Of a DNA stretch of 60,865 nucleotides, positions 1 to 60,865 are shown in pieces (the stretch's first letter is position 1; each line of letters starts with the position of its first letter). Origin of the DNA: Leeuwenhoekiella nanhaiensis. GTDB lineage: Bacteria; Bacteroidota; Bacteroidia; Flavobacteriales; Flavobacteriaceae. The notes below the pieces were generated by a model. That model was given only the letters and a program-made list of their open reading frames with translations. It was not told the origin of the DNA and searched no databases. The stretch covers positions 1 to 60,865 of the forward strand of contig NZ_KZ319300.1 of assembly GCF_002744755.1 (NCBI RefSeq). Direction: 5' to 3'. The position numbers were made by a program, and so were the translations under genes.

Positions 1-38
1 TTAAGTGGTCAACCTATATCAGGGACGTACATAGAAAA

Positions 39-170
39 AACTCATCACTCAGAATTCCTAACTCTGCATTCTGAAAACTGCCCACTGAGACTGCTTACTG
101 TTTTCATATTTCGTATTTCTGATTTAACAGTCCCCTGAGTGATAAAACCTAAGGAGCATCATATCGAAGG
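39..170. repeat. Composite intergenic repeat, copy 1
   Basis: This stretch carries blocks that recur elsewhere in the window. Bases 39-112 (cactcagaattc... actgagactg...) match 19028-19100 at roughly 85 percent by eye. Bases 132-170 (ggagcatc, atcgaagg) match 10078-10114. Both copies of the first block lie just downstream of the stop codon of a minus-strand gene. No reading frame is evident. The rest of bases 1-200 shows no gene. Confidence 0.65.
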
Positions 171-200
171 GCCAACTTCTAACCTGTAAGCCCGTAATTC

Positions 201-1013
201 CTAAGCCGCAACACGCAATTCAGGTACTCCGGCATAAACCGCAAAAGCAGGTTCAGGGGTAGCAATCGGTGCCTGTAACACTGCAGGAAGCGTATAGGTT
301 AGCCAGATTTGAGCCAGTTTCCCGGGGATTTCAATAGCGTCTTTAACGCCTAATCGTGAATCGTCCACGTGCACCCAGCGCATCAGGGGTTGTTCGATGA
401 TTTGCTTCAGGGTCTGTCCTTTGCCCAGGTATTTTTTCAGTCTTAAAAAGATTTCCACATCAAACAACCATTTGCTCACAAAGCCCTGTTCGTACAATAC
501 CGGGATGATCTCACGGGTAAATACTTTGGCTCCGCACTGGGTATCTCTAATGGGTAAGCCTAAAATAAGGAGAATAAACTGCTTGATAAAGTTGGAAAAA
601 AGGCTGCGCATAAAATTACGCTCAATACCTCCACCTCCCGAATTTCGCGATCCAAACACCATAGACACGCGCTCGCGTTTCAGGGTAGTCACCAAATCTT
701 TAAAATCCCGGAAATCCGTTGAAAGATCGGCATCCATAAAGCCGATATAAGCAATTTCGTCTAACGTATATAAATATCGGGCGCCGGCACGAACTGCAGT
801 GGCTTTCCCTGAGTTTTTCTTCACATCTACAATACTGATGCCTGTAGGTGCCTCAGCACGCATACGGTTCAATACATGTAGGGTACGGTCTTTACTGCCG
901 TCGTTTACAAAACATAAATGATAATCGTCGTGCTCCTGAGCAAAGCGCACAAAAGCTTCCTGGTTAAGACGTTTTTCTTCGTTGTAGCAAGGTATGATAA
1001 TGCCTGTTTTCAT
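201..1013 (-). CDS. GT2 glycosyltransferase, dolichyl-phosphate-glucosyltransferase-like
   Basis: A 270-residue GT-A fold family 2 glycosyltransferase. It opens directly with the nucleotide-binding strand (IIIPCYNEEKRL), followed by FVNDGSKD near residue 45, the metal-binding DADLSTD near residue 100 and a GSRNSGGGG loop. A C-terminal hydrophobic stretch (FIKQFILLILG) suggests membrane association. The pattern is that of Alg5-type enzymes, which move a sugar from a nucleotide donor to a polyprenyl phosphate on the cytoplasmic face. I chose the ATG at 1013: the longer frame to 1253 would run across the divergent promoter and into the next gene, and its extra residues are not family-like. The product would be a plausible lipid-linked donor for the GT-C-like protein encoded divergently from 1191. 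The exact sugar is unknown. Confidence 0.85.
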   Translation of the reverse strand: MKTGIIIPCYNEEKRLNQEAFVRFAQEHDDYHLCFVNDGSKDRTLHVLNRMRAEAPTGISIVDVKKNSGKATAVRAGARYLYTLDEIAYIGFMDADLSTDFRDFKDLVTTLKRERVSMVFGSRNSGGGGIERNFMRSLFSNFIKQFILLILGLPIRDTQCGAKVFTREIIPVLYEQGFVSKWLFDVEIFLRLKKYLGKGQTLKQIIEQPLMRWVHVDDSRLGVKDAIEIPGKLAQIWLTYTLPAVLQAPIATPEPAFAVYAGVPELRVAA

Positions 1014-1048
1014 CGTAATAGATATTTGGGTTTGTATTAATTTCCGTA

Positions 1049-1056
1049 CAAACATA
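1049..1056 (-). promoter_or_regulatory. -7 promoter element TATGTTTG for the GT2 gene
   Basis: The minus strand reads TATGTTTG, an exact match to the Bacteroidota -7 consensus TAnnTTTG, 36 bases upstream of the ATG at 1013. I do not see a -33 TTTG at the usual spacing, so activation by a bound regulator is possible. Confidence 0.45.
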
Positions 1057-1097
1057 CCTGCGTCTCGGGATGAAAATTTGGCTTTATCTGTGACTGA

Positions 1098-1144
1098 ACC
1101 GTTTCTGTAGATGGAAACCATTCGTCGAAGGACGAACCATTTAT
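1098..1144 (+). promoter_or_regulatory. Triple LytTR-like direct repeat, period 19
   Basis: Three 9-mers follow each other on the plus strand at exact 19-base steps: ACCGTTTCT (1098-1106), ACCATTCGT (1117-1125) and ACCATTTAT (1136-1144). Each fits the published LytTR half-site pattern WMMGTTNRK at eight of nine positions. They lie between the divergent GT2 gene and the exopolysaccharide operon that starts at 1191. The same 9-mer recurs at 8272, 9774 and, as ACCACTCGT, at 18679 and 18700. The likely ligand is the LytTR regulator encoded at 12413-13141; that link is inference. Confidence 0.5.
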
Positions 1145-1153
1145 CGAAAATCC

Positions 1154-1161
1154 TATCTTTA
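1154..1161 (+). promoter_or_regulatory. Possible -7 element TATCTTTA for the 1191 operon
   Basis: TATCTTTA differs from TAnnTTTG only in the last base. It lies 9 bases downstream of the last LytTR-like repeat and 29 bases upstream of the ATG at 1191. The third repeat would then cover the -33 position, as for an activator that replaces that contact. Confidence 0.3.
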
Positions 1162-1190
1162 CCTAAAACAAATAAGCCCCAAAACACCTG

Positions 1191-4100
1191 ATGAAGGCAA
1201 ACCAAACCAATAAATACCTGGTCACCGCAGTACTGCTGGGCATTATTGTACACGGTACCTCCATCTTTTTTACGCTGGAGCGTACCTATGATGCGTTAAT
1301 TCATTTGTTTTTTGCAAATCATTATGCGACCAGCTGGTTTGAACCCTGGAACTACAGCTGGTACACCGGCTTTACCGTAATGGGCTATCCGCCATTGGTA
1401 CACCAGATCATCGGGGCGTTATCGCTGGTGGGCGGACTCAAATTTGGCATGTTTACCCTCGCCTTTGTGGGCATCATCTTATTCATCACCGGCGTTTACC
1501 GCTTTACCCTGGTGCTTATCCCCGATAAAAAGGTGGCAGGTTACGCGGCCATCCTGGCGGTCTTTTCGTCTTCCTTTGTAGAAACCCTGCATATTTTCGG
1601 GCAGTTACCCAGTATTATTGGGATTTCGGTGCTGATGCATGCGCTGCCTGAAATTTACCTCTGGCTGAAAACCGCCCGCAAACGACATCTGTTTAAAGCC
1701 CTGGCCCTGCTTTCGGTCACGGTAACCTCGCACCATGTCACCCCTATTTTTGGAATGGTATTCTTTATTTTTCCGCTTATAGGTATGGTAATTATGGATG
1801 CGGCCCGCGAAAAAGTATCCACCAACCGCGAAGTCACCCTGATGCTGTTTGTCAAAACCCTGTGGAGCCATCTCAGGCGTATCATCATCTTCGGCGGTTC
1901 GGCTCTGTTCCTTATAGTAGTCTGCATCCTGCCCTATTGGATCAATTCCAAAAAAAATCCCATCACCCAGGTGCCCATCCCACACGGTTCCCGGGATAAT
2001 TTTCTCGAAGTGACCTCATCGGGGCTGGCTTTTTTCATCATTCCCTGGGGAATTTTGCTGCTGCTCCTGCCCTATTTCTACTACCGCTATTACAGCAAGC
2101 GCCTGTTGTTTTTTGGGATCAGCTTTACCCTGTTGTCCATTTTAGGAACCGGAGGCACCACACCTATTCCCTTGAAGATTTTGGGCGAAAACGCATTTAA
2201 CATCCTCACGCTCGACCGGTTTACGCTTTGGGCTTCGATAATGGCCTTACCGGCTTTCGGGGAGTTTTGCTATCGTTTTGTGGAGGGCGATTATAAGGAA
2301 TACCTGCAGGCCAAATGGGGTTCGCTGCTGCACCGCGCTTCCGGCGGTTTTCTCGCAGGGGTTTTTATCGCCATCGCCATTTTTACAGTTACCCTGGGTA
2401 AATTCAGGCCCAGTCAGCCTGCTACCTTAAACATGCTGCCCATCGTCAATTTCCTCAATCAGGACAACCACGACAAATGGCGCTATCTGCCTTTGGGCTT
2501 TGGCGATCAGATGGCCTGGCTTTCGGCACTTACTCCCGCGACCACGGTTGACGGCGATTACCACTCGGCTCGTCGCCTGCCCGAACTCACTTCCCGCGCT
2601 GTAGAACGGCTTGAAAATTCGAAATACCGCGGTATTGAAGGTATTGGTTCGTTGCAGCAGTTTCTCACGGTACCCGAAAAATACCATCTGAAGTACGTGT
2701 TTTCAAACGATAAGTTTTACGACCCGCTCCTGTATTTTACGGGTTGGCACCGCCTTAGTGTGCTCGAAAACGGCATTCAGGTCTGGGAAAAAGGAGGAAT
2801 AGAACCTCTGCCCAGCTTTATCCCAAAAGAAGATGTTGCCCTGTTTCAAAAACTGATGTGGGGCACCATCCCGTTTCTCACCGTAATTATCGCCCTGCTG
2901 CTGCACCTGAAATCGATGTGGACGCGCTCCTTTAAAAAAGGACGGGAACGCGCAGCCACGTATTTCAATTTCATCCCCTCCAGGCATCGCATACCCGGTT
3001 TGCTTTACCGGATTTCACTGGTTTGGGTTTTATTAATGACCGGTTTCTTTTGTTTGGGGATGTACCTGTTTTACATCAAAAGTGAAGAGCAGTTGAGCCC
3101 TAAAAATGCCGTGATGGCTTATTACGATGCGATGGACTTTAAAGAGTTTGAGCGGGCGCATTCCTATATTGATCCGCAAAGCGGAAAGAGTATCGCCCAG
3201 TTTATGCTGGAGATTTCGGTATCAGACGGCTTGCTGAGTTCGTATGCCAAGCTCGACCGCATCGATGTGGAACTGACGGCAGCAACCGATTCAACCGCCC
3301 ACGCCGTTGCCCGGATGGAATGGGTCACACCCCTGAAAATCATCGAAACGATAGACAGCCTGCAACTGGTAAAACGCAAAGGCGACTGGTTTTTAAGAGC
3401 CGAAAGCGTAGATCCCGATATTCCGCCAGATCAGCTGCTCACCGAAAATACCACAGCCTGGTACAACCACGGCAAGCGTAAAATCACTTCCGAACAAACC
3501 TACCATGAGGATATCCTGAAACAGCCCGTGGTCGAGGTGCTTTCCGCCCGACTCGTGCAGCGCGACAGCCTGTTTTACATTGTGGGCGAAATTCAGAATG
3601 TAGACAACATCCCGGCAGATATTTCGGTGACCGGCGCTTTATACGATGCCCAAAACCGGGAGCAGGCCCGCTACAACGCGCAGGATCTGGTCAAACACAA
3701 ACTGCTGCCCAAAGAGACCACACCCTTCCGTATTGATTTTATTGAAATCCAGAAAGATTCGGTGCTTCGGGATATTGAAAATTTTGAGGTACAGGTAAAA
3801 GCCAATGTCGCCACTACCGATCTGTATCAGGCGGTTGCACCTTCCGCTTTAAATCAAAAAGACCAGCAGCTTACCGGCTTCCTTTTTAATCCCACCACTG
3901 AGGCGGCGACCATTCCGCAGTTGCTGTTAGCCTATTACAATGAAAATCAGCAGCTGGTTTGGGTAGAGGCTACCTATGTGGACGAAAGTGTGCGTCAGCA
4001 ACGCAAGCAGCCTTTTGACCTGAGTTTATACACCGGCGCATGGCCCCAAATCTGTGCTTCGGGTTTGAGCACGGTTTCGGTAAACGGGCTTCCCAATCAG

Positions 4101-4229
4101 AGTATTTCTGATAAAATCGTACCCTTAAGAACCGATTTTGGCAAAGCCGAAGAATTAATCGAAATCAGCGGGATGCCCTATCGCTATCTCAGCATCACCC
4201 CAAATGCGTATATTGGTAATCCGCGATGA
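1191..4229 (+). CDS. GT-C-like polytopic membrane protein with C-terminal soluble domains
   Basis: A 1012-residue protein. The first ~420 residues form about ten membrane helices. An acidic residue sits in the first extramembrane loop (ERTYDALIHLFFANHYA), the layout of GT-C enzymes and of the 6-pyruvoyl-tetrahydropterin-synthase-related membrane family. Further helices lie near residues 555-575 and 605-630. They are followed by an NTF2-like module (about 640-735, LSPKNAVMAYYDAMD to GDWFLRAE) and a beta-rich FxLYD-like module (about 770-870). GT-C enzymes use polyprenyl-phosphate sugars on the outer membrane face, which fits the divergent GT2 gene. The stop overlaps the next gene's start as ATGA, so the three genes from 1191 to 6960 are one operon. 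Substrate and polymerase activity are not shown by sequence. Confidence 0.7.
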   Translation: MKANQTNKYLVTAVLLGIIVHGTSIFFTLERTYDALIHLFFANHYATSWFEPWNYSWYTGFTVMGYPPLVHQIIGALSLVGGLKFGMFTLAFVGIILFITGVYRFTLVLIPDKKVAGYAAILAVFSSSFVETLHIFGQLPSIIGISVLMHALPEIYLWLKTARKRHLFKALALLSVTVTSHHVTPIFGMVFFIFPLIGMVIMDAAREKVSTNREVTLMLFVKTLWSHLRRIIIFGGSALFLIVVCILPYWINSKKNPITQVPIPHGSRDNFLEVTSSGLAFFIIPWGILLLLLPYFYYRYYSKRLLFFGISFTLLSILGTGGTTPIPLKILGENAFNILTLDRFTLWASIMALPAFGEFCYRFVEGDYKEYLQAKWGSLLHRASGGFLAGVFIAIAIFTVTLGKFRPSQPATLNMLPIVNFLNQDNHDKWRYLPLGFGDQMAWLSALTPATTVDGDYHSARRLPELTSRAVERLENSKYRGIEGIGSLQQFLTVPEKYHLKYVFSNDKFYDPLLYFTGWHRLSVLENGIQVWEKGGIEPLPSFIPKEDVALFQKLMWGTIPFLTVIIALLLHLKSMWTRSFKKGRERAATYFNFIPSRHRIPGLLYRISLVWVLLMTGFFCLGMYLFYIKSEEQLSPKNAVMAYYDAMDFKEFERAHSYIDPQSGKSIAQFMLEISVSDGLLSSYAKLDRIDVELTAATDSTAHAVARMEWVTPLKIIETIDSLQLVKRKGDWFLRAESVDPDIPPDQLLTENTTAWYNHGKRKITSEQTYHEDILKQPVVEVLSARLVQRDSLFYIVGEIQNVDNIPADISVTGALYDAQNREQARYNAQDLVKHKLLPKETTPFRIDFIEIQKDSVLRDIENFEVQVKANVATTDLYQAVAPSALNQKDQQLTGFLFNPTTEAATIPQLLLAYYNENQQLVWVEATYVDESVRQQRKQPFDLSLYTGAWPQICASGLSTVSVNGLPNQSISDKIVPLRTDFGKAEELIEISGMPYRYLSITPNAYIGNPR

Positions 4230-5452
4230 AAACCAGAAATACATACCGCTTCGGTTTAGCCCTGCTCCTGCTGGGTTTGTTTGGGGTTGCCAAAGCGCTG
4301 CAGACGCCCGCGTCCCAAACGGAAAAGAAGGCCCTAAAGCTTGAAATCCCCGCTTCACAAACCGTTACGCCTGAAGGAATACCGCTTCGGTTTTCAAAAT
4401 ATCAGCTTCCGCTTAGCGATTCCATCCGCCTTATCGCCTCGGGTACCTATGGTACAACCGTTTTAAAACCCCAATCCGGCACTGATGCTCAGTATTTCCA
4501 TATTCCGCCGGAACTCACCAAACACGCCGGAGTGATCACCTGGCAACTGCTTGAGGGCAAAACCCCACTTCAGGAAGGCCAATTCAGCCTGCTTGCAGAT
4601 ACGACCCATTTGGGCGAACTCGAGAATTACCTGGGTCCGCGCAGCATTGTGGCCAGTCCGCGCGATTATACCATGCTCGTAAGCCTGCCTACCGATTATC
4701 TCGACAATCTGTTATCCGACGGAACACCGGTAGTGATCAAACATCAGTTTCAGGAACAAATTACCACTACCCCCAGCCCAATCTATGCGGGTTTTGCGTG
4801 GAAGAACATCCCTGCGCCCTTGCAAACCGGCCGGGTGACTACCGCCAGTGTTTTGGGTAAGGCTGCCTCGCGCGAACTCGTCGCTGATGTGTATCCCGAT
4901 CTGGCTGAAAACTTCAGGCTAAGCATCGAGCAACTGCACCCCTATGCAGACGGCAACGCCCTGGTGACTTTTAAAACCGATCAGATCAGGGATGAGCACG
5001 GCAATGTGATTACTGACGGTACGCTGGTTTATTTCTATATGCGGAATGAGGAAGGCAAGCGCTGGAAAACCGCCGCCTCATGCCTCAACGGCTATGCTTT
5101 TGCCCCGGTGCTGCACCCGGAATTCCCCACCACCTGGACGGTAGAGGCCGTCATCAAAGGCATTGCCCGTAGCGGCGCTGCTCAGGTGAGTTTTAAACCG
5201 GCAACAGACGAGATCCCGCTACGTTTTAAAGACCGAAGCCTGCACATAGGGCCCATTACCAGCTATCTGGGGCAATTGATTCCTGATGGAATTAGCGTCG
5301 AAGTTCAGATAGGCAATACAATCCGGGTTCTTAAAACCAGAGATGGCCGGGCTTCCTTTGATCTGAATCCCGAAGAATACGCCGCAGGAGACTATCTGGT
5401 TACGGTAAGAGCTTTAGGTTTAACCACTCAAAAAACCATCGCGCTGCAGTGA
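4226..5452 (+). CDS. Membrane-anchored beta-rich protein of unknown function
   Basis: I do not recognise this 408-residue family. It starts with a basic stretch and one hydrophobic segment (YRFGLALLLLGLFGVAKAL), so it is either exported or anchored in the inner membrane facing the periplasm. The rest is rich in beta-forming sequence with repeated Ig-like stretches (LVTFKTDQIRDEHGNVITDGT; LVTVRALGL). I see no catalytic motif. It overlaps its upstream neighbour by ATGA and its downstream neighbour by GTGA, so it is translationally coupled to a GT-C-like protein and a glycosidase. A scaffold or export-linked role in polysaccharide assembly is inference only. Confidence 0.6.
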   Translation: MKTRNTYRFGLALLLLGLFGVAKALQTPASQTEKKALKLEIPASQTVTPEGIPLRFSKYQLPLSDSIRLIASGTYGTTVLKPQSGTDAQYFHIPPELTKHAGVITWQLLEGKTPLQEGQFSLLADTTHLGELENYLGPRSIVASPRDYTMLVSLPTDYLDNLLSDGTPVVIKHQFQEQITTTPSPIYAGFAWKNIPAPLQTGRVTTASVLGKAASRELVADVYPDLAENFRLSIEQLHPYADGNALVTFKTDQIRDEHGNVITDGTLVYFYMRNEEGKRWKTAASCLNGYAFAPVLHPEFPTTWTVEAVIKGIARSGAAQVSFKPATDEIPLRFKDRSLHIGPITSYLGQLIPDGISVEVQIGNTIRVLKTRDGRASFDLNPEEYAAGDYLVTVRALGLTTQKTIALQ

Positions 5453-6960
5453 ACCGAAATAAAACCATATTGAGAGCTACGATTCTACTCCTGTTTGTGC
5501 TGGTGAACGCCGGGATTCTGTATGGCATCAGCCAGATCATCGCCTACCTCAATACGGGTGCCGATAAATCGACCATGCTGCATCTGGATGCCAAACGCGG
5601 CGATTATTACCTGCCCGATGTAACCTGGGAATCTGTTGATAATCCCGGCAGACCTCTCGAGCCCGCAAACCAGACCCGTCTGGAACAGGATTATCTGGAC
5701 GCCTGGTATGTACGCAACAACGCCCTCTTTACAGGCGATGAGACCGGAATCAACGATCACTATACCTCAAGTGCCCGCGTCAAACTCAAAGAATTGATGG
5801 CCTTTAACCAGGCAAACGGAATCAGCATAGAAACGACCACGCTGGCGCATCATCCCACGCTGGAGTTTTACAGTGCTGACGGCAAACTGGCCGTACTCAC
5901 AGACCGAAAGGTAAATGGTTTTGAAAAAATTTATACAAACGATACACTCCTGCAAGCCCAGGCTTTCAACGCAGATTACCGGGTGGTGCTCCTGCTTGAA
6001 GACGGTTTTTGGCGCATCAGGCATTTTGAAAGACTCGCGGCTCGTAAAGATTCGGTTGTAACTGCTTCGATTCAAATGGAAATGGAAGCTTTAGAAGGCA
6101 TCAACTACTATCCGCAGGAGACGCCCTGGGATACCTTTGGCGAAAACTTTGATCGGGAACTACTGGCTAAGGATTTCAGGTTGGTAACCGATTTAAACCT
6201 CAACTGCATTCGGGTATTTATAGGCTATGAAGATTTTGGTAAAGCCAACCCAAAACCCGAAAAGCTGGAAAAGCTTACGCAGCTTTTGGACGAGGCCGAC
6301 GAAGCCGGTTTGAAAGTGATGGTAACGCTTTTTGATTTCTACGGAAACTACAGCCTCAGCGATTATACGCTGACTAACAAACACCTGAGCGGAATCGTTA
6401 AACACGTAAAAGAGCATCCGGCGCTTTGGGGTTGGGATGTAAAAAACGAACCCGATCTGGATTTTGAATCCCGTGGAAAAGAAACGGTTTTGTTTTGGCT
6501 GCGCCAAAGCATTCAGAAACTGAGAGCGCTTGACGGCAAACATCCCATAAGCATTGGCTGGTCTACACCCGAAGCGGCTGTCCTGCTCAAAAATGAGGTA
6601 GATGTGGTTTCCTATCATTATTACCGGGATCTCAGTGGACTTTCGGAAGCGCATCAAAAGCTGAAGAACCAGACTCAAAAACCCGTAGTGCTTCAGGAAA
6701 TAGGCTACTCGTCTTATTCAGGTATCTGGAATGGCTTCGGTATTGGCAAAACCAGTCAGGATGAGTTTTACGAGGAGTTTCTACAACTAAAAAGGAGAGA
6801 CAGTATAAACTATCTCTCCTGGACGCTCTTCGACTTTAGGGAAGTTCCGGAACGTGTTGTGGGGCGGTTTCCGTGGCGTAAAAACAAGCAGAAGTATTTC
6901 GGTATTATTGACCAAAATGGGGTGAAGGACGAAGCCTATTACACCATCAAAAACCGTTAA
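5449..6960 (+). CDS. Membrane-anchored TIM-barrel glycoside hydrolase (GH5/GH2-catalytic-like)
   Basis: 503 residues starting at a GTG that overlaps the previous stop (GTGA). A single helix (residues 9-33) anchors it in the inner membrane. Residues 75-195 form an NTF2-like module resembling the one in the upstream GT-C-like protein. Residues 215-500 form a clan GH-A barrel. The likely acid/base is E334 in WDVKNEPD and the likely nucleophile E417 in PVVLQEIGY, with RVFIGYED and SYHYYRD at the expected strands. A periplasmic hydrolase inside a polysaccharide synthesis operon recalls BcsZ or PelA, which trim or edit the nascent polymer. Its stop codon abuts the stop of the convergent GT4 gene with no spacer. 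The polymer cleaved is unknown. Confidence 0.8.
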   Translation: MNRNKTILRATILLLFVLVNAGILYGISQIIAYLNTGADKSTMLHLDAKRGDYYLPDVTWESVDNPGRPLEPANQTRLEQDYLDAWYVRNNALFTGDETGINDHYTSSARVKLKELMAFNQANGISIETTTLAHHPTLEFYSADGKLAVLTDRKVNGFEKIYTNDTLLQAQAFNADYRVVLLLEDGFWRIRHFERLAARKDSVVTASIQMEMEALEGINYYPQETPWDTFGENFDRELLAKDFRLVTDLNLNCIRVFIGYEDFGKANPKPEKLEKLTQLLDEADEAGLKVMVTLFDFYGNYSLSDYTLTNKHLSGIVKHVKEHPALWGWDVKNEPDLDFESRGKETVLFWLRQSIQKLRALDGKHPISIGWSTPEAAVLLKNEVDVVSYHYYRDLSGLSEAHQKLKNQTQKPVVLQEIGYSSYSGIWNGFGIGKTSQDEFYEEFLQLKRRDSINYLSWTLFDFREVPERVVGRFPWRKNKQKYFGIIDQNGVKDEAYYTIKNR

Positions 6961-8163
6961 TCAGGCAGCCATAAGCAATTCTTCGGCCGTTTCACCATCA
7001 ATATTTTTAAAAGCTTCCAGATAGCGTTGTGCAATCACAGACATCGGCAGGGCATTGGCCGCTTCAAAATTGGCCTTCGCCAGCTCGGTACGATAGGCAG
7101 AATCTACCACCAGTTTAGCAATTGCCTGGGCAAGACTTGTAGCATTTTCGGGTTCAAAAAACTCCCCGCGATAGCCTTCTTCTTTCACCAAAAGGGCAAG
7201 ATCCCCCAGGTCTGGCATCACAACCGCTTTACCGTAACTACCGGCCTGATGCAGAACACCGCTGCTTCCGGTTGTTGAAGTGTAGGGGAAAACCACCATC
7301 GCGCTTTCGGTAAAAATGCGGGGTACATCTTCTTCAGCTACATAACCGGTGAAATGCACATTAGGTAAGTGCGCATACTTAGCCTGAACACCTGCCAGAT
7401 AACCAATGGTATTCGGGTTATCGGTCCCGGCGATGACCACTTCCAGTTCTTTACCGGTAACCTGACGGGCGCGCTCTACGGCTTCAATAAGGACTTCTAC
7501 TTTTTTATAGGTACCAAATTTTCCAAAAGTCATAATCTTCAGCGGACCTTCAGCGAGCTCAAAGCTCGGCTCTTTGGCCAGTTCAAAGGTACCGTGCGGA
7601 ATGAGCATACAGTTTTTGGCCTGGTATTTTTCTTCTAACAGATTCACGTAATTGCCAATGGTAAGGGCTACTTTATCGGCCTTTAAAACCACGCGGGTAA
7701 GCAACGAACCGATGAAATTAAATACTTTAATTTTCAGTTTATTGGAGGTGAATCCGGCCTGATTGAGATCTACCGCTTCCATAATGTTATGCAGCAACAC
7801 GATGGTTTTCATTCCCATCAGTTTGGTAAAAAAAGGAGTAAACAAGCCTAATGCAGCCGGAATCTTTTGGTCCCCAAACTTCATAAACTGAAGATTGTAG
7901 AGCACCGCATCGGGTTTTACGGCTTTAAGAGTTTTAGTAATAGACCACACATTGCGATAGCTGTTAAACTTCCAGCAGTTGATGACTTTTACCGTGCAGC
8001 CTTCCTCTTCAAAACGGATGTCAGCCTGAGCAGGTTCCACATCGGTTAACAGAACGATTTCAGTAACTTCTTCAAGCTGGCGAAAATGCTTCACCAAATG
8101 ATATGCATATTCGTTAAGGGTTACTTTACTGGGAGGATACGCGGTTACGATAGCTAATTTCAT
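6961..8163 (-). CDS. GT4-family GT-B glycosyltransferase
   Basis: 400 residues from the ATG at 8163 (MKLAIVTAYPPSK), the natural first strand of a GT-B fold. The longer frame to 8232 adds a non-homologous leader. The C-terminal half carries the GT4 donor-site signature: KIMTFGKFGTYKKVEVLIEA, VVIAGTDNP, VHFTGYVAEEDVPRIF, then FPYTSTTGSSGVLHQAGSYGKAVVMPD. The enzyme is cytoplasmic, probably membrane-associated through the hydrophobic patch near residues 105-125. It lies next to a flippase, the same pairing as PelF and PelG in the Pel system, although it is shorter than PelF. Its upstream region (8210-8280) carries a LytTR-like half-site and a CAnnTTTG element. Confidence 0.85.
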   Translation of the reverse strand: MKLAIVTAYPPSKVTLNEYAYHLVKHFRQLEEVTEIVLLTDVEPAQADIRFEEEGCTVKVINCWKFNSYRNVWSITKTLKAVKPDAVLYNLQFMKFGDQKIPAALGLFTPFFTKLMGMKTIVLLHNIMEAVDLNQAGFTSNKLKIKVFNFIGSLLTRVVLKADKVALTIGNYVNLLEEKYQAKNCMLIPHGTFELAKEPSFELAEGPLKIMTFGKFGTYKKVEVLIEAVERARQVTGKELEVVIAGTDNPNTIGYLAGVQAKYAHLPNVHFTGYVAEEDVPRIFTESAMVVFPYTSTTGSSGVLHQAGSYGKAVVMPDLGDLALLVKEEGYRGEFFEPENATSLAQAIAKLVVDSAYRTELAKANFEAANALPMSVIAQRYLEAFKNIDGETAEELLMAA

Positions 8164-8209
8164 AATCAAGGTTTTTAAGATTTGGAGTACTTGAGGTTTA
8201 AATTCAGAA

Positions 8210-8280
8210 CAAAAATGGGTTAGAAATACCAAAGCTTTTGTCGAAACACGTTCGTTTGAAGTTTGGTATCGACGAATGGT
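8210..8280 (-). promoter_or_regulatory. Putative LytTR-controlled promoter of the GT4 gene
   Basis: On the minus strand ACCATTCGT (8280 to 8272) is followed 62.5 bases later, centre to centre, by CATTTTTG (8217 to 8210), one base off TAnnTTTG and 47 bases before the ATG. A weaker half-site, AACGAACGT, lies at 8256-8248. The half-site to -7 distance is identical to those at 9712-9782 and 18617-18687. Confidence 0.45.
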
Positions 8281-8287
8281 AGTTATC

Positions 8288-9544
8288 CTACGACGAGGCT
8301 TTTTTCAGCTTTAGGCTGTGCAGCACAAAATAAGAGACCTGGGCACACAGCAAGAGCCCCATTGCAATCACCTGAGCGATGACCACTTCGAGTAAACTGG
8401 CGTGGAAAAATACGATAAGCAGCACCTGCACCACCCCAAAAATACCGGCCAGGGCTACGGGTTTATATTCATCAAGGGATAAAAAGTAATAGGCAAACAC
8501 ATTAGACAGGGCAAACAGCGAGGTAGCCAGCGCATACCAGCCGAGCAAAGGCGCGACAGACAGGTAAGCTTCCCCAAAGAGCAGTTGTACCGAAAACGCG
8601 GGGAACAAAAAGGTAAAGGCGGTGATGGAAAGCGACAGCAAACCAATATAGCCCAAATACTTCTTAAGAACGGGTAACGGATTCTTCCCTTCTTTACGCA
8701 GCAAAACCACCTTGGGCAATAGGATCATCACAAACATCCAGGTCACAAAATACACTACCCGGCCTATCAGCGCCAGCGAGGCGTACAAACCCGCATCGTA
8801 GGCTTCAAAATAATGCTTCACCAGCAGGATATCGCTGTTGTTACACATGATTTGGGTGAGTTCGTAAGCGGCAGTAAGTACAAAAAACTGCAGGATCTGT
8901 TTATACTGCTCGGGTGCCAGTACCGGCTTACTGCCCCGGGTAGGATTGTTCTTTTGAAAGGGAAACATTCCGGCGACAAACGAGACCGCGATGGCGATTG
9001 AAACGGCGTAGGCCGCCTCGACTTGAAAAAGTAACAACAGGCTAAAAGTCAGCACCAGGCGCACCAGCATTTCCAGTTGATAGGTGACCGAAAGCTGCAC
9101 GAAAAGCTGATTGCCCTGCAGATTGCCACGGTTGACGCTCATCGCGAAATATAGGGGTATGGCAAGGCCAAAAATCACAAATAGCGTTGCCGAAGCCGTA
9201 TGGAACAGTTCCTGCAAAAACGGAGCGCTCAGCACACACAAAATGCCAAAGCCAATCCCCACGCCGGTCGCATAACGCAAAGCTTTAGCGATTAAGGCTT
9301 CCCGCGCTTCGGGGTCAAAACCGGCGGTAAATTTAGCCACCGCAAGCTGAAAGGTCATCGCCACAAATGACAGGACTAAAAGCATCGTAATGAGTATGGC
9401 GGCATCAGCAAAGGCAGCCGGTCCCAGCACCCTACCCAGAATCAGGTTGTAGGCATAGTTACCTCCGTTTACCACAAAGGCACTGGCCATAAAGATTTGT
9501 TCGGGAGTGAGGAGTTTGGGAAGACGTTTGGTTACTACAAGCAT
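8288..9544 (-). CDS. Wzx/PelG-like polysaccharide flippase
   Basis: 418 residues with about twelve membrane helices and the fold pattern of the MATE/MOP oligosaccharide exporter family. Helix 1 has FVVNGGNYAYNLILGRVLGPAAFADAAIL, a typical Wzx/MVF start; the charged linker FPFQKNNPTRGSKPVLAPEQYKQI splits the two halves; EAYDAGLYASLALIGRVVYFVTW is a classic Wzx signature. Such proteins move lipid-linked sugars, or in Pel the growing polymer, across the inner membrane. The gene follows the small frame at 9555-9689 by 10 bases and precedes the GT4 gene, so the three probably form a unit, with an extra promoter inside. No Wzy polymerase is visible nearby. Confidence 0.85.
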   Translation of the reverse strand: MLVVTKRLPKLLTPEQIFMASAFVVNGGNYAYNLILGRVLGPAAFADAAILITMLLVLSFVAMTFQLAVAKFTAGFDPEAREALIAKALRYATGVGIGFGILCVLSAPFLQELFHTASATLFVIFGLAIPLYFAMSVNRGNLQGNQLFVQLSVTYQLEMLVRLVLTFSLLLLFQVEAAYAVSIAIAVSFVAGMFPFQKNNPTRGSKPVLAPEQYKQILQFFVLTAAYELTQIMCNNSDILLVKHYFEAYDAGLYASLALIGRVVYFVTWMFVMILLPKVVLLRKEGKNPLPVLKKYLGYIGLLSLSITAFTFLFPAFSVQLLFGEAYLSVAPLLGWYALATSLFALSNVFAYYFLSLDEYKPVALAGIFGVVQVLLIVFFHASLLEVVIAQVIAMGLLLCAQVSYFVLHSLKLKKASS

Positions 9545-9554
9545 GAGATAGGTC

Positions 9555-9689
9555 TTAGCAGGTTACTAATGAAATGACACGGGTTTCCGCTTTGCGGTGT
9601 ACCACACGCAGGAAATTTTGGGTAGCGGGGCGGTACACGTTATGCACCACTTTTAATTTAGATTCGGAGGTGATAGGAATAAGTCGCAT
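9555..9689 (-). CDS. Possible 44-residue small protein upstream of the flippase
   Basis: An unbroken frame of 44 codons starts at the ATG at 9689 and stops at 9555, 10 bases before the flippase start. The protein begins MRLIPITSESKLK and ends VISLVTC; it is basic and has no membrane helix. Codon choice (GTG, CGC, ACC, CCC, GTC) resembles the neighbouring genes rather than the AT-rich spacer upstream. It sits 23 bases downstream of the CATCTTTG element. I do not recognise it. It could be a leader peptide or small regulator of the flippase, or a chance frame. Confidence 0.4.
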   Translation of the reverse strand: MRLIPITSESKLKVVHNVYRPATQNFLRVVHRKAETRVISLVTC

Positions 9690-9711
9690 AGTCTTTGGGT
9701 TTTTATTGGTA

Positions 9712-9804
9712 CAAAGATGTTGCGGGAATCACCAGGATTCGGTCAAATTTCGTTTAGCGGAAGTCTGCTGTAGACGAATGGTATTTAATCGGCTTTGAAA
9801 TGGA
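9712..9804 (-). promoter_or_regulatory. Putative LytTR-controlled promoter of the small ORF and flippase
   Basis: The minus strand carries TCCATTTCA (9804-9796), ACCATTCGT (9782-9774) and TCCGCTAAA (9761-9753), spaced 22 and 21 bases, the usual LytTR period. CATCTTTG (9719-9712) follows the central half-site by exactly 62.5 bases centre to centre. The flanking half-sites fit WMMGTTNRK at only six or seven of nine positions. Confidence 0.45.
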
Positions 9805-9897
9805 GTTAATCGATTTAGGCGAGAGGGTTTCTGGTTGCAGGTTGCACTATTTACTATTTCTTGTTCTTTGCTCTTTGCTCTTTATTCTCTATTCTTC

Positions 9898-9937
<40 letters not shown>

Positions 9938-10002
9938 TAAAAGAATATAATAATATGAATGTAAGTTCCGCTACCTTAAATTTTAGATTTTGAATTCTGA
10001 AA

Positions 10003-10285
10003 ACATCCCTCCTAACCTCCCTTCAAAGGGAGGAACTTTCTTCCTACTAAAATCTATACCCTTAGTTCAAAGCGATTCCTGAGTAATGCGACCTGAGGAG
10101 CATCGTATCGAAGGAAAAGCCGGGAATGTATGTAATCTTGAATGCAAAGAACTGCCTGCTGAGACTGCTTACTAATTTGGAATGCAGAGTGCTCTGTTAT
10201 CAGTTATTTCGTATTTCGTATTTCGTACTTTCAACTTCTAACTTCTAACTTCTCAAATCTCAAATCTTACATCTAACATCTAACA
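10003..10285. repeat. Composite intergenic repeats, copy 2
   Basis: Within this 690-base non-coding gap, 10003-10035 is identical over 33 bases to 18801-18833 and contains the near-perfect inverted repeat CCTCCCTT-CA-AAGGGAGG. Bases 10078-10114 repeat the ggagcatc...atcgaagg block of 132-170, and 10147-10170 repeat the actgagactg block. The tail has runs of atttcgt and aacttct units that recur near 38534-38617. The remainder up to 10380 holds only a weak LytTR-like match near 10314 and no clear -7 element. Confidence 0.75.
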
Positions 10286-10380
10286 CCCCACCTCCAAATA
10301 CCAAAAAGTATCGACGAGTTGCAAATAACTACAGATTGAATCTGTACGAACTGCTTCTAACTTGCATCAGTAAAATAACG

Positions 10381-12405
10381 ATGATGAAAAAACTAATTCT
10401 CGCTTTAAGTATGTGTTTCGCCAATTGGGCTTTTGCTCAGGAAATGACTACCGGATTTAACTTACTGGAAAACGGTAAGTATACTCAGGCAAAATTGTTT
10501 TTTAAAGAGATCCTTGAAGACTATCCTACCAATAAAACGGCCCAGCTGTGTTACGGCAGGGCTCTGGGTTTGAGTGGTGAGACCGCGAAAGCGACAGCTC
10601 TTTTCACCCAAATGCAAAACGAATATCCGGGGGATTATGAGATTGCCTTAAACTATGCCGAATCGCTTTTATGGGCCGAAAACTTCAACGAAGCCCAAAC
10701 GGTGTATGAAGACCTGGTTAAAACAGACAGTACGAGCTTTTCGGCGGTATTGGGTTATGCCAATACCCTGTCTAACCTGAAAGAATACAACAAAGCTCTG
10801 GAGCGCGTCAATCAGGCATTGAGCCTGCAACCGGGAAATGCAAACGCGCTGGTTTCGCGTAAATACATACGTCTGGGCAGAGCCAATCAATTGAGCAGTG
10901 ATGGAGATTATCGTACGGCTTTGGCTTTGCTTGATGAAAACCTTAAGGATTTTGAAGGCGATAACCTTAGCCTACAGGTTAAAGCCAATGTGCAAATCGC
11001 ACAGAAAGATTATGATTCGGCTTTTACGACTTATGGCCGTTTGGCAGATTCGGTTGCAGTTTTGACCGGGCAGGCTTTGGTGGCCCATCTCGACGGTGCC
11101 GATCAAAAGGCTTTAGCCCTTTCGCGCAAAGCAAAAAATTTCAGCCCGAAAGATTCGCTGCAAAGCATACAGGCCAGCGAGCGTTATGTACAGGCCCTCA
11201 TCTGGAACCAAAAATTTAAAACCGCGCGCCACGCTTTAGACAGTTTAGATCAGATCTATGGAAATGCTCCGCGTATTTTGGCCTTAAAAGCCAGTCTGGG
11301 TATGTACACCGGCACCTTTAAAACCAGTATCGCGCACTATCAGTCTATTTTAGAACAGGACTCCACCTCCTTTGACGGAAATCTGGGTATTGCCAATGCC
11401 TACCGCGCACAGGGTAACCTGGATCAGGCTTATGCTTTTGCCCAAAAAACCACGGAATACTACGCAGGTCAAAAAGACGCTTTAGGACTGATGCAAACCC
11501 TTTCGGGCAGTCTTGCTCCACAGGTTATGCCACGTGCCGCCTATACCCGTGATAACGGAGGCAACCGGGCCTATGCCGCCGGTTTGAGCGTGCTGTTCCC
11601 GGTGTCCTATCGCTTTCGTACCCAAATCAATTACGACTACCGTAAAACTTCCAATGAAGATGTAGATGCGCAGGCCTCGAACAGCAGCTTTAATTTTGGA
11701 GTTCAGTACCGCATCCACAACAACACCTGGATTGAAGCCAACCTGGGAGTCCTTAATGCCGAAGCCGATGTCAACAGCTATACAGATGTCAACGGCTCGG
11801 TGCTGTTAAAAGCCCGCCCGCTTCCCTTACAATACCTTGAACTGGGCTACAGCCGCGAGTTACAAAACTTTAATGCTACGCTGATCGACCAAAAAATCTT
11901 TATGAATAACTACAAGCTCAATTACAATATGGGCACAAACGTAAACCTGGGCTGGTACACGAGCCTTATTTTCACGCCACAAACCGATGGCAACCAGCGC
12001 AAGTTGTTGTTTACCTCGCTGTATTACAACTTTACCAAAGCTCCCGCACTTAAAGGCGGAATCAACTACCAGTACCTCAGCTTTAAAGATCAGGTACCTG
12101 CGTTGTATTTCAGTCCGTCAAGCTATCAGGCGGTGGAGTTGTTTGCAGATTTAAACGGAAGCATCAAAAACTGGCAGTATACGGCCAATGCTGCCGGGGG
12201 TTATCAGTTTGTAGAAAAAGACAAGGCTACGACCCTTTTCAGGATTGAAGCAGGCATCATCCATACGCTATCAGATCGTCTGGATGCGGGTTTTTATGCC
12301 AAATACAGCAACGTGGCTTCGGCTACTGCTGCCGGTTTTGAGTTCACCGAGGTAGGCCTAAAAATGAGATGGCAGTTTTTAGCAAAACCGGTGTTTAAAC
12401 TCTAG
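10381..12405 (+). CDS. TPR-repeat outer-membrane beta-barrel protein (PelB/BcsC/PgaA-like)
   Basis: 674 residues from the ATG at 10381 (ATGATGAAA; 10384 is equally possible). A signal peptide (MMKKLILALSMCFANWAFAQ) is followed by about ten TPR units (residues 23-390, for example TAQLCYGRALGLSGETAKATALF and ALVLGYANTL-type repeats). The last ~270 residues are alternating aromatic and polar beta-strands (FRTQINYDYRKTS, WIEANLGVLNAEADVN, LLFTSLYYNFTKAP) ending in an outer-membrane barrel. A periplasmic TPR superhelix joined to an export barrel is the architecture of BcsC, PgaA and PelB, the secretion ports of synthase-dependent exopolysaccharides. It is transcribed separately from its neighbours. 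Specificity is unknown. Confidence 0.8.
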   Translation: MMKKLILALSMCFANWAFAQEMTTGFNLLENGKYTQAKLFFKEILEDYPTNKTAQLCYGRALGLSGETAKATALFTQMQNEYPGDYEIALNYAESLLWAENFNEAQTVYEDLVKTDSTSFSAVLGYANTLSNLKEYNKALERVNQALSLQPGNANALVSRKYIRLGRANQLSSDGDYRTALALLDENLKDFEGDNLSLQVKANVQIAQKDYDSAFTTYGRLADSVAVLTGQALVAHLDGADQKALALSRKAKNFSPKDSLQSIQASERYVQALIWNQKFKTARHALDSLDQIYGNAPRILALKASLGMYTGTFKTSIAHYQSILEQDSTSFDGNLGIANAYRAQGNLDQAYAFAQKTTEYYAGQKDALGLMQTLSGSLAPQVMPRAAYTRDNGGNRAYAAGLSVLFPVSYRFRTQINYDYRKTSNEDVDAQASNSSFNFGVQYRIHNNTWIEANLGVLNAEADVNSYTDVNGSVLLKARPLPLQYLELGYSRELQNFNATLIDQKIFMNNYKLNYNMGTNVNLGWYTSLIFTPQTDGNQRKLLFTSLYYNFTKAPALKGGINYQYLSFKDQVPALYFSPSSYQAVELFADLNGSIKNWQYTANAAGGYQFVEKDKATTLFRIEAGIIHTLSDRLDAGFYAKYSNVASATAAGFEFTEVGLKMRWQFLAKPVFKL

Positions 12406-12412
12406 TTCGGTT

Positions 12413-13141
12413 TTAAAGCAGATTGAGCCGCTTCATCAGTTCGGGGCGGTTAGAACGGCTGATGGGAATCACATCCCGCGCAATAAGCACACTGTTGTCT
12501 TCAATATCAATAATCTTCTTGATGTTGATGATAAACGAACGGTGCACCTTCACAAACAAATGATCGGGTAATTTCTCTTCTATTTTTTTGAGGGTAGAAT
12601 GAACGGTGTAGTTCTTCTGTTCGGTCTTGATGAGGATGTAATCGCCTTTGGCCTCGATCAAAAAGATTTTATCAAATTCTATTTTAATCAGACGCCGGTC
12701 TATGTTGACGTACATTTCCTTTTCAGTAGAAGCCTCGGGATTTGCAGAGGTTTCTTTGCTTACTGCCGGTGCTGCGGCGGGAGCCGCCGGCGGGGCATTT
12801 TCGAGCCTTTGTAAGGCTTTGATAAACCGCGGCAGGGTAATGGGTTTTACCAGATAATCTACAATGCAATCGTATTCAAAGGCTTCAATGGCAAAATTGC
12901 GGTCTGAAGTGGTGAGTATGACTTTTGGCGGACTTGCCAGCGTATCTAAAAAATCAAATCCCGTAAAATCGGGCATGTGAATGTCGAGAAAGACAAAATC
13001 AACTTCATTCTTGTTTAAAAACTTGATCGCCTGAAGGGCATTTGGAAATTCATCAATTACCGTAACATCTTCCACCTGACTGCACAGGTGTGATACGATC
13101 ATTCGTGAAGCGGCTTCATCATCTACAATAATACAATTCAC
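12413..13141 (-). CDS. LytTR-family response regulator
   Basis: 242 residues from a GTG at 13141; no in-frame ATG lies near. Residues 1-115 form a receiver domain with the acidic pair D7-D8, phospho-acceptor D53 in FVFLDIHMPD, T/S in VILTTSDRN and K in YLVKPIT. An alanine/proline-rich linker (about 116-137) leads to a LytTR DNA-binding domain (140-242: MYVNIDRRLIKIEFDKIFLIEAKGDY, FVKVHRSFIINIKKI). This is the only DNA-binding output in the signalling operon and its last gene. LytTR proteins bind 9-base direct repeats about 21 bases apart; such repeats occur upstream of this operon and of exopolysaccharide genes in the window. It ends 7 bases from the convergent TPR gene. Confidence 0.93.
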   Translation of the reverse strand: MNCIIVDDEAASRMIVSHLCSQVEDVTVIDEFPNALQAIKFLNKNEVDFVFLDIHMPDFTGFDFLDTLASPPKVILTTSDRNFAIEAFEYDCIVDYLVKPITLPRFIKALQRLENAPPAAPAAAPAVSKETSANPEASTEKEMYVNIDRRLIKIEFDKIFLIEAKGDYILIKTEQKNYTVHSTLKKIEEKLPDHLFVKVHRSFIINIKKIIDIEDNSVLIARDVIPISRSNRPELMKRLNLL

Positions 13142-13177
13142 AATTTGAGGCTTTTGGGTACTACAGCAAATTACAAA

Positions 13178-13495
13178 TTATAAGTCATTTACAAAATCAG
13201 AAAGTCGGTTTAGCTCCCGTTCAAAGGCGATTTGTGAGGTTTTAGCGCCGGTTTTCAATTCTTCCTCATAAAGAATGGCGATTTCGTATGCTTCATCCAT
13301 ACCGGCTATCCCCAGTTTGTGCTTCATTTTATGCACACTTTCGGCTGCAGATTTCCAATGCTCCTGCTCCATATAGCGGCGGTAGAGCTCTATTTCCAGA
13401 GGCAGCTCCTTTTTAAGAATGGCAATAAACTGGCTGCGGAACTTTTCATCGTCTCCGGCTAAATCATCAACGTAATTAAGGTTAGGGCTATTCAT
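13178..13495 (-). CDS. HPt phosphotransfer protein
   Basis: 105 residues from the ATG at 13495, which overlaps the end of the upstream kinase gene by 8 bases; the longer frame to 13576 is only kinase sequence read in another frame. The four-helix HPt signature is present, with the probable phospho-acceptor H55 in SVHKMKHKLGIAGM. HPt proteins carry phosphate from a receiver domain to a second receiver. Neither kinase in the operon contains a receiver, but the single-domain regulator at 18178 does, so a relay kinase, 18178 receiver, this HPt, LytTR regulator is plausible. In Pseudomonas the NosP-linked kinase NahK also works through an HPt protein. Confidence 0.85.
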   Translation of the reverse strand: MNSPNLNYVDDLAGDDEKFRSQFIAILKKELPLEIELYRRYMEQEHWKSAAESVHKMKHKLGIAGMDEAYEIAILYEEELKTGAKTSQIAFERELNRLSDFVNDL

Positions 13496-14531
13496 AGTGA
13501 TTTTCGGTTTGTGGGAGGGTGAAATAAAACGTGGTGCCTTTGCCCGGTTCGCTGTCCAGCCAAATGCTTCCACCATAGGAGTTTACAATCTTCTTGACAA
13601 TGGAAAGTCCGATCCCGGTAGAATTGGAATCGTGCTCCAGTTTTTGAAAGACTTTAAATATTTTATCGAAATAATTGGGATCAATACCTTTTCCGGTATC
13701 GGTCACTTCAAACTGATAGCCGCTATCCAGTTCGCGGCCCACGATTTTGATGCTGCCGGAAGGTTTTTCGATGCTTTTAACCGCGTTACAAATAAGGTTT
13801 TGAAACAACTGGTGAATCTTAAACCGGTCTGCTGTGATCACCGGCAAACGGTGTACCTGCACGTCAATATCTTTAGGAATGTGAATACCGGAAAGCGTTT
13901 CCTGCAGCAGCAGATTGAGATCAATCCGACTTTCGGTACCGCTTTCTCTATCTATTGTGGAATAATGTAGAATTCCGCCAATGAGGGCGTCCATCTTTTC
14001 GAGATGGGTTTTGATCAGATCCATTTGCTGCAGTCCGTTCTCGTCAAGTTTATCACCATAGTCTTCCCGAAGCCAGGAAACCAAAGCATCAATGTTTCTT
14101 AAAGGCGACTTGAGGTCATGAGATACAATATGCGCGTAATCGCTCAACTCCTGATTTTGCTGTTCCAGTTCCTGCAGGAGACGTTCCTGCTTTTTAGTAA
14201 CGGCAATTAGCTCTTCGGCCTGTGTGCTGATGTAATCGGAAAGATTTTCGCCTTCCAGGAGCGGTGCGCCACTTGCCGGTGCCACCCGGTTGATGACTTC
14301 TTCAAACCGACTTAAGAGTGCGCGCTGCTTTTCGGTCTCCTGACGCAAAGAAACATTGGCCTGATAGAGTTCGTCTGAACTGAGCTTCATCGCCCGCTGC
14401 GTTATATTGAACTGGTCTTCGAGGTTGTCATACGAGTTGCTTACGGCCTGCAAAAAAGCTTGCAGATCCTCCCGTTCCCGAAGTTCTTCGGGGAGGTATT
14501 TGCGCATTTGGCGGAAAAGCAGCTCGTTCAT
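13488..14531 (-). CDS. Sensor histidine kinase with coiled-coil N terminus, no membrane segment
   Basis: 347 residues from the ATG at 14531; a GTG at 14540 would add three residues and overlap the FIST stop. The first ~130 residues are helical and coiled-coil, with no PAS domain and no membrane helix, so the kinase is cytoplasmic and probably takes its signal from a partner. HisKA has the phospho-acceptor H138 in YAHIVSHDLKSPLR; HATPase_c has FQNLICNAVKS, VTDTGKGIDP and STGIGLSIVKKIV. The gene follows the FIST gene by one base, the same pairing as NosP-NahK operons. It lacks a receiver, so phosphate must leave through a separate receiver protein. Confidence 0.9.
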   Translation of the reverse strand: MNELLFRQMRKYLPEELREREDLQAFLQAVSNSYDNLEDQFNITQRAMKLSSDELYQANVSLRQETEKQRALLSRFEEVINRVAPASGAPLLEGENLSDYISTQAEELIAVTKKQERLLQELEQQNQELSDYAHIVSHDLKSPLRNIDALVSWLREDYGDKLDENGLQQMDLIKTHLEKMDALIGGILHYSTIDRESGTESRIDLNLLLQETLSGIHIPKDIDVQVHRLPVITADRFKIHQLFQNLICNAVKSIEKPSGSIKIVGRELDSGYQFEVTDTGKGIDPNYFDKIFKVFQKLEHDSNSTGIGLSIVKKIVNSYGGSIWLDSEPGKGTTFYFTLPQTENHYE

Positions 14532-14532
14532 A

Positions 14533-15663
14533 TCATTCACTTATTAACGTTATGGTCATGGTTTGGTTGTGCAGTTTACAGCTGCGTTCGCCGTAAAAGG
14601 GAGCGATCTCCCCGTACGAATACATGCCGCTGATGATCACGTCTTCGCCCAGCACTTCCCGCACTTCTTCAACCTCTTCTTCCACCCGTTGACTCAATAC
14701 CAGTTTACGACCTATACAGCTGATGAGCAGGGCAAGCTGCGGTGGTACCGTGCGGCCTTCAAGCGCCCGTAAGGCGGCAGTTTCGGAAGCCATGGCCAGG
14801 CTATCTGTATTGGTCATCATCAGTTGTACCAAAGCCTGCTCAGGCACGTCACCGGCCAGGATCATCGCGTTTTGTGCCTCATCAATCTGAAGAATGGTAC
14901 GTACAAAAGCCTGATTGTTTTCGGTACTGGTAACATTAAGCGGATAAATCAGCGCAGATCCCCGAAGTTCTTTAGCCTTTTCGCCCAAATACATACGATA
15001 CAAATCAAGGGCCGGTTTACCGTCTATTTCGTACAGGACATTGCCTTCAGAGCGGGTTACCACACGCTGCGGCCCAAAGGGAATCCAGCCGCCGTACAGC
15101 GAGAAACTGGCTTCAAAGCTTTCGCCATAAAACCCGATTACCACGATTTCCCCGTCATCAGGCGGTTTATTATACCCGGCGAGGGTACGTTCAAAACGGG
15201 CATCATCCCCACACAAACCACCAGTAATCAACACCTTGGGAGCCGCGGCCTGCATACCTTTGGTGAGTGCTGAGCCGTTTACCGAGCTGCCTTCCGAAAC
15301 CACAAAAATGTGTTTAAGTCCTTCGGGATTCAATTTACTAACCACCTCACGCCCGGCCCGTTCGCTGTTGTACGCTACGCTTCTGACGTTTATGGTTTGC
15401 ACTTCAAAATGCGCTCGCTCCAATTCGATAGCCGTGACGCTGAGATGTTCATCGTTCACCGAATCGGCAATCAAATCACCGCTAGACGAACCAAAAACCA
15501 GATGCCCATCGGGGAAAAGTTTGCGCAATTCATCAAAAGTAACCGCCTCTTCCAGCAGAAATCGGTTACCGAATATCAGAACAAGAGGATTCTTCAAATC
15601 CTGCTTTGGCCCTATATACTGCCAGGCTGTATCGCGTTTCCGCTGAAGTTGTACCGTTTTCAT
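14533..15663 (-). CDS. FIST-domain sensor protein (NosP-type candidate)
   Basis: 376 residues. The FIST N domain spans about residues 28-220 (LVLIFGNRFLLEE, HLVFGSSSGDLIAD, HIFVVSEGSSVNGSALTKG, VLITGGLCGDDARF). FIST C covers about 220-365 (ALDLYRMYLG, LIYPLNV, GDVPEQALVQLMM, ALLISCIGRKLVLSQR, GMYSYGEIAPF). FIST proteins are soluble ligand sensors. A subset, NosP, binds haem and nitric oxide and is encoded next to a histidine kinase that it inhibits. This gene lies between two kinases, 3 bases from the upstream one and 1 base from the downstream one, in an operon that also has H-NOX. That context supports a NosP role, but I cannot confirm haem ligands by eye. Confidence 0.85.
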   Translation of the reverse strand: MKTVQLQRKRDTAWQYIGPKQDLKNPLVLIFGNRFLLEEAVTFDELRKLFPDGHLVFGSSSGDLIADSVNDEHLSVTAIELERAHFEVQTINVRSVAYNSERAGREVVSKLNPEGLKHIFVVSEGSSVNGSALTKGMQAAAPKVLITGGLCGDDARFERTLAGYNKPPDDGEIVVIGFYGESFEASFSLYGGWIPFGPQRVVTRSEGNVLYEIDGKPALDLYRMYLGEKAKELRGSALIYPLNVTSTENNQAFVRTILQIDEAQNAMILAGDVPEQALVQLMMTNTDSLAMASETAALRALEGRTVPPQLALLISCIGRKLVLSQRVEEEVEEVREVLGEDVIISGMYSYGEIAPFYGERSCKLHNQTMTITLISE

Positions 15664-15666
15664 AAG

Positions 15667-17643
15667 CTATTTGGCTAAGGTGAAATAAAAGGTGGTTCCT
15701 TCGCCGGGGGTGCTTTCCAGCCAAATCTTACCGTTGTACAACTCCACAATTTTTTTGACAATAGAAAGTCCCACACCGGTGGAATCTTTTCGTTTTTGCA
15801 AAGACTGAAAAATCTTAAACACCTTCTCGTGATACTCGGGCGCGATCCCTACCCCATTATCACTCACTTTAAAAAGCCAGTTGCTTTGCTGCTCTTCACA
15901 TTCAATACGTACCCAACCCGGATTTTTATCGCAGTAGGCAATGGCGTTGCCTATGAGATTTTGAAAGAGTTGTTGCAGCTTCACCCGGTCTGCCATCAGC
16001 ACCGGAAGCTGATCAGGATAGCTAAATTCAATATGTTCGGGGATGTGTATCAGGGTTTTGATATCCTCAAGTACCTGCTTCACCGGCACCTCCTCGCGTT
16101 TGCTGCTTTCAATACCCATACTCGAATAATTAAGAACATCTGAAATAAGCTGCTCCATCTTTTCAAGGGTTTGATCTATAAGACCAAAATTAGTAAGGGT
16201 TTGCTCATCAAACTGCTCTTTATTGTCTTCTCTGATCCAGTCTACCAAGGCACTCAGACTGCGTAAAGGCGATTTCAAGTCGTGAGAAACCACGTGGGCG
16301 TACTCCTGCAATTCGTCATTACTCTTCTCTAGCTTACGAAGCAGATTTTCTTTTTGAAGCTCCAGGTTTTTGATGTCGGTAATATCGAGGTGAATACCAA
16401 TAGAACCTACCACCTTACCGTTTATGTTGTAATTAGGCGCCCCGCTGATTAGCCAGTGGCGTAACTCGCCGTTTTTTCTGCGGGCACGAATCTCGTACGA
16501 ATTGGAAGTCCCATGCTGGCGGCTTTCATTCTCTGCGGTGAGTTTATCGCGGTCCCCGGGATAGAGCAAAACGTCCATTCCCTTTTTCCCCAGAAGTTCT
16601 GCTTCGGTATAACCCGACATTTCTTCAAGACTTTGATTGACCATCAGGATCTCATCATCGTTGTTTACCTCGATCAGACCGAGGTTCATATTGGCGATAA
16701 TGTTGCTGTATTTTTGACGTTCGGCCTCAATACTCTCGCGGTATTTTCTGCGAAGGGTCACATCACGGTAGGTCCAGAGATGCCCCTTGTATTGCCCCTC
16801 TTCGTAGATGGGGATAAAATCGCGCTCCAGCACACGGCCGTCACGCATCGCAAGTTCATCTGCGAGCACCTGTTCTTTACTAACAAGCAGTTCGTTTATG
16901 CGGTTTACAAAACCATCCGGATCTTCAAACAGACCTTTACTTTGCTCTGCAGCCTGCTCACAGTTCTGACCCTGCAGCAGTTCGGGTGCGACGGGAATGC
17001 TGAAAAAATCGCAAAAGCGCTTGTTTGTAATTACTATATTTCGATTTTCATCTTCAAGCAACACACCGCTTTCCAGATTAAGAATAAGGGTAGAAAGCCG
17101 GTTTTGGGAATCTACCAGTTGCTGCTCGTTGCGCTTCTGGCTGGTAATATCACGAATAATACCCTGTGCTGCCAACGGCTTTTTATCGCGATCGTAAATT
17201 ACACTGGCATTTATTTGCACATAGCTCACTTCACCACAGGCACGGCGTATGTGAATTTCAAAATTGGTGAGGGAGCCTTTTTGCATCAGCTGCTCAAAAC
17301 CCTGAGGTACGAGAGGCCTATCTTCTTCGGTTACCAGTTTGTATAAGTGAATGTGATCTTTAAGCGTATACCCCAAAAGGCTTTCGGCAACCTTGTTCAT
17401 TTTAATGGGAACCCCTTCCAGATTCATCATCACATAGGCATCTGCAATATTGCCAAAAACACCCTGCAACTCAGAGTTTGCGGTATAGACCAGGCTTTCG
17501 AGTTTCTGATTGGTCTTTTTAAGCTCTTCAGACTTAAAATACAGCTCACGGGACTTTTCTTCAAGAATACGCTCTGCCTCTTTACGGGCAGCACGTTCCC
17601 GGGCCAGCGCCCTCTCATACAACTCGAGTTGCTTCTCACTCAT
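15667..17643 (-). CDS. Cytoplasmic multi-PAS sensor histidine kinase (H-NOX partner)
   Basis: 658 residues. It starts with a coiled coil (residues 4-52), then three PAS domains (about 58-168, 178-298 and 305-425; each ends in a PAC-like segment such as AQGIIRDITSQKR and SIGIHLDITDIK). HisKA follows with phospho-acceptor H454 in YAHVVSHDLKSPLR, then HATPase_c (LFQNLIGNAIAYC, VSDNGVGIAP, STGVGLSIVKKIV). There is no membrane helix and no receiver. The N-terminal coiled coil directly follows an overlapping H-NOX gene (8 bases shared). This is the usual H-NOX/kinase pairing, in which NO-bound H-NOX inhibits autophosphorylation. Its catalytic core closely resembles that of the kinase at 13488, suggesting duplication. 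Confidence 0.93.
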   Translation of the reverse strand: MSEKQLELYERALARERAARKEAERILEEKSRELYFKSEELKKTNQKLESLVYTANSELQGVFGNIADAYVMMNLEGVPIKMNKVAESLLGYTLKDHIHLYKLVTEEDRPLVPQGFEQLMQKGSLTNFEIHIRRACGEVSYVQINASVIYDRDKKPLAAQGIIRDITSQKRNEQQLVDSQNRLSTLILNLESGVLLEDENRNIVITNKRFCDFFSIPVAPELLQGQNCEQAAEQSKGLFEDPDGFVNRINELLVSKEQVLADELAMRDGRVLERDFIPIYEEGQYKGHLWTYRDVTLRRKYRESIEAERQKYSNIIANMNLGLIEVNNDDEILMVNQSLEEMSGYTEAELLGKKGMDVLLYPGDRDKLTAENESRQHGTSNSYEIRARRKNGELRHWLISGAPNYNINGKVVGSIGIHLDITDIKNLELQKENLLRKLEKSNDELQEYAHVVSHDLKSPLRSLSALVDWIREDNKEQFDEQTLTNFGLIDQTLEKMEQLISDVLNYSSMGIESSKREEVPVKQVLEDIKTLIHIPEHIEFSYPDQLPVLMADRVKLQQLFQNLIGNAIAYCDKNPGWVRIECEEQQSNWLFKVSDNGVGIAPEYHEKVFKIFQSLQKRKDSTGVGLSIVKKIVELYNGKIWLESTPGEGTTFYFTLAK

Positions 17644-18178
17644 AAACGCGGATACTAAATTTCACTTCGGTACCATCATCCTTGATCTTTTCGACCAGCA
17701 CTTCTGCCTGATGACCAAAATGGGTTAGCGTGCGCTGCATCAGTCCTTTACCAAAGGCATACATCGCGCGGCTGGAGCGGTATAACAAAATCAGCTTGTC
17801 GCTGTCTTTTTCAAGCACCCGAAAAACAGGCAGTTCGGCATCGGGATATATTTTACGCACCTCAACGTGGATGTGGCTTTCTATGGAAGCCAGTAAGTCT
17901 AAAGGATCGGTGTACTGGGTGATGAAACCCTGATAACTTCTTAATACGACCCCGAAGAAATGCTCACCATAAACTTCGAGCAAGGTGTCAATAGAAACTC
18001 CCGTTTGCTCACTGAGTTCAACCAGCAGGCTTAGCATTTCTGAAAATTGATAGGTGCCCACCGCGGTATAGACTCCGCCGGAAGGCAGATGCGCTTCGCT
18101 GATAAGATGGTCTACCATCTCAAGGCCATAGCGCTCTTCTACCAGCTCCAGAAATTCTGTAAAAACAATACCTTTCAT
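17636..18178 (-). CDS. hnoX: H-NOX haem nitric oxide/oxygen-binding sensor
   Basis: 180 residues, the typical length of a stand-alone H-NOX domain. The haem-coordinating YxSxR motif is intact as Y133-R134-S135-S136-R137 in LLYRSSRAMYAFGKGL. The probable proximal ligand is H104 in HVEVRKIYPDAELPVF, matching the family's H..V...YP.a.lP block. The start overlaps the stop of the response-regulator gene (TAATG) and the end overlaps the PAS kinase start by 8 bases, so production is tightly coupled. Facultative anaerobes and aerobes use such H-NOX proteins as picomolar NO sensors that control kinases. No distal tyrosine for O2 binding can be assigned with confidence, which favours NO over O2. Confidence 0.92.
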   Translation of the reverse strand: MKGIVFTEFLELVEERYGLEMVDHLISEAHLPSGGVYTAVGTYQFSEMLSLLVELSEQTGVSIDTLLEVYGEHFFGVVLRSYQGFITQYTDPLDLLASIESHIHVEVRKIYPDAELPVFRVLEKDSDKLILLYRSSRAMYAFGKGLMQRTLTHFGHQAEVLVEKIKDDGTEVKFSIRVYE

Positions 18179-18579
18179 TAAGAATCTATAAGTTCGTTAA
18201 TACTCCAGTAGTCTAAAGCGATTTTAATTTTATTGACGTAGTCGTCGTATTTCAGAGGCTTTATCAGGTAACCTGCAACGCCTATTTTATAACATTCCAG
18301 CATATCTTTCCGATTTGCTGAAGTAGTCAAAATCACGGTAGGCAAAAACCGCAGACGGTCGTCAGCCTTGAGTATTTTCAGGAAATCAATCCCGTTGATT
18401 TTAGGCATATTGAGATCCAGAAAAACAACATCGGGCAAACTCCCTCCGGCTTGCAGCAGGTTAAGTGCCTCTTCGCCGTCACGGGCTTTAATCAACTGAT
18501 GTTCGACGCCCAGTTTGCTGATAGCGCGTTCGAGTTTCATGACTTCTATAGCGTCATCTTCGATAAGTAAGATATTCAT
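18178..18579 (-). CDS. Single-domain CheY/Rcp1-like response regulator
   Basis: 133 residues from the ATG at 18579 (MNILLIEDDAIEVMKLERA); the longer frame to 18690 runs through the promoter. It is a bare receiver with D8-D9, phospho-acceptor D55 in VVFLDLNMPKINGIDF, the conserved T/S in VILTTSANR and K in YLIKPLKYDDY. There is no output domain. It is the first gene of the operon. Because neither kinase downstream has its own receiver while an HPt protein is present, it is the natural intermediate in the phosphorelay. The spacing upstream (18617-18708) contains the LytTR-like repeats, implying autoregulation of the operon. Confidence 0.92.
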   Translation of the reverse strand: MNILLIEDDAIEVMKLERAISKLGVEHQLIKARDGEEALNLLQAGGSLPDVVFLDLNMPKINGIDFLKILKADDRLRFLPTVILTTSANRKDMLECYKIGVAGYLIKPLKYDDYVNKIKIALDYWSINELIDS

Positions 18580-18616
18580 TTTACGTGTGATCACAAGTTT
18601 CAAGTTAGGGAAGCTA

Positions 18617-18708
18617 CAAAATTGCATCAGAAATCCTTTTGAAAAGTCAAAGCTAGATGAAGCCTGCCTAAAGTGTAGACGAGTGGTCATTAAGTGTAGA
18701 CGAGTGGT
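18617..18708 (-). promoter_or_regulatory. Promoter of the NO-sensing operon with a perfect LytTR-like direct repeat
   Basis: A 17-base perfect direct repeat (plus strand AAGTGTAGACGAGTGGT) lies at 18671-18687 and 18692-18708, period 21. Read on the minus strand each copy contains ACCACTCGT (seven of nine to WMMGTTNRK). CAATTTTG (18624-18617) lies 62.5 bases centre to centre from the nearer half-site, the same geometry as at 8210-8280 and 9712-9782. A perfect alternative -7 element, TAGCTTTG, lies at 18655-18648, which would place the half-sites near -40 and -61. Confidence 0.5.
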
Positions 18709-18770
18709 TTTTACAAGTACTATAAAGACTAAAAATAGGGAGGGTGAACCTGCTTTCTAATTCGGAATGC

Positions 18771-19100
18771 TGAATGCAGAGTTAGGATTCCTTCACGGAA
18801 ACATCCCTCCTAACCTCCCTTCAAAGGGAGGAATTTTATACGAACTAAGAACCTACCCCTTCCTTCGAAGGAAAGGGCTGGGGATGGTTGTAATTTTAAA
18901 TTTTAAACCTTGAATATTGAACCAACCAGATGTGATTTTTCAGTCGCTTAGGGCTCCCTCGAAATGACTGTTGGCAAAGCTGAATGCGGAGTACAGAGTT
19001 AGGAGTTATTTTGAATCGCTAAAAGTAACTCAACACTCAGAATTCTTAACTCCGCATTCTGCTAACTGCCCACTGAGACTGGTTACTGCTTTCCATTTCG
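18771..19100. repeat. Composite intergenic repeats, copy 3
   Basis: 18771-18792 and 18979-19008 are inverted copies of the gcattctga/cctaactct block found at 39-75. 18801-18833 is identical to 10003-10035. 18860-18873 is the palindrome TTCCTTCGAAGGAA. 19028-19100 is a direct copy of 39-112. The block fills the gap between the signalling operon promoter and the end of the GH30 gene. No coding frame is evident. Confidence 0.75.
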
Positions 19101-19105
19101 TGCAG

Positions 19106-21832
19106 TTATCCTTTTATAAACCGAAGCGTACTGCTCTGCTCCCCGCTGGTAACACGAATCAAATATACCCCCGGAGTTAAGGACGAAACCGGGATGGCCC
19201 GGGTTTTCGAAACATCAAGCGGCCCCAGCACATTGCGCCCATTCAGATCGTAGATGATGGCTTTCGATGCATTTGCCTCATTAAGCTGCAACTGAAGCAC
19301 ATCGGTAGCGGGATTGGGATAGATTTTAAAAGAGTCTGCAGCATTAACAGGTGTGACACTCAGCTGATCGAAACGTACCGGCAGACTCGCAAGCGTATAA
19401 CCGGCAGATGCCGAAAGATAGGCCGTAAACGGATCTACTGTTTGCGGAGTTCCGCTCTCGACCCGTTTAAAGACCGGGTCTTCATTCTCAACAGTAAGGA
19501 TATAAGCACCTGCTGTGGCCTGAGTTTTAATATAAACTGCATTCAGGTTATTTGTGGTATTGGCTTTTGGAGTACTTACTGAGCCACTGCCCGTAAAGCT
19601 AAAGCTACCTGTTCCTAAAACCAGCACCGGGGTATTGGCCGGGATAACGTCACCGGTTATAAGCTTGCACGCAATTTCATCAGTTCCGGGTTCTATCGTA
19701 TAGCAATCTGCACCTTCGGGAATAGCAGCTTCAAAAGGTAAAATAAGCAGTTCGTAACCGCTAAAATCACGGGTATAGCTGGCTTGTGTAGCCGTAAAGC
19801 TTTCGGGCACCTGAAAGTTTCCGTTGCCTTCCAGTTTCAGTTGCGAAGCCTGAGTGCCGCTAATTACATTAGGTTGATCTAATCCACTGCCAGTTGCGGT
19901 GTAAAACAGGAGATTGGGATTCGCCGCCTGTGATTTCCAGTCGGTAGTTTCGGGGATGGCCGTGGTTTGGGTAAAATCGATCCCGGTATAATCAGGATTG
20001 GAAAGCGCTTCGAGGAAATCGCTGTCTTCCTTACTGTAAACCCCTTCAAAAGCATAGGCTTTTTCATTCCCCAGTAAAAAATAAACCGCTCCAAAATCAA
20101 TAGTCAGCACCGAACTGTAATTGGTATTGCTTATTCCTAAAATGCCCGTGATTCCATCGGTGAGCACCGCGCGTGAAAGATCAAGCTCAAATTGAAAATT
20201 ACCGGTTGCAGGCATTTCAATACGCCCGTAGTTGTGCGAACTCAAAGCTCCCGCAGCGTTAACGTAGTGCAGGGTGGTGTTGTCTGAATTGTATTGATTG
20301 GCAGAGACTACATTTTCTACCTGAAAAACAAGTTTGGTATAACGGTCATCAAGCGCCAGATAGCCATTAGTAAGTGCGGTGTTTGAGCTGATCAGACGGT
20401 TGTTCACGCTAAAGGTTATTTGGCGGTTACTCAGCTGATAACCGGTACCAAAGGTCGCCTGCGTGGGATTCTGACTTTCGATAGGGTTGTAATACACAGG
20501 GCTTCCGGTCATTTGCGACTCGGGACGCTCGCTGCTTTTTTCAAAGACAAAAGTGGTAAAACTACTGGGCGCAATTGTGAGTTGTGGGCGAAAACGTTCT
20601 GAAGCATAGGTAACTTCAGTAGTGGTCATACTTTCAGTGGTTGTGGTGACCACCCGGGTACCGCTTTGGGTATAAAACGGAAGGTCTGCCGTAAGATTAT
20701 AGGTATTGGCCGAAGCATTGATAAGATGCAGCGTCAGGGTGTTTCCATCCTCAGAAATATAAGCCGAACCTTCAAGCTGCCCGCTGTCATCAAGCCAGGT
20801 TGCGGCAATACGCTTTTTACCGGTGGTGTATTTCGCAAAATGCGACAGAATATATCCCCGTTTGGTAATCACGCCTTCCTGGGTACCGCGTTCGCCATCA
20901 CCCATCATCCCGTAATAGCGCTTGGAGGCATAATGCACCCAGGCACTTACGTTTGACAGCATAGCCGTATTGATGCTTCGGGCAAAATCAAAGGCATCCT
21001 GCTGCCAGTTATAATCGCGCGGAGCCTGACTGCCTGCGTTCCAGTTGATCAAAAACTCGGTCATCCATGCCTCTTTACCCTGACTGCGCTGCAAGGTAAT
21101 CCCTTCGGTCTCCACAGCGCCATACTGATGTCCGGCAAAAATGTCGAATTGTTGTTTAACCCCATCTGCTGCCAGTGCCTGCGCATAGCGCGTGGAAATC
21201 CCCACCGTCTCCGGGGCGATGATTTTACAGTCGATACGACTGCCGTAATCCCGTATAAAGTTGGCCATTTGCTGCGGCGTCCAGGAGCAACCCGCGTAAG
21301 TGACCTTATAATCGGGTTCGTTTTGCAGAGAAATCCCGTCAAGTTCTACCCCGTTATCGCGCAAATACAGCACGTAATCATTCAGATAGTCTGCATAATC
21401 CCCGTAGTGTTCCTCTTTCAGAAAACCTTCAATCTCATTGCCATTTGAATCAATTACGATACCGGCTATGTTGTTGTTGGTTTTCCACTCGGCCGGCATA
21501 GACCAGGGGCTTGCAAAAATGATAAGTCCCAGCGACTGCGCGAGCTGAGCCGTAGCCAGCGACTGCGACCAGTTGTCACGACCTATGGGAATATAGAGGC
21601 GCATAATGTTATAACCCAGTTCGCTGTCCGCACCCCAAAGCTGGCGTATTTGGGCAGGGGTCATATGGTTGTAGGCAAATTGCGGACTGCACACAAAACC
21701 GCCATAGCCGGTAACAGTCTGAAAGTTCGCACTGGCATCAAGTTGTACCGTAGCAGGGAGTTTCTGCGCGCTAAGATTAGACAGGCTTAAGGAAAAAAGC
21801 AGACTTAAAAAATAGGTGTAGAGTTTTTTCAC
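19106..21832 (-). CDS. Secreted GH30-family glycoside hydrolase with type IX sorting domain
   Basis: 908 residues from a GTG at 21832 with a signal peptide ending SNLSAQ. The GH30 catalytic barrel covers about residues 25-330, with TGYGGFVCSPQF at the start. The probable acid/base is E172 in ISLQNEPDY and the nucleophile E259 in EAWMTEFLINW; ASPWSMPAEWK and FAGHQYGAVE are typical GH30_8-like blocks. The side beta-domain follows (about 330-435). Residues 440-830 hold further beta-rich modules, possibly carbohydrate-binding. The last ~75 residues (FKIYPNPATD, IIYDLNGR, LTPGVYLIRV) are a T9SS type A sorting signal, so the enzyme is secreted or cell-surface. Likely substrates are glucuronoxylan or a related polymer; this cannot be resolved by eye. 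Confidence 0.88.
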   Translation of the reverse strand: MKKLYTYFLSLLFSLSLSNLSAQKLPATVQLDASANFQTVTGYGGFVCSPQFAYNHMTPAQIRQLWGADSELGYNIMRLYIPIGRDNWSQSLATAQLAQSLGLIIFASPWSMPAEWKTNNNIAGIVIDSNGNEIEGFLKEEHYGDYADYLNDYVLYLRDNGVELDGISLQNEPDYKVTYAGCSWTPQQMANFIRDYGSRIDCKIIAPETVGISTRYAQALAADGVKQQFDIFAGHQYGAVETEGITLQRSQGKEAWMTEFLINWNAGSQAPRDYNWQQDAFDFARSINTAMLSNVSAWVHYASKRYYGMMGDGERGTQEGVITKRGYILSHFAKYTTGKKRIAATWLDDSGQLEGSAYISEDGNTLTLHLINASANTYNLTADLPFYTQSGTRVVTTTTESMTTTEVTYASERFRPQLTIAPSSFTTFVFEKSSERPESQMTGSPVYYNPIESQNPTQATFGTGYQLSNRQITFSVNNRLISSNTALTNGYLALDDRYTKLVFQVENVVSANQYNSDNTTLHYVNAAGALSSHNYGRIEMPATGNFQFELDLSRAVLTDGITGILGISNTNYSSVLTIDFGAVYFLLGNEKAYAFEGVYSKEDSDFLEALSNPDYTGIDFTQTTAIPETTDWKSQAANPNLLFYTATGSGLDQPNVISGTQASQLKLEGNGNFQVPESFTATQASYTRDFSGYELLILPFEAAIPEGADCYTIEPGTDEIACKLITGDVIPANTPVLVLGTGSFSFTGSGSVSTPKANTTNNLNAVYIKTQATAGAYILTVENEDPVFKRVESGTPQTVDPFTAYLSASAGYTLASLPVRFDQLSVTPVNAADSFKIYPNPATDVLQLQLNEANASKAIIYDLNGRNVLGPLDVSKTRAIPVSSLTPGVYLIRVTSGEQSSTLRFIKG

Positions 21833-22190
21833 GGCAGTAGTTTTTTTTGGTTTCAGTTTAGTATGATCGGGATTTAAAAAGGTCCCGATTCTGGTTCTAA
21901 TTGGTTTTAAGAAATCGATTGCGTAAATCGGCTAAAAAAAATATGCGTTAACCCGAGAGCTAAAAAGTGCTCGCATTTACGGGTGTAATTTAGAAAGTTA
22001 CAAGCTTGTTCACTGCCAGATTGGGTTACACATACTTTTGAATAGGATACATGAAAGGGATTTTAAAACTAGAAATGACTGCACTATTGAGAATTGAAAT
22101 TTAAAACAAGATTAAATCAACATCCTGAACAGTTAGAAACAATTTATTTTGGAAATGCTTACCACCCGAGATAAAGCCGGGCGAATCGGG
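21833..22190. other. Divergent non-coding gap with an inverted repeat
   Basis: About 360 AT-rich bases without a convincing frame. ATCGGGA (21866-21872) and TCCCGAT (21883-21889) form a 7-base stem with a 10-base loop just upstream of the GH30 start; it could be an operator or a 5-prime leader structure. No clear -7 element is seen for the GH30 gene. Confidence 0.35.
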
Positions 22191-22198
22191 TATATTTG
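22191..22198 (+). promoter_or_regulatory. -7 element TATATTTG for the GrpB-like gene
   Basis: TATATTTG matches TAnnTTTG exactly and lies 31 bases upstream of the ATG at 22230. No TTTG is seen at the -33 position. Confidence 0.5.
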
Positions 22199-22229
22199 TT
22201 TAGGTGATGGGTAAGCTGCTATTTAAAAA

Positions 22230-22796
22230 ATGAAAGATGATATGTTAATCGAAAAATACACCTCACAATGGGTTGAGGATTTCGAGAGTTTAAAATTCGA
22301 AATCGAATGTGGCCTCAACGGACTAAATCCGCGTATCGAACACGTAGGAAGCACTTCGGTACCCCATTTAGATTCAAAACCCATTATAGACCTTGATATC
22401 ATCTACGAAAACGAATCTGAATTTAAGCTCTTAAAAGCCGGACTCACAAGTATTGGGTACTATCATAATGGAGATCAGGGAATTGAAAACCGGGAAGTTT
22501 TTAAACGCGAAAAAAAGGACGGGCATCCGGTTTTAGATTCGATTTCCCATCATTTATATGTTTGCAAGGCTCAAAGCGCGGCTTTGCAGCGGCACATCCT
22601 AACCCGTGACTTTCTGCGGAAGAATGACTGGGCCAGAATAACATATCAGGCGATGAAATATGAACTGGCCGAAAAGGCAAATCAGGATAAAAAACGCTAC
22701 GCAGCACTTAAAGAAGTGTATGCCAATGCATTTTTTGACGAAATCATTGAAAACCAAAAGTCAAGCTCCGGTTCCTGGCAGGAATCAAAAGATTGA
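22230..22796 (+). CDS. GrpB/UPF0157 nucleotidyltransferase-fold protein
   Basis: 188 residues. The GrpB signature is clear: IEHVGSTSVPHLDSKPIIDLDI (G40-S41 then D54 and D56), matching the GS-x10-DxD core of the nucleotidyltransferase superfamily, and the later HHLYVCKAQSAALQRHILTRDFLR block. The family is usually annotated as GrpB domain protein and sometimes appears fused to dephospho-CoA kinase; its biochemical role is not settled. The gene stands alone with its own promoter. A second ATG lies at 22242, but the upstream one is kept because the extra residues are harmless and near the promoter. Confidence 0.85.
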   Translation: MKDDMLIEKYTSQWVEDFESLKFEIECGLNGLNPRIEHVGSTSVPHLDSKPIIDLDIIYENESEFKLLKAGLTSIGYYHNGDQGIENREVFKREKKDGHPVLDSISHHLYVCKAQSAALQRHILTRDFLRKNDWARITYQAMKYELAEKANQDKKRYAALKEVYANAFFDEIIENQKSSSGSWQESKD

Positions 22797-22956
22797 TCTC
22801 TAAAATTGAATGCTTCAATTCGGTTACAAGATTAGCCAAACCAGATTAACTCCAGAATCATTCCCAGGGCTACCTGGCCCTGCTCACTATCACCTAAACA
22901 AATCACCTTAACCTTTAATTATCAGGTGTTTAAATATAATTTTTGTATTTTATTGA

Positions 22957-23397
22957 ATGATGAAGTTCAAAAACCAAAAAATAGCGCTTACCTGTTATAT
23001 AGTATTTACAGCACTGCTGGTGATTGTGGGTTGTAAAGAACCCGAAAAAAAAGTGACATTGACCGTCACCGCAACGGCATATAATTCTGTTGAACATCAA
23101 ACTAAAAAAGGCAATCCGGGTCTTGCAGCCTGGGGAGATCAGTTAGAGCCGGGCGAAAAAGCCATTGCTGTATCCCGGGATCTTATAGATCTGGGATTAG
23201 ATCACAATGAGGAAGTAGAAATAGACGGACTAGAAGGCACCTACATCGTCAAGGATAAAATGAACCGTCGCTGGGAGAAGAAAATTGACATTTATATGGG
23301 GCTTGATGAGGAAGCTGCAAAAGAATGGGGTCGAAAAAAAGTGCAAATTACATTCAATGAAGTAGATAAACCCAACGATAAATTTTCATCTAAATGA
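22957..23397 (+). CDS. 3D-domain lipoprotein
   Basis: 146 residues. A lipoprotein signal peptide ends in the lipobox IVGC (C26). The rest is a small double-psi beta-barrel 3D domain: TVTATAYNS, then the ISVDRDLI-like AIAVSRDLIDLGLDHNEEVEIDGLEGTYIVKDKMNRRWEKKIDIYM. The aspartates D100 and D111 belong to the family's conserved set. 3D domains occur in MltA-type lytic transglycosylases and Rpf/YorM-type cell-wall proteins, so binding or cleavage of peptidoglycan is possible. The short stand-alone form has no other catalytic domain. ATG at 22957 or 22960. It is followed by a strong terminator. Confidence 0.8.
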   Translation: MMKFKNQKIALTCYIVFTALLVIVGCKEPEKKVTLTVTATAYNSVEHQTKKGNPGLAAWGDQLEPGEKAIAVSRDLIDLGLDHNEEVEIDGLEGTYIVKDKMNRRWEKKIDIYMGLDEEAAKEWGRKKVQITFNEVDKPNDKFSSK

Positions 23398-23450
23398 CGA
23401 AACGCTTCAGCACTCTGAGACTGCTAGTTGTAGCTTTTGAAATAAAACAC

Positions 23451-23483
23451 AAACTCCTTAAGGATATTCCTTCAGGAGTTTTT
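23451..23483 (+). terminator. Rho-independent terminator after the 3D-domain gene
   Basis: AAACTCCT (23451-23458) pairs with AGGAGTTT (23474-23481) and an inner stem AAGGA/TCCTT closes a TAT loop, followed by a run of five T. It lies 54 bases past the stop codon. Confidence 0.88.
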
Positions 23484-23535
23484 CTATTTTGAGGTATATC
23501 TTAACTTGTAGCAATCTAAAAGCAATTTCTTTCCT

Positions 23536-24309
23536 ATGAATTTTCGACACTTTTTGGCACTCATAATCGCAGCAACGGTTTTATTTTCCTGCGAACAGAA
23601 ACAGGACGAATGGCAGGTTTTATTCAACGGAACTGATCTGGAAGGATGGACACCGAAATTCTACCATCACGAGACCGGTGAAAATTATGCAAATACATTC
23701 CGCGTTAAAGACAGTGCGATTGTCGTAGACTATTCCGATTACGATACTTTTGATGAGCGTTACGGGCATTTGTTTTATAAGAGACCTTTTGAATCCTTTC
23801 ACCTGAAATTCAAATACCGCTTTACCGATGAGTGGATGGAAGATGCCCCCTCCTACACCTTTCGCAACAGCGGGGTGATGTTTCACAGTCAGGCACCCAA
23901 AACCATTTTAAAAGAGCAGGACTGGCCGCTTTCGGTAGAATACCAGATGCTGGCAGAGGCCGAACCCGGGAAACCCAGACCCACCGGCAATATGTGTTCG
24001 CCGGGAACTGATGTCTATTATCAGGGCCAAAAATCAAACGATCACTGTATCAATTCAACCTCTGACACCTACACCTGGGATACCTGGGTTGAAGCCGATT
24101 TGATTGTGTACAGCGATTCGCTGATTATCCATAAGGTAAACGGCAAGGAAGTGCTTCGCTACAGTCAGACTCAAATAGGCGGCGAGGTCGCAAACGGTTT
24201 TGACCCGGCTCTAAAAATTGACGGAAAAGCCTTAAAAAGCGGTTATATTGGCCTGCAGGCCGAAGGTCAGGGAGTGATGTTTAAAGATCTAAAGCTGAGA
24301 GAACTCTAG
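23536..24309 (+). CDS. DUF1080 lipoprotein (3-keto-disaccharide hydrolase family)
   Basis: 257 residues. A lipoprotein signal peptide ends in VLFSC (C19). The remainder is one concanavalin-like DUF1080 domain: WQVLFNGTDLEGWTPK, GHLFYKRPFESFHLKFKYRF, NSGVMFHSQ, SVEYQMLAEAEPG, and the terminal YIGLQAEGQGVMFKDLKLREL. Members were recently linked to hydrolysis of 3-keto-glucosides in oxidative sugar-metabolism pathways, often with Gfo/Idh/MocA oxidoreductases; one of those lies at 31310 but is not adjacent. It is probably surface-exposed or periplasmic. Its stop codon interlocks with that of the convergent DUF808 gene (CTAG). Confidence 0.85.
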   Translation: MNFRHFLALIIAATVLFSCEQKQDEWQVLFNGTDLEGWTPKFYHHETGENYANTFRVKDSAIVVDYSDYDTFDERYGHLFYKRPFESFHLKFKYRFTDEWMEDAPSYTFRNSGVMFHSQAPKTILKEQDWPLSVEYQMLAEAEPGKPRPTGNMCSPGTDVYYQGQKSNDHCINSTSDTYTWDTWVEADLIVYSDSLIIHKVNGKEVLRYSQTQIGGEVANGFDPALKIDGKALKSGYIGLQAEGQGVMFKDLKLREL

Positions 24310-25196
24310 TGTGCAGAAGCCTTCCTGCCCTTGAAAAGTTTTTTGGCAGCATTTACTATCGGTAAAACCAAAAAGCCTATTACCAGACCGGCTAAAAATT
24401 CGAAGACTATTGCCGGAAGCCCCAGACTTTCTTCCCAATGGTGGAAGAACTCCAGATTGTGCACAAATATTCCACCCGAAACCAGCATCAACGCGATGGT
24501 CCCTATAATTCCAAGGCTTTTAATTACCCAGGGAAGCGCGCTGACCAGAAACATCCCTACTTTATCTGAAAAACTGTTTTCGCGATCGTTCAGGTTGATG
24601 AGTTTGGCACCAAATTCATCCATTCGTACAATAAGCGCTACAATCCCATAGACCCCCACTGTCGCCACCAAAGCGATTACGGTCACTACTCCTATTTGCG
24701 TGGCAATAGGCTCCTGAGAAACCGTACCCAATGCAATTATGATAATCTCCACCGACAGAATGAAGTCAGTAAGTATAGCCGATTTTACCTTTTCCTTTTC
24801 CCGCTCCATCAGTTGCTCTTCAGTCATCTCATCAAGCTTTTCTACAGCATTATGCTTCTCGTGAGGCACCAGATATTCATAGATTTTTTCGGCACCTTCA
24901 TAGGCGAGATAGAGACCACCAATAATCAGGATCACCGTTATGGCCGTGGGCAGAAAGGCACTCAGCAAAAAGGCAACGGGCAGAATGATTACTTTATTAA
25001 GCAGTGATCCTTTGGTTATAGACCAAAGTACAGGCAGTTCGCGGTCTGACATAAACCCGGAAGCTTTTTCGGCATTCACGGCAAGATCGTCCCCAAGAAT
25101 TCCGGCGGTCTTTTTACCCGCGACTTTACTCATTACGGCTACATCATCCATCAATGCAGCGATATCGTCTAATAATGCAAAAAAACCTGAGGCCAT
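24306..25196 (-). CDS. DUF808/YedI family inner-membrane protein
   Basis: 296 residues starting MASGFFALLDDIAALMDDVAVMSKVAGKKTAGILGDDLAVNAEKASGF, the diagnostic start of the YedI (DUF808) family. About four to five membrane helices follow (near 65-95, 142-165, 168-192, 213-240 and 262-285) with a charged, helical loop at 105-140 (EKLDEMTEEQLMEREKEKVK). The family is widespread and its function is unknown. The gene stands alone and converges on the DUF1080 gene. Confidence 0.9.
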   Translation of the reverse strand: MASGFFALLDDIAALMDDVAVMSKVAGKKTAGILGDDLAVNAEKASGFMSDRELPVLWSITKGSLLNKVIILPVAFLLSAFLPTAITVILIIGGLYLAYEGAEKIYEYLVPHEKHNAVEKLDEMTEEQLMEREKEKVKSAILTDFILSVEIIIIALGTVSQEPIATQIGVVTVIALVATVGVYGIVALIVRMDEFGAKLINLNDRENSFSDKVGMFLVSALPWVIKSLGIIGTIALMLVSGGIFVHNLEFFHHWEESLGLPAIVFEFLAGLVIGFLVLPIVNAAKKLFKGRKASAH

Positions 25197-25484
25197 GTTG
25201 TGTGTTTTTGGTTGTCACCGGCAATATAAGCTGGCTGTAAGTATTATGAAATTAAAAAAATGATAATTTCATAGAGAGCTCCTTTATACATTCACAAAAA
25301 ATCTGTTTAAAGGGAAGGCTGAAACCTGAAAAAGCTTACCAATACGGATAGCAATAAGATAACAGGATCGCCTTTCTTGTTAAAAGATGTTAAAGCTGAT
25401 AATATGTAGTACAATTACTGACTATTTAGAATCAGTTTTAATTAATTTCGCCGCTCTAACACGCTCCATTCTCCAAAAAAACTG

Positions 25485-25856
25485 ATGAATACGATAAACC
25501 TCGGCGATTTTCGCTTAGACTTTCAGCCCACCTACATAAAACTTAAAATCAATGAAGGATTTCATTTTGATGCCAAAGCATTTGAAGAACTTCATTCAAT
25601 AAAAGAGGAAATATATGGAAACCTTAAAGTGGGAATTTTAGTATGTAATGATGCGGAAGCTGATTATTCTATAGATCCGTTGGTTCTGGTTCACTATAAA
25701 GAAATTTTGGAAAATCATCTTCAATGGGTAATTGTGGTTTCAAATATTGTTTCTGACTTTAAGAATTTTGAGTATCTCCAACGCCTGACCAAAGTACCCT
25801 GTAAATTCGTACGCAACTATAAAAGTCTTCATCCGGAATCCTGTATCGCATCCTGA
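25485..25856 (+). CDS. Hypothetical protein, possible STAS/SpoIIAA-like fold
   Basis: 123 residues, no signal peptide and no membrane helix. Alternation of strands and helices (YIKLKINEGFHFDAKAFEELHSIKEE, LKVGILVCNDAE, QWVIVVSNIVSDFKNFEYLQRL, PCKFVRNYKSL) recalls the small STAS/SpoIIAA-like proteins found alone in flavobacteria, but this is a shape argument only. TAATTTCG upstream (near 25443) is close to a -7 element. The preceding 288 bases show nothing else. Function unknown. Confidence 0.6.
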   Translation: MNTINLGDFRLDFQPTYIKLKINEGFHFDAKAFEELHSIKEEIYGNLKVGILVCNDAEADYSIDPLVLVHYKEILENHLQWVIVVSNIVSDFKNFEYLQRLTKVPCKFVRNYKSLHPESCIAS

Positions 25857-25917
25857 CCGGTGTTTGGTTAAAACTTCTTAGTTTAAAGCACGGCTTAAAT
25901 CTTAAAACTTAATTAAG

Positions 25918-25952
25918 AACACGATAAATACCGTGTTTAGCCCTTAGCTTTG
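25918..25952 (+). promoter_or_regulatory. Promoter with inverted repeat upstream of the beta-propeller gene
   Basis: TAGCTTTG (25945-25952) matches TAnnTTTG exactly, 31 bases before the ATG at 25984. Directly upstream, AACACG (25918-25923) and CGTGTT (25932-25937) form a 6-base inverted repeat, which could be an operator or the 3-prime end of the preceding transcript. Confidence 0.45.
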
Positions 25953-25983
25953 ATAACCTTGAAGTAAACCAATATACCATGCT

Positions 25984-26847
25984 ATGAAATATCTTTCGCT
26001 TTATATAATCCTGGGAGTTATGCTCATTGCCGGCGCCCTAAGCTTTTTCTTTTATAAAAAGTCTATGCGTGAAGAACAGGAAATTCTCGCGAAAGCTACC
26101 TACACCATTCAAAACCGCTGGGAATTTCCTCAGATTCTTGGAGAGGTAAGCGGAATTGCCTGGGTAAATGACTCTATTTTGGCGTGTATTCAGGATGAGG
26201 AAGGTGTTATTTATAATTTTAACCTGAATACTTCAGAAATTACACACGATATCCGTTTTGGCACCGATGCAGATTATGAGGCCATTGCCCTGAACGGAAA
26301 GCAGGCTTTTGTCATGCGCAGTGACGGTCTCATTTTTGAAATTGATGATTTTACGTTAGACACGGTAGATGTTTCGCCTTTTGATACGCCTTTTAAGGCC
26401 GAAAATAATATGGAATCTTTAGCTTATAATCCCAAAACAAATCTTTTGGTCACGGTACCTAAAGATCGTGGACTCAAAAAAGACCGCTACAAAGGTCTTT
26501 ATGCCATCTCACCGGAAACGCGCACAATGGGTGAAACGCCACTCTTCAATCTGGATATGAAAACGAAAACTCTGGATTCGATTCAAAAGAAAAATGCGGA
26601 AGACAACTTCTTTCCTTCAGATCTCGCCATTCATCCCAAAACCGGGGAGTATTATCTGGTAGACGGGCGCAATCTTAAATTGCTTATTTTGAGCCAGAGC
26701 GGGCAGGTTGAAGCCTTACACAACCTTAACCGCTATCACTTTGAGCAGCCGGAAGGAATCGCCTTCAGTCCGGACGGTCGCTTATTTATTGCCAACGAGG
26801 CAGCAGGCGGGGTTGCAACCCTGCTTGAGATTACCCTGGAAGAATAG
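25984..26847 (+). CDS. SdiA-regulated-type beta-propeller protein, membrane anchored
   Basis: 287 residues. One N-terminal hydrophobic helix (residues 4-24) followed by a basic KKSMREE stretch suggests a signal anchor. The rest has repeated propeller blades: EVSGIAWVNDSILACIQDEEGVIYNFNL, DYEAIALNGKQAFVMRSDGLIFEID, NMESLAYNPKTNLLVTVPKD, PSDLAIHPKTGEYYLVDGRN, QPEGIAFSPDGRLFIANEA. This blade pattern is that of the SdiA-regulated / esterase-like phytase-type propellers. No catalytic residues can be assigned. It is a single gene with its own promoter, ending one base before the convergent small gene. Confidence 0.75.
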   Translation: MKYLSLYIILGVMLIAGALSFFFYKKSMREEQEILAKATYTIQNRWEFPQILGEVSGIAWVNDSILACIQDEEGVIYNFNLNTSEITHDIRFGTDADYEAIALNGKQAFVMRSDGLIFEIDDFTLDTVDVSPFDTPFKAENNMESLAYNPKTNLLVTVPKDRGLKKDRYKGLYAISPETRTMGETPLFNLDMKTKTLDSIQKKNAEDNFFPSDLAIHPKTGEYYLVDGRNLKLLILSQSGQVEALHNLNRYHFEQPEGIAFSPDGRLFIANEAAGGVATLLEITLEE

Positions 26848-26848
26848 T

Positions 26849-27130
26849 TTAATCCAATTCATCTGCAATTACCGGCAACAAAATCAGGGTTTGTTTCGCA
26901 TCGCTGTCATCCATTAAATAATCTATTTTTAATTTGTAGTTGATATCGCGCTCCTCAGCATAAAAGGCGCCATCGCGAATGTCAAATCCACCGGTTTCGG
27001 TGTAGGCCAGACTTACAATTTTAGATTCATCGATAGTACGCAATTTTGATAATTCGTGATCACTCAAACTATATCGTTTGAGAAGCGTGTTCAAACTTTG
27101 CGAAAAATGACTGTTGGCTGAAGCTTTCAT
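26849..27130 (-). CDS. Small hypothetical protein
   Basis: 93 residues from the ATG at 27130 (MKASANSHFSQSLNTLLKRYSLSDHEL); the longer frame to 27211 overruns the promoter. It is soluble, with a helical N-terminal half and beta-like C-terminal half (NYKLKIDYLMDDSDAKQTLILLPVIADELD). I do not recognise a family. A perfect -7 element lies 18 bases upstream. Confidence 0.6.
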   Translation of the reverse strand: MKASANSHFSQSLNTLLKRYSLSDHELSKLRTIDESKIVSLAYTETGGFDIRDGAFYAEERDINYKLKIDYLMDDSDAKQTLILLPVIADELD

Positions 27131-27147
27131 AGTAATAGAATTTTCTA

Positions 27148-27155
27148 CAAAATTA
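27148..27155 (-). promoter_or_regulatory. -7 element TAATTTTG for the 93-residue gene
   Basis: The minus strand reads TAATTTTG (27155 to 27148), an exact TAnnTTTG match 18 bases before the ATG at 27130. The rest of the 324-base gap to 27455 is AT-rich and I see no second clear promoter in it. Confidence 0.5.
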
Positions 27156-27454
27156 CTATTAACAATATAAACGAATGTATTGCGATTTCCCAATTCACAC
27201 TTTATTAGCACAGTTTTAGCCTATTATTAAGCCTTCGGGCTATCAAAGCATGGTAAAATCCTGGATTCTTTCAATTCTAAAAACAAGAAAATTAATTATT
27301 TAGAATAATGAATTTTAATAATACATCCTAATTCGAGAAGATTCAACATTACTTCATTTCTTAACACTTCTTTAAAGCTGTGTTATATGAGGGTTAAAGT
27401 GTGGGGCTGCTCCGTGATTTTAACATATTTTCAGCCTTTGTAAGCAAAATCTAT

Positions 27455-30400
27455 ATGAAAATCACTACATCTACTTCCCTACCACTCTATTTTACAGCAC
27501 TTGTATGGCTTAGTCTTTCGTTTTTCGGGGCGCAGGCGCAGGAGCGAGAAATTGAGCAGGTTTTTTACTTTACCGGTAACACCTCCCTGCAAACGCAAAA
27601 TCCGTCGCTTGAAGTCCTAAAGGCCATCACCGCAATGTCACAGGATGACGAAAAAGCGACTTTTGTGGCTTTGGGCAATATTACTGATAAAGGATATCCG
27701 CCAAAAGATAAAGACCGCAAGAAGGTTGAAGAACAACTTCAGGCAAGTTTGCTGCAACCCCTTAAAAACTTTAACGGGAACCTGATCTTTATGCCCGGAA
27801 AAAACGAATGGAATAAAAACGGACACGAGAATATTGACGATCTGGAGTCTTTTATTCAGGATAACAGTGAAGTGAAATCTTGGCCAAATGACGGCTGTGT
27901 CCGCGAGATTGAAGACCTGGATATGGAGAAAGTGGAGTTGCTGATGATAGACTCCCAATGGTTTCTTGAAGATTGGGATGATCATTTGTACCTCAACAAC
28001 AAATGCGATATCAAAACCCGCGATGACTTTTTCGCCAAGTTTAAAGACGACCTTAAAGATGAGCAGAATAAAACCGTAATCGTAGCGGTATACCATTCCA
28101 TTCTAACGCGTTCCCGTCAGGATTTCTTCGAAAACATTGGCGGACTAAGCAAACAGGACTACTACAGCCAGCAACGTCAGAAACTTGCCGGAAATCTTGA
28201 GACTATGGCAAGCTTGTTTCCTGATGTGGTTTTTGTATCGGCAAGCGACCGCAACCTCCAATATCTGGAAGATGACGGTATCCCTCAAATCATTACCGGT
28301 GCAGCTTCAGATAAACTCGATAATGTAAAGAATACTGATGATGGACAGTTTGCTGCGAAGGCACACGGCTTTGCACGCCTCACCGTTTATAACGACCGCA
28401 GTTCTAAAGTAGAATTTTTTGAAACCGGTAACGGCAACCCGCAAAAACTCTTCGAAAAAGACATTCGCCGCCAGCAAACCAAACTCAGTGAAGTAAGCTA
28501 TCCTGATATTGATACGTTTGGCGACACCTATAAAGCTTCGATCTACACGCCTGAGGAAACAGATAAAAGCGGTCTGTATACCTTTTTCTGGGGAGATCAC
28601 TACCGTCAGGTTTACAGCAAAACCATCGAAGCTCCTGTATTGGATCTTTCGGCTTTGCCCGGTAATGTACACGCCATTTCTGAAGGTGGTGGTAACCAGT
28701 CGCGTTCTATCAGACTTATAGATGACGAGGAACACGAGTATACCGCCCGTGAACTCCGCAAGAGCGCGGTGCGCTTCATTCAATCTAAAATTACAGACCA
28801 CTATGTGCAGGATATTATGAGTAATTCTTTGGCCGAAGATGTGGTTCAGGATTTTTACACGACTGCACACCCCTATGCGCCTTTCGCCCTAAATCCCATT
28901 TTTGACAGTCTCGACATTTATAACGCCGAACCTAAAATCTATTACCTGCCCAAACAAAAACAGCTGGGCATTTACAATGAAGATTACGGCGATAAACTCT
29001 ATATGTATGAAGCTCATGCCGGGGATGAAAACAAATCTTTTGCGCGTTTTGGCAACCCGGACGACATAATCAGTACCAAAGATTTACTGGCAAATATTCG
29101 CAAGTCTAAAAAGCATCAGGTTGATGAGTCTAATTTCCTAAAAGTACGCCTTATGGACTTTGTCGTGGGTGATTACGACCGCCATTACGACCAATGGCGT
29201 TGGTCTGAATACGAAATGGAAGACGGTAACAAAATGTATAAAACCATACGCCGTGACCGTGACCAGGCATTCCCTAAATACGACGGACTTATCCTGAGCA
29301 TTCTTAAAATGGGAATGATTGATTTCCGCTCTATGGAAAAATACGATGAAGATGTAAACAGCGTCAAATGGATGAGCCGCTACGCCTATCCGCTTGATCA
29401 GGCTTTCTTAAAGGAAATTACCTGGGAGGACTGGCAAAAGCAGGTTGATTTCATTCAGAAAAATCTAACCGATGAGACTATTGAAACTGCTTTTGCAACC
29501 CTGCCCGAAGCCGTTCAGGATGAGACTATCACAAATATTAAGAAAAACCTGAAACTGCGTCGTGATAACCTACAATCTATTGCGAAGCGCTATTATGAGT
29601 ATTTGATGAGTCATCAGATCATTTTGGGTACGGAAGATAAAGATGAATTCCGTATTACCCGTAAGCCCGATGGCGCAACAACCATCAGTTTAAAGACTGA
29701 AAATGGACGCGATTTTGAACGTACGTATACCAAAGACCTCACTAAAGAAATCTGGATTTACGGTCTGGATGATGAAGACAGCTTTGTGGTAGAAGGAGAA
29801 GGTGATCACTACATCCCCCTAAAGATTCTGGGTGGTGAAAATAACGACGTATATGATTTTCAGAATAACAGCCGGGTAAAGGCTTACGACTATAAAAGCA
29901 AGAAAAATACGTTTACAAATCCGGCTTCCAGCAAATGGCTGGTAGACAGTTACGACATCAATACCTATAATGATGCAAACCGAAAACTGAGTGCCAACAC
30001 GGTATTCCCAAGTATTGGTTTTGATCCCGATGCCGGTTTTAAAATAGGCTTACGCGATACGTATACGACCTACGGCCTGGCCAACAATCCGTTTAAAACC
30101 CAGCAGACCCTAACGGCAGCCTTTTACTCGGCTACCAGTGGATTGTCGTTAGACTATTCCGGAGAATTTGCGCACGCATTCTACAATTGGAATTTCAAAT
30201 TAGATGCACGCATCACCAGCCCTAATTATGCGATCAACTACTTTGGTATCGGCAACGGTACCAATTATGATGAAGACGCTGTCAGCCGGGATTTCAACCG
30301 GGTGCGCATCGCGCAATGGAACATCAGACCGGCCTTTAAATATGCGCAGGACCGCATTCAGTTTAGTATAGGACCTTTGGTTGAAAACTTCGATGTAGAA

Positions 30401-31033
30401 AATCGGATGAACAGTGCTACCGCACAACAGTTTGCATCAGATGATGATGTGTTTAGAAACCAATTGTATGCGGGTGCTGAAGCGCGTTTTCAGTATAAGA
30501 ACAAGAGCGGCGAAATTGCATTCATACGCCGGGGGTTTCAGTTTGATCTGGATGCAGGTTACAAAACGGCGATTAAGGATGAGTTTGATAATGAATTTAC
30601 CTATATAAAACCTACCCTTTCCATAGACTTCCCGTTGCACTCCAGCGGATTTGCAGTGTTGGCTACAAAAGTGGGAGCTCAAATGAACTTTGGAGACTAC
30701 GAGTTCTACCACGGCGCTACTTTAGGCGGAAACAACAGTCTTAGAGGTTTTCGTAATGAACGGTTCAATGGAGACCGTATGTTTTACCAAAGCATTGACC
30801 TGCGTACCGGCATTGCCGATTTACGCACCAGCTATGTGCCCCTGCGTATAGGCGCTACCCTGGGCTACGATTACGGTAGAGTGTGGACGGACAACGATAC
30901 TTCAGAACAGTGGCATCACAGTTACGGGGGTTCGATCTTCTTAAACGGATTTAAGGCTGTAACTGCAAATATTGGCTATTATTTGAGTGACGAAAGCGAC
31001 CGTGTCATTTTCACACTGGGCTTCAGGTTCTAG
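27455..31033 (+). CDS. Omp85-type outer-membrane barrel with degenerate metallophosphoesterase domain
   Basis: 1192 residues from the ATG at 27455, with a signal peptide ending FFGAQAQ. Residues 30-350 align with the metallophosphoesterase domain that many Bacteroidota fuse to an outer-membrane barrel, but the metal ligands are replaced. GD becomes G41-N42, the GDN motif becomes G74-N75, GNHD becomes G115-K116-N117-E118, and GHEH becomes A263-S264-D265-R266. H214 remains. A long central region (about 350-830) has a kinase-like look (VRLMDFVVGDYDRHYDQWRW, RRDRDQAFPKYDG). Residues ~850-1192 are a 16-strand Omp85/BamA-like barrel with the conserved RGF in GGNNSLRGFRNE. The phosphatase activity is probably lost; the domain may bind rather than cleave. 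Confidence 0.85.
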   Translation: MKITTSTSLPLYFTALVWLSLSFFGAQAQEREIEQVFYFTGNTSLQTQNPSLEVLKAITAMSQDDEKATFVALGNITDKGYPPKDKDRKKVEEQLQASLLQPLKNFNGNLIFMPGKNEWNKNGHENIDDLESFIQDNSEVKSWPNDGCVREIEDLDMEKVELLMIDSQWFLEDWDDHLYLNNKCDIKTRDDFFAKFKDDLKDEQNKTVIVAVYHSILTRSRQDFFENIGGLSKQDYYSQQRQKLAGNLETMASLFPDVVFVSASDRNLQYLEDDGIPQIITGAASDKLDNVKNTDDGQFAAKAHGFARLTVYNDRSSKVEFFETGNGNPQKLFEKDIRRQQTKLSEVSYPDIDTFGDTYKASIYTPEETDKSGLYTFFWGDHYRQVYSKTIEAPVLDLSALPGNVHAISEGGGNQSRSIRLIDDEEHEYTARELRKSAVRFIQSKITDHYVQDIMSNSLAEDVVQDFYTTAHPYAPFALNPIFDSLDIYNAEPKIYYLPKQKQLGIYNEDYGDKLYMYEAHAGDENKSFARFGNPDDIISTKDLLANIRKSKKHQVDESNFLKVRLMDFVVGDYDRHYDQWRWSEYEMEDGNKMYKTIRRDRDQAFPKYDGLILSILKMGMIDFRSMEKYDEDVNSVKWMSRYAYPLDQAFLKEITWEDWQKQVDFIQKNLTDETIETAFATLPEAVQDETITNIKKNLKLRRDNLQSIAKRYYEYLMSHQIILGTEDKDEFRITRKPDGATTISLKTENGRDFERTYTKDLTKEIWIYGLDDEDSFVVEGEGDHYIPLKILGGENNDVYDFQNNSRVKAYDYKSKKNTFTNPASSKWLVDSYDINTYNDANRKLSANTVFPSIGFDPDAGFKIGLRDTYTTYGLANNPFKTQQTLTAAFYSATSGLSLDYSGEFAHAFYNWNFKLDARITSPNYAINYFGIGNGTNYDEDAVSRDFNRVRIAQWNIRPAFKYAQDRIQFSIGPLVENFDVENRMNSATAQQFASDDDVFRNQLYAGAEARFQYKNKSGEIAFIRRGFQFDLDAGYKTAIKDEFDNEFTYIKPTLSIDFPLHSSGFAVLATKVGAQMNFGDYEFYHGATLGGNNSLRGFRNERFNGDRMFYQSIDLRTGIADLRTSYVPLRIGATLGYDYGRVWTDNDTSEQWHHSYGGSIFLNGFKAVTANIGYYLSDESDRVIFTLGFRF

Positions 31034-31058
31034 GCCTTTCAGCAAAAATCTTTTTTAG

Positions 31059-31087
31059 AAATCCTGCCTTACCCGGCAGGATTTTTT
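31059..31087 (+). terminator. Rho-independent terminator after the Omp85-type gene
   Basis: AAATCCTGCC (31059-31068) pairs perfectly with GGCAGGATTT (31075-31084) around a TTACCC loop and is followed by a T run. It starts 26 bases after the stop. A second GC-rich inverted repeat (CCGGG 31131-31135 / CCCGG 31142-31146) lies further on, before the next gene. Confidence 0.9.
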
Positions 31088-31309
31088 AGTTTAGGAGCAC
31101 TGCTCTCACTATAGGTTCCGTCTTAAAAAACCGGGGTAATACCCGGGGTTTAGCTAAAGTACTTTTGGTATAAATCGCTATCACATCTTGAAATGCCAAA
31201 AAAATGCATTAATTTTTACCGAAATACGAACTATTCAAGTGTATTTTTAAGGATAGCACGATTTTGTCCGCTACCCAATTATTGATAACCCTTTTAAAAT
31301 TTAAACCAC

Positions 31310-32758
31310 ATGAAACGTAAAACACCGCTACATTCCACTCCCCGCAGGGATTTTATTAAGAAAGCTTCAATCGCATCGCTGGGCATTTCCATTGTTCCCC
31401 GGCACGTTTTGGGAGGTGTAGGCTTTACAGCACCCAGTGATAAACTGATGGTAGCCGGAATAGGTGTAGGCGGCAAGGGTGAAAGCGATATTAAGAGTTT
31501 TGCAGATTCCGGTTTGGCCGAAATCGCTTTTTTATGCGACGTAGATGACCGTCGTGCAGCGACTTCCCGGGCGCGTTTTCCAAAAGCGAAATACTATAAA
31601 GATTACCGTGAAATGCTGGAAAAGGAAGCTGACAAAATCGATGCCGTATCAGTCTCTACTCCAGATCACGCCCACGCGGTACAGGCGATGGCCGCGATGC
31701 AACTGGGCAAACACGTGTACGTTCAAAAACCCCTTACCCACGATATTTATGAAGCCCGGGCACTTACTGAAGCTGCAGATAAATACAAAGTAGTCACCCA
31801 AATGGGAAATCAGGGTGCTTCCAACAACGGTACGCGTTTGATGAGCGAGTGGTATGATGCAGGGCTCATTGGCGACGTGACTGAGGTTTATTGCTGGACA
31901 GATCGTCCCGTTTGGCCACAGGGAATCCCCTGGCCCGAAACTTCAAGTGCCATCCCCGCAGAACTTGACTGGGATCTCTGGCTCAATACTGCGCCGTACA
32001 AAGAGTATGTAGACGGCCTGGTGCCTTTCAACTGGCGTGGCTGGTGGGATTACGGTACCGGTGCGCTGGGGGATATGGGTTGTCACCTGGTAGAAGTTCC
32101 TGTACGTGTACTCAACCTAAAATATCCGAAAAACGTACAATGCAGCGTAGGCAGCGTTTATGTAGATGAATTCAAACGCGGGTATTTCCCGGACAGTTGT
32201 CCGCCTTCAAGCCACGTGACCATGACCTTCCCAAAAACCGACAAAACATCGGGTGATATCACGATGCACTGGATGGATGGCGGCATTCAACCTACCCGTC
32301 CTGAAGAACTGGGGCCTAATGAGGTATTTGGTGATGGCGGCAATGGTGTGCTTATTATAGGTACCAAAGGAAAAATGATGTGCGGCACTTATGGTAGAAA
32401 TCCGCAACTTTTGCCTACTTCTAAAACCGAAGAAGCCGTGGTGCCTCAAAAGTATGAGCGTGTTCCGGGTGAAGCCGAAGGTCATTACAGGCAATGGGTT
32501 GAAGCCGCTTTGGCAGGATACGGTAAAAAAGAAGTGAGTTCGCCCTTTAGCGTGGCGGGGCCGCTTACTGAAACCTTACTCATCGCAAACCTCGCCATAC
32601 GCGGATTTGATATTCGTAAAGAACGTGAAGACGGGCGTTACGATTATCCCGGGCGCTATATCGAAATGCTTTGGGATGCCGAAAACATGAGAGTTACCAA
32701 TTTTGAGGAAGCCAATCAGTTTGTACGACGCAACTACCGCGAGGGCTGGAAACTCTAG
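31310..32758 (+). CDS. Tat-exported Gfo/Idh/MocA-family oxidoreductase
   Basis: 482 residues. The N terminus carries a twin-arginine signal (R12-R13-D14-F15-I-K-K) and a hydrophobic stretch ending near VLGG, so the folded, cofactor-loaded enzyme is exported. The Rossmann domain starts at KLMVAGIGVGGKGESD (G50-x-G52-x-x-G55). The EKP motif appears as QKP (Q139-K140-P141), and the C-terminal dimer domain has WWDYGTGALGDMGCHLVEVPV. The family oxidises or epimerises sugars with NAD(P). The substrate is unknown; exported members in Bacteroidota often act in keto-sugar pathways. It stands alone, and its terminator is probably the hairpin at 33180. Confidence 0.88.
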   Translation: MKRKTPLHSTPRRDFIKKASIASLGISIVPRHVLGGVGFTAPSDKLMVAGIGVGGKGESDIKSFADSGLAEIAFLCDVDDRRAATSRARFPKAKYYKDYREMLEKEADKIDAVSVSTPDHAHAVQAMAAMQLGKHVYVQKPLTHDIYEARALTEAADKYKVVTQMGNQGASNNGTRLMSEWYDAGLIGDVTEVYCWTDRPVWPQGIPWPETSSAIPAELDWDLWLNTAPYKEYVDGLVPFNWRGWWDYGTGALGDMGCHLVEVPVRVLNLKYPKNVQCSVGSVYVDEFKRGYFPDSCPPSSHVTMTFPKTDKTSGDITMHWMDGGIQPTRPEELGPNEVFGDGGNGVLIIGTKGKMMCGTYGRNPQLLPTSKTEEAVVPQKYERVPGEAEGHYRQWVEAALAGYGKKEVSSPFSVAGPLTETLLIANLAIRGFDIRKEREDGRYDYPGRYIEMLWDAENMRVTNFEEANQFVRRNYREGWKL

Positions 32759-32984
32759 AGAAGAAACTAAAATATAACGTCCTGAACATGTATTGATCAG
32801 TACAAAGGGAAAATCGGTAAATATGAATGCTACAAATTAAATTTCAATTCATGGGTTAATTTTGTTCTTTGGTCTTCTTTTTCTTCCGCATAGCAAGAAG
32901 TCCACGTTAAAAATTTTCGAAGCCTTGGAGAAAATTTAGGGGACTTGTTGCGGTTTTGCCTGATAAGGCAAAAATGCCTAAGAA

Positions 32985-33035
32985 AAAGTGTCCTTTCTTT
33001 TGGTTCGTTTTCTTTGGACAAGCAAAGAAAATGAA
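32985..33035. repeat. Intergenic inverted-repeat element (TTCGTTTTCTTTG type), copy 1
   Basis: TTTCTTTG (33009-33016) and CAAAGAAA (33023-33030) form a perfect stem around GGACAA-type loop bases, extending to 12 of 13 pairs as TTCGTTTTCTTTG / CAAAGAAAATGAA. Related elements are at 54147-54204 and 60752-60777. The 487-base gap 32759-33245 holds this element, a weak promoter and the terminator below; the small frames across it are repeat-derived. Confidence 0.7.
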
Positions 33036-33179
33036 CGGAGCAGGATATAAAACTACGGTTATAATTATTTGAAGGATCCCCTCTTGAGAATTCAAACCGA
33101 TATTAAAAGGAAGCTAGAAAGAAGAACACATTCAATAAATCAGTTTATTTAGGACCATATTTATTTAAATCACTTTATT

Positions 33180-33213
33180 GGAAAAAATCCGTTAATACGG
33201 ATTTTTTCCTTTT
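33180..33213 (+). terminator. Strong hairpin terminator, probably bidirectional
   Basis: GGAAAAAATCCGT (33180-33192) pairs with ACGGATTTTTTCC (33197-33209) around TAAT: 13 perfect pairs with A and T tracts on both sides. It lies only 33 bases before the next ATG, so it may also act as an attenuator for that gene. Confidence 0.85.
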
Positions 33214-33245
33214 AAAAGAATATAAAAATTCAGTACTTTGCCCTG

Positions 33246-34673
33246 ATGAAAGAGGCGAAGTTTGCCATCATAGATGTGGAAACCACAGGAGGCGGAATCA
33301 GAGGGAACAAGATCACCGAGATTTGCGTCATTGTTTTGCAGCACGGTGAAGAAATTGATCGCTTTGTATCGCTGGTCAATCCCGGTCGCGAAATACCCCT
33401 GTATATCGAAAAACTCACCGGCATAAACGATGCGATGGTTGCCGATGCGCCCTACTTTGATGAAATCGCTCCTCAGATTAATTCCCTTACCAAAGACTGT
33501 ATTTTTGTCGCCCATAATGTGGGCTTTGACTACAATGTGGTGCGTGCCGAGTTTGCCGAAGCCGGAATTGATTTTAACCGAAAACGGCTCTGTACAGTGC
33601 GTCTGGCCAAAAAACTCATTCCGGGATTATTCTCCTACAGCCTGGGGAATTTATGTACTTCGATCAATATTCCGCATCGCGACAGGCACCGGGCTCAAGG
33701 CGATACCGAAGCTACCGTCATCCTTTTTCAGCGCTGCCTGGCGCTTGATGAAGACTATGAAGTCATCGGTGGTTTTTTAAACCGAAAATCAAAAGAGTCT
33801 TACGTTCCGCCCAATTGTAAAGCTTCCGATTTTGAAGATTTGCCTCAAAAAGCCGGTGTATATTTCTTTAGAGATAAACAAGGAAGTCCCCTGTACATAG
33901 GCAAAGCCATCAACATTCAGAAGCGGGTGCTTTCACATTTTCGGGAAAAAAGCAACCGTAAATATGCGCTGTTGCAGGACACCTATAGCATTGACTACAA
34001 ACTCACCGGCAGTGAGGTTTTGGCTCTGCTACGGGAGGCAGAATTGATTCTGAAACATTATCCCAAATACAATAAGGCTCAAAAAAATCCTACTAAGCCT
34101 TATAAGCTTACCTCCTACCACAATAAAAAAGGAATTGAGCAATTTGCCCTACATAAAAATAAGATTGCACCTGTAAGCTGGATGCAGTTTTACACGCGTG
34201 AAGAGGCCATCGAATTTCTGGAAATGCTGTGTGAAAAATTTGAGCTTTGCCCCAAATTTTGTGCGCTTCAGACCGGAGTCGAAAGTTGCTCCCACTACAA
34301 AATTCACCAGTGTAGCGGAGCTTGCGACGGAAGCCTTTCAGCCAAAGAATACAACCGGCGGGTGAGTAAGGCACTCGATTTTATTGAGCAATACGAAGAC
34401 TCATGTCTTTTGCTTGAAAAAGGTCGTGAAGCCGGAGAGAAATCCTTTATCTATTTGGAACAGGGACGCTTTGCGGGATATGGGTTTATCAGCGCTCAGG
34501 AAGAAATCAATGCGGTAGATGATTATCAGAACTTCATGATTCGCCAAAAGAGTTCTGCCTATGCAGATCGCATCATTCAGCGGTATATAACCACCTCAAA
34601 AAAGCTGGAGCGCATCGCACTAAAGGAAGCACAGGAGCACGAAAATTCAGTATTTGATCACTGGTTAAACTAA
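33246..34673 (+). CDS. DnaQ-like exonuclease fused to UvrC-type GIY-YIG nuclease
   Basis: 475 residues in two modules. Residues 5-165 are a DEDDh 3-5 exonuclease of the DNA polymerase III epsilon type: D10 and E12 in FAIIDVETTG, D95 in HNVGFDYNVV, H148 and D153 in HRAQGDTEAT. Residues 198-280 are a GIY-YIG endonuclease as in the UvrC N terminus: KAGVYFFRDKQGSPLYIGKAINIQKRVLSHF (G204-V-Y206, Y217-I-G219). A cysteine-bearing tail follows (CPKFCALQTGVESCSHYKIHQCSGAC), which could bind a metal. The fusion is known from other bacteria (related to Cho/UvrC). It probably acts in nucleotide excision or DNA end repair. GTACTTTG just before the ATG resembles a close-set promoter. Confidence 0.9.
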   Translation: MKEAKFAIIDVETTGGGIRGNKITEICVIVLQHGEEIDRFVSLVNPGREIPLYIEKLTGINDAMVADAPYFDEIAPQINSLTKDCIFVAHNVGFDYNVVRAEFAEAGIDFNRKRLCTVRLAKKLIPGLFSYSLGNLCTSINIPHRDRHRAQGDTEATVILFQRCLALDEDYEVIGGFLNRKSKESYVPPNCKASDFEDLPQKAGVYFFRDKQGSPLYIGKAINIQKRVLSHFREKSNRKYALLQDTYSIDYKLTGSEVLALLREAELILKHYPKYNKAQKNPTKPYKLTSYHNKKGIEQFALHKNKIAPVSWMQFYTREEAIEFLEMLCEKFELCPKFCALQTGVESCSHYKIHQCSGACDGSLSAKEYNRRVSKALDFIEQYEDSCLLLEKGREAGEKSFIYLEQGRFAGYGFISAQEEINAVDDYQNFMIRQKSSAYADRIIQRYITTSKKLERIALKEAQEHENSVFDHWLN

Positions 34674-34678
34674 GGGAT

Positions 34679-35338
34679 CTAGCCCTGATACTTCAGCACA
34701 AGCCAGCGCCCGGCCCCATCAGGTCCGGCATCAGCATCGTAAACCAATTCAATAGACCCTGTACCACTTATGCCAAAAAAGGGTTTATTTACCGGAAAAG
34801 TGATGCGCTGTGAAGGGTCAAGCACTGTTGTGGATTCGAGCATCATACTTACATTTTTACTCGAATCTGAAAAGAAAAGCGTTAACCTGCGGCCTTCAGT
34901 TCCTCCCTTAATGCCCCCAATTTCATAATTAGCACCGGCATAATTAATACAGGTTACAAAAGTTGCCAGGTCATTTGCTTCTCCTTCCCCCAGCTGAGGA
35001 TCAAGAACGTGAATGGTTCGAGTATTACCGTTGGTGGCATCAGGGATGATTACTCCCAAATCAACCTGACCCGTTGTACGGGAAACAGGCCGTATTACCG
35101 CTTCATTATTCACAAAAATTATATTTGCCCCCAGCTCAGTAAGATTGAGTTGCTCACCTCCTGTCAGTCCGGTAACCGTAATATCTGAAGTACTCTCCAC
35201 CGGTAAATCGGTTACTCGTGCCGTACCATTAACATCAAGAGTTGCCTGAGGAGTTTCGGTATTTATACCTACCTGCGCATTTAAAAGATAAAATGCATTG
35301 AAAATGATAACCTGTACTGTTATTTTAAGATAGTCCAT
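34679..35338 (-). CDS. Secreted VGIGT-type protein, paralogue 3
   Basis: 219 residues from the ATG at 35338 (MDYLKITVQVIIFNAFYLLNAQ), a signal peptide followed at once by VGINTETPQATLDVNGTARV. That opening, (A)QVGIGTTxPxAxLxVxGD, is a common start of secreted flavobacterial proteins that resemble phage tail-fibre or trimeric repeat modules. The rest is beta-rich (GEQLNLTELGANIIFVNNEAVIRPV; WLVLKYQG end). It is the last of three tandem paralogues in one minus-strand operon, 8 bases after its neighbour. Function unknown; a surface-exposed or matrix role is inference. Confidence 0.75.
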   Translation of the reverse strand: MDYLKITVQVIIFNAFYLLNAQVGINTETPQATLDVNGTARVTDLPVESTSDITVTGLTGGEQLNLTELGANIIFVNNEAVIRPVSRTTGQVDLGVIIPDATNGNTRTIHVLDPQLGEGEANDLATFVTCINYAGANYEIGGIKGGTEGRRLTLFFSDSSKNVSMMLESTTVLDPSQRITFPVNKPFFGISGTGSIELVYDADAGPDGAGRWLVLKYQG

Positions 35339-35346
35339 GGCGAATT

Positions 35347-35964
35347 TTAATTTTGTAATGAAAGTAGAATCCACTTTTGCGATTTGCCATCGTATATAAA
35401 CTCCGCAACGCCACCCTGAATTAAAGCATCGCCAGGTGACGCTAGTGCATTTATTCGATTTTGAGCCAGCGACGTATTAGAAAGATTAACAAAAGTCACA
35501 TTGTGTGACGGGGTTGCATAAAAATAGAGATGCATACCATCTTCTCCATTAGTAAATCCTGTTATGCGAATATTTCTATCATAGCCTGTAATGTGAATAA
35601 CTGTTTTACCCTCATTTACCTGACCTGCGCCAAGATCAAGATTCAAATTATCTATTCTGAGGTTTCCAGAACCTGGGGTCATGTAAGATGCTAAACTTTT
35701 CGCTCCTATACGGTATTCCGAACTGCTTACCAGTTCAATTTTATTATTAATGATGCGTATCTGATTGGAGAAGGGAAGTGCGGTGAGCGTACCCTTATCA
35801 TCTGCTCCCACCAGTTCTACGGCATCATCAGGTGAAGTTCCTTCAATTTTTAAATCACCTACCACGTGAAGCATTTCTTCTGGTTGAGTGGTACCAATGC
35901 CTACCTGAGCAAAAAGCAGTGTGGGGAGCATAATTAAGAGGAAGATGAGGTAATTGTTTCTCAT
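35347..35964 (-). CDS. Secreted VGIGT-type protein, paralogue 2
   Basis: 205 residues. A signal peptide (MRNNYLIFLLIMLPTLLFAQ) precedes VGIGTTQPEEMLHVVGDLKIEG. It is collinear with paralogue 1: ELVGADDKGTLTALPFSNQIRIINNKIELV corresponds to RLVGLNNTGYAREFPLGDDFVIIDGVIEV, and both share ITGFTNGEDGMHLYF/ITGFANGFDGRVLYI and end with AEFIYDGKSQKWILL. The conserved C-terminal block suggests one folded beta domain of about 180 residues. The stop lies 8 bases before the next start. It is not recognised as an enzyme. Confidence 0.78.
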   Translation of the reverse strand: MRNNYLIFLLIMLPTLLFAQVGIGTTQPEEMLHVVGDLKIEGTSPDDAVELVGADDKGTLTALPFSNQIRIINNKIELVSSSEYRIGAKSLASYMTPGSGNLRIDNLNLDLGAGQVNEGKTVIHITGYDRNIRITGFTNGEDGMHLYFYATPSHNVTFVNLSNTSLAQNRINALASPGDALIQGGVAEFIYDGKSQKWILLSLQN

Positions 35965-35987
35965 AGAACTTATTTTGAGGTGATGTG

Positions 35988-36593
35988 TTAACCGCGCTTA
36001 TTGATCATAACCCATCTTTGCAGTACTTCGCTGTAAATAAATTCTGCAATACCCTGGGACTGTAAGACTTCATTATTTCCATCAATAGTTTGTATTCTAT
36101 TTTCAGGCAAACTCGCTGCATTTTCAGGAAAAAAGGTCACGTTATTAGTTTGAGCATTGATAATGTACAGTACGCGACCATCAAAACCGTTTGCAAAACC
36201 GGTAATATTATACCCACCCCCTGAACCACTTAATCGAATAAGGGTATTTCGTTCATTCACGTCTACAAGACCTAAATCGTAATTATCATACTGAGTAATT
36301 CCTGCAGTAGCGCTTTGATCAACATCTCCAATGTAAAAAAGATTAGCATCAGACTCATCGACCTCAATGACTCCATCAATAATTACAAAATCATCCCCCA
36401 AAGGAAACTCTCTGGCATAACCGGTATTGTTTAGTCCCACTAATCGGGTAGCCTTCACCGAAGTACTGGGAATAAATTTAAAATCTCCTACAATGTGAAG
36501 TGTTGCCTGTGGATCGGTAGTACCTATGCCTACCTGCGCCTGTAGTGAAAAAGCGCCTAATATCCCTAAAACGAGTGCGAGTTGTTTCATCAT
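35988..36593 (-). CDS. Secreted VGIGT-type protein, paralogue 1
   Basis: 201 residues from ATG at 36593 or 36590. A signal peptide ends SLQAQ before VGIGTTDPQATLHIVGDFKF. The C-terminal block (NITGFANGFDGRVLYIINAQTNNVTFFPENAASLPENRIQTI...AEFIYSEVLQRWVMI) is shared with paralogue 2 and more loosely with paralogue 3. First gene of the three-gene operon. TACTTTTA about 30 bases upstream resembles a -7 element. Its role is unknown. Confidence 0.78.
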   Translation of the reverse strand: MMKQLALVLGILGAFSLQAQVGIGTTDPQATLHIVGDFKFIPSTSVKATRLVGLNNTGYAREFPLGDDFVIIDGVIEVDESDANLFYIGDVDQSATAGITQYDNYDLGLVDVNERNTLIRLSGSGGGYNITGFANGFDGRVLYIINAQTNNVTFFPENAASLPENRIQTIDGNNEVLQSQGIAEFIYSEVLQRWVMINKRG

Positions 36594-36929
36594 TCAACTT
36601 ATAAAAACTACGATTCGGGGTGATGTAAAAGTAGAAGTTAGTCTATTCATTGACAGGCTTTAAGCCTGTTTTTCGACTAGTTCAAATTTTCTTCGTTTAA
36701 ATAAACAATTGGCAAAGACATAAGAAAATCGCGAAAGAATATAGGGTATAATTCCTACAAAATAACGCAAGAATTATACTACTAATAAAATTAACAAAAA
36801 TATAAATGATTCTAGATAATTTCTAAGACTGCAACTTGCGCTCTTCGCGCGCCACAGAACTAAAAAAACACACACAGGAAAGGATAAAATGGTTGATCAG
36901 CTCTGCTTTAACTATGGGAAGTAAACCTC
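36594..36929. other. Non-coding gap with a palindrome
   Basis: 336 AT-rich bases. ACAGGCTT (36653-36660) and AAGCCTGT (36662-36669) form a palindrome followed by a T run on the plus strand. No plus-strand gene precedes it, so it is either an operator or a terminator for antisense transcription. No other signal is seen. Confidence 0.4.
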
Positions 36930-38441
36930 TTATTCTTTTCTTATAAAAACAAAATCACGCAAATCACTTTGACGTAGATTTTCTATCAGTTCGGCAACTG
37001 TGAGTGCATTGAGTTGAGCTCCTTCCCCATTGGTATGCGTATGATCATCCGGAAAGAACGCAGCAACCACATCTGGCCCTAGCTGCTCGTACTTCTGAGC
37101 TACTGCCTCATTTAAATCGAGGAAATAGCCTCCCGCCTGCTCGACGGCTTCTTTGGCCCAGGTACCGTAGCTCTCAGAGGCCCTAATAACCTGTCCCTCA
37201 TTCCATTGATTACGGGGGATCATACTTAGAACAATAGGTGTAGCACCTGTTTCCTGCGTTTCCTTTATATATTGTTTCATATACCAGCCATACGTATGTA
37301 CCGTCTCAGAACCCGTACTATCGCGGTTGACTTCCTGAGTCTCATCTCCCATTCCCTTTAACGATCCACGGTACTTGGGTTTATCTACATGTCCGCCATC
37401 ATTATGGCCAAATTGCATCAACACAAAATCCCCGGGTTTTAATTGCGATTTGACAGCATCCCAGAGTCCCTCGTATCTAAACGTTCTGCTACTTCTTCCT
37501 CCACGGGCTTTGTTGTACATATTGATACGGGTAGTATCAAGATGCTGCTCCAAAAACATTCCCCAACCCGATTTGGTAGGCTGGCCGTTATTTGCCACAG
37601 TTGAATCCCCGATCAGATATAAATTCCGCTTTGCGGGAAGTTTAACCTTGGGATTTTTTAGCAAATAATTTTTTAACGAATTATCGCTCTCGCGTAAACC
37701 TTCTGCAATCAGGGAAGCAGCAAGGGCAGCTCCTTTTGCAGAAGTATGCGTATGATCGCGTTTGTAAAACAGGTTTCCGGTTACGGCATCTTGCCCTTTT
37801 ATCTCCATCGCTGAAGCCATCTTATCATTGAGGTTGATGAAAGTCACGCCTTCTTCCTGAGCTATCTGTTTCGCCCAGCCTCCGTACGAGTCCATATTTC
37901 GCGGTACCTTGCCATTGTTCCAATCGTTACGCGGTATGGGAGCCATAACAATCGGGATAGCGCCTTTAGATTTAGCTTCCTTTACAATTTTACGCAGGTA
38001 CCAGCCGTAGCTGTGCACGATTTCGTGTTCCCCGGTAAGCATATTGTCTATCTCTTCGGTCTCCTCTCCAACACCTTTAATAGTACCACGGGCTCGCGAA
38101 TCGTCATTTAAAGCCCCGCTATCGTTGTGCCCAAATTGAATCAAAACATAATCGCCTTTTTGCAGACGGTCTAAAATCGGCTGCCAAAGTCCTTTGGTCT
38201 GGAAAGTACGGCTACTCGTTCCACCCAGGGCGTGATTCTCAATCCGCACCTGTGTCGTATCTAAAAACTGACCGATAAAATCACCCCAGCCCCAAAGACC
38301 GCCGTCTCCTTTTCCGCTTCCGTTTTTTACGGTAGAATCTCCTACACAGTATACCGTAGGTTTTTGGGCATTCACGCCCATACAGTTCACCAGGATTAGC
38401 GCAAAAAACAATAGGAAACTTATCTTTTTAAAGGCTTTCAT
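36930..38441 (-). CDS. Tandem CE12-type rhamnogalacturonan acetylesterase
   Basis: 503 residues with a signal peptide (ending GVNAQ). Two complete SGNH/GDSL domains stand in tandem. The first has GDST with S36, GGTSSRTF, GHND with N106 and the D229-H230-T-H232 dyad. The second has S280 in LIGDSTVANN, GGRSSRTF, a second GHND and DDHTHTN. Both keep every catalytic residue. CE12 enzymes remove acetyl groups from the galacturonate backbone of rhamnogalacturonan I, opening it to lyases and hydrolases. The gene is the last of four minus-strand genes headed by the GntR regulator, separated from the GH2 gene by a 176-base gap with repeats. The domains are diverged, so the duplication is not recent. 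Confidence 0.9.
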   Translation of the reverse strand: MKAFKKISFLLFFALILVNCMGVNAQKPTVYCVGDSTVKNGSGKGDGGLWGWGDFIGQFLDTTQVRIENHALGGTSSRTFQTKGLWQPILDRLQKGDYVLIQFGHNDSGALNDDSRARGTIKGVGEETEEIDNMLTGEHEIVHSYGWYLRKIVKEAKSKGAIPIVMAPIPRNDWNNGKVPRNMDSYGGWAKQIAQEEGVTFINLNDKMASAMEIKGQDAVTGNLFYKRDHTHTSAKGAALAASLIAEGLRESDNSLKNYLLKNPKVKLPAKRNLYLIGDSTVANNGQPTKSGWGMFLEQHLDTTRINMYNKARGGRSSRTFRYEGLWDAVKSQLKPGDFVLMQFGHNDGGHVDKPKYRGSLKGMGDETQEVNRDSTGSETVHTYGWYMKQYIKETQETGATPIVLSMIPRNQWNEGQVIRASESYGTWAKEAVEQAGGYFLDLNEAVAQKYEQLGPDVVAAFFPDDHTHTNGEGAQLNALTVAELIENLRQSDLRDFVFIRKE

Positions 38442-38533
38442 TCTTCTGTATTTTGTATTCGTTATGAGGTTATTTATAATTTGTTATTCCGTATTTCTAG
38501 TTCTTTGTTCCCTGAGAAAAGATGGAGTTGTGT

Positions 38534-38617
38534 CTATTCGAAAATTTCGAATTTCGTTTTTCGTATTTCGTATTTCAATATTCTATTGTCTTGCATCTAA
38601 AATCTTTCGTCTAACAT
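38534..38617. repeat. atttcgt / catctaac short repeat tract
   Basis: Repeated TTTCGTATTTCG and TCTAACATCTA units between the CE12 tandem gene and the GH2 gene resemble those at 10205-10285. The 176-base gap shows no other signal. Confidence 0.6.
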
Positions 38618-41464
38618 CTACTTCCTAAAATCAAACCAAAGCTTCATCGAAATGCCGTCATCGCCGCTTTTGATGCGAATGTTAGAAGGCTGACTGCTGG
38701 GGCCTTGTTGTTCCAAAGGTTTAAAAGCCCGCATTCCAGAAATTTCATACATAAATGAAAGGTTTCCTTTTGGAAATCGCGGCTGAAAATGACTGCCTCG
38801 AAAACCATTTTTGGCTTCATCAGGCGTAAATAAGCGTAAAAACAGTTTGTCGCTTTCGCTAAATACTTTAAAACTGTTGTCGCCGGCCTGTAAATTGCCC
38901 GCCAGAAAATTGGCATAATAGCCTTTAAACTCAGGGTAAATCAGGTTTTCAAAACTTTCTCCGGTGATCGTGGTGTTGTATTCCTTTTCCCAGATTCCGG
39001 TTTCGATTCCCTGCAAACGGTTGCGCCAGGTATGATAGGGTCCGCGGCCAAAAAGCGTAATGCCCTCAACTCCTTCTTCAGGAAAATCAAAGCTGATCCC
39101 AAACTGATCGATATCACCCTCGTAAAACGCGCCATCAAAACCGCTGTTTCTACCTGCATTTTTAAGCGCGATCAATTCCATATGCACCCGGCCATCGGGA
39201 TACATGGTCCAGGTAAGGTGATCGATGCCGCCGTTATAATCTACCCGGCATACGGCATGTTGACCCTCCTGACTCAGAGACACGTCTTTAACTTCGGCTT
39301 TCATACCTATAGGCTGTGGCCCATTAATAAAAGGAACCAAACGATCTCCGTCTTTAATTTCGGTAATGTAGCCGGTTTGAGCATCCAGCTTCAGGATTAG
39401 TTCACCGGCACGTAATGTAACCATGTTACCCTCGCGGATGCCGGTTGCAGCCCTGTTGCCTTCCCCTTTATACATAAGCTTTTCAGCAAAATAATCGGCT
39501 TTATGTATGGGCCAGGTCCAGGTGTAGAGTTCGCGTCCATGCTGGTCTGTAGCTGTTATCTCCAGCCAGTCGCCGTAGAAAAAGTCGGGCGATACCGGCA
39601 TCTGTAACTTTCGTGTTTCCCCGGGTTCTGCATCAGCAACTTCAATGCTTCCCGAATCAACCACCCGTGTTTTTGTTCCCGGTTGATATAAAGCTTTAGC
39701 ATCGGCCTGGATTACCCGATAGTTCATCGTGACCGTATTCAGATTGCTAAATAAATAATCGTTAGTGACCAAAAAGCTACCGTCAAAGGTTTCGGTGATC
39801 GCTTTGGGCTTAAACTGCACCGGTGACCAGATTTCCTTTACCGCAAAAAAACTACCTTCCTTTTCCCGATGCGGCCCCAAAACGCCATCTGCCGCCAGAT
39901 TGCCTTTAGAATCGAACTTTTCCTCCCCGGTCCAGTCGGTACGCAAAACAGCTTCATCGCTAAATACCCACATAAATCCACCTGCAAACAGCGGACTCTC
40001 GCTGTAATGCTGCCAAAAATCCTTAAGCCCCGCACCAATGCCGTTATCGTAAGTACCGTGCATAAATTCCGTAGGAAAAAATACGTTCTCCCCGTTACCA
40101 AAACGGTGTACTCCAGTTAGAAACGTGGGATAATGATGCGTATCCCAACCGTCAAAATCAGCCCAGGGATGAATCACAATGCGGTTTTGTGGATCGTGTT
40201 TATTGAATTCCCCATCCAGTTCGTAGTTCCAACCACCTTCATTGCCCTGATCCCAAATGATGATCGAGGGATGATTCACATCGCGCTGCACCATTTCCCT
40301 GATCAGTTTTTTTCCGGTTTCGGTGTCATACGGATTTTGCCAGCCCGCGAGTTCGTCAAGCACAAAAAGTCCCAGCGAATCGGCCACTTCCAGAAAGTGA
40401 TCATCCGGCGGATAGTGAAACCGCACGGCATTCATATTCATGTCCTTAATCAGGTTTACATCCATAATGCTGATGCGCTTGCTGGTACTGCGACCGCTTT
40501 TCGGCCAAAAGCTGTGGCGGTTGATGCCTTTCATTTTGATTTTGGTACCGTTCACGTAAATGCCGTCGCGTTTTCTAAACTCAAGCGTGCGAAAACCGAT
40601 GCGTTCGGTTACTTCGTGAATGGTTTTTCCGTTTTCCTGCAGCTGCAGGGTAAGGACATACAGATTGGGGTTTTCGGGATCCCAGGTTTTAACACCTTCC
40701 CAGTTAAACTCGAGTGTTTCTTCCGGTTTCCCGCTCAGCTCGCGGCTTTGGGGTTCAAAGTTTTCAGTCTCTCCTGAAAGCGGTTTGATACTTGCCCGTA
40801 CAATGAAATTTTTAGAAGGATTTGATAATTTTAAAACGGCATTCAGGCTCCCGTTCATTTGGGGATCGACAGCGACGTGATCTATGTGGGTTTTGGGTTT
40901 AATCTCAAGCCAGACGGGACGGTAAATCCCGCCAAAAAGCCACCAGTCTGCCTTCCGCTCTGCGTTATTCACACTTCCATTTTCGGAATGCTTCCACACG
41001 TGAACCTCCAGCAGATTTTCAGCTCCCGGCTTTACATAAGGGGTTATGTCGTAGTCAAACTGGTAAAACCCACCGTGATGCTTCGGCCCTACGACCTTAC
41101 CATTGACTTTCACTTCGGTGTCAGTCATTACGCCGCCAAAATGAATGGATATTCTTTTTCCTTTCACAGAAGCGGGAACATCAAACTTCAGCTTATAAAA
41201 ACCTTCTTCTTTGCTGGGCTCATCCTGTTCCAGTTCTTTGTACCAGCGACCGTAAGTATACTCACCGAAACCCTGCAATTCCCATTGAGACGGGACTTCA
41301 ATCGTGCTCCAGCTCCCGCTGTTGGCTCCTCCTGAAACTTTAAAATCCCAGGTTTTGGAATGTTCAAAATCGGTTCCCGAAAGCCAGATTTTTTCGGCTT
41401 GCTGGGCAAAGACTGTGCTTAAGCTTAAAAGTAATATGGAAAGTGCTGAGAGAAATTGCTTCAT
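38618..41464 (-). CDS. GH2-family glycoside hydrolase, LacZ-type
   Basis: 948 residues with a signal peptide (MKQFLSALSILLLSLSTVFA). Domain order is that of a five-domain beta-galactosidase: sugar-binding domain (about 25-190, GGVMTDTEVKVNG), Ig-like domain (195-295), TIM barrel (300-570) and C-terminal domains including a Bgal small-chain-like region (about 680-930). The acid/base is E409 in IWDQGNEGG and the nucleophile E466 in FFPTEFMHG; the family signature MKGINRHSFWP is present. In a rhamnogalacturonan locus the likely job is removing galactose or a related side-chain sugar in the periplasm. It starts 6 bases after the CE12 gene stop, so the two are co-transcribed. Confidence 0.9.
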   Translation of the reverse strand: MKQFLSALSILLLSLSTVFAQQAEKIWLSGTDFEHSKTWDFKVSGGANSGSWSTIEVPSQWELQGFGEYTYGRWYKELEQDEPSKEEGFYKLKFDVPASVKGKRISIHFGGVMTDTEVKVNGKVVGPKHHGGFYQFDYDITPYVKPGAENLLEVHVWKHSENGSVNNAERKADWWLFGGIYRPVWLEIKPKTHIDHVAVDPQMNGSLNAVLKLSNPSKNFIVRASIKPLSGETENFEPQSRELSGKPEETLEFNWEGVKTWDPENPNLYVLTLQLQENGKTIHEVTERIGFRTLEFRKRDGIYVNGTKIKMKGINRHSFWPKSGRSTSKRISIMDVNLIKDMNMNAVRFHYPPDDHFLEVADSLGLFVLDELAGWQNPYDTETGKKLIREMVQRDVNHPSIIIWDQGNEGGWNYELDGEFNKHDPQNRIVIHPWADFDGWDTHHYPTFLTGVHRFGNGENVFFPTEFMHGTYDNGIGAGLKDFWQHYSESPLFAGGFMWVFSDEAVLRTDWTGEEKFDSKGNLAADGVLGPHREKEGSFFAVKEIWSPVQFKPKAITETFDGSFLVTNDYLFSNLNTVTMNYRVIQADAKALYQPGTKTRVVDSGSIEVADAEPGETRKLQMPVSPDFFYGDWLEITATDQHGRELYTWTWPIHKADYFAEKLMYKGEGNRAATGIREGNMVTLRAGELILKLDAQTGYITEIKDGDRLVPFINGPQPIGMKAEVKDVSLSQEGQHAVCRVDYNGGIDHLTWTMYPDGRVHMELIALKNAGRNSGFDGAFYEGDIDQFGISFDFPEEGVEGITLFGRGPYHTWRNRLQGIETGIWEKEYNTTITGESFENLIYPEFKGYYANFLAGNLQAGDNSFKVFSESDKLFLRLFTPDEAKNGFRGSHFQPRFPKGNLSFMYEISGMRAFKPLEQQGPSSQPSNIRIKSGDDGISMKLWFDFRK

Positions 41465-41470
41465 AACTAG

Positions 41471-42751
41471 TTAATTACCATCGGGTTTTTGCAGTTCAAA
41501 ACGACTGCTCAGCGGAATGCGGTACGAGCCGGCGTCATTAGGTTGACCGGGTTTATATTCCGGTGCATTGCTTCGAATGTAGTTTTTTAAGGGATGATCG
41601 CTTTGGCGAAGGGCGTGAATTACCGCCAGAGCGAGTTCGTTAGCCCCAAAATTGCTGAAATGCGTATTGTCTTCCAGAGCTTCGCGCTGCGCGGGAAAGT
41701 AATTGGCGGGATATTGCACAAAAGCTTTCCGGGATGCTTCGGGTCCCCAGGCTTCATACATCGCAGTACTCATACGGGTTAAATCGATGAGCGCAACCTC
41801 TTCCTGTTGCGCAACCTTCCGCATCGCATCGGGAAAATCGCCGTGGGTTTCTTTCAGTTTGGCACCTTCAAAAGCCCTGCGCTGGGTGGGCGTGATCAGG
41901 ATGGGAATGCCCTGCTTTTCGCGGATGCGGCGTATAAAATCGGTTAAGAGATTGGTATACAATCCCCAGGCACCGTTGCCTTCGCCTTTGATTTTTTCAT
42001 CATTATGCCCAAACTCGATGATGACAAAATCATCGGGTTTAAGCTGACTTAAAATTTTATCGAAACGGCTTCCGTTAAATGAGGCCAGCGAAGCCCCTGA
42101 CGAAGCCTGATTGGAAACGACGATCTCATCGGTTAAATAAGCCGAAATAAACTGTCCCCAGGAAGCCCAGGGCTCCACATCCTGATTGGTAACCGTAGAA
42201 TCGCCTGCTAAAAATAACGTACGGGTTTTGGGTGAAGGCTCAATATGGATCTCGTGTATAACACTGTTTCCCAGGAATTCTAGCGTAAGCTTGTGATCCC
42301 AGTCTAGCGTGCCCTGCTCCCGATCTTTAAGCCCAACTTTATAGTCTTCCGTAATTTCTGGGTAGAAAACGGCAACGGTAAAAGTCTTAGTAATTGTATC
42401 ATCTGTGTTTATCGGTTCACGGGCTGCAAAGAGTCGCTTAGATTCGGCCTTAAGCGTCATTTCGGTATTCTTTCCGGAGAGTACAAGACTCACCGTGTAA
42501 ATCCCCTCAGGTACATCAACCGAAAAATAGACCGGTGCAGTTGCCGAAAAACCCGCGCTATGCTGAGTTACGCGATAAGCGGTTCCGAAGTCAAAACCAT
42601 AGCCGGTATCCGGCTGATAGGGAAGTGCAGTAGTAACCCCGGTAGCCTTTTCAGCATCCGTTTCAGTACCAAAAACAAAACGGTAATCGATTGTATTCTG
42701 AGCCTGAAGCGCAGCAAAACTGAAAAGAAACCCGAGAATGAATGTTTTCAT
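41471..42751 (-). CDS. Rhamnogalacturonan acetylesterase (SGNH) with N-terminal beta domain
   Basis: 426 residues with a signal peptide (ending ALQAQ). Residues 20-170 form a galactose-binding-like beta domain (VYFSVDVPEGIYTVSLVLSG), common in YesY/RhgT-type esterases. Residues 175-405 form the SGNH domain: S185 in FLAGDSTVTNQ, GASLASFNG, FGHND and D-N-T-H near the end (EALEDNTHFSNFGA). All catalytic residues are present. The enzyme deacetylates rhamnogalacturonan backbones. It lies between the GntR gene (74-base gap) and the GH2 gene (6-base gap). Upstream sequence carries the octamer ACAGGATG at 42812-42805. Confidence 0.88.
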   Translation of the reverse strand: MKTFILGFLFSFAALQAQNTIDYRFVFGTETDAEKATGVTTALPYQPDTGYGFDFGTAYRVTQHSAGFSATAPVYFSVDVPEGIYTVSLVLSGKNTEMTLKAESKRLFAAREPINTDDTITKTFTVAVFYPEITEDYKVGLKDREQGTLDWDHKLTLEFLGNSVIHEIHIEPSPKTRTLFLAGDSTVTNQDVEPWASWGQFISAYLTDEIVVSNQASSGASLASFNGSRFDKILSQLKPDDFVIIEFGHNDEKIKGEGNGAWGLYTNLLTDFIRRIREKQGIPILITPTQRRAFEGAKLKETHGDFPDAMRKVAQQEEVALIDLTRMSTAMYEAWGPEASRKAFVQYPANYFPAQREALEDNTHFSNFGANELALAVIHALRQSDHPLKNYIRSNAPEYKPGQPNDAGSYRIPLSSRFELQKPDGN

Positions 42752-42825
42752 GAATTCAAAATGCTATTGATGAACGGAAAAATACAAAGCGATCTCCGCA
42801 ATACCATCCTGTACTGTTCTGATTT

Positions 42826-43872
42826 TTAAACCGAGTTACGCTCTATGTACTTAAACACGTTTTTTACCCGCTCTTTTTTGTTTTTCAGAATCATATAAGC
42901 GGCGGTTTCGCCCATCGCCTTAAAATCGGTACTAATCACCGTGATGCCCAGCAACTCTTTTAAGGGAGTTTCGTTATACGAAATGACCCCAATATCGGTA
43001 CCCAACGTGAGATTACGCGCACGGATCTGACGCATCAGGTTCACCAGATCCATCTCTTCGATGGTGATGTACACATCTTTGCGTTCAAACTCCATATCCT
43101 CGTAAATCTCATCAAGAATCTCAAAATCAAAATCGTATTTCTGGCAAAAAAATCTAAAGCCGTGAACAATGCGCATGGGATACGGATGTATACTTTTTGA
43201 AGGATAAACCAAAATCAACCGGTCGTATTTCTTGAGCTTTTCAATACCTTCTTCCAGGGCCTGAAAAATATCTTCCTTAAAATCCTGATAAATGGCTCCA
43301 TAATTCCCTTTGATTTCAGGCTTGGCATTGTCTACCATCAGAAGCTGATCTTTGGGAATCATTTCGATCGCCTTTAAAACCTGTGGTGTAAAACTTACGT
43401 GATTGAGGTCACCGTCTTTAAAATGGGGCATAATCACGTAGTAATTGTAGGCTCCTATATTTTTCTCAATCGCATTGATAAACAGCGATTCTTCGCAATG
43501 GTAAATAAAGAGGTTTACGTGCGCGTTAACTCCCATCGCGTTGACAAAATGATTGTAGATCATCATCTTGTATGAACTGGGTTTGTTTATGAGGAAAAAC
43601 ACATTGATTTTAGAAATCAGATCGGTCTTGGCCGTATAATACCCCTTGCCTTTTACCGAAATGATCACCTTGCGTTCCTTGAGTATCTTATAAGCTTTTT
43701 CTACCGTATCCCGACTGAGGTATGCGGCTTCGCTCAGTTCGTTAATAGACGGGATCTTTTCTCCCACCTTTAACCGGCCGCCCGCGATGTCATTAATCAT
43801 AGAGTCAACAATCTGCTTGTACTTGGGTATTCTCGAATCTTCATTTATGTTAATGGTAAAGCCCTGAGCCAT
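42826..43872 (-). CDS. GntR-family regulator with LacI-type sensor domain
   Basis: 348 residues. Residues 8-80 are a GntR winged helix (IPKYKQIVDSMINDIAGGRLKVGEKIPSINELSEAAYLSRDTVEKAYKILKERKVI). Residues 90-348 fit a periplasmic-binding-protein-like sugar sensor (YVIMPHF, IGVISYNETPLKELLGITVISTDFKAMGETAAYMIL), as in LacI. Such hybrids control sugar catabolism in Bacteroidota. It is divergent from the rhamnose operon and heads the esterase/GH2 genes, so it is the natural regulator of both, with rhamnose or a catabolite as the effector. The shared octamer ACAGGATG (42805, 43944, 54331) is a candidate operator core; that is inference. Confidence 0.9.
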   Translation of the reverse strand: MAQGFTININEDSRIPKYKQIVDSMINDIAGGRLKVGEKIPSINELSEAAYLSRDTVEKAYKILKERKVIISVKGKGYYTAKTDLISKINVFFLINKPSSYKMMIYNHFVNAMGVNAHVNLFIYHCEESLFINAIEKNIGAYNYYVIMPHFKDGDLNHVSFTPQVLKAIEMIPKDQLLMVDNAKPEIKGNYGAIYQDFKEDIFQALEEGIEKLKKYDRLILVYPSKSIHPYPMRIVHGFRFFCQKYDFDFEILDEIYEDMEFERKDVYITIEEMDLVNLMRQIRARNLTLGTDIGVISYNETPLKELLGITVISTDFKAMGETAAYMILKNKKERVKNVFKYIERNSV

Positions 43873-43943
43873 AGTAAGATTTTTTAACTTCGGTAAATGT
43901 ATAAAAAGAAAGGCTTCTCTAAAGATTAATCATACAGTACAGC

Positions 43944-43979
43944 ACAGGATGCCTAAAATCCATGAAGCACCTAGTTTTG
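43944..43979 (+). promoter_or_regulatory. Promoter and candidate operator of the rhamnose operon
   Basis: TAGTTTTG (43972-43979) is an exact TAnnTTTG match, 30 bases before the ATG at 44010. Twenty bases upstream lies ACAGGATG (43944-43951), shared with the intergenic regions at 42805-42812 (minus strand) and 54331-54338. No -33 TTTG is seen. Confidence 0.5.
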
Positions 43980-44009
43980 AAATCCGACGCTTTAATCTAT
44001 ACTTAAAAA

Positions 44010-46106
44010 ATGGAAAAAACCTTTACTCACGTAAACTACCTTTGGAATGAGCAAAAAGCCGCAGAATTAGGCGACGACCAGGTTGCGCTCTTTTTATACC
44101 GCTCTAATATTTTAGGGGCAGATTTACGCATTACCAATTACGGTGGTGGTAACACCAGTTGTAAAACCATGGAAAAAGACCCGCTCACCAATGAAGAGGT
44201 AGAAGTTATGTGGGTTAAAGGCTCCGGCGGCGATATTGGTACCCTTACCCGTTCAGGGATAGCCGGTTTATATACCGAACGACTGAGAAATTTAAAGAAC
44301 GTTTACGGCGGCCTGGAAGATGAAGATCGAATGGTGGGCCTTTTCAACCATTGCATCTACGATCTGGACTCTAAAGCCCCGTCTATAGATACGCCCCTTC
44401 ACGGTTTATTGCCCTTTAAACATATAGATCACCTGCACCCCGATGCGCTGATCGCAATTGCTGCCGCAGAAGACAGCCAGCGGGTTACCAAAGAAATCTG
44501 GGGAGATACCATGGGCTGGGTGCCCTGGCAACGTCCCGGTTTTGATCTGGGTCTTCAGCTTGAAAAATGCCTGAACGAAAATCCGGGTATACGCGGTATC
44601 GTTTTGGGAAGCCATGGCCTTTTTACCTGGGGCGACACCTCCTATGAATGCTACATCAACAGCCTTGAAGTAATCGAGACGGCTTCAGCCTATATCGAGA
44701 AAAAGGTAAAAGAAAACGGAAGCATTTTTGGCGGACAAAAAATAGAAAGCCTTCCGGCAGAAAAACGCAAGGATCAGGCTGCCAAACTGATGCCACTCCT
44801 GCGCGGCCTCGCTTCTTCAGAAAGCCGAATGATAGGCCATTTTACAGATAGTGATACCGTACTTCAGTTTATAAACAGCAACGATCTGCAGCGTCTGGCA
44901 CCTATGGGTACCTCCTGCCCCGATCACTTCTTGCGTACCAAAATTCAACCTTTGGTATTAGAACTTGATAAAGACGCTGATCTCGATGACACTCAGGCGG
45001 TTTTAGACCAGCTCAATCCTGCCTTTGAAAAATACCGCGAAGAATACAAAGCCTACTACGAAAGCTGTAAACATGACAACAGCCCCGCGATGCGCGATCC
45101 CAATCCCGTAATCATCATTTATCCGGGTGTGGGTATGTTTAGCTTCGCGAAAAATAAACAAACAACCCGGGTAGCCAGCGAATTCTACATCAACGCGATC
45201 AACGTGATGCGCGGTGCCGAAGCCATTACCAGCTATACCTCCTTACCGCGTCAGGAAGCTTTTGATATTGAATACTGGTTGCTTGAAGAAGCGAAACTTC
45301 AGCGTATGCCGAAGGAACAACCGCTTTCGCGAAAGGTAGCCATCGTTACCGGTGCTGCCGGAGGTATTGGTAAAGCCATCGCCGATAAGCTGGTTGCCGA
45401 AGGGGCTAACGTGGTACTTACCGATATGAGCGAGGAAGCTTTAGACGAAGCCGTCGCTACGTACAAAAAAGATCAGGTTACCGGTGCGGTGTGTGATGTA
45501 ACCAGGGAGGAAGCCATTAAAGAAGCTTATAAAAAAGCCTGTCTGGAGTTTGGCGGGGTAGATATCGTCATTCATTCAGCCGGACTCGCAATCTCTAAAC
45601 CTTTAGAGGAAACCACTCAAAAAGACTGGGATTTGCTTCAAAACGTACTCGTAAAAGGTCAGTTTTTAATGGCTCAGGAAGGGGTTGCCGTGATGCGCAA
45701 GCAAGGCCTGGGCGGTGATATTGTGAATATCGCCAGTAAAAACGGATTGGTTTCAGGACCTAACAACGTGGGTTATGGCACTGCCAAAGCTGCGCAGCAA
45801 CATATGACACGCCTATTAGCCGCTGAACTGGGTGAAGAAAAAATACGCGTAAACACCGTAAATCCTGATGGGGTAATCGTAGGCAGTAAAATCTGGGAAG
45901 GCGCTTGGGCCGAAGGTCGTGCCAAAGCCTATGGCATTGAAGTCAAAGACCTGCCTGCTCACTATGCCAAACGCAACCTCCTTAACGAAATCATCCTTCC
46001 GGACGATATCGCAGACGGCGTTTTTGCCTGCGTGGGTATCCTGCTTAAAAGCACCGGAAATACCATAAATGTAGACGGTGGTATGGCAAACGCATTTGTG
46101 CGTTAA
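44010..46106 (+). CDS. rhaEW: Bifunctional rhamnulose-1-phosphate aldolase / lactaldehyde dehydrogenase
   Basis: 698 residues, two domains. Residues 15-430 form a class II aldolase/adducin domain with NYGGGNTSCK, LHGLLPFKHIDHLHPDA (metal-site histidines) and GSHGLFTWGDT. Residues 441-698 form a short-chain dehydrogenase with TGAAGGIGKA (T447-G448...G454), SAG, a YGTAK catalytic pair and NTVNPDGVI. The family is the known fusion that splits L-rhamnulose-1-phosphate into dihydroxyacetone phosphate and L-lactaldehyde, then oxidises lactaldehyde to lactate with NAD. First gene of the rhamnose operon, directly behind a good promoter. Neighbours supply the isomerase, kinase and lactate-oxidising steps, which makes the assignment firm. 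Confidence 0.93.
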   Translation: MEKTFTHVNYLWNEQKAAELGDDQVALFLYRSNILGADLRITNYGGGNTSCKTMEKDPLTNEEVEVMWVKGSGGDIGTLTRSGIAGLYTERLRNLKNVYGGLEDEDRMVGLFNHCIYDLDSKAPSIDTPLHGLLPFKHIDHLHPDALIAIAAAEDSQRVTKEIWGDTMGWVPWQRPGFDLGLQLEKCLNENPGIRGIVLGSHGLFTWGDTSYECYINSLEVIETASAYIEKKVKENGSIFGGQKIESLPAEKRKDQAAKLMPLLRGLASSESRMIGHFTDSDTVLQFINSNDLQRLAPMGTSCPDHFLRTKIQPLVLELDKDADLDDTQAVLDQLNPAFEKYREEYKAYYESCKHDNSPAMRDPNPVIIIYPGVGMFSFAKNKQTTRVASEFYINAINVMRGAEAITSYTSLPRQEAFDIEYWLLEEAKLQRMPKEQPLSRKVAIVTGAAGGIGKAIADKLVAEGANVVLTDMSEEALDEAVATYKKDQVTGAVCDVTREEAIKEAYKKACLEFGGVDIVIHSAGLAISKPLEETTQKDWDLLQNVLVKGQFLMAQEGVAVMRKQGLGGDIVNIASKNGLVSGPNNVGYGTAKAAQQHMTRLLAAELGEEKIRVNTVNPDGVIVGSKIWEGAWAEGRAKAYGIEVKDLPAHYAKRNLLNEIILPDDIADGVFACVGILLKSTGNTINVDGGMANAFVR

Positions 46107-46125
46107 CATTCAATGTACTAGTTTA

Positions 46126-46161
46126 AACCGCCGGAAGCTCTTTTTGGGGCCAACGGCGGTT
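46126..46161 (+). other. Intercistronic hairpin between the aldolase and isomerase genes
   Basis: AACCGCCG (46126-46133) pairs with CGGCGGTT (46154-46161) across a 20-base loop. There is no T run after the second arm, so it looks like an mRNA-stability or coupling element rather than a terminator. The isomerase ATG follows 20 bases later. Confidence 0.5.
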
Positions 46162-46181
46162 CAATCAATGACTTTCTCCTC

Positions 46182-47462
46182 ATGAATATCAACAAACAGC
46201 AACTCGCAGATCTCAATAAAACCAATCTCAAAAATCACCAGACACATTTTGATTTTTTAGCTCAATCGTTATCGCATTCAGATACAGACGTCAATACGCT
46301 GGTGGCTAAACTCGCCGAATTTCAGGTGGCTATCCCCAGCTGGGCCTTAGGTGCCGGAGGTACTCGATTTGGAAGGTTTTCGTTTAGCGGCGAACCTGCC
46401 TCTTTAGAGCAAAAAATAGAAGACATCGGTCTTATTCACAGCCTTACACAAACCGCAGGCGCGGTATCCCTGCACATACCGTGGGATGTGCCTAACGACT
46501 ACAACGCCATTAAAGAGCTGGCTGCATTGCACAGCATAAAGTTTGATGCCGTAAACAGCAACACCTTTCAGGATCAGAAAAACCAGAAAGAATCGTACAA
46601 ATACGGTTCGTTGAGCAATACCAGCGCCGCAGTACGCGAGCAGGCTATCGCTCACAACAAAGAAGTGGTCGAAATAGGCAACCAACTGGGCTCTAAAGCC
46701 CTGACGGTCTGGCTGGCAGACGGTTCGTCTTTTCCGGGGCAAAACAACTTTCAGACTGCACTTACCCATACGCAAAACAGCCTGATTTCGATCTACGAGG
46801 ATATGCCTGCCGACTGGAAACTGTATATCGAGTACAAACCTTACGAACCCAATTTTTACAGCACCGTCATTCAGGATTGGGGTACTTCGCTGATGCTGGC
46901 AAACGGCTGTGGCGAACGCGCGTATACGCTGGTAGATCTGGGCCATCACCTGCCCAACACCAATATTGAGCAAATCGTTTCTATCCTGATGCTGAAGGGC
47001 AAACTGGGCGGTTTTCACTTTAACGACAGCAAGTACGGTGACGACGACCTTACCGTAGGCAGTATTAAACCTTATGCGTTGTTCCTCATTTTTAACGAAC
47101 TCGTTTACGGGATGCAGAACAATCCGCAAAACCCCGAACTGGGCTGGATGATCGATGCCAGTCACAACGTGAAAGATCCGCTGGAAGATTTAATACAATC
47201 GCTGGAGGCCATTCAGGAAGCCTATGCGAAAGCTTTACTCATCGACCAAAACGCCCTGCGCGCTGCTCAGGAAGCCCATGATGTGACCACATGCCAGGAA
47301 CTTTTGCAGAACGCCTACCGTACCGATGTACGCCCGCTCATTCGCGAGGCCCGCTTGCGCCATGGGGGTGCGCTCAATCCTATTGAAGCCTATCGCGCAC
47401 TCGAGGTTCGCAAAAACCTCATCAACGAACGCGGCAACAAAACCGTAGCAACCGGACTTTAA
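46182..47462 (+). CDS. rhaI: L-rhamnose isomerase, RhaI type
   Basis: 426 residues of a TIM-barrel sugar isomerase of the Pseudomonas stutzeri RhaI group, distinct from E. coli RhaA. Metal and substrate residues lie in WKLYIEYKPYEPNFYST, YTLVDLGHHLPNT, GKLGGFHFNDSKYGDDDLTVGS and WMIDASHNVKDPLEDL. It opens with GAGGTRFGRF and SLHIPWDVPNDY, typical for the family. The reaction is L-rhamnose to L-rhamnulose, the first catabolic step. It sits 75 bases after the aldolase gene with a hairpin between, and 16 bases before the kinase gene. Confidence 0.93.
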   Translation: MNINKQQLADLNKTNLKNHQTHFDFLAQSLSHSDTDVNTLVAKLAEFQVAIPSWALGAGGTRFGRFSFSGEPASLEQKIEDIGLIHSLTQTAGAVSLHIPWDVPNDYNAIKELAALHSIKFDAVNSNTFQDQKNQKESYKYGSLSNTSAAVREQAIAHNKEVVEIGNQLGSKALTVWLADGSSFPGQNNFQTALTHTQNSLISIYEDMPADWKLYIEYKPYEPNFYSTVIQDWGTSLMLANGCGERAYTLVDLGHHLPNTNIEQIVSILMLKGKLGGFHFNDSKYGDDDLTVGSIKPYALFLIFNELVYGMQNNPQNPELGWMIDASHNVKDPLEDLIQSLEAIQEAYAKALLIDQNALRAAQEAHDVTTCQELLQNAYRTDVRPLIREARLRHGGALNPIEAYRALEVRKNLINERGNKTVATGL

Positions 47463-47478
47463 TCTGCAAATACACCTG

Positions 47479-48852
47479 ATGAAGAAAACGGTAACGGCCA
47501 TATTCGATATTGGTAAAACCAATAAGAAGTTCTTCCTCTTTGATGAAGACTTTCAGGAAGTGTACCGCGAGTATATCCAGTTTGAGGAGATCGAAGACGA
47601 AGACGGGCATTCCACCGAGGACCTTTCCGCTTTGCGAAACTGGCTCAAAAGCGTTTTTGACCGTATTCTCAAGACCGAAAACTACGACATCAGGGCGATC
47701 AACTTTTCGTCTTACGGCGCCAGCCTCGTACATCTGGACGAAAACCGCGAGGTGATTTTCCCGATGTACAACTATACCAAAAGCATTCCGCAGGAAATTA
47801 TTGATTCGTTTTACAAAAAATACGGCCCGGAAGAAACCTTTCATCAAAAAACCGGTTCCTCAAGTGCCGGAATGCTCAATGCCGGCATGCAATTGTATTG
47901 GCTGAAACACACCAAACCCGAAGTATTTGCCAAAATACGCTACAGCCTGCACCTGCCGCAATACCTCAGCTATGTGTTTACGGGGATTCCGCTTAGCGAA
48001 TACACCAGCATAGGCTGCCATACCGCCCTTTGGGACTTTGAAAAAAAAGACTATCACGACTGGGTGTATGCCGAAAAACTCGATCAGCTGCTGCCGCCTA
48101 TCGTTTCTACCGAAACCAGCATCAATATGAATTACAACGGCAAGCGCATCAAGATTGGTGTGGGCATTCACGACAGCAGTGCCGCCCTGCTGCCCTATGT
48201 GCGCAGCCTGAGCAAACCCTTTATCCTGATCTCAACCGGTACCTGGAGCATTTCGCTCAACCCGTTTACCGATAGCCTGCTCACTGCACAGGATGTAGCA
48301 GACGATTGCATCAATTATATGAGCATCAACGGCAAACCCGTAAAATCGGCACGTTTGTTTCTGGGCAATGAATACAGCATTCAGGTTAAAAAACTCGCCA
48401 AACACTATGGCGTAGATGCCGATTATCACAAACAGGTCGCTTTTGATCCCGAGATTCATTACGAGATTCACAAAGACTTTGAGCCCCTTTTTCACTGGGA
48501 AAGCCTTGATGTTCCCAATATGCCACACAAAACTACATTAAGATACACTACTTTTGAACACGCGTATCATCACCTGATGATGGAGCTGGTGTTGCTTCAG
48601 GTCGCGAGCATCAAAAGTGCAAAAGGCACGATGCCTATCGAAAAGCTTTTTGTAGACGGAGGCTTTAGCGACAACGAGGTATACATACAACTGCTCTCGC
48701 ATCATTTTAGAACGATGGAATTGCGCACCACAGACTCTTCACTGGGATCTGCTTTGGGCGCCGCAATTTGCATTTCAGATACGCAACTGAATTCAAAATT
48801 TCTCAAGAAAAACTATTCGATGAAGAAGCACATTCCCTTCATCGCAAAATGA
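47479..48852 (+). CDS. FGGY-family carbohydrate kinase, probable L-rhamnulokinase
   Basis: 457 residues, slightly short for FGGY kinases. The phosphate-1 motif TAIFDIGKTNKKFFLFD starts the protein. NFSSYGASLVHLD, STGTWSISLNP (phosphate-2) and FVDGGFSDNEVYIQLLSHHF (adenosine site) follow. Position after RhaI and the aldolase fusion makes phosphorylation of L-rhamnulose to L-rhamnulose-1-phosphate the expected reaction, although members of this subgroup also act on L-fuculose. The next gene starts inside its stop codon (ATGA), so the two are translationally coupled. Confidence 0.88.
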   Translation: MKKTVTAIFDIGKTNKKFFLFDEDFQEVYREYIQFEEIEDEDGHSTEDLSALRNWLKSVFDRILKTENYDIRAINFSSYGASLVHLDENREVIFPMYNYTKSIPQEIIDSFYKKYGPEETFHQKTGSSSAGMLNAGMQLYWLKHTKPEVFAKIRYSLHLPQYLSYVFTGIPLSEYTSIGCHTALWDFEKKDYHDWVYAEKLDQLLPPIVSTETSINMNYNGKRIKIGVGIHDSSAALLPYVRSLSKPFILISTGTWSISLNPFTDSLLTAQDVADDCINYMSINGKPVKSARLFLGNEYSIQVKKLAKHYGVDADYHKQVAFDPEIHYEIHKDFEPLFHWESLDVPNMPHKTTLRYTTFEHAYHHLMMELVLLQVASIKSAKGTMPIEKLFVDGGFSDNEVYIQLLSHHFRTMELRTTDSSLGSALGAAICISDTQLNSKFLKKNYSMKKHIPFIAK

Positions 48853-50006
48853 ACATTATGGCAAATTCTTTTGACACTGCGTATCCTTCTGTAGACGATT
48901 TAAGAACAAAGGCAAAAAGCCGCGTACCCGCTTTTGCGTTTGAATACCTCGACGGCGGTTGTAATGAAGATGTAAGCATCAAACGCAACACCTCCGAAAT
49001 TCGCGATGTACAATTACAACCGCGTTACCTCAACAATTATGGCGAAAGTTCTACCAAAACCAAAGTATTGGGAATGGAGTTTGACGCGCCTTTCGGGATT
49101 GCGCCGGTAGGCCTTCAGGGTCTGATGTGGCCCAATTCGCCTGCGATTTTGGCCAAAGCAGCCCACAAACACAACATTCCGTTTATCCTGAGTACGGTAA
49201 CGACTATGGATATTGAAAAAGCCAGCGAACTCACCGAAGGAAACGCCTGGTTTCAGCTCTACAACCCCGTGGAAGATGCGGTACGCAACGATATTATTGA
49301 CCGTGCTGAAGCCGCCGGTTGCCCGGTTCTGGTACTATTGTGTGATGTGCCTACTTTTGGCTTTCGCCCACGGGATTTTAAAAACGGATTGGCGCTTCCG
49401 CCCAAAATGTCGGTACGCAACATCATGCAAATCCTCGGGAAACCTACCTGGGCTTTTAATACGCTTAAATACGGGCAGCCCACTTTTGAAAATCTAAAAC
49501 CCTACACGCCTGAAGGTTTAAACCTCAAACAACTGGGCGCGTTTATGGACCGCACTTTTTCGGGCAAACTCAACGAAGAAAAAATTAAATCCATCCGCGA
49601 CCGCTGGAAAGGCAAACTGGTGCTTAAAGGCGTGCAGTCCCTTCAGGATACGCAGGATGCGATACGTATGGGCTTTGACGGCATTATCGTCTCTAATCAC
49701 GGCGGGCGCCAGCTTGATGCAGCACAATCTACCATCAATTCGCTTAAAGAAATCGCTGCTGCCTATGGCGATCAGATCGAAGTGATGATGGACAGCGGCC
49801 TGCGCTCAGGCCCCGATATTGCCCGCGCGATGGCCTGCGGAGCCAAATTTACCTTTATGGGCCGCTCGTTTATGTACGGCTGTGGCGCTTTGGGAAACAA
49901 GGGCGGCGATCATACCATAGGCATGCTCAAAACCCAATTTAAACAAGTCATGGATCAACTGGTTTGTGAGCGGGTCGAAGACCTGCCCAAACACTTAATA
50001 ACCTAA
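48849..50006 (+). CDS. lldD: FMN-dependent L-lactate dehydrogenase / alpha-hydroxy acid oxidase
   Basis: 385 residues from the ATG at 48849 overlapping the kinase stop; the longer upstream frame lies inside the kinase gene, and an ATG at 48858 is an alternative. It is an FMN TIM barrel: DLRTKAKSRVPAFAFEYLDGGCNED, FGIAPVGLQGLMWP, the active-site block SNHGGRQLDAAQS with the base histidine and the arginine, and DSGLRSGPDIARAMACGAKFTFMGRSFMYG. It would oxidise L-lactate to pyruvate, feeding the lactate made from rhamnose by the aldolase/dehydrogenase fusion into central metabolism. Its place inside the operon links the two. It lacks a membrane anchor. Confidence 0.88.
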   Translation: MNIMANSFDTAYPSVDDLRTKAKSRVPAFAFEYLDGGCNEDVSIKRNTSEIRDVQLQPRYLNNYGESSTKTKVLGMEFDAPFGIAPVGLQGLMWPNSPAILAKAAHKHNIPFILSTVTTMDIEKASELTEGNAWFQLYNPVEDAVRNDIIDRAEAAGCPVLVLLCDVPTFGFRPRDFKNGLALPPKMSVRNIMQILGKPTWAFNTLKYGQPTFENLKPYTPEGLNLKQLGAFMDRTFSGKLNEEKIKSIRDRWKGKLVLKGVQSLQDTQDAIRMGFDGIIVSNHGGRQLDAAQSTINSLKEIAAAYGDQIEVMMDSGLRSGPDIARAMACGAKFTFMGRSFMYGCGALGNKGGDHTIGMLKTQFKQVMDQLVCERVEDLPKHLIT

Positions 50007-50009
50007 CCG

Positions 50010-51428
50010 ATGTCACAATACAATCAGGAAGAAGAAGCCATTGAAGCCCTTGCCGGCGGCGAATTTGAACGCGAGCGCGTACCCCAGTCGAGACTGCAAA
50101 GCTGGAAAGCCTTTTTAGGAATGTATGCCGGTGAGCACGCCGCAGGAACAGAGTTTGTCATTGGCCCCCTCTTTTTAACCACCGGGGTTAGCGCTTTTGA
50201 CCTGATTGTAGGATTGTTACTGGGTAACCTGATGGCGGTACTCAGCTGGAGGTTTCTAACGGCTGAGATCGGGACCAAATTCAGATACACGCTCTATTTT
50301 CATTTAGAGAAAATATGCGGCACCCGTCTGGTGACCGCTTACAACCTGGCAAACGGAGTCCTGTTTTGCTTTCTTGCAGGAGCGATGATTACCGTATCGG
50401 CCACGGCAGTGGGGATTCCCTTTGATATGGAAATGCCCAAACTCACAGACACGACGCCCAACAGCCTTACCTGGGTAATTATTGTGCTGGCCCTGGGTGC
50501 CGTGATTTCGCTCATCGCTGCGAAGGGCTATAATACTGTGGCCAAAGCGGCCAACTGGATGTCGCCCGTGATCGTTTTGGCTTTTATCGCCTGCGGCGTG
50601 GTAGCGCTGATTCAGCTCGATGTAAACAGCTTTAGTGATTTCTGGAATATTTGGGGAGAAGGTGGCGAACCCTTCCCGGGACAGATTAAATACACCTTTT
50701 GGCATGTGGTGCTCTGGTCATGGTTTGCCAATGCAGCCATGCATATTGGGATGTCTGATCTGTCGGTATTTCGCTTTGCGAAAAAAGCCAGCGCCGGTTG
50801 GACGACCAGTGCCGGAATTTACATAGGTCATTACATCGCGTGGATTGCCGCCGCTTTGCTCTATGCTGTGTACCTGAAATCTCCCGAAGCGCAGGCGATG
50901 CTGGCCGCTGGGGAAGCGCCCTCAGTAGCTCCCGGTCCCCTGGCCTACAACGCGATTGGCATCTTTGGCATTATCGCCGTGATCCTCGCAGGCTGGACGA
51001 CTGCAAATCCCACGATTTACCGCGCCGGACTTGCCTTTCAGGCCATCATCCCGAAACTCTCTACCTTTTGGGTAACCATCATCGCCGGAACCGTAGCCAC
51101 CATCGCCGGATTGTTCCCGGCCTTTGCAATGAAACTCTTAGGTTTTGTCGCCCTCTACGGTTTTATTTTGGCCCCGGTAGGCGCCATCATTGTCTTTGAA
51201 TACTTCTTTGGCAAACAAGCCGGAATTCGAAGTTTTTATGCCGAAAAAACCGGAATCAAATTCAACTGGGCGGTATTTGCAGCCTGGGCATTAAGCTTTG
51301 GGGTCTTCTATTTTATTTCACTGGAGTACGACGTGTTCCTGTCGTTTTTAACCCTCCCCGCCTGGATCAGTTGCGGAGTGTTGTTTTTGATTTTTAGCCG
51401 GTTTTATCAAACCAAACCGGTCGCTTAA
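50010..51428 (+). CDS. NCS1-family cation symporter, putative rhamnose-operon permease
   Basis: 472 residues with about twelve membrane helices. The NCS1 (cytosine/purine/allantoin) family pattern is visible: FLGMYAGEHAAGTEFVIGPLFLTTGVSAFDLIVGLLLGNLMAVLSWRF, AAKGYNTVAKAANWMSPVIVLAF, LSVFRFAKKASAGW, and ILAGWTTANPTIYRAGLAFQ. It is the last gene of the rhamnose operon, 3 bases after the lactate dehydrogenase gene and just before a strong terminator. No RhaT- or MFS-type rhamnose transporter is in the window. It may therefore import L-rhamnose, or instead export or import a product such as lactate; sequence does not decide. Confidence 0.8.
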   Translation: MSQYNQEEEAIEALAGGEFERERVPQSRLQSWKAFLGMYAGEHAAGTEFVIGPLFLTTGVSAFDLIVGLLLGNLMAVLSWRFLTAEIGTKFRYTLYFHLEKICGTRLVTAYNLANGVLFCFLAGAMITVSATAVGIPFDMEMPKLTDTTPNSLTWVIIVLALGAVISLIAAKGYNTVAKAANWMSPVIVLAFIACGVVALIQLDVNSFSDFWNIWGEGGEPFPGQIKYTFWHVVLWSWFANAAMHIGMSDLSVFRFAKKASAGWTTSAGIYIGHYIAWIAAALLYAVYLKSPEAQAMLAAGEAPSVAPGPLAYNAIGIFGIIAVILAGWTTANPTIYRAGLAFQAIIPKLSTFWVTIIAGTVATIAGLFPAFAMKLLGFVALYGFILAPVGAIIVFEYFFGKQAGIRSFYAEKTGIKFNWAVFAAWALSFGVFYFISLEYDVFLSFLTLPAWISCGVLFLIFSRFYQTKPVA

Positions 51429-51479
51429 GACCTTACGACTTTTCACCTCGTGGAAAAAGGCGGTGTAGACCGCTTTCTC

Positions 51480-51516
51480 AATGGTCGCTATTGTAGGGGA
51501 TAGCGACCATTTTTTG
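51480..51516 (+). terminator. Terminator of the rhamnose operon
   Basis: AATGGTCGCTAT (51480-51491) pairs perfectly with ATAGCGACCATT (51500-51511) and is followed by TTTTTTG. It lies 52 bases after the permease stop. Confidence 0.92.
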
Positions 51517-51652
51517 TTGGTTGGTGTGCCGGTATCTACAGTTCAACAATCAAGATTCCTAGAAGATGAGGAATGCCGTAAAGCTTAGTCTCTGTAAAAG
51601 AGTATATTTATACTTATAAAACAGTTATAACTATGATATCTGCAAGCTGAAA

Positions 51653-52036
51653 ATGACATTCGAAGAATTTAAAATATTGCACCAAAAATTCACTTCTGAA
51701 TTAAACGGAAATGTGAAATGGAATGACCCTGATTACAATAAATATATTGCCGTAATTCAAGAGAATAAAGAATTTCACGAATGGACTTTAAAGAAAAAAT
51801 TTCGGGAGAATAAATTTGTCACGGAATCAATTTGTTGCCTACAAATGGCGGACAAAATATTTGAAAGTTTAGACAGAAAAGGAAATATAAAATATGGAGA
51901 TGTCGATGTTGTGATTAATAAATGGAACGATGGGACTCATGGAATTCCAATTCATGACGGAGGAACTTCTATAATCGAAATTAATTTTTGCCCTTGGTGC
52001 GGACAAAATTTAACGGACAAAAAAGCCAGCAGGTAA
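51653..52036 (+). CDS. Hypothetical protein with C-terminal zinc-ribbon half-motif (DUF6980-like)
   Basis: 127 residues, clearly more AT-rich than the genes upstream. The C-terminal half (SICCLQMADKIFES, DVVINKWNDGTHGIPIHDGGTSIIEINFCPWCGQNL) resembles the DUF6980 family, in which a CC pair and CPWCG may bind zinc. The N-terminal half is helical and not recognised. It starts the accessory island between the two rhamnogalacturonan blocks; no operon partner overlaps it. Its composition suggests transfer. Function unknown. Confidence 0.65.
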   Translation: MTFEEFKILHQKFTSELNGNVKWNDPDYNKYIAVIQENKEFHEWTLKKKFRENKFVTESICCLQMADKIFESLDRKGNIKYGDVDVVINKWNDGTHGIPIHDGGTSIIEINFCPWCGQNLTDKKASR

Positions 52037-52176
52037 CAACGTCTTAATTCAGCGTTTTGACAGTACATAACCGAAAAGTAAAATATAAATTAAGCTTGAT
52101 TCTGTGCGGAATAGTCCTACGAACGATTCCACGCTAAAATCATTACAAAAGCTTTATTTCGCATTGAATACAGAAA

Positions 52177-52797
52177 ATGAACTGGGAGCAAATCGACACC
52201 ATACTTAAAGCGCAAATTGCCAATAAATCGAGCATTCAAGACGGTTATAGCCAAATCAAAAAAGTCTTGACAGACAACGAATTACTTTTCGTAGATATCG
52301 ACATAGATAAACTCAAGAAGGAATTTGATAAATGGCTTGCCGATGTAATTACAAAAGAACCAATACCAAAGAATATTAAATCACTTTATTTCGGTCTGGC
52401 AACTCTAGCGTTTCCTGAGATAGATGATGGTAAAGAACAAACGACTGTCTACCTAGCAGGTTCAAGATTGACACCTAAACAGGGTGAAGATTGGGCTTGT
52501 GACACAGCCTATTTTCCGAATAGACGGTATCTCTTGCCAACTGAATTTGAGAAAATAGACAACGTGATAAAAAGTAACGATAATCTAGGGGGTGATTATG
52601 AAGTGTTCGTTTTCAATGGACTTTTAAACTTACTTGTTCTTGATGCTCTTACAGACTTTAAAGACAGTTTAATGAATTATCAGGACAAAAAACTTGGATT
52701 TTTTAAGACGAGTAAGAAACGAGATAGTATGCATTTTGGAGCTGGCTTTGACTCAGGAGAACTATACCTACTTGGAGAATTAAAAAATGATTATTAA
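52177..52797 (+). CDS. Hypothetical protein of the AT-rich island
   Basis: 206 residues without signal peptide or membrane helix. Strand-helix alternation with VYLAGSRLTPKQGEDWACDTAYFPNRRYL and GAGFDSGELYLLGELKNDY near the end; this looks like the small soluble proteins often found as orphan or immunity-type genes, but I do not recognise the family. It is flanked by non-coding spacers on both sides that contain stem-forming sequence. AT-rich codon use (AAA, ATA, TTA) sets it apart from the neighbouring catabolic genes. Confidence 0.55.
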   Translation: MNWEQIDTILKAQIANKSSIQDGYSQIKKVLTDNELLFVDIDIDKLKKEFDKWLADVITKEPIPKNIKSLYFGLATLAFPEIDDGKEQTTVYLAGSRLTPKQGEDWACDTAYFPNRRYLLPTEFEKIDNVIKSNDNLGGDYEVFVFNGLLNLLVLDALTDFKDSLMNYQDKKLGFFKTSKKRDSMHFGAGFDSGELYLLGELKNDY

Positions 52798-52805
52798 AAA
52801 CATCT

Positions 52806-52932
52806 CATAACGTCGCGTATAGCATTAAGTGGAAAAACCGCTACGAGCAAGGTTTTCATTCCGTAGCCAGCTTTGGTTTAGTTGGAAAGAAAAGTACTTC
52901 TAAATCGCCACAGCCATACACAAACCGTTATG
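52806..52932. repeat. Inverted-repeat spacer, cassette-like
   Basis: CATAACG (52806-52812) and CGTTATG (52926-52932) are outer inverted arms about 127 bases across. Inside, GCTACG and CGTAGC form a second stem near 52840 and 52872. A comparable CGGAAT/ATTCC stem lies in the spacer before 52177. The layout loosely recalls an attC-like recombination site between orphan genes, but I see no integrase, and the arms are short. Confidence 0.3.
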
Positions 52933-52966
52933 ATAGGTTATAACCGATTATTTTAAATAACTAAGA

Positions 52967-53131
52967 ATGCAAACATTGAATAGGATAAAACCAATTTATT
53001 TATATCTGCTCTCTGGCATATTTTTTATTCTATCCAGATACGGTACAGAAAATTCTATAATCAAATATTCACTAAGCATAGTTGGAATTATTTTCTTTAT
53101 TACAGCTATCGTAAAATACTTTAGGAATTAA
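52967..53131 (+). CDS. Small two-helix membrane protein
   Basis: 54 codons from ATG to TAA. The product starts MQTLNRIKPI and has two hydrophobic segments (YLYLLSGIFFILS and SLSIVGIIFFITAIV) separated by a short polar RYGTENS turn, with a basic end (KYFRN). That regular helical-hairpin layout argues against a chance frame, although AT-rich DNA favours hydrophobic frames. No family is recognised. Confidence 0.45.
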   Translation: MQTLNRIKPIYLYLLSGIFFILSRYGTENSIIKYSLSIVGIIFFITAIVKYFRN

Positions 53132-53244
53132 AGAACCCGTATTTTTATTTGACGACTTAAATACTTCCGTCAAAAATATACTGCTAAGAACACTAACCTA
53201 ACTTGTGCCATCCGGGAGGTTGGCAGTAATTTCAATGAAAAAAA

Positions 53245-53270
53245 GGCACTATCCCATTAACTGTGTAAGC
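53245..53270. mobile_element. Possible IS256-family terminal repeat remnant
   Basis: The stretch GGCACTATCCC followed by ATTAACTGTGTAAGC resembles terminal inverted repeats of IS256-type elements, which end in an AACTGTGTAA-like inner part. No transposase gene and no matching second end are in the window, so at most a solitary end remains. The hairpin AGGGGT (53281-53286) / ACCCCT (53306-53311) with a T run follows it and may be part of the same remnant. Confidence 0.35.
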
Positions 53271-53447
53271 TAAAAACAACAGGGGTTTGACTTATTTAAA
53301 ATCTGACCCCTTTTTCATAGATTTTCAGGCATTGATTTGAGATTACGAAAAAATAAACTTCTCGATTAGGCTTTCATCCAATTATCAAAAAAACGCCTCA
53401 TGTTTAAGTTACCCGATTTTGGTAATTTTTGGTATATTTTTATCATA

Positions 53448-53690
53448 ATGGGAAAAAACACCTCAATAGCACTCGGAGATTACTTTGAAGAATTTGTAAA
53501 ATAAGAAGTGAAATCAGGAAGATATGGTTCTGTAAGTGAAGTCATTCGTTCTGCGTTAAGACTTTTAGAACGGGAAGAACGAAAGGAACAGGAACTCATC
53601 AAAGCACTCGAGATCGGAGAACAAAGTGGCTTTGTAGAAGATTTTGACCCCAAGGAAAATCTTAAGGAATTGCATTGCAAGTACCTATGA
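53448..53690 (+). pseudogene. parD: ParD-like antitoxin, interrupted by a nonsense codon
   Basis: Reading from the ATG at 53448 gives MGKNTSIALGDYFEEFVK, then TAA at 53502-53504, then EVKSGRYGSVSEVIRSALRLLEREERK and on to a TGA at 53688. Without that one stop it is a complete, normal-length ParD (about 80 residues): ribbon-helix-helix DNA-binding start (TSIALGDYFEEFV, SGRYGSVSEVIRSALRLLE) and a toxin-binding tail. A single base change creates the stop. A later restart at 53508-53690 lacks the first strand and is unlikely to work. It overlaps the parE remnant by ATGA as in intact parDE operons. Confidence 0.85.
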
Positions 53691-53869
53691 GTAAAAATAA
53701 GTACCGAATAAGTGCTGCGGCGATTGAAGATTGAGACAGAATTTGGATTTACACACTTCATACACGGTCCAAAGAACAGGCAGACCATTATTACGACCTA
53801 ATCATTGCTGAAATAGCATTTATCCCCGCTAATTTTAATAGTGGAAAATCCGTTGAGCATCTCCAATAA
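53687..53869 (+). pseudogene. parE: ParE-like toxin, nonsense-interrupted and truncated
   Basis: From the ATG at 53687: MSKNKYRISAAAIED, then TGA at 53732-53734 where the family has an aromatic or aliphatic residue (a TGG to TGA change fits), then DRIWIYTLHTRSKEQADHYYDLIIAEIAF and a stop at 53867. Intact ParE toxins are about 95-100 residues; this copy ends near residue 60 and lacks the C-terminal strands needed for gyrase poisoning. Together with the broken antitoxin it shows that the module is dead. Confidence 0.82.
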
Positions 53870-53937
53870 TAAAGGAATATTCAACCTGCCGGTGCAGACA
53901 AGTCTGACCAATTTAAAAAAGGCGAGCTTAAAAATGA

Positions 53938-54063
53938 TCAGAACGTATTATAGAATCGAAACTTGTCAAACCCGAAGCATTTAAAAAAATAAAGTCTGTT
54001 TCAAGAACGCTAAAATCGGCATATAGAAAAGATCTCGTAAAATTTGAAATGAGTGCTTCGTAA
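53938..54063 (+). other. Open frame fragment without a start codon
   Basis: A 41-codon frame (SERIIESKLVKPEAFKKIK... VKFEMSAS) runs from just after a TGA to a TAA at 54061. It has no start codon and AT-rich composition. It may be the remnant of a gene lost with the parDE module. The 521-base gap to 54390 otherwise holds repeats and the GH28 upstream region. Confidence 0.25.
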
Positions 54064-54146
54064 AATTTTCTGCTGTTTGACCCGCAGGGGAGTTCAGAAA
54101 ATTTAGAAGCCGAATGATAAATTTAGAGATCGTTTCTTAAGCCTAG

Positions 54147-54204
54147 ACTTTTTTGGTTCGTTTGCCTGCCCTGAGCGCAGTCGAAGGGTGGGCGATGCAA
54201 AAAA
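54147..54204. repeat. Intergenic inverted-repeat element, copy 2, with nested palindrome
   Basis: CTTTTTTG (54147-54154) and CAAAAAAG (54197-54204) are the outer arms; GGTTCGTTT follows the first arm as in the element at 32985-33035. Between them lies CCCTGAGCGCAGTCGAAGGG (54168-54187), a sequence with CCCT/AGGG ends that is scattered widely in flavobacterial genomes in my recollection. Confidence 0.6.
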
Positions 54205-54330
54205 GAACAAAACGTACTCCTAAATCTATAAAACACGATATAAAACCAAGGATAAGTCTATCCTAAAAAAGAATAATACATTTGGTTTCAAGCAACTCAT
54301 AAACTTAATAGGCTTACCCATCAGGTAAGA

Positions 54331-54348
54331 ACAGGATGCATTATCCTG
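54331..54348 (+). promoter_or_regulatory. Candidate operator upstream of the GH28 operon
   Basis: CAGGAT (54332-54337) and ATCCTG (54343-54348) form a short palindrome containing ACAGGATG, the octamer also present upstream of the rhamnose operon and of the SGNH esterase gene. It lies 42 bases before the ATG at 54391. I do not see a clear -7 element. Confidence 0.35.
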
Positions 54349-54390
54349 CTAAAATCAGGAACTTGATTCGCATACCAGTAGATCCTTGCA

Positions 54391-55881
54391 ATGAAATCAA
54401 TTTTACCTGTTTTATCCTTTATTTTTTTCTGTCTAACCGCCTGTAAAAACACCGCCTCAGACGGCGATCAGTCCGTCGCAGAACCGGCCGCCTTTCAACC
54501 CGAGTGGATTGACGAAGTAGGTGCCGATTCCATCACCTTCAAACCCGATGTGTTTTACGTAAACGACTACGATGCCATTGCAGACGGTAGTGCATTGACC
54601 ACAACTGCAATACAAAAAGCCATTGATGACGCAGCAGCAAACGGCGGCGGGACGGTAACGTTTAAACCGGGTAAGTACCTCAGCGGTTCAATCTTTGTCA
54701 AAGAAAACGTACGCCTTAACATTCCCGAAGGGGTGACCCTCCTGGGTAGCGAAAACATCGCAGATTATCCCGAAATCGACACCCGCATCGCCGGGATCGA
54801 GATGCAATGGCCCGCAGCCCTCATCAATGTACTCGATCAAAAAAATGTACAAATTGACGGCAACGGCCTCGTTGACGGTCAGGGAAAAGTTTATTGGGAT
54901 TACTACTGGAACCTTAGAAAAGAATACGAACCCAAAGGCCTGCGCTGGATTGTAGATTACGACGCCAAACGCCCGCGTACCCTGCTCATTCAAAATTCGG
55001 AAAACACCCTGCTTAAAGACCTCAACATTCAGCGAGCCGGTTTCTGGACGGTGCAGGTGCTCTACTCCAGCCACGTCACCGTTGATGGACTCACGATACA
55101 AAACAACATTGGCGGCCACGGCCCCAGTACAGACGGGATTGATATCGATTCGTCGACCTACATTTTAGTTCAAAATTGCGATATCGACTGTAACGACGAC
55201 AACTTTTGCCTTAAAGCCGGCCGCGACTGGGACGGCCTGCGTGTAAACCGCCCCACCGAGTATGTGGTCATACGCGATTGTATCGCCCGCGCAGGATCTG
55301 GTCTGTGTACGCTGGGCAGCGAGACCAGCGGCGGTATCAGGCACGTCTTTGTTTCCAACATCAAAGGTCTGGGGACCAAAAACGGACTCAACATCAAATC
55401 GGCTACCAACCGCGGCGGCGGCGTTGAAGACATACGCATGCAAAACATCAAAATGGACAGCGTACGTACCTTTATGGAGGTTTCGATGAACTGGAATCCC
55501 TCCTACAGCTATTCCAAACTGCCTGAAGGCTACGATTACGACAGCATCCCCAAACGCTGGAAAACCCTGCTGATGGAAGTAGATCCTCCTGAAAAAGGCA
55601 TTCCTACCTTTAAAAACATTTCGCTTTATGATATTGATGTGAAAGGAGCTCAACGCGCCATTAATGTGAATGGGATGGAAAAATCCCTGGTGGAAAACAT
55701 CACCCTAAAAGACGTACACATTCAGGCAGCGGAAGCCGGGCAAATCACCTATTCGAAAGATTGGGAGCTTCAAAATGTGAGTCTTGATATTGAAGATGCT
55801 TCTCAGCTGAAGATCGAAAATTCACCGGGAATTCGTTTTTCAGATTCGCTGTACTCCTCTCTAAAACCAAAGAAACCTTGA
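54391..55881 (+). CDS. GH28-family lipoprotein polygalacturonase/rhamnogalacturonase-like
   Basis: 496 residues. A lipoprotein signal ends in CLTAC (C18), so the enzyme is membrane-anchored. The right-handed beta-helix carries GH28 motifs in order: GPSTDGIDID (D248 in place of NTD context), CNDDNFCLKAG (D269, D270), then GSGLCTLGSE (302-304) where the family usually has GHG, and LNIKSA (334-336) where it usually has RIK. The aspartate triad is kept but the histidine and arginine are changed, as reported for rhamnogalacturonan-type members. It should cleave the galacturonate-containing backbone. It heads a three-gene operon; the next start codon (TTG) lies within its stop. Confidence 0.88.
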   Translation: MKSILPVLSFIFFCLTACKNTASDGDQSVAEPAAFQPEWIDEVGADSITFKPDVFYVNDYDAIADGSALTTTAIQKAIDDAAANGGGTVTFKPGKYLSGSIFVKENVRLNIPEGVTLLGSENIADYPEIDTRIAGIEMQWPAALINVLDQKNVQIDGNGLVDGQGKVYWDYYWNLRKEYEPKGLRWIVDYDAKRPRTLLIQNSENTLLKDLNIQRAGFWTVQVLYSSHVTVDGLTIQNNIGGHGPSTDGIDIDSSTYILVQNCDIDCNDDNFCLKAGRDWDGLRVNRPTEYVVIRDCIARAGSGLCTLGSETSGGIRHVFVSNIKGLGTKNGLNIKSATNRGGGVEDIRMQNIKMDSVRTFMEVSMNWNPSYSYSKLPEGYDYDSIPKRWKTLLMEVDPPEKGIPTFKNISLYDIDVKGAQRAINVNGMEKSLVENITLKDVHIQAAEAGQITYSKDWELQNVSLDIEDASQLKIENSPGIRFSDSLYSSLKPKKP

Positions 55882-57752
55882 AACACAGCTATCTGCTTAT
55901 CCTTCTGATTTCGGTATTAGGCCTGCAAAGCTGCACAGCCCAGCGCCTGATGGAAAATCTGGACCGCGGCGTAGTGGCGATCCCGCAAAAGGGAGGTTCG
56001 GTTGCGGTGAGTTGGCGTATTCTGGGCACCGATCCTGAGAACCTGTGCTTTAACCTCTACCGGAAAACCGGAGAATCCACTCCCCTGCTTGTAAAAGAAG
56101 GTTCGGCTACAGATCCGTCTTTTTTCGCAGATCAAAACGTTGATCTTTCCAAAGAAAATACCTGGTATGTTACTTCGGTTATAAACGGGTCTGAACAGCC
56201 AGAGCCCGGCTCCTATACCCTAAAAGCAGGAGCAACCGATAAAAACTTTCTTTCGCTCAAACTGCAACCTATTGAAGGTTATACCGCCAACGATGCCTCG
56301 GTAGGCGATCTGGATGGCGACGGGGAATATGAGCTTGTTTTGCATATGACCGGCAAGGGCCACGACAATTCACACCGCGGCCTGACCGATCCTCCTATTT
56401 TTCAGGCTTATGAGTTAGACGGCACCCTGCTCTGGCAACTGAGTCTGGGTAAAAACATTCGCGAAGGCGCGCATTACACGCAGTTTTTGGTCTATGATTT
56501 TGACAACGACGGCAAAGCCGAATTCGTCTGCAAAACCGCAGATGGGACCATCGATGCGTTGGGAACGGTTATCGGTGATCGGGATGCCGACTGGCGCGAC
56601 ACCGATGAACGCTCGCGCACCTACGGCAAGATTTTAGAAGGCCCGGAATACCTCACCGTGTTTGACGGAGAAACCGGTAAAGCCCTCGCCACAACAAACT
56701 ATATTCCTCCCCGTGGAGATATCGGCGCCTGGGGCGGTGTGGGCGGAAACGGGCACAACGATCGTACCGGTAACCGGGTAGATCGCTTTACGGCCTGCGT
56801 GGCCTACCTGGACGGCGTACATCCCAGTATTGTGATGGGACGCGGTTATTACGGGCGTATCGTTTTGGCGGCCTTCGATTTTAAAAACGGAGAATTAAAA
56901 TCCCGTTGGACTTTTGATTCGGAAAACGGAAAAAATCCCTATTCCGGGATGGGTAATCACAACCTTTCGGTTGCAGATGTAGATGGCGATGGTAAAGACG
57001 AAATCATTTTTGGCGCGATGACCGTAGACGATAATGGAAGCGGCCTGTACACTACCGGTTTCCGGCACGGGGATGCCATTCACGTAAGCGATCTGGACCC
57101 TGAGGTTCCGGGTTTGGAGCGTTTTGGCGTACACGAGATCGAAGAAGGCACCAAAGGTCCCGGCGTGGTGCTCTTTTCGGCAAAAGACGGCAAGGTGTTG
57201 TTTGAGGCCGAACCGGATCAGGATATCGGGCGTGGGGTGGCAGCACCCATAGATTCTACCCGTTACGGCGCCCAGATGTGGTGGTCGGGCTCCCGGGATT
57301 TATACGATATCAAAGGAACTCAAATAGGTCCGGCTCCGCGTGCAGCCAACTTTTTAATCTGGTGGGACGGCGACAGTACCCGCGAACTGCTAAACCGCAA
57401 TTACATTGAGAAATACGGCAAAGGCCGAATTTTCAGAGCCGAAGGCGCTCATTCGGTCAACGGTACCAAAGCAACTCCGTCTCTGTCTGCAGATATTCTG
57501 GGAGACTGGCGCGAAGAGCTTATTCTACCCAGCGATGACGGTACCGAACTGCGTATCTACAGCACCACGATCCCTACCGATTTAAGGATGTACACGCTGA
57601 TGCACGATCCGCAGTACCGCCTGAGTATTGCCTGGCAAAATGTAGGCTACAACCAGCCGCCACATTTGGGATTCTATTTCGGTTACGGAATGAAAAACAT
57701 CCCCAAACCGAATATCAAACTGATTCCTGTGCAATTAGAAACCAACGAATAA
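55878..57752 (+). CDS. PL11 rhamnogalacturonan lyase, lipoprotein
   Basis: 624 residues from a TTG at 55878 that overlaps the GH28 stop (TTGA); the signal peptide MKHSYLLILLISVLGLQSC follows immediately, which supports this start. The lipobox cysteine is C19. Family PL11 is evident: RLMENLDRGVVAIPQKGGSVAVSWRILGTDP at the N terminus, eight-bladed propeller calcium loops DLDGDGEYELV, DFDNDGKAEFV and DVDGDGKDEII, plus WGGVGGNGHNDRTGNRVDRF and GNHNLSVADV. The enzyme cleaves rhamnose-galacturonate bonds of rhamnogalacturonan I by beta-elimination, in YesW/YesX fashion. It probably works at the surface or in the periplasm beside GH28. Confidence 0.93.
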   Translation: MKHSYLLILLISVLGLQSCTAQRLMENLDRGVVAIPQKGGSVAVSWRILGTDPENLCFNLYRKTGESTPLLVKEGSATDPSFFADQNVDLSKENTWYVTSVINGSEQPEPGSYTLKAGATDKNFLSLKLQPIEGYTANDASVGDLDGDGEYELVLHMTGKGHDNSHRGLTDPPIFQAYELDGTLLWQLSLGKNIREGAHYTQFLVYDFDNDGKAEFVCKTADGTIDALGTVIGDRDADWRDTDERSRTYGKILEGPEYLTVFDGETGKALATTNYIPPRGDIGAWGGVGGNGHNDRTGNRVDRFTACVAYLDGVHPSIVMGRGYYGRIVLAAFDFKNGELKSRWTFDSENGKNPYSGMGNHNLSVADVDGDGKDEIIFGAMTVDDNGSGLYTTGFRHGDAIHVSDLDPEVPGLERFGVHEIEEGTKGPGVVLFSAKDGKVLFEAEPDQDIGRGVAAPIDSTRYGAQMWWSGSRDLYDIKGTQIGPAPRAANFLIWWDGDSTRELLNRNYIEKYGKGRIFRAEGAHSVNGTKATPSLSADILGDWREELILPSDDGTELRIYSTTIPTDLRMYTLMHDPQYRLSIAWQNVGYNQPPHLGFYFGYGMKNIPKPNIKLIPVQLETNE

Positions 57753-57761
57753 AACAGTCTT

Positions 57762-60641
57762 ATGAAAATGCGCATCCTCAGTCTACTCTTGCTTGCTGTA
57801 TCGGTGTCAGCTTTCGCTCAAACCCGCGATACGCTTGATCTGGAAGGTACCTGGCATTTTCAGATAGACCGCGAAGATCAGGGGGAAATCGAAGCCTGGT
57901 TTTCAAAAAAACTAAAGGACAACATCATCCTGCCCGGCTCGATGCTGACCAACAATAAGGGCAACGACATCACGATCAAAACGCAATGGACGGGCAGCAT
58001 TTACGACAGTTCGTTTTACTTCAACCCCCGGTTTAAAAAATATCAGCAACCCGGAGATATAAAATTTCCGTTTTGGCTTACGCCGAAAAAAGAATACGTG
58101 GGTGACGCCTGGTATCAAAAAGAAATCAACATTCCCAAAAACTGGAAAGACCGGCCGGTTTTTCTGTTTTTAGAACGCGCGCATACCGAAACTGTAGTCT
58201 GGCTTGACGATCAAAAACTGGGGATGCAAAACTCGATGGTGGCTCCGCATCAATACGAGCTGCCTCCCGAACTTAAACCCGGCAAACATACCCTGACGAT
58301 TCGCGTAGACAACCGCATCAAGGAGATCAATGTAGGCCCCGATTCCCACAGCCTTACCGATCATACTCAGGGAAACTGGAATGGTATTATCGGCAAGCTC
58401 AAACTCATCACAACTCCTTCCATTTATATGGGCAACATTCAGGCGTATCCAAATCGCGAGCGTGCTGAAGTCACCTTCAAGATTCCTGTAAACCAACTGG
58501 AAGTCCGTAATTCTAAGGTATCGCTAAGCCTTCAGCTTTACACCTTCAACACGGCTGAAAAACAAAAATTAGCACCGCTAACCCAATCCTTCCGCCTAAA
58601 CAAGCAAACCGATACCTTGCAAATCACCGCTAACCTCGGTAATACCATACAGTTGTGGGATGAATTCGACCCCGCTTTATACAGGGCTGATTTCCGTCTA
58701 AAGTCCAAAAAAGGAACGGATCAACAGCAGGTTGAATTTGGTGTTCGGGATTTTAAAGCGGAAGGAAGATCCTTTACGATCAATAACCGACCTGTTTTTC
58801 TTAGGGGAACTCTCGATAATGCGATTTTCCCTCTTACCGGCTATCCACCGATGGACGTGCCCGCCTGGGAACGCATCTTCAAGATTATTAAAAACCACGG
58901 ACTCAATCATGTGCGCTACCATTCCTGGTGCCCTCCGGAAGCGGCTTTTAAGGCCGCAGACAGGCTTGGAATCTATCTGCAGCCCGAAGGTCCCAGTTGG
59001 GCCAATCACGGTACTGCGCTGGGTGTGGGCCGCAACATCGACCGGTACATTTATGAGGAGACCAACCGCATGATGCAGCAGTATGGCAATTATGCGTCGT
59101 ATGTGATGATGGCTTACGGCAACGAGCCCCGAGGCAAACAGGTGGAATACCTCACGGCCTTTAACGATTACTGGAAACAAAAAGACACGCGCCGCCTGTA
59201 TACCGGGGCTTCTGTGGGTGGCAGTTGGCCCGTGATTCCCAACAACGAATTTATGGTACGTGGTGGTGCCCGCGATCTGGACTGGAAAAACCGCGCTCCG
59301 CAGTCGGTGACTGATTTTAGCGAAAACATCAAAGATTTCAATGTGCCCTTTGTTTCTCACGAGACCGGGCAATATTGTGTCTTCCCCAATTTTAACGAAA
59401 TCGAAAAATACACCGGGGCCTACGAGGCCAAAAACTTTGAACTCTTTCAGGAAGATCTGGCCGATCATCATATGCGCGATCAGGCGGATGCTTTTTTTAA
59501 GGCTTCCGGCAAATTGCAGGTGCTGGCCTACAAATACAGCATCGAAAAAGCCATGCGTACGCCCGGATATTCGGGCTATCAATTGCTTTCGCTGAATGAT
59601 TATTCCGGACAGGGAACCGCGCTGGTAGGGATTTTAGATGCTTTTTGGGATCCCAAACCGTATGTAAATGCCGAAGAATGGCGCGAGTTCAGCAGCGAGA
59701 CCGTACCGCTAGCCGAGTTTCCGAAATTTGTATTTACCAATATCGAAACACTTACCGCAGAAATCCTAATTGCACACTACGGGGTAGATCAATTACAAAA
59801 CTCTATCAGCTGGCAGCTTACTGATTCTGCCGGCGCAGTCCTCACAACAGGAACATTTGATCAGGGCAAAATAGACTACGGACTTTCCGCTTTGGGTTCT
59901 GTAAAGTTTCCGCTTCGCGAAATAACCGAGGCTCAAAAACTAACCTTGACGGTTGCTGTTCAGGATACCGAATTTAAGAATCATTGGGATTTTTGGGTAT
60001 TTCCGGAGTCACTTCCGAAGGTAAAAAGCAACGTGTATGAGTGCACGGTTTTGGACGAAAAAGCGCTACAAGTACTCAATGAGGGCGGCAGCGTTTTGCT
60101 GAATGCAGCCGGTAAAATCGTCAAAGGCGCCGAAGTGGCACAGACCTTCCTCCCGGTTTTTTGGAACACTTCTTGGTTTCAGATGCGGGCGCCGCATACG
60201 CTGGGTTTTGTCGTAGATCCGGCGCATCCGCTTTTTAAAGACTTCCCTACCGATTCGCACAGCGACCTGCAGTGGTGGAGCATCGTTAACAAGGAACAGG
60301 TGATGCATTTGGAAGACTTTCCACCCGATTTCAAACCGCTGATTCAGCCTATTGACACCTGGTTTATGAACCGCAGACTGGCGATCGCTTTTGAAGCCAA
60401 AGTAGGCAACGGCAAGCTGCTTATGCTCAGCGTAGACCTCAACGATCCGGATAAGGACGCCGCCGCGCACCAACTTTATTACAGCCTGAAAACCTATATG
60501 AATTCGCCGGAATTCAATCCACAAACCCAATTGGACGCAGCTTTAATTCAGGATTTATTGACAAGCCCTTCCCGTCAACAGTTTGACAAATACACCAAAG
60601 ACAGCCCCGATGAATTAAAACCGGAGCATAAGGGGAATTAG
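57762..60641 (+). CDS. GH2-type glycoside hydrolase of the rhamnogalacturonan operon
   Basis: 959 residues with a signal peptide (MKMRILSLLLLAVSVSAFAQ). A beta sandwich sugar-binding domain (about 25-215), an Ig-like domain (220-330) and a TIM barrel (335-650) follow the GH2 order. The probable acid/base is E455 in MMAYGNEPRGK and the nucleophile E534 in FVSHETGQYC; FLRGTLDNAIFPLTGYPP starts the barrel. The C-terminal ~300 residues are an uncommon extension. It is clearly different from the LacZ-type enzyme at 38618. Position after PL11 suggests work on side chains or unsaturated ends of rhamnogalacturonan; the sugar removed is not determined. 9 bases separate it from PL11. Confidence 0.82.
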   Translation: MKMRILSLLLLAVSVSAFAQTRDTLDLEGTWHFQIDREDQGEIEAWFSKKLKDNIILPGSMLTNNKGNDITIKTQWTGSIYDSSFYFNPRFKKYQQPGDIKFPFWLTPKKEYVGDAWYQKEINIPKNWKDRPVFLFLERAHTETVVWLDDQKLGMQNSMVAPHQYELPPELKPGKHTLTIRVDNRIKEINVGPDSHSLTDHTQGNWNGIIGKLKLITTPSIYMGNIQAYPNRERAEVTFKIPVNQLEVRNSKVSLSLQLYTFNTAEKQKLAPLTQSFRLNKQTDTLQITANLGNTIQLWDEFDPALYRADFRLKSKKGTDQQQVEFGVRDFKAEGRSFTINNRPVFLRGTLDNAIFPLTGYPPMDVPAWERIFKIIKNHGLNHVRYHSWCPPEAAFKAADRLGIYLQPEGPSWANHGTALGVGRNIDRYIYEETNRMMQQYGNYASYVMMAYGNEPRGKQVEYLTAFNDYWKQKDTRRLYTGASVGGSWPVIPNNEFMVRGGARDLDWKNRAPQSVTDFSENIKDFNVPFVSHETGQYCVFPNFNEIEKYTGAYEAKNFELFQEDLADHHMRDQADAFFKASGKLQVLAYKYSIEKAMRTPGYSGYQLLSLNDYSGQGTALVGILDAFWDPKPYVNAEEWREFSSETVPLAEFPKFVFTNIETLTAEILIAHYGVDQLQNSISWQLTDSAGAVLTTGTFDQGKIDYGLSALGSVKFPLREITEAQKLTLTVAVQDTEFKNHWDFWVFPESLPKVKSNVYECTVLDEKALQVLNEGGSVLLNAAGKIVKGAEVAQTFLPVFWNTSWFQMRAPHTLGFVVDPAHPLFKDFPTDSHSDLQWWSIVNKEQVMHLEDFPPDFKPLIQPIDTWFMNRRLAIAFEAKVGNGKLLMLSVDLNDPDKDAAAHQLYYSLKTYMNSPEFNPQTQLDAALIQDLLTSPSRQQFDKYTKDSPDELKPEHKGN

Positions 60642-60751
60642 ATTTTAATTACTAAATACCTCCTGAATCTGCTTCAACTCCGCAGGAGAAACCCGTATCG
60701 CAGTCCCATGTCTAATTCCTTAGCGAGATTATAACTGCTTTGCTTACTTCC

Positions 60752-60777
60752 TTTCTTTTGCCTTGATGCAAAAGAAA
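60752..60777. repeat. Intergenic inverted-repeat element, copy 3
   Basis: TTTCTTTTGC (60752-60761) and GCAAAAGAAA (60768-60777) form a perfect 10-base stem, related to the elements at 32985 and 54147. It may also terminate the GH28 operon, but there is no long T run. The rest of 60642-60865 shows no gene. Confidence 0.6.
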
Positions 60778-60865
60778 CAAAAAATCAAGGCTTATTTTTA
60801 CATCCTTGAAAACTACGCAAACGCCTTATCGTGCGGATGGCAAACCGCTGCGCTAAGCCATCCTC

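Follow-up and report, generated by a model that had tools for sequence, protein, structure and literature searches.

The locus considered here raises the question of how two sensor-kinase pairs encoded in a single operon could act on one output. It lies in a 60,865-nucleotide stretch of the genome of Leeuwenhoekiella nanhaiensis (contig NZ_KZ319300.1), called here the window, and consists of a minus-strand operon, 12413-18579, of seven tightly packed genes, ordered in the list of open reading frames as receiver, H-NOX, PAS kinase, FIST, kinase 2, HPt, and LytTR. Neighbouring genes overlap by 1-8 bases or are separated by gaps of 1-3 bases, the sole larger spacing being the 36 bases between HPt and LytTR. 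An earlier note, made from the sequence alone, had described seven overlapping or abutting genes, and all seven reading frames were confirmed in their place and strand; its reading of one operon with two sensor/kinase pairs, a separate receiver, an HPt protein, and a LytTR regulator is borne out by Pfam searches and by the conserved gene order. All parts of a multi-step phosphorelay, i.e., kinase, receiver, HPt, and a second receiver with an output domain, are present. We regard as fairly likely a modular multi-step phosphorelay in which two sensor-kinase inputs would converge on one receiver-HPt-LytTR relay, with LytTR acting on its own operon and on surface or exopolysaccharide genes.

H-NOX protein and kinase 1

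The second gene (17636-18178, minus strand) codes for a predicted H-NOX haem sensor, whose HNOB domain scores 130.1 bits against a curated Pfam cut-off of 25.5. The Y-x-S-x-R haem contacts together with a proximal histidine are the hallmark of H-NOX proteins. The earlier note had found YxSxR intact at 133-137 and a probable proximal H104, and H104, Y133, S135, and R137 are shared by 99/99 sequences (the window and the 98/110 relatives scoring at least 150 with the family model). The protein has the Gly71 hinge and not a single cysteine; it therefore has no zinc-redox site, and zinc-redox sensing was ruled out. Its closest solved structure is 6bde (E 6.8e-71); the nearest solved H-NOX, 6BDD/6BDE of Kordia algicida, shares H104 and YxSxR with it in the alignment, and the assignment of 6BDD to that species is taken from the available text of its source (PMC7356049). 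By family and by analogy with these solved relatives, the protein likely binds haem and NO.

The gene of its presumptive partner, kinase 1 (15667-17643, minus strand), shares 8 bases with the H-NOX gene. Its product comprises three PAS stretches by Pfam, as the description of a three-PAS kinase had it, with HisKA and HATPase_c. A receiver domain was found by Pfam search in neither kinase 1 nor kinase 2, in agreement with the earlier claim. Within the genome, the core of each kinase has the other as its closest match by a wide margin (234 bits in either direction, the next match scoring 117 bits with kinase 1 and 109 with kinase 2), which is consistent with a shared receiver. Across species the cores form two families, and on a quick tree the kinase 1 label needs 2 changes.

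Receiver, HPt, and LytTR regulator

The first gene (18178-18579, minus strand) codes for a single-domain, CheY-like receiver (Response_reg, 74.3 bits on the longer reading frame). Its catalytic residues are intact: in the window and its relatives, 20/119 of the latter being left out by the alignment score limit, which excluded 12/110 for H-NOX, D8 is present in 100/100 sequences and D9 in 97/100. The last gene (12413-13141, minus strand) codes for a LytTR-type response regulator (Response_reg 63.8 bits, LytTR 71.9 bits), in which D7, D8, and the receiver Asp53 are each kept in 101/101 sequences (window and relatives, 5/105 left out).

The product of the sixth gene (13178-13495, minus strand) scores 21.2 bits with Pfam Hpt, below the cut-off of 24.6, and this match was rejected as proof of an HPt protein. 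Its AlphaFold model is a confident helical bundle (pLDDT 93.4), the four best solved-structure matches of which are all HPt domains (TM 0.64-0.75, at Foldseek E values of only 0.02-0.05), and the phospho-acceptor His55 is kept in 97/99 aligned sequences (0/98 relatives left out). The HPt fold is thus backed by the predicted structure and the conserved His55 despite the weak Pfam score.

The output of the operon is probably transcriptional, because the 99.91% complete genome gives 0 matches to GGDEF and 0 to EAL; the controls of these searches matched in 8 and 6 of 14 genomes, respectively. With 0 matches in the genome, NO signalling coupled to c-di-GMP through GGDEF/EAL proteins was set aside. 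Production of NO by a copper nitrite reductase is likewise not supported, as the genome gave only two matches for this enzyme, both below the cut-off.

The FIST protein and kinase 2

The putative second sensor (14533-15663, minus strand) comprises FIST N and FIST C domains (Pfam FIST 138.2 bits, FIST_C 114.6 bits). It had been introduced as a FIST/NosP sensor; the FIST part of that name stands, while the NosP label was rejected, the protein scoring 52.9 bits with the NCBIfam equivalog NF041558 against a cut-off of 450. A plasmid-encoded NosP (L129), used as a positive control, scores 461.6 bits. Its presumptive partner, kinase 2 (13488-14531, minus strand), has an N-terminus of about 130 residues with no known domain, followed by HisKA and HATPase_c.

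Conservation of the operon

A search for the same gene order in other Bacteroidota, proposed as a check in the earlier note, found all seven genes separate and complete in 42/79 distinct relatives retrieved by H-NOX. These come from the 80 loci with the closest H-NOX matches, all of one phylum and most from Flavobacteriaceae, of which L040, identical to L037, was excluded from the counts; the window itself appears as L001, L105, and L106. H-NOX identity falls to 61% across the 80 loci. In L082-L085 the same order accompanies a very different H-NOX, and in L112 H-NOX is missing while the other operon genes and the upstream repeat are kept. Among 296 Bacteroidota genomes drawn evenly across the phylum, 8 have H-NOX and FIST at the same locus; 13/23 other H-NOX loci from the even draw lie in other contexts. 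The gene order is not due to chance, since it recurs in 42/79 relatives and the two sensor genes share a locus in 8/296 genomes.

The usual core comprises receiver, H-NOX, kinase 1, HPt, and LytTR, and occurs without FIST and kinase 2 in 17/79 loci. FIST is present in 54/79 (L052, which like L069 and L071 is cut by a contig end, was counted from a partial match; in L077 FIST lies outside the operon block). Receiver, HPt, and LytTR are kept together in 72/79 loci, the remainder being contig-end fragments, L010, in which an Hpt-like domain, also below the cut-off, is fused to kinase 2, and L028, with no HPt detected. FIST and kinase 2 together form a cassette that is optional and exchangeable. 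Its FIST protein is of two types, FIST-a and FIST-b, and the cassette appears and disappears at a single, constant position in the operon. Its state differs between the sister loci L003/L041, L212/L213, and L019/L033, and a quick tree with long-branch warnings gives at least 22 changes of state in total; strongly supported branches alone force 12 changes for FIST-a, 10 for no cassette, and 6 for FIST-b. The optional nature of the cassette was absent from the earlier reading.

Predicted LytTR sites and target genes

A twin direct repeat is situated before the receiver gene at 18668-18708 (minus strand), with exact 17-mers at 18671-18687 and 18692-18708 and a period of 21. Each of the 90 distinct regions preceding the receiver gene contains a direct repeat with a 21-bp period, with scores above those of shuffled sequences; in 88/90 it lies 85-145 bases before the predicted start, as counted from a start codon chosen by script (in the window GTG 18594, not ATG 18579). 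The sequences scored are also those from which the motif model was made; in leave-one-out runs the minimum score is 12.5 and 89/90 best places are unchanged. The published layout of LytTR sites, according to the available text of its source, has repeats of 9-11 nt with spacers of 11-13 nt (PMC4847170). Because the 21-bp period fits this layout, the repeat at 18668-18708 is read as a predicted LytTR site, through which the operon is probably autoregulated. The conserved LytTR-type site and its likely targets were missing from the earlier reading.

Two weaker predicted sites, each with one good and one poor half, lie on the minus strand beyond the operon. The one at 9742-9782 (score 15.8) is situated between the gene of a flippase-like membrane protein (8288-9544, minus strand), a predicted target named by reading its sequence and with no Pfam or NCBIfam match at the limits used, and a divergent gene of a TPR protein (10336-12405, plus strand). 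Sites precede the flippase homologues in 4/5 genus relatives that have one in the stretch examined. The TPR gene, whose 5' end faces the 9742 site, is convergent with the operon; its product is weakly like the BcsC/PgaA export porins, below cut-offs, and homologues adjoin the operon in 9 other loci. The site at 8261-8301 lies directly before another predicted target, a glycosyltransferase gene (6961-8232, minus strand), whose product scores 70.6 bits with Glyco_trans_1_4 and, in NCBIfam, matches EpsE best, at 44 bits and so well short of the cut-off of 400. The score of this site, 12.5, barely exceeds the maximum of 10.6 in the reversed sequence of the same genome, and the position is matched in L216 (21.7; one genome with L002, so not independent of it) and L212 (9.5).

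Surface-protein genes in the relatives have a site upstream in 39/52 cases; 8 of the 13/52 with no site above 10 score above 5. No site scoring above 5 was found outside the window in the 1,791,135 bases scanned of the 4.37 Mb genome. Around the operons of the relatives, 46 sites fall within 300 bp after lytTR (29 kb in all) and 1 inside the operons (464 kb). The 468 kb upstream contain 22 and the 189 kb lying further downstream 31, which shows that the sites extend beyond a single target. A control with neighbouring genes gave 27/256 windows above 10; it is not clean, since some of its windows cover the site of the operon itself and genes that are likely targets.

Proposed mechanism and its alternatives

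In the proposed relay, H-NOX, as the NO sensor, would control kinase 1, and the FIST protein kinase 2. By analogy with most of the studied H-NOX/kinase pairs, NO would lower kinase 1 activity. Both kinases would phosphorylate the single free receiver, from which the phosphate would pass to HPt and further to LytTR. LytTR would bind the 21-bp-period twin repeats and switch on, rather than repress, its own operon and the nearby surface or exopolysaccharide genes, with the FIST-kinase 2 cassette as an optional input to a core that stays the same.

One alternative, with slightly less than an even chance and compatible with the relay, concerns the second input: the FIST protein may sense a ligand other than NO, so that the operon would compare NO with another signal. 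This agrees with its low NosP score, and with the best fold matches, which are human FBXO22 and cyclic amide hydrolases, no haem protein appearing by title among the best 50 of 692. FIST is also common in Bacteroidota without H-NOX (70 vs 22 of 296 genomes in the even draw). In the alignment, from which proteins shorter than 300 residues (3/84) were omitted, the C-terminal H365 of FIST-a is kept in 60/60 sequences and C316 in 96/96, and both are shared with the NosP L129, which counts against a different ligand; in FIST-b, which occupies the same slot, the H365 position is Y/F in 10/10, which favours one. The organization of kinase 2, with no sensor domain before its core, also recalls NosK, the partner of NosP, as the available text describes it (PMC12570481).

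The remaining alternatives touch the relay and its site. Since neither kinase is a hybrid, a direct step from each of them to LytTR is chemically possible, leaving the free receiver and HPt as a side branch, either a separate output or a phosphate sink, a role that free receivers can play. We consider this unlikely, as it is opposed by the retention of receiver and HPt with LytTR in 72/79 loci and by the fusion of an Hpt-like domain to kinase 2 in L010. Less likely still is that the twin repeat serves another regulator and is merely positioned before the operon: LytTR regulators have no common site sequence, according to the available text of PMC4847170, but a 21-bp direct repeat in the LytTR layout precedes the receiver gene in all 90 regions, and the extra copies cluster directly after lytTR. 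That common descent alone accounts for the gene order, the genes having no function in common, is very improbable; the sampling of the closest H-NOX matches, mostly Flavobacteriaceae, favours it, against which stand the divergence of H-NOX, the order retained in L082-L085, and the exchange of the cassette at one fixed place.

Comparison with known systems

NosP of Shewanella oneidensis is reportedly able to act on the H-NOX network, as the title of Nisbett 2019 claims. Neither the relay nor the exchange of the cassette nor the site was found described in the open-licence literature, and a subscription paper could exist. The earlier note, in holding the combination not to be known as described, overstated its novelty, as FIST proteins near hnox had already been listed in 'group 1' of an H-NOX genome-neighbourhood network (PMC8738867); they are mentioned there briefly, and the available text makes no reference to a relay, HPt, LytTR, a cassette, or a binding site.

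As far as their sources are available, several systems resemble parts of this operon. In the HnoX-HnoK-HnoB system of S. oneidensis a stand-alone H-NOX likewise controls a kinase, but the output is a c-di-GMP phosphodiesterase (PMC8846402), in place of which there are here HPt and LytTR and no GGDEF/EAL matches. In Vibrio, H-NOX/HqsK and NosP/VpsS also act as NO sensors through kinases on an HPt protein, LuxU; those kinases are hybrid and the output is LuxO, whereas here the kinases are non-hybrid, the receiver is free, the output is LytTR, and both sensor types are encoded in one operon (PMC6769237, PMC11237717). The nosRPK genes of Burkholderia pseudomallei similarly place FIST next to a soluble kinase that lacks a sensor domain; they differ in being three genes without H-NOX, with a degenerate HD-GYP regulator and a reported haem binding and NO response (PMC12570481). 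YpdA/YpdB is alike in its LytTR receiver protein and two-repeat site, and unlike in its LytS-type kinase (PMC4847170).

H-NOX/NosP signalling in the literature, as far as available, mostly concerns c-di-GMP or quorum sensing in proteobacteria. To our knowledge, there is no HPt step in YpdA/YpdB. With the operon described here, marine Bacteroidota would gain a concrete route without GGDEF/EAL proteins, with a predicted DNA site and named predicted targets, and the natural variants, i.e., the core with or without the FIST cassette, sometimes in sister lineages, may serve to separate the contribution of each sensor. The seven-gene unit is common to many marine flavobacteria and likely places an NO sensor and a second, interchangeable sensor on one relay. 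More tentatively, and with somewhat less than even confidence, we propose a general scheme for bacteria without GGDEF/EAL c-di-GMP enzymes, in which a constant receiver-HPt-LytTR relay with exchangeable sensor-kinase inputs (H-NOX or not; FIST-a, FIST-b, or both) would join two chemically different signals in a single switch that controls the transcription of genes for surface polysaccharide or adhesin.

Genes and predicted proteins of the operon

The operon (12413..18579) consists of seven close-packed, real open reading frames on the minus strand, and its gene content agrees with that proposed in the earlier note: the receiver, H-NOX (HNOB), the three-PAS kinase 1, FIST (N and C domains), kinase 2, and the receiver-LytTR protein are matched by Pfam, and HPt is recognised by its fold. 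The HPt sequence match is weak (21.2 bits versus the Pfam cut-off of 24.6), but the fold argues strongly for this identity, the AlphaFold2 model (38 aligned sequences) having a pLDDT of 93.4 and its top four Foldseek matches among solved structures being HPt domains (TM 0.73-0.75 for the 3myf chains and 0.64 for 3iqt), albeit at weak E-values (0.02-0.05). In one related locus (L010:9857-11344) kinase 2 is followed within the same protein by an Hpt-like domain (22.6 bits, likewise below the Pfam cut-off), and a separate hpt gene was not detected there; the predicted fusion naturally connects the FIST kinase with the HPt step. The cores of kinase 1 and kinase 2 are mutual best matches in the genome at 234 bits and 50% identity, the runners-up scoring 117 and 109, and the next-closest relatives of the operon kinases (100-117 bits) are two adjoining kinases elsewhere in the genome (G000:C7:62452-65368).

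The YxSxR motif at 133-137 and the proximal histidine ascribed to H-NOX are both borne out, with H104, Y133, S135, and R137 invariant in 99 of 99 aligned proteins (12 of 110 relatives, under the score limit, are omitted). At the hinge (residue 71) the window protein has Gly, and 65 of the 99 have Ala. HPt His55 is retained in 97/99 sequences, receiver D8 in 100/100 (20 of 119 relatives omitted), and LytTR D7, D8, and D53 in 101/101 (5 of 105 omitted). The closest solved H-NOX entries are 6bde and 6bdd, both listed in the PDB under an aldolase molecule name; a modelling paper gives 6BDD as the Kordia algicida H-NOX (PMC7356049). In L082-L085, from one other Flavobacteriaceae genus, H-NOX is strongly divergent (47-50 bits with the family model; 174 bits with Pfam for L082), with the same gene order.

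The FIST protein had been proposed to be a NosP-type sensor. NCBIfam does not support this label: the protein scores 52.9 bits against a cut-off of 450, which a Variovorax plasmid FIST protein clears (461.6 bits). Among 96 aligned FIST proteins C316 is kept in all. H365 is kept in 60/60 proteins of type FIST-a from H-NOX loci, in 20/21 from the other FIST loci that were fetched, and in the Variovorax NosP, its position being occupied by Y or F in 10/10 proteins of type FIST-b. By fold, human FBXO22 and cyclic amide hydrolases match best among the 50 of 692 matches listed.

Conservation of gene order

The arrangement is real and conserved elsewhere in Bacteroidota. The loci compared were the best 80 of at least 542 confirmed H-NOX candidates from GTDB genomes, a biased sample since the closest matches were taken, and removal of one identical duplicate left 79. 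All seven genes occur as separate open reading frames in order in 42/79 loci; FIST-b replaces FIST-a in 6, both FIST-kinase 2 cassettes stand in series in 2, the core (receiver-H-NOX-kinase 1-HPt-LytTR) lacks a cassette in 17, and the remaining 12 are variants or contig-end fragments. In L027 (10931-13209) and L057 the serial cassettes lie in one operon, FIST-a then FIST-b. Two identical 14,531-base copies (L037 and L040) on one Tamlana nanhaiensis contig reflect a recent duplication or an assembly artefact. Within the genus H-NOX is found in 10/13 genomes, and the nine other loci fetched comprise eight complete ones and one without the cassette.

Of 296 Bacteroidota genomes drawn evenly across the phylum, 22 contain H-NOX, 70 FIST, and 14 both, with a common locus in 8. 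Ten of 23 other H-NOX loci from this draw combine receiver-H-NOX-kinase 1 with HPt and LytTR, seven of them with FIST; the other 13 show different contexts by the models used here.

The earlier note regarded the joint H-NOX and FIST operon as undescribed, which holds in part. FIST proteins near hnox are already reported for group 1 of a neighbourhood survey (PMC8738867), a group that may or may not include Bacteroidota, so the literature contains a hint of the arrangement in the form of a neighbourhood statistic. Of the papers that a full-text search found to mention H-NOX together with LytTR, one names LytTR for AgrA S-nitrosylation and the other in a general list.

Variation and probable exchange of the FIST-kinase 2 cassette

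A rapidly built tree of receiver, H-NOX, and LytTR sequences (90 rows), for which the software issued long-branch warnings, requires a minimum of 22 changes among the four cassette states. When only strongly supported branches are counted, the minimum is 12 changes for FIST-a, 10 for no cassette, and 6 for FIST-b. Sister pairs differing in cassette include L003 (FIST-a) and L041 (without), L212 and L213 (support 100 for each pair), and L019 (FIST-a) and L033 (FIST-b; support 99). The cores of the two kinases fall into separate families, with two changes required for the kinase 1 label, and the FIST-b partner kinases need four changes within the rest; it therefore seems that the FIST type was swapped while the kinase 2 core stayed. 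L112 keeps the receiver, kinase 1, FIST, kinase 2, HPt, and the twin LytTR site predicted upstream, with LytTR on the opposite strand, and no H-NOX match was found at this locus. These variants indicate that the core stays constant while its inputs can be exchanged, be it by transfer, loss, or recombination.

Upstream twin repeat and putative LytTR targets

Upstream of the receiver gene an exact 17-base repeat occurs twice at 21-bp spacing (18671-18687 and 18692-18708); with up to three mismatches two matches were found versus 0.08 expected, and 1 of 100 shuffles also gave two. The twin repeat (consensus WCCATTCGTCKACACTTA twice) is present in 90/90 distinct upstream regions, its lowest score, by the model built on these regions, being 16.0 when shuffled sequences reached at most 4.8, and lies at -85 to -145 of the script-chosen start codon in 88/90. 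The motif search gave 43.4 on the real set versus a mean of 9.8 (highest 10.4) for 20 shuffled sets. The layout agrees with the LytTR layout described in PMC4847170. As each complete operon encodes a LytTR protein, the simplest reading is a predicted site for the operon's own LytTR, i.e., autoregulation.

Across 84 loci further sites number 46 in the 29 kb within 300 bp after lytTR versus 1 in 464 kb inside operons; the upstream stretches (468 kb) hold 22 and those farther downstream (189 kb) hold 31. A large-protein family is encoded next door in 52 of 82 loci whose downstream gene was examined, and a site above 10 lies within 250 bp before its gene in 39/52. The three members scanned with Pfam carry DUF6923 and a T9SS sorting tail, so these large proteins are probably secreted or located at the cell surface.

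Next to the operon in the window lie genes for a TPR/BcsC-like protein, a flippase-like protein, and a glycosyltransferase, the latter two being preceded by sites of 15.8 and 12.5, respectively. The 1,791,135 bases of the genome scanned outside the window hold no site above 5 (highest 4.8), while the reversed sequence gave three (highest 10.6), which the 12.5 site clears only narrowly. A flippase homologue with a preceding site occurs in four (L212, L216, L217, L218; not L219) of the five genus relatives with such a homologue in the fetched stretch, L216 being from the same genome as L002 and not independent. From weak family matches we infer that the flippase-like and glycosyltransferase genes may serve exopolysaccharide production. 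A T9SS-tail protein (19106-21832) adjoins the operon, and a polysaccharide-degradation region with GH2, GH28, rhamnogalacturonan lyase, and GDSL esterases extends over 36930-60641. At the thresholds applied, the large open reading frames 1191-4229, 4226-5452, and 27401-31033 had no Pfam match.

Proposed signalling pathway

Profile searches found no GGDEF or EAL match in the genome (controls matched in 8/14 and 6/14 genomes, respectively); in Legionella, according to PMC11237717, c-di-GMP is the point at which the Hnox1 and NosP pathways meet. In the proposed mechanism NO on H-NOX would alter kinase 1 and a FIST ligand would alter kinase 2, both kinases would act through the free receiver and HPt on LytTR, and LytTR would activate its own operon and surface genes. 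NO lowers kinase activity in the H-NOX/kinase pairs studied, the Caulobacter H-NOX of PMC12329717 being reported as the exception. The sign of the NO effect can be guessed by analogy: if NO lowers kinase activity here too, LytTR activation would fall with NO.
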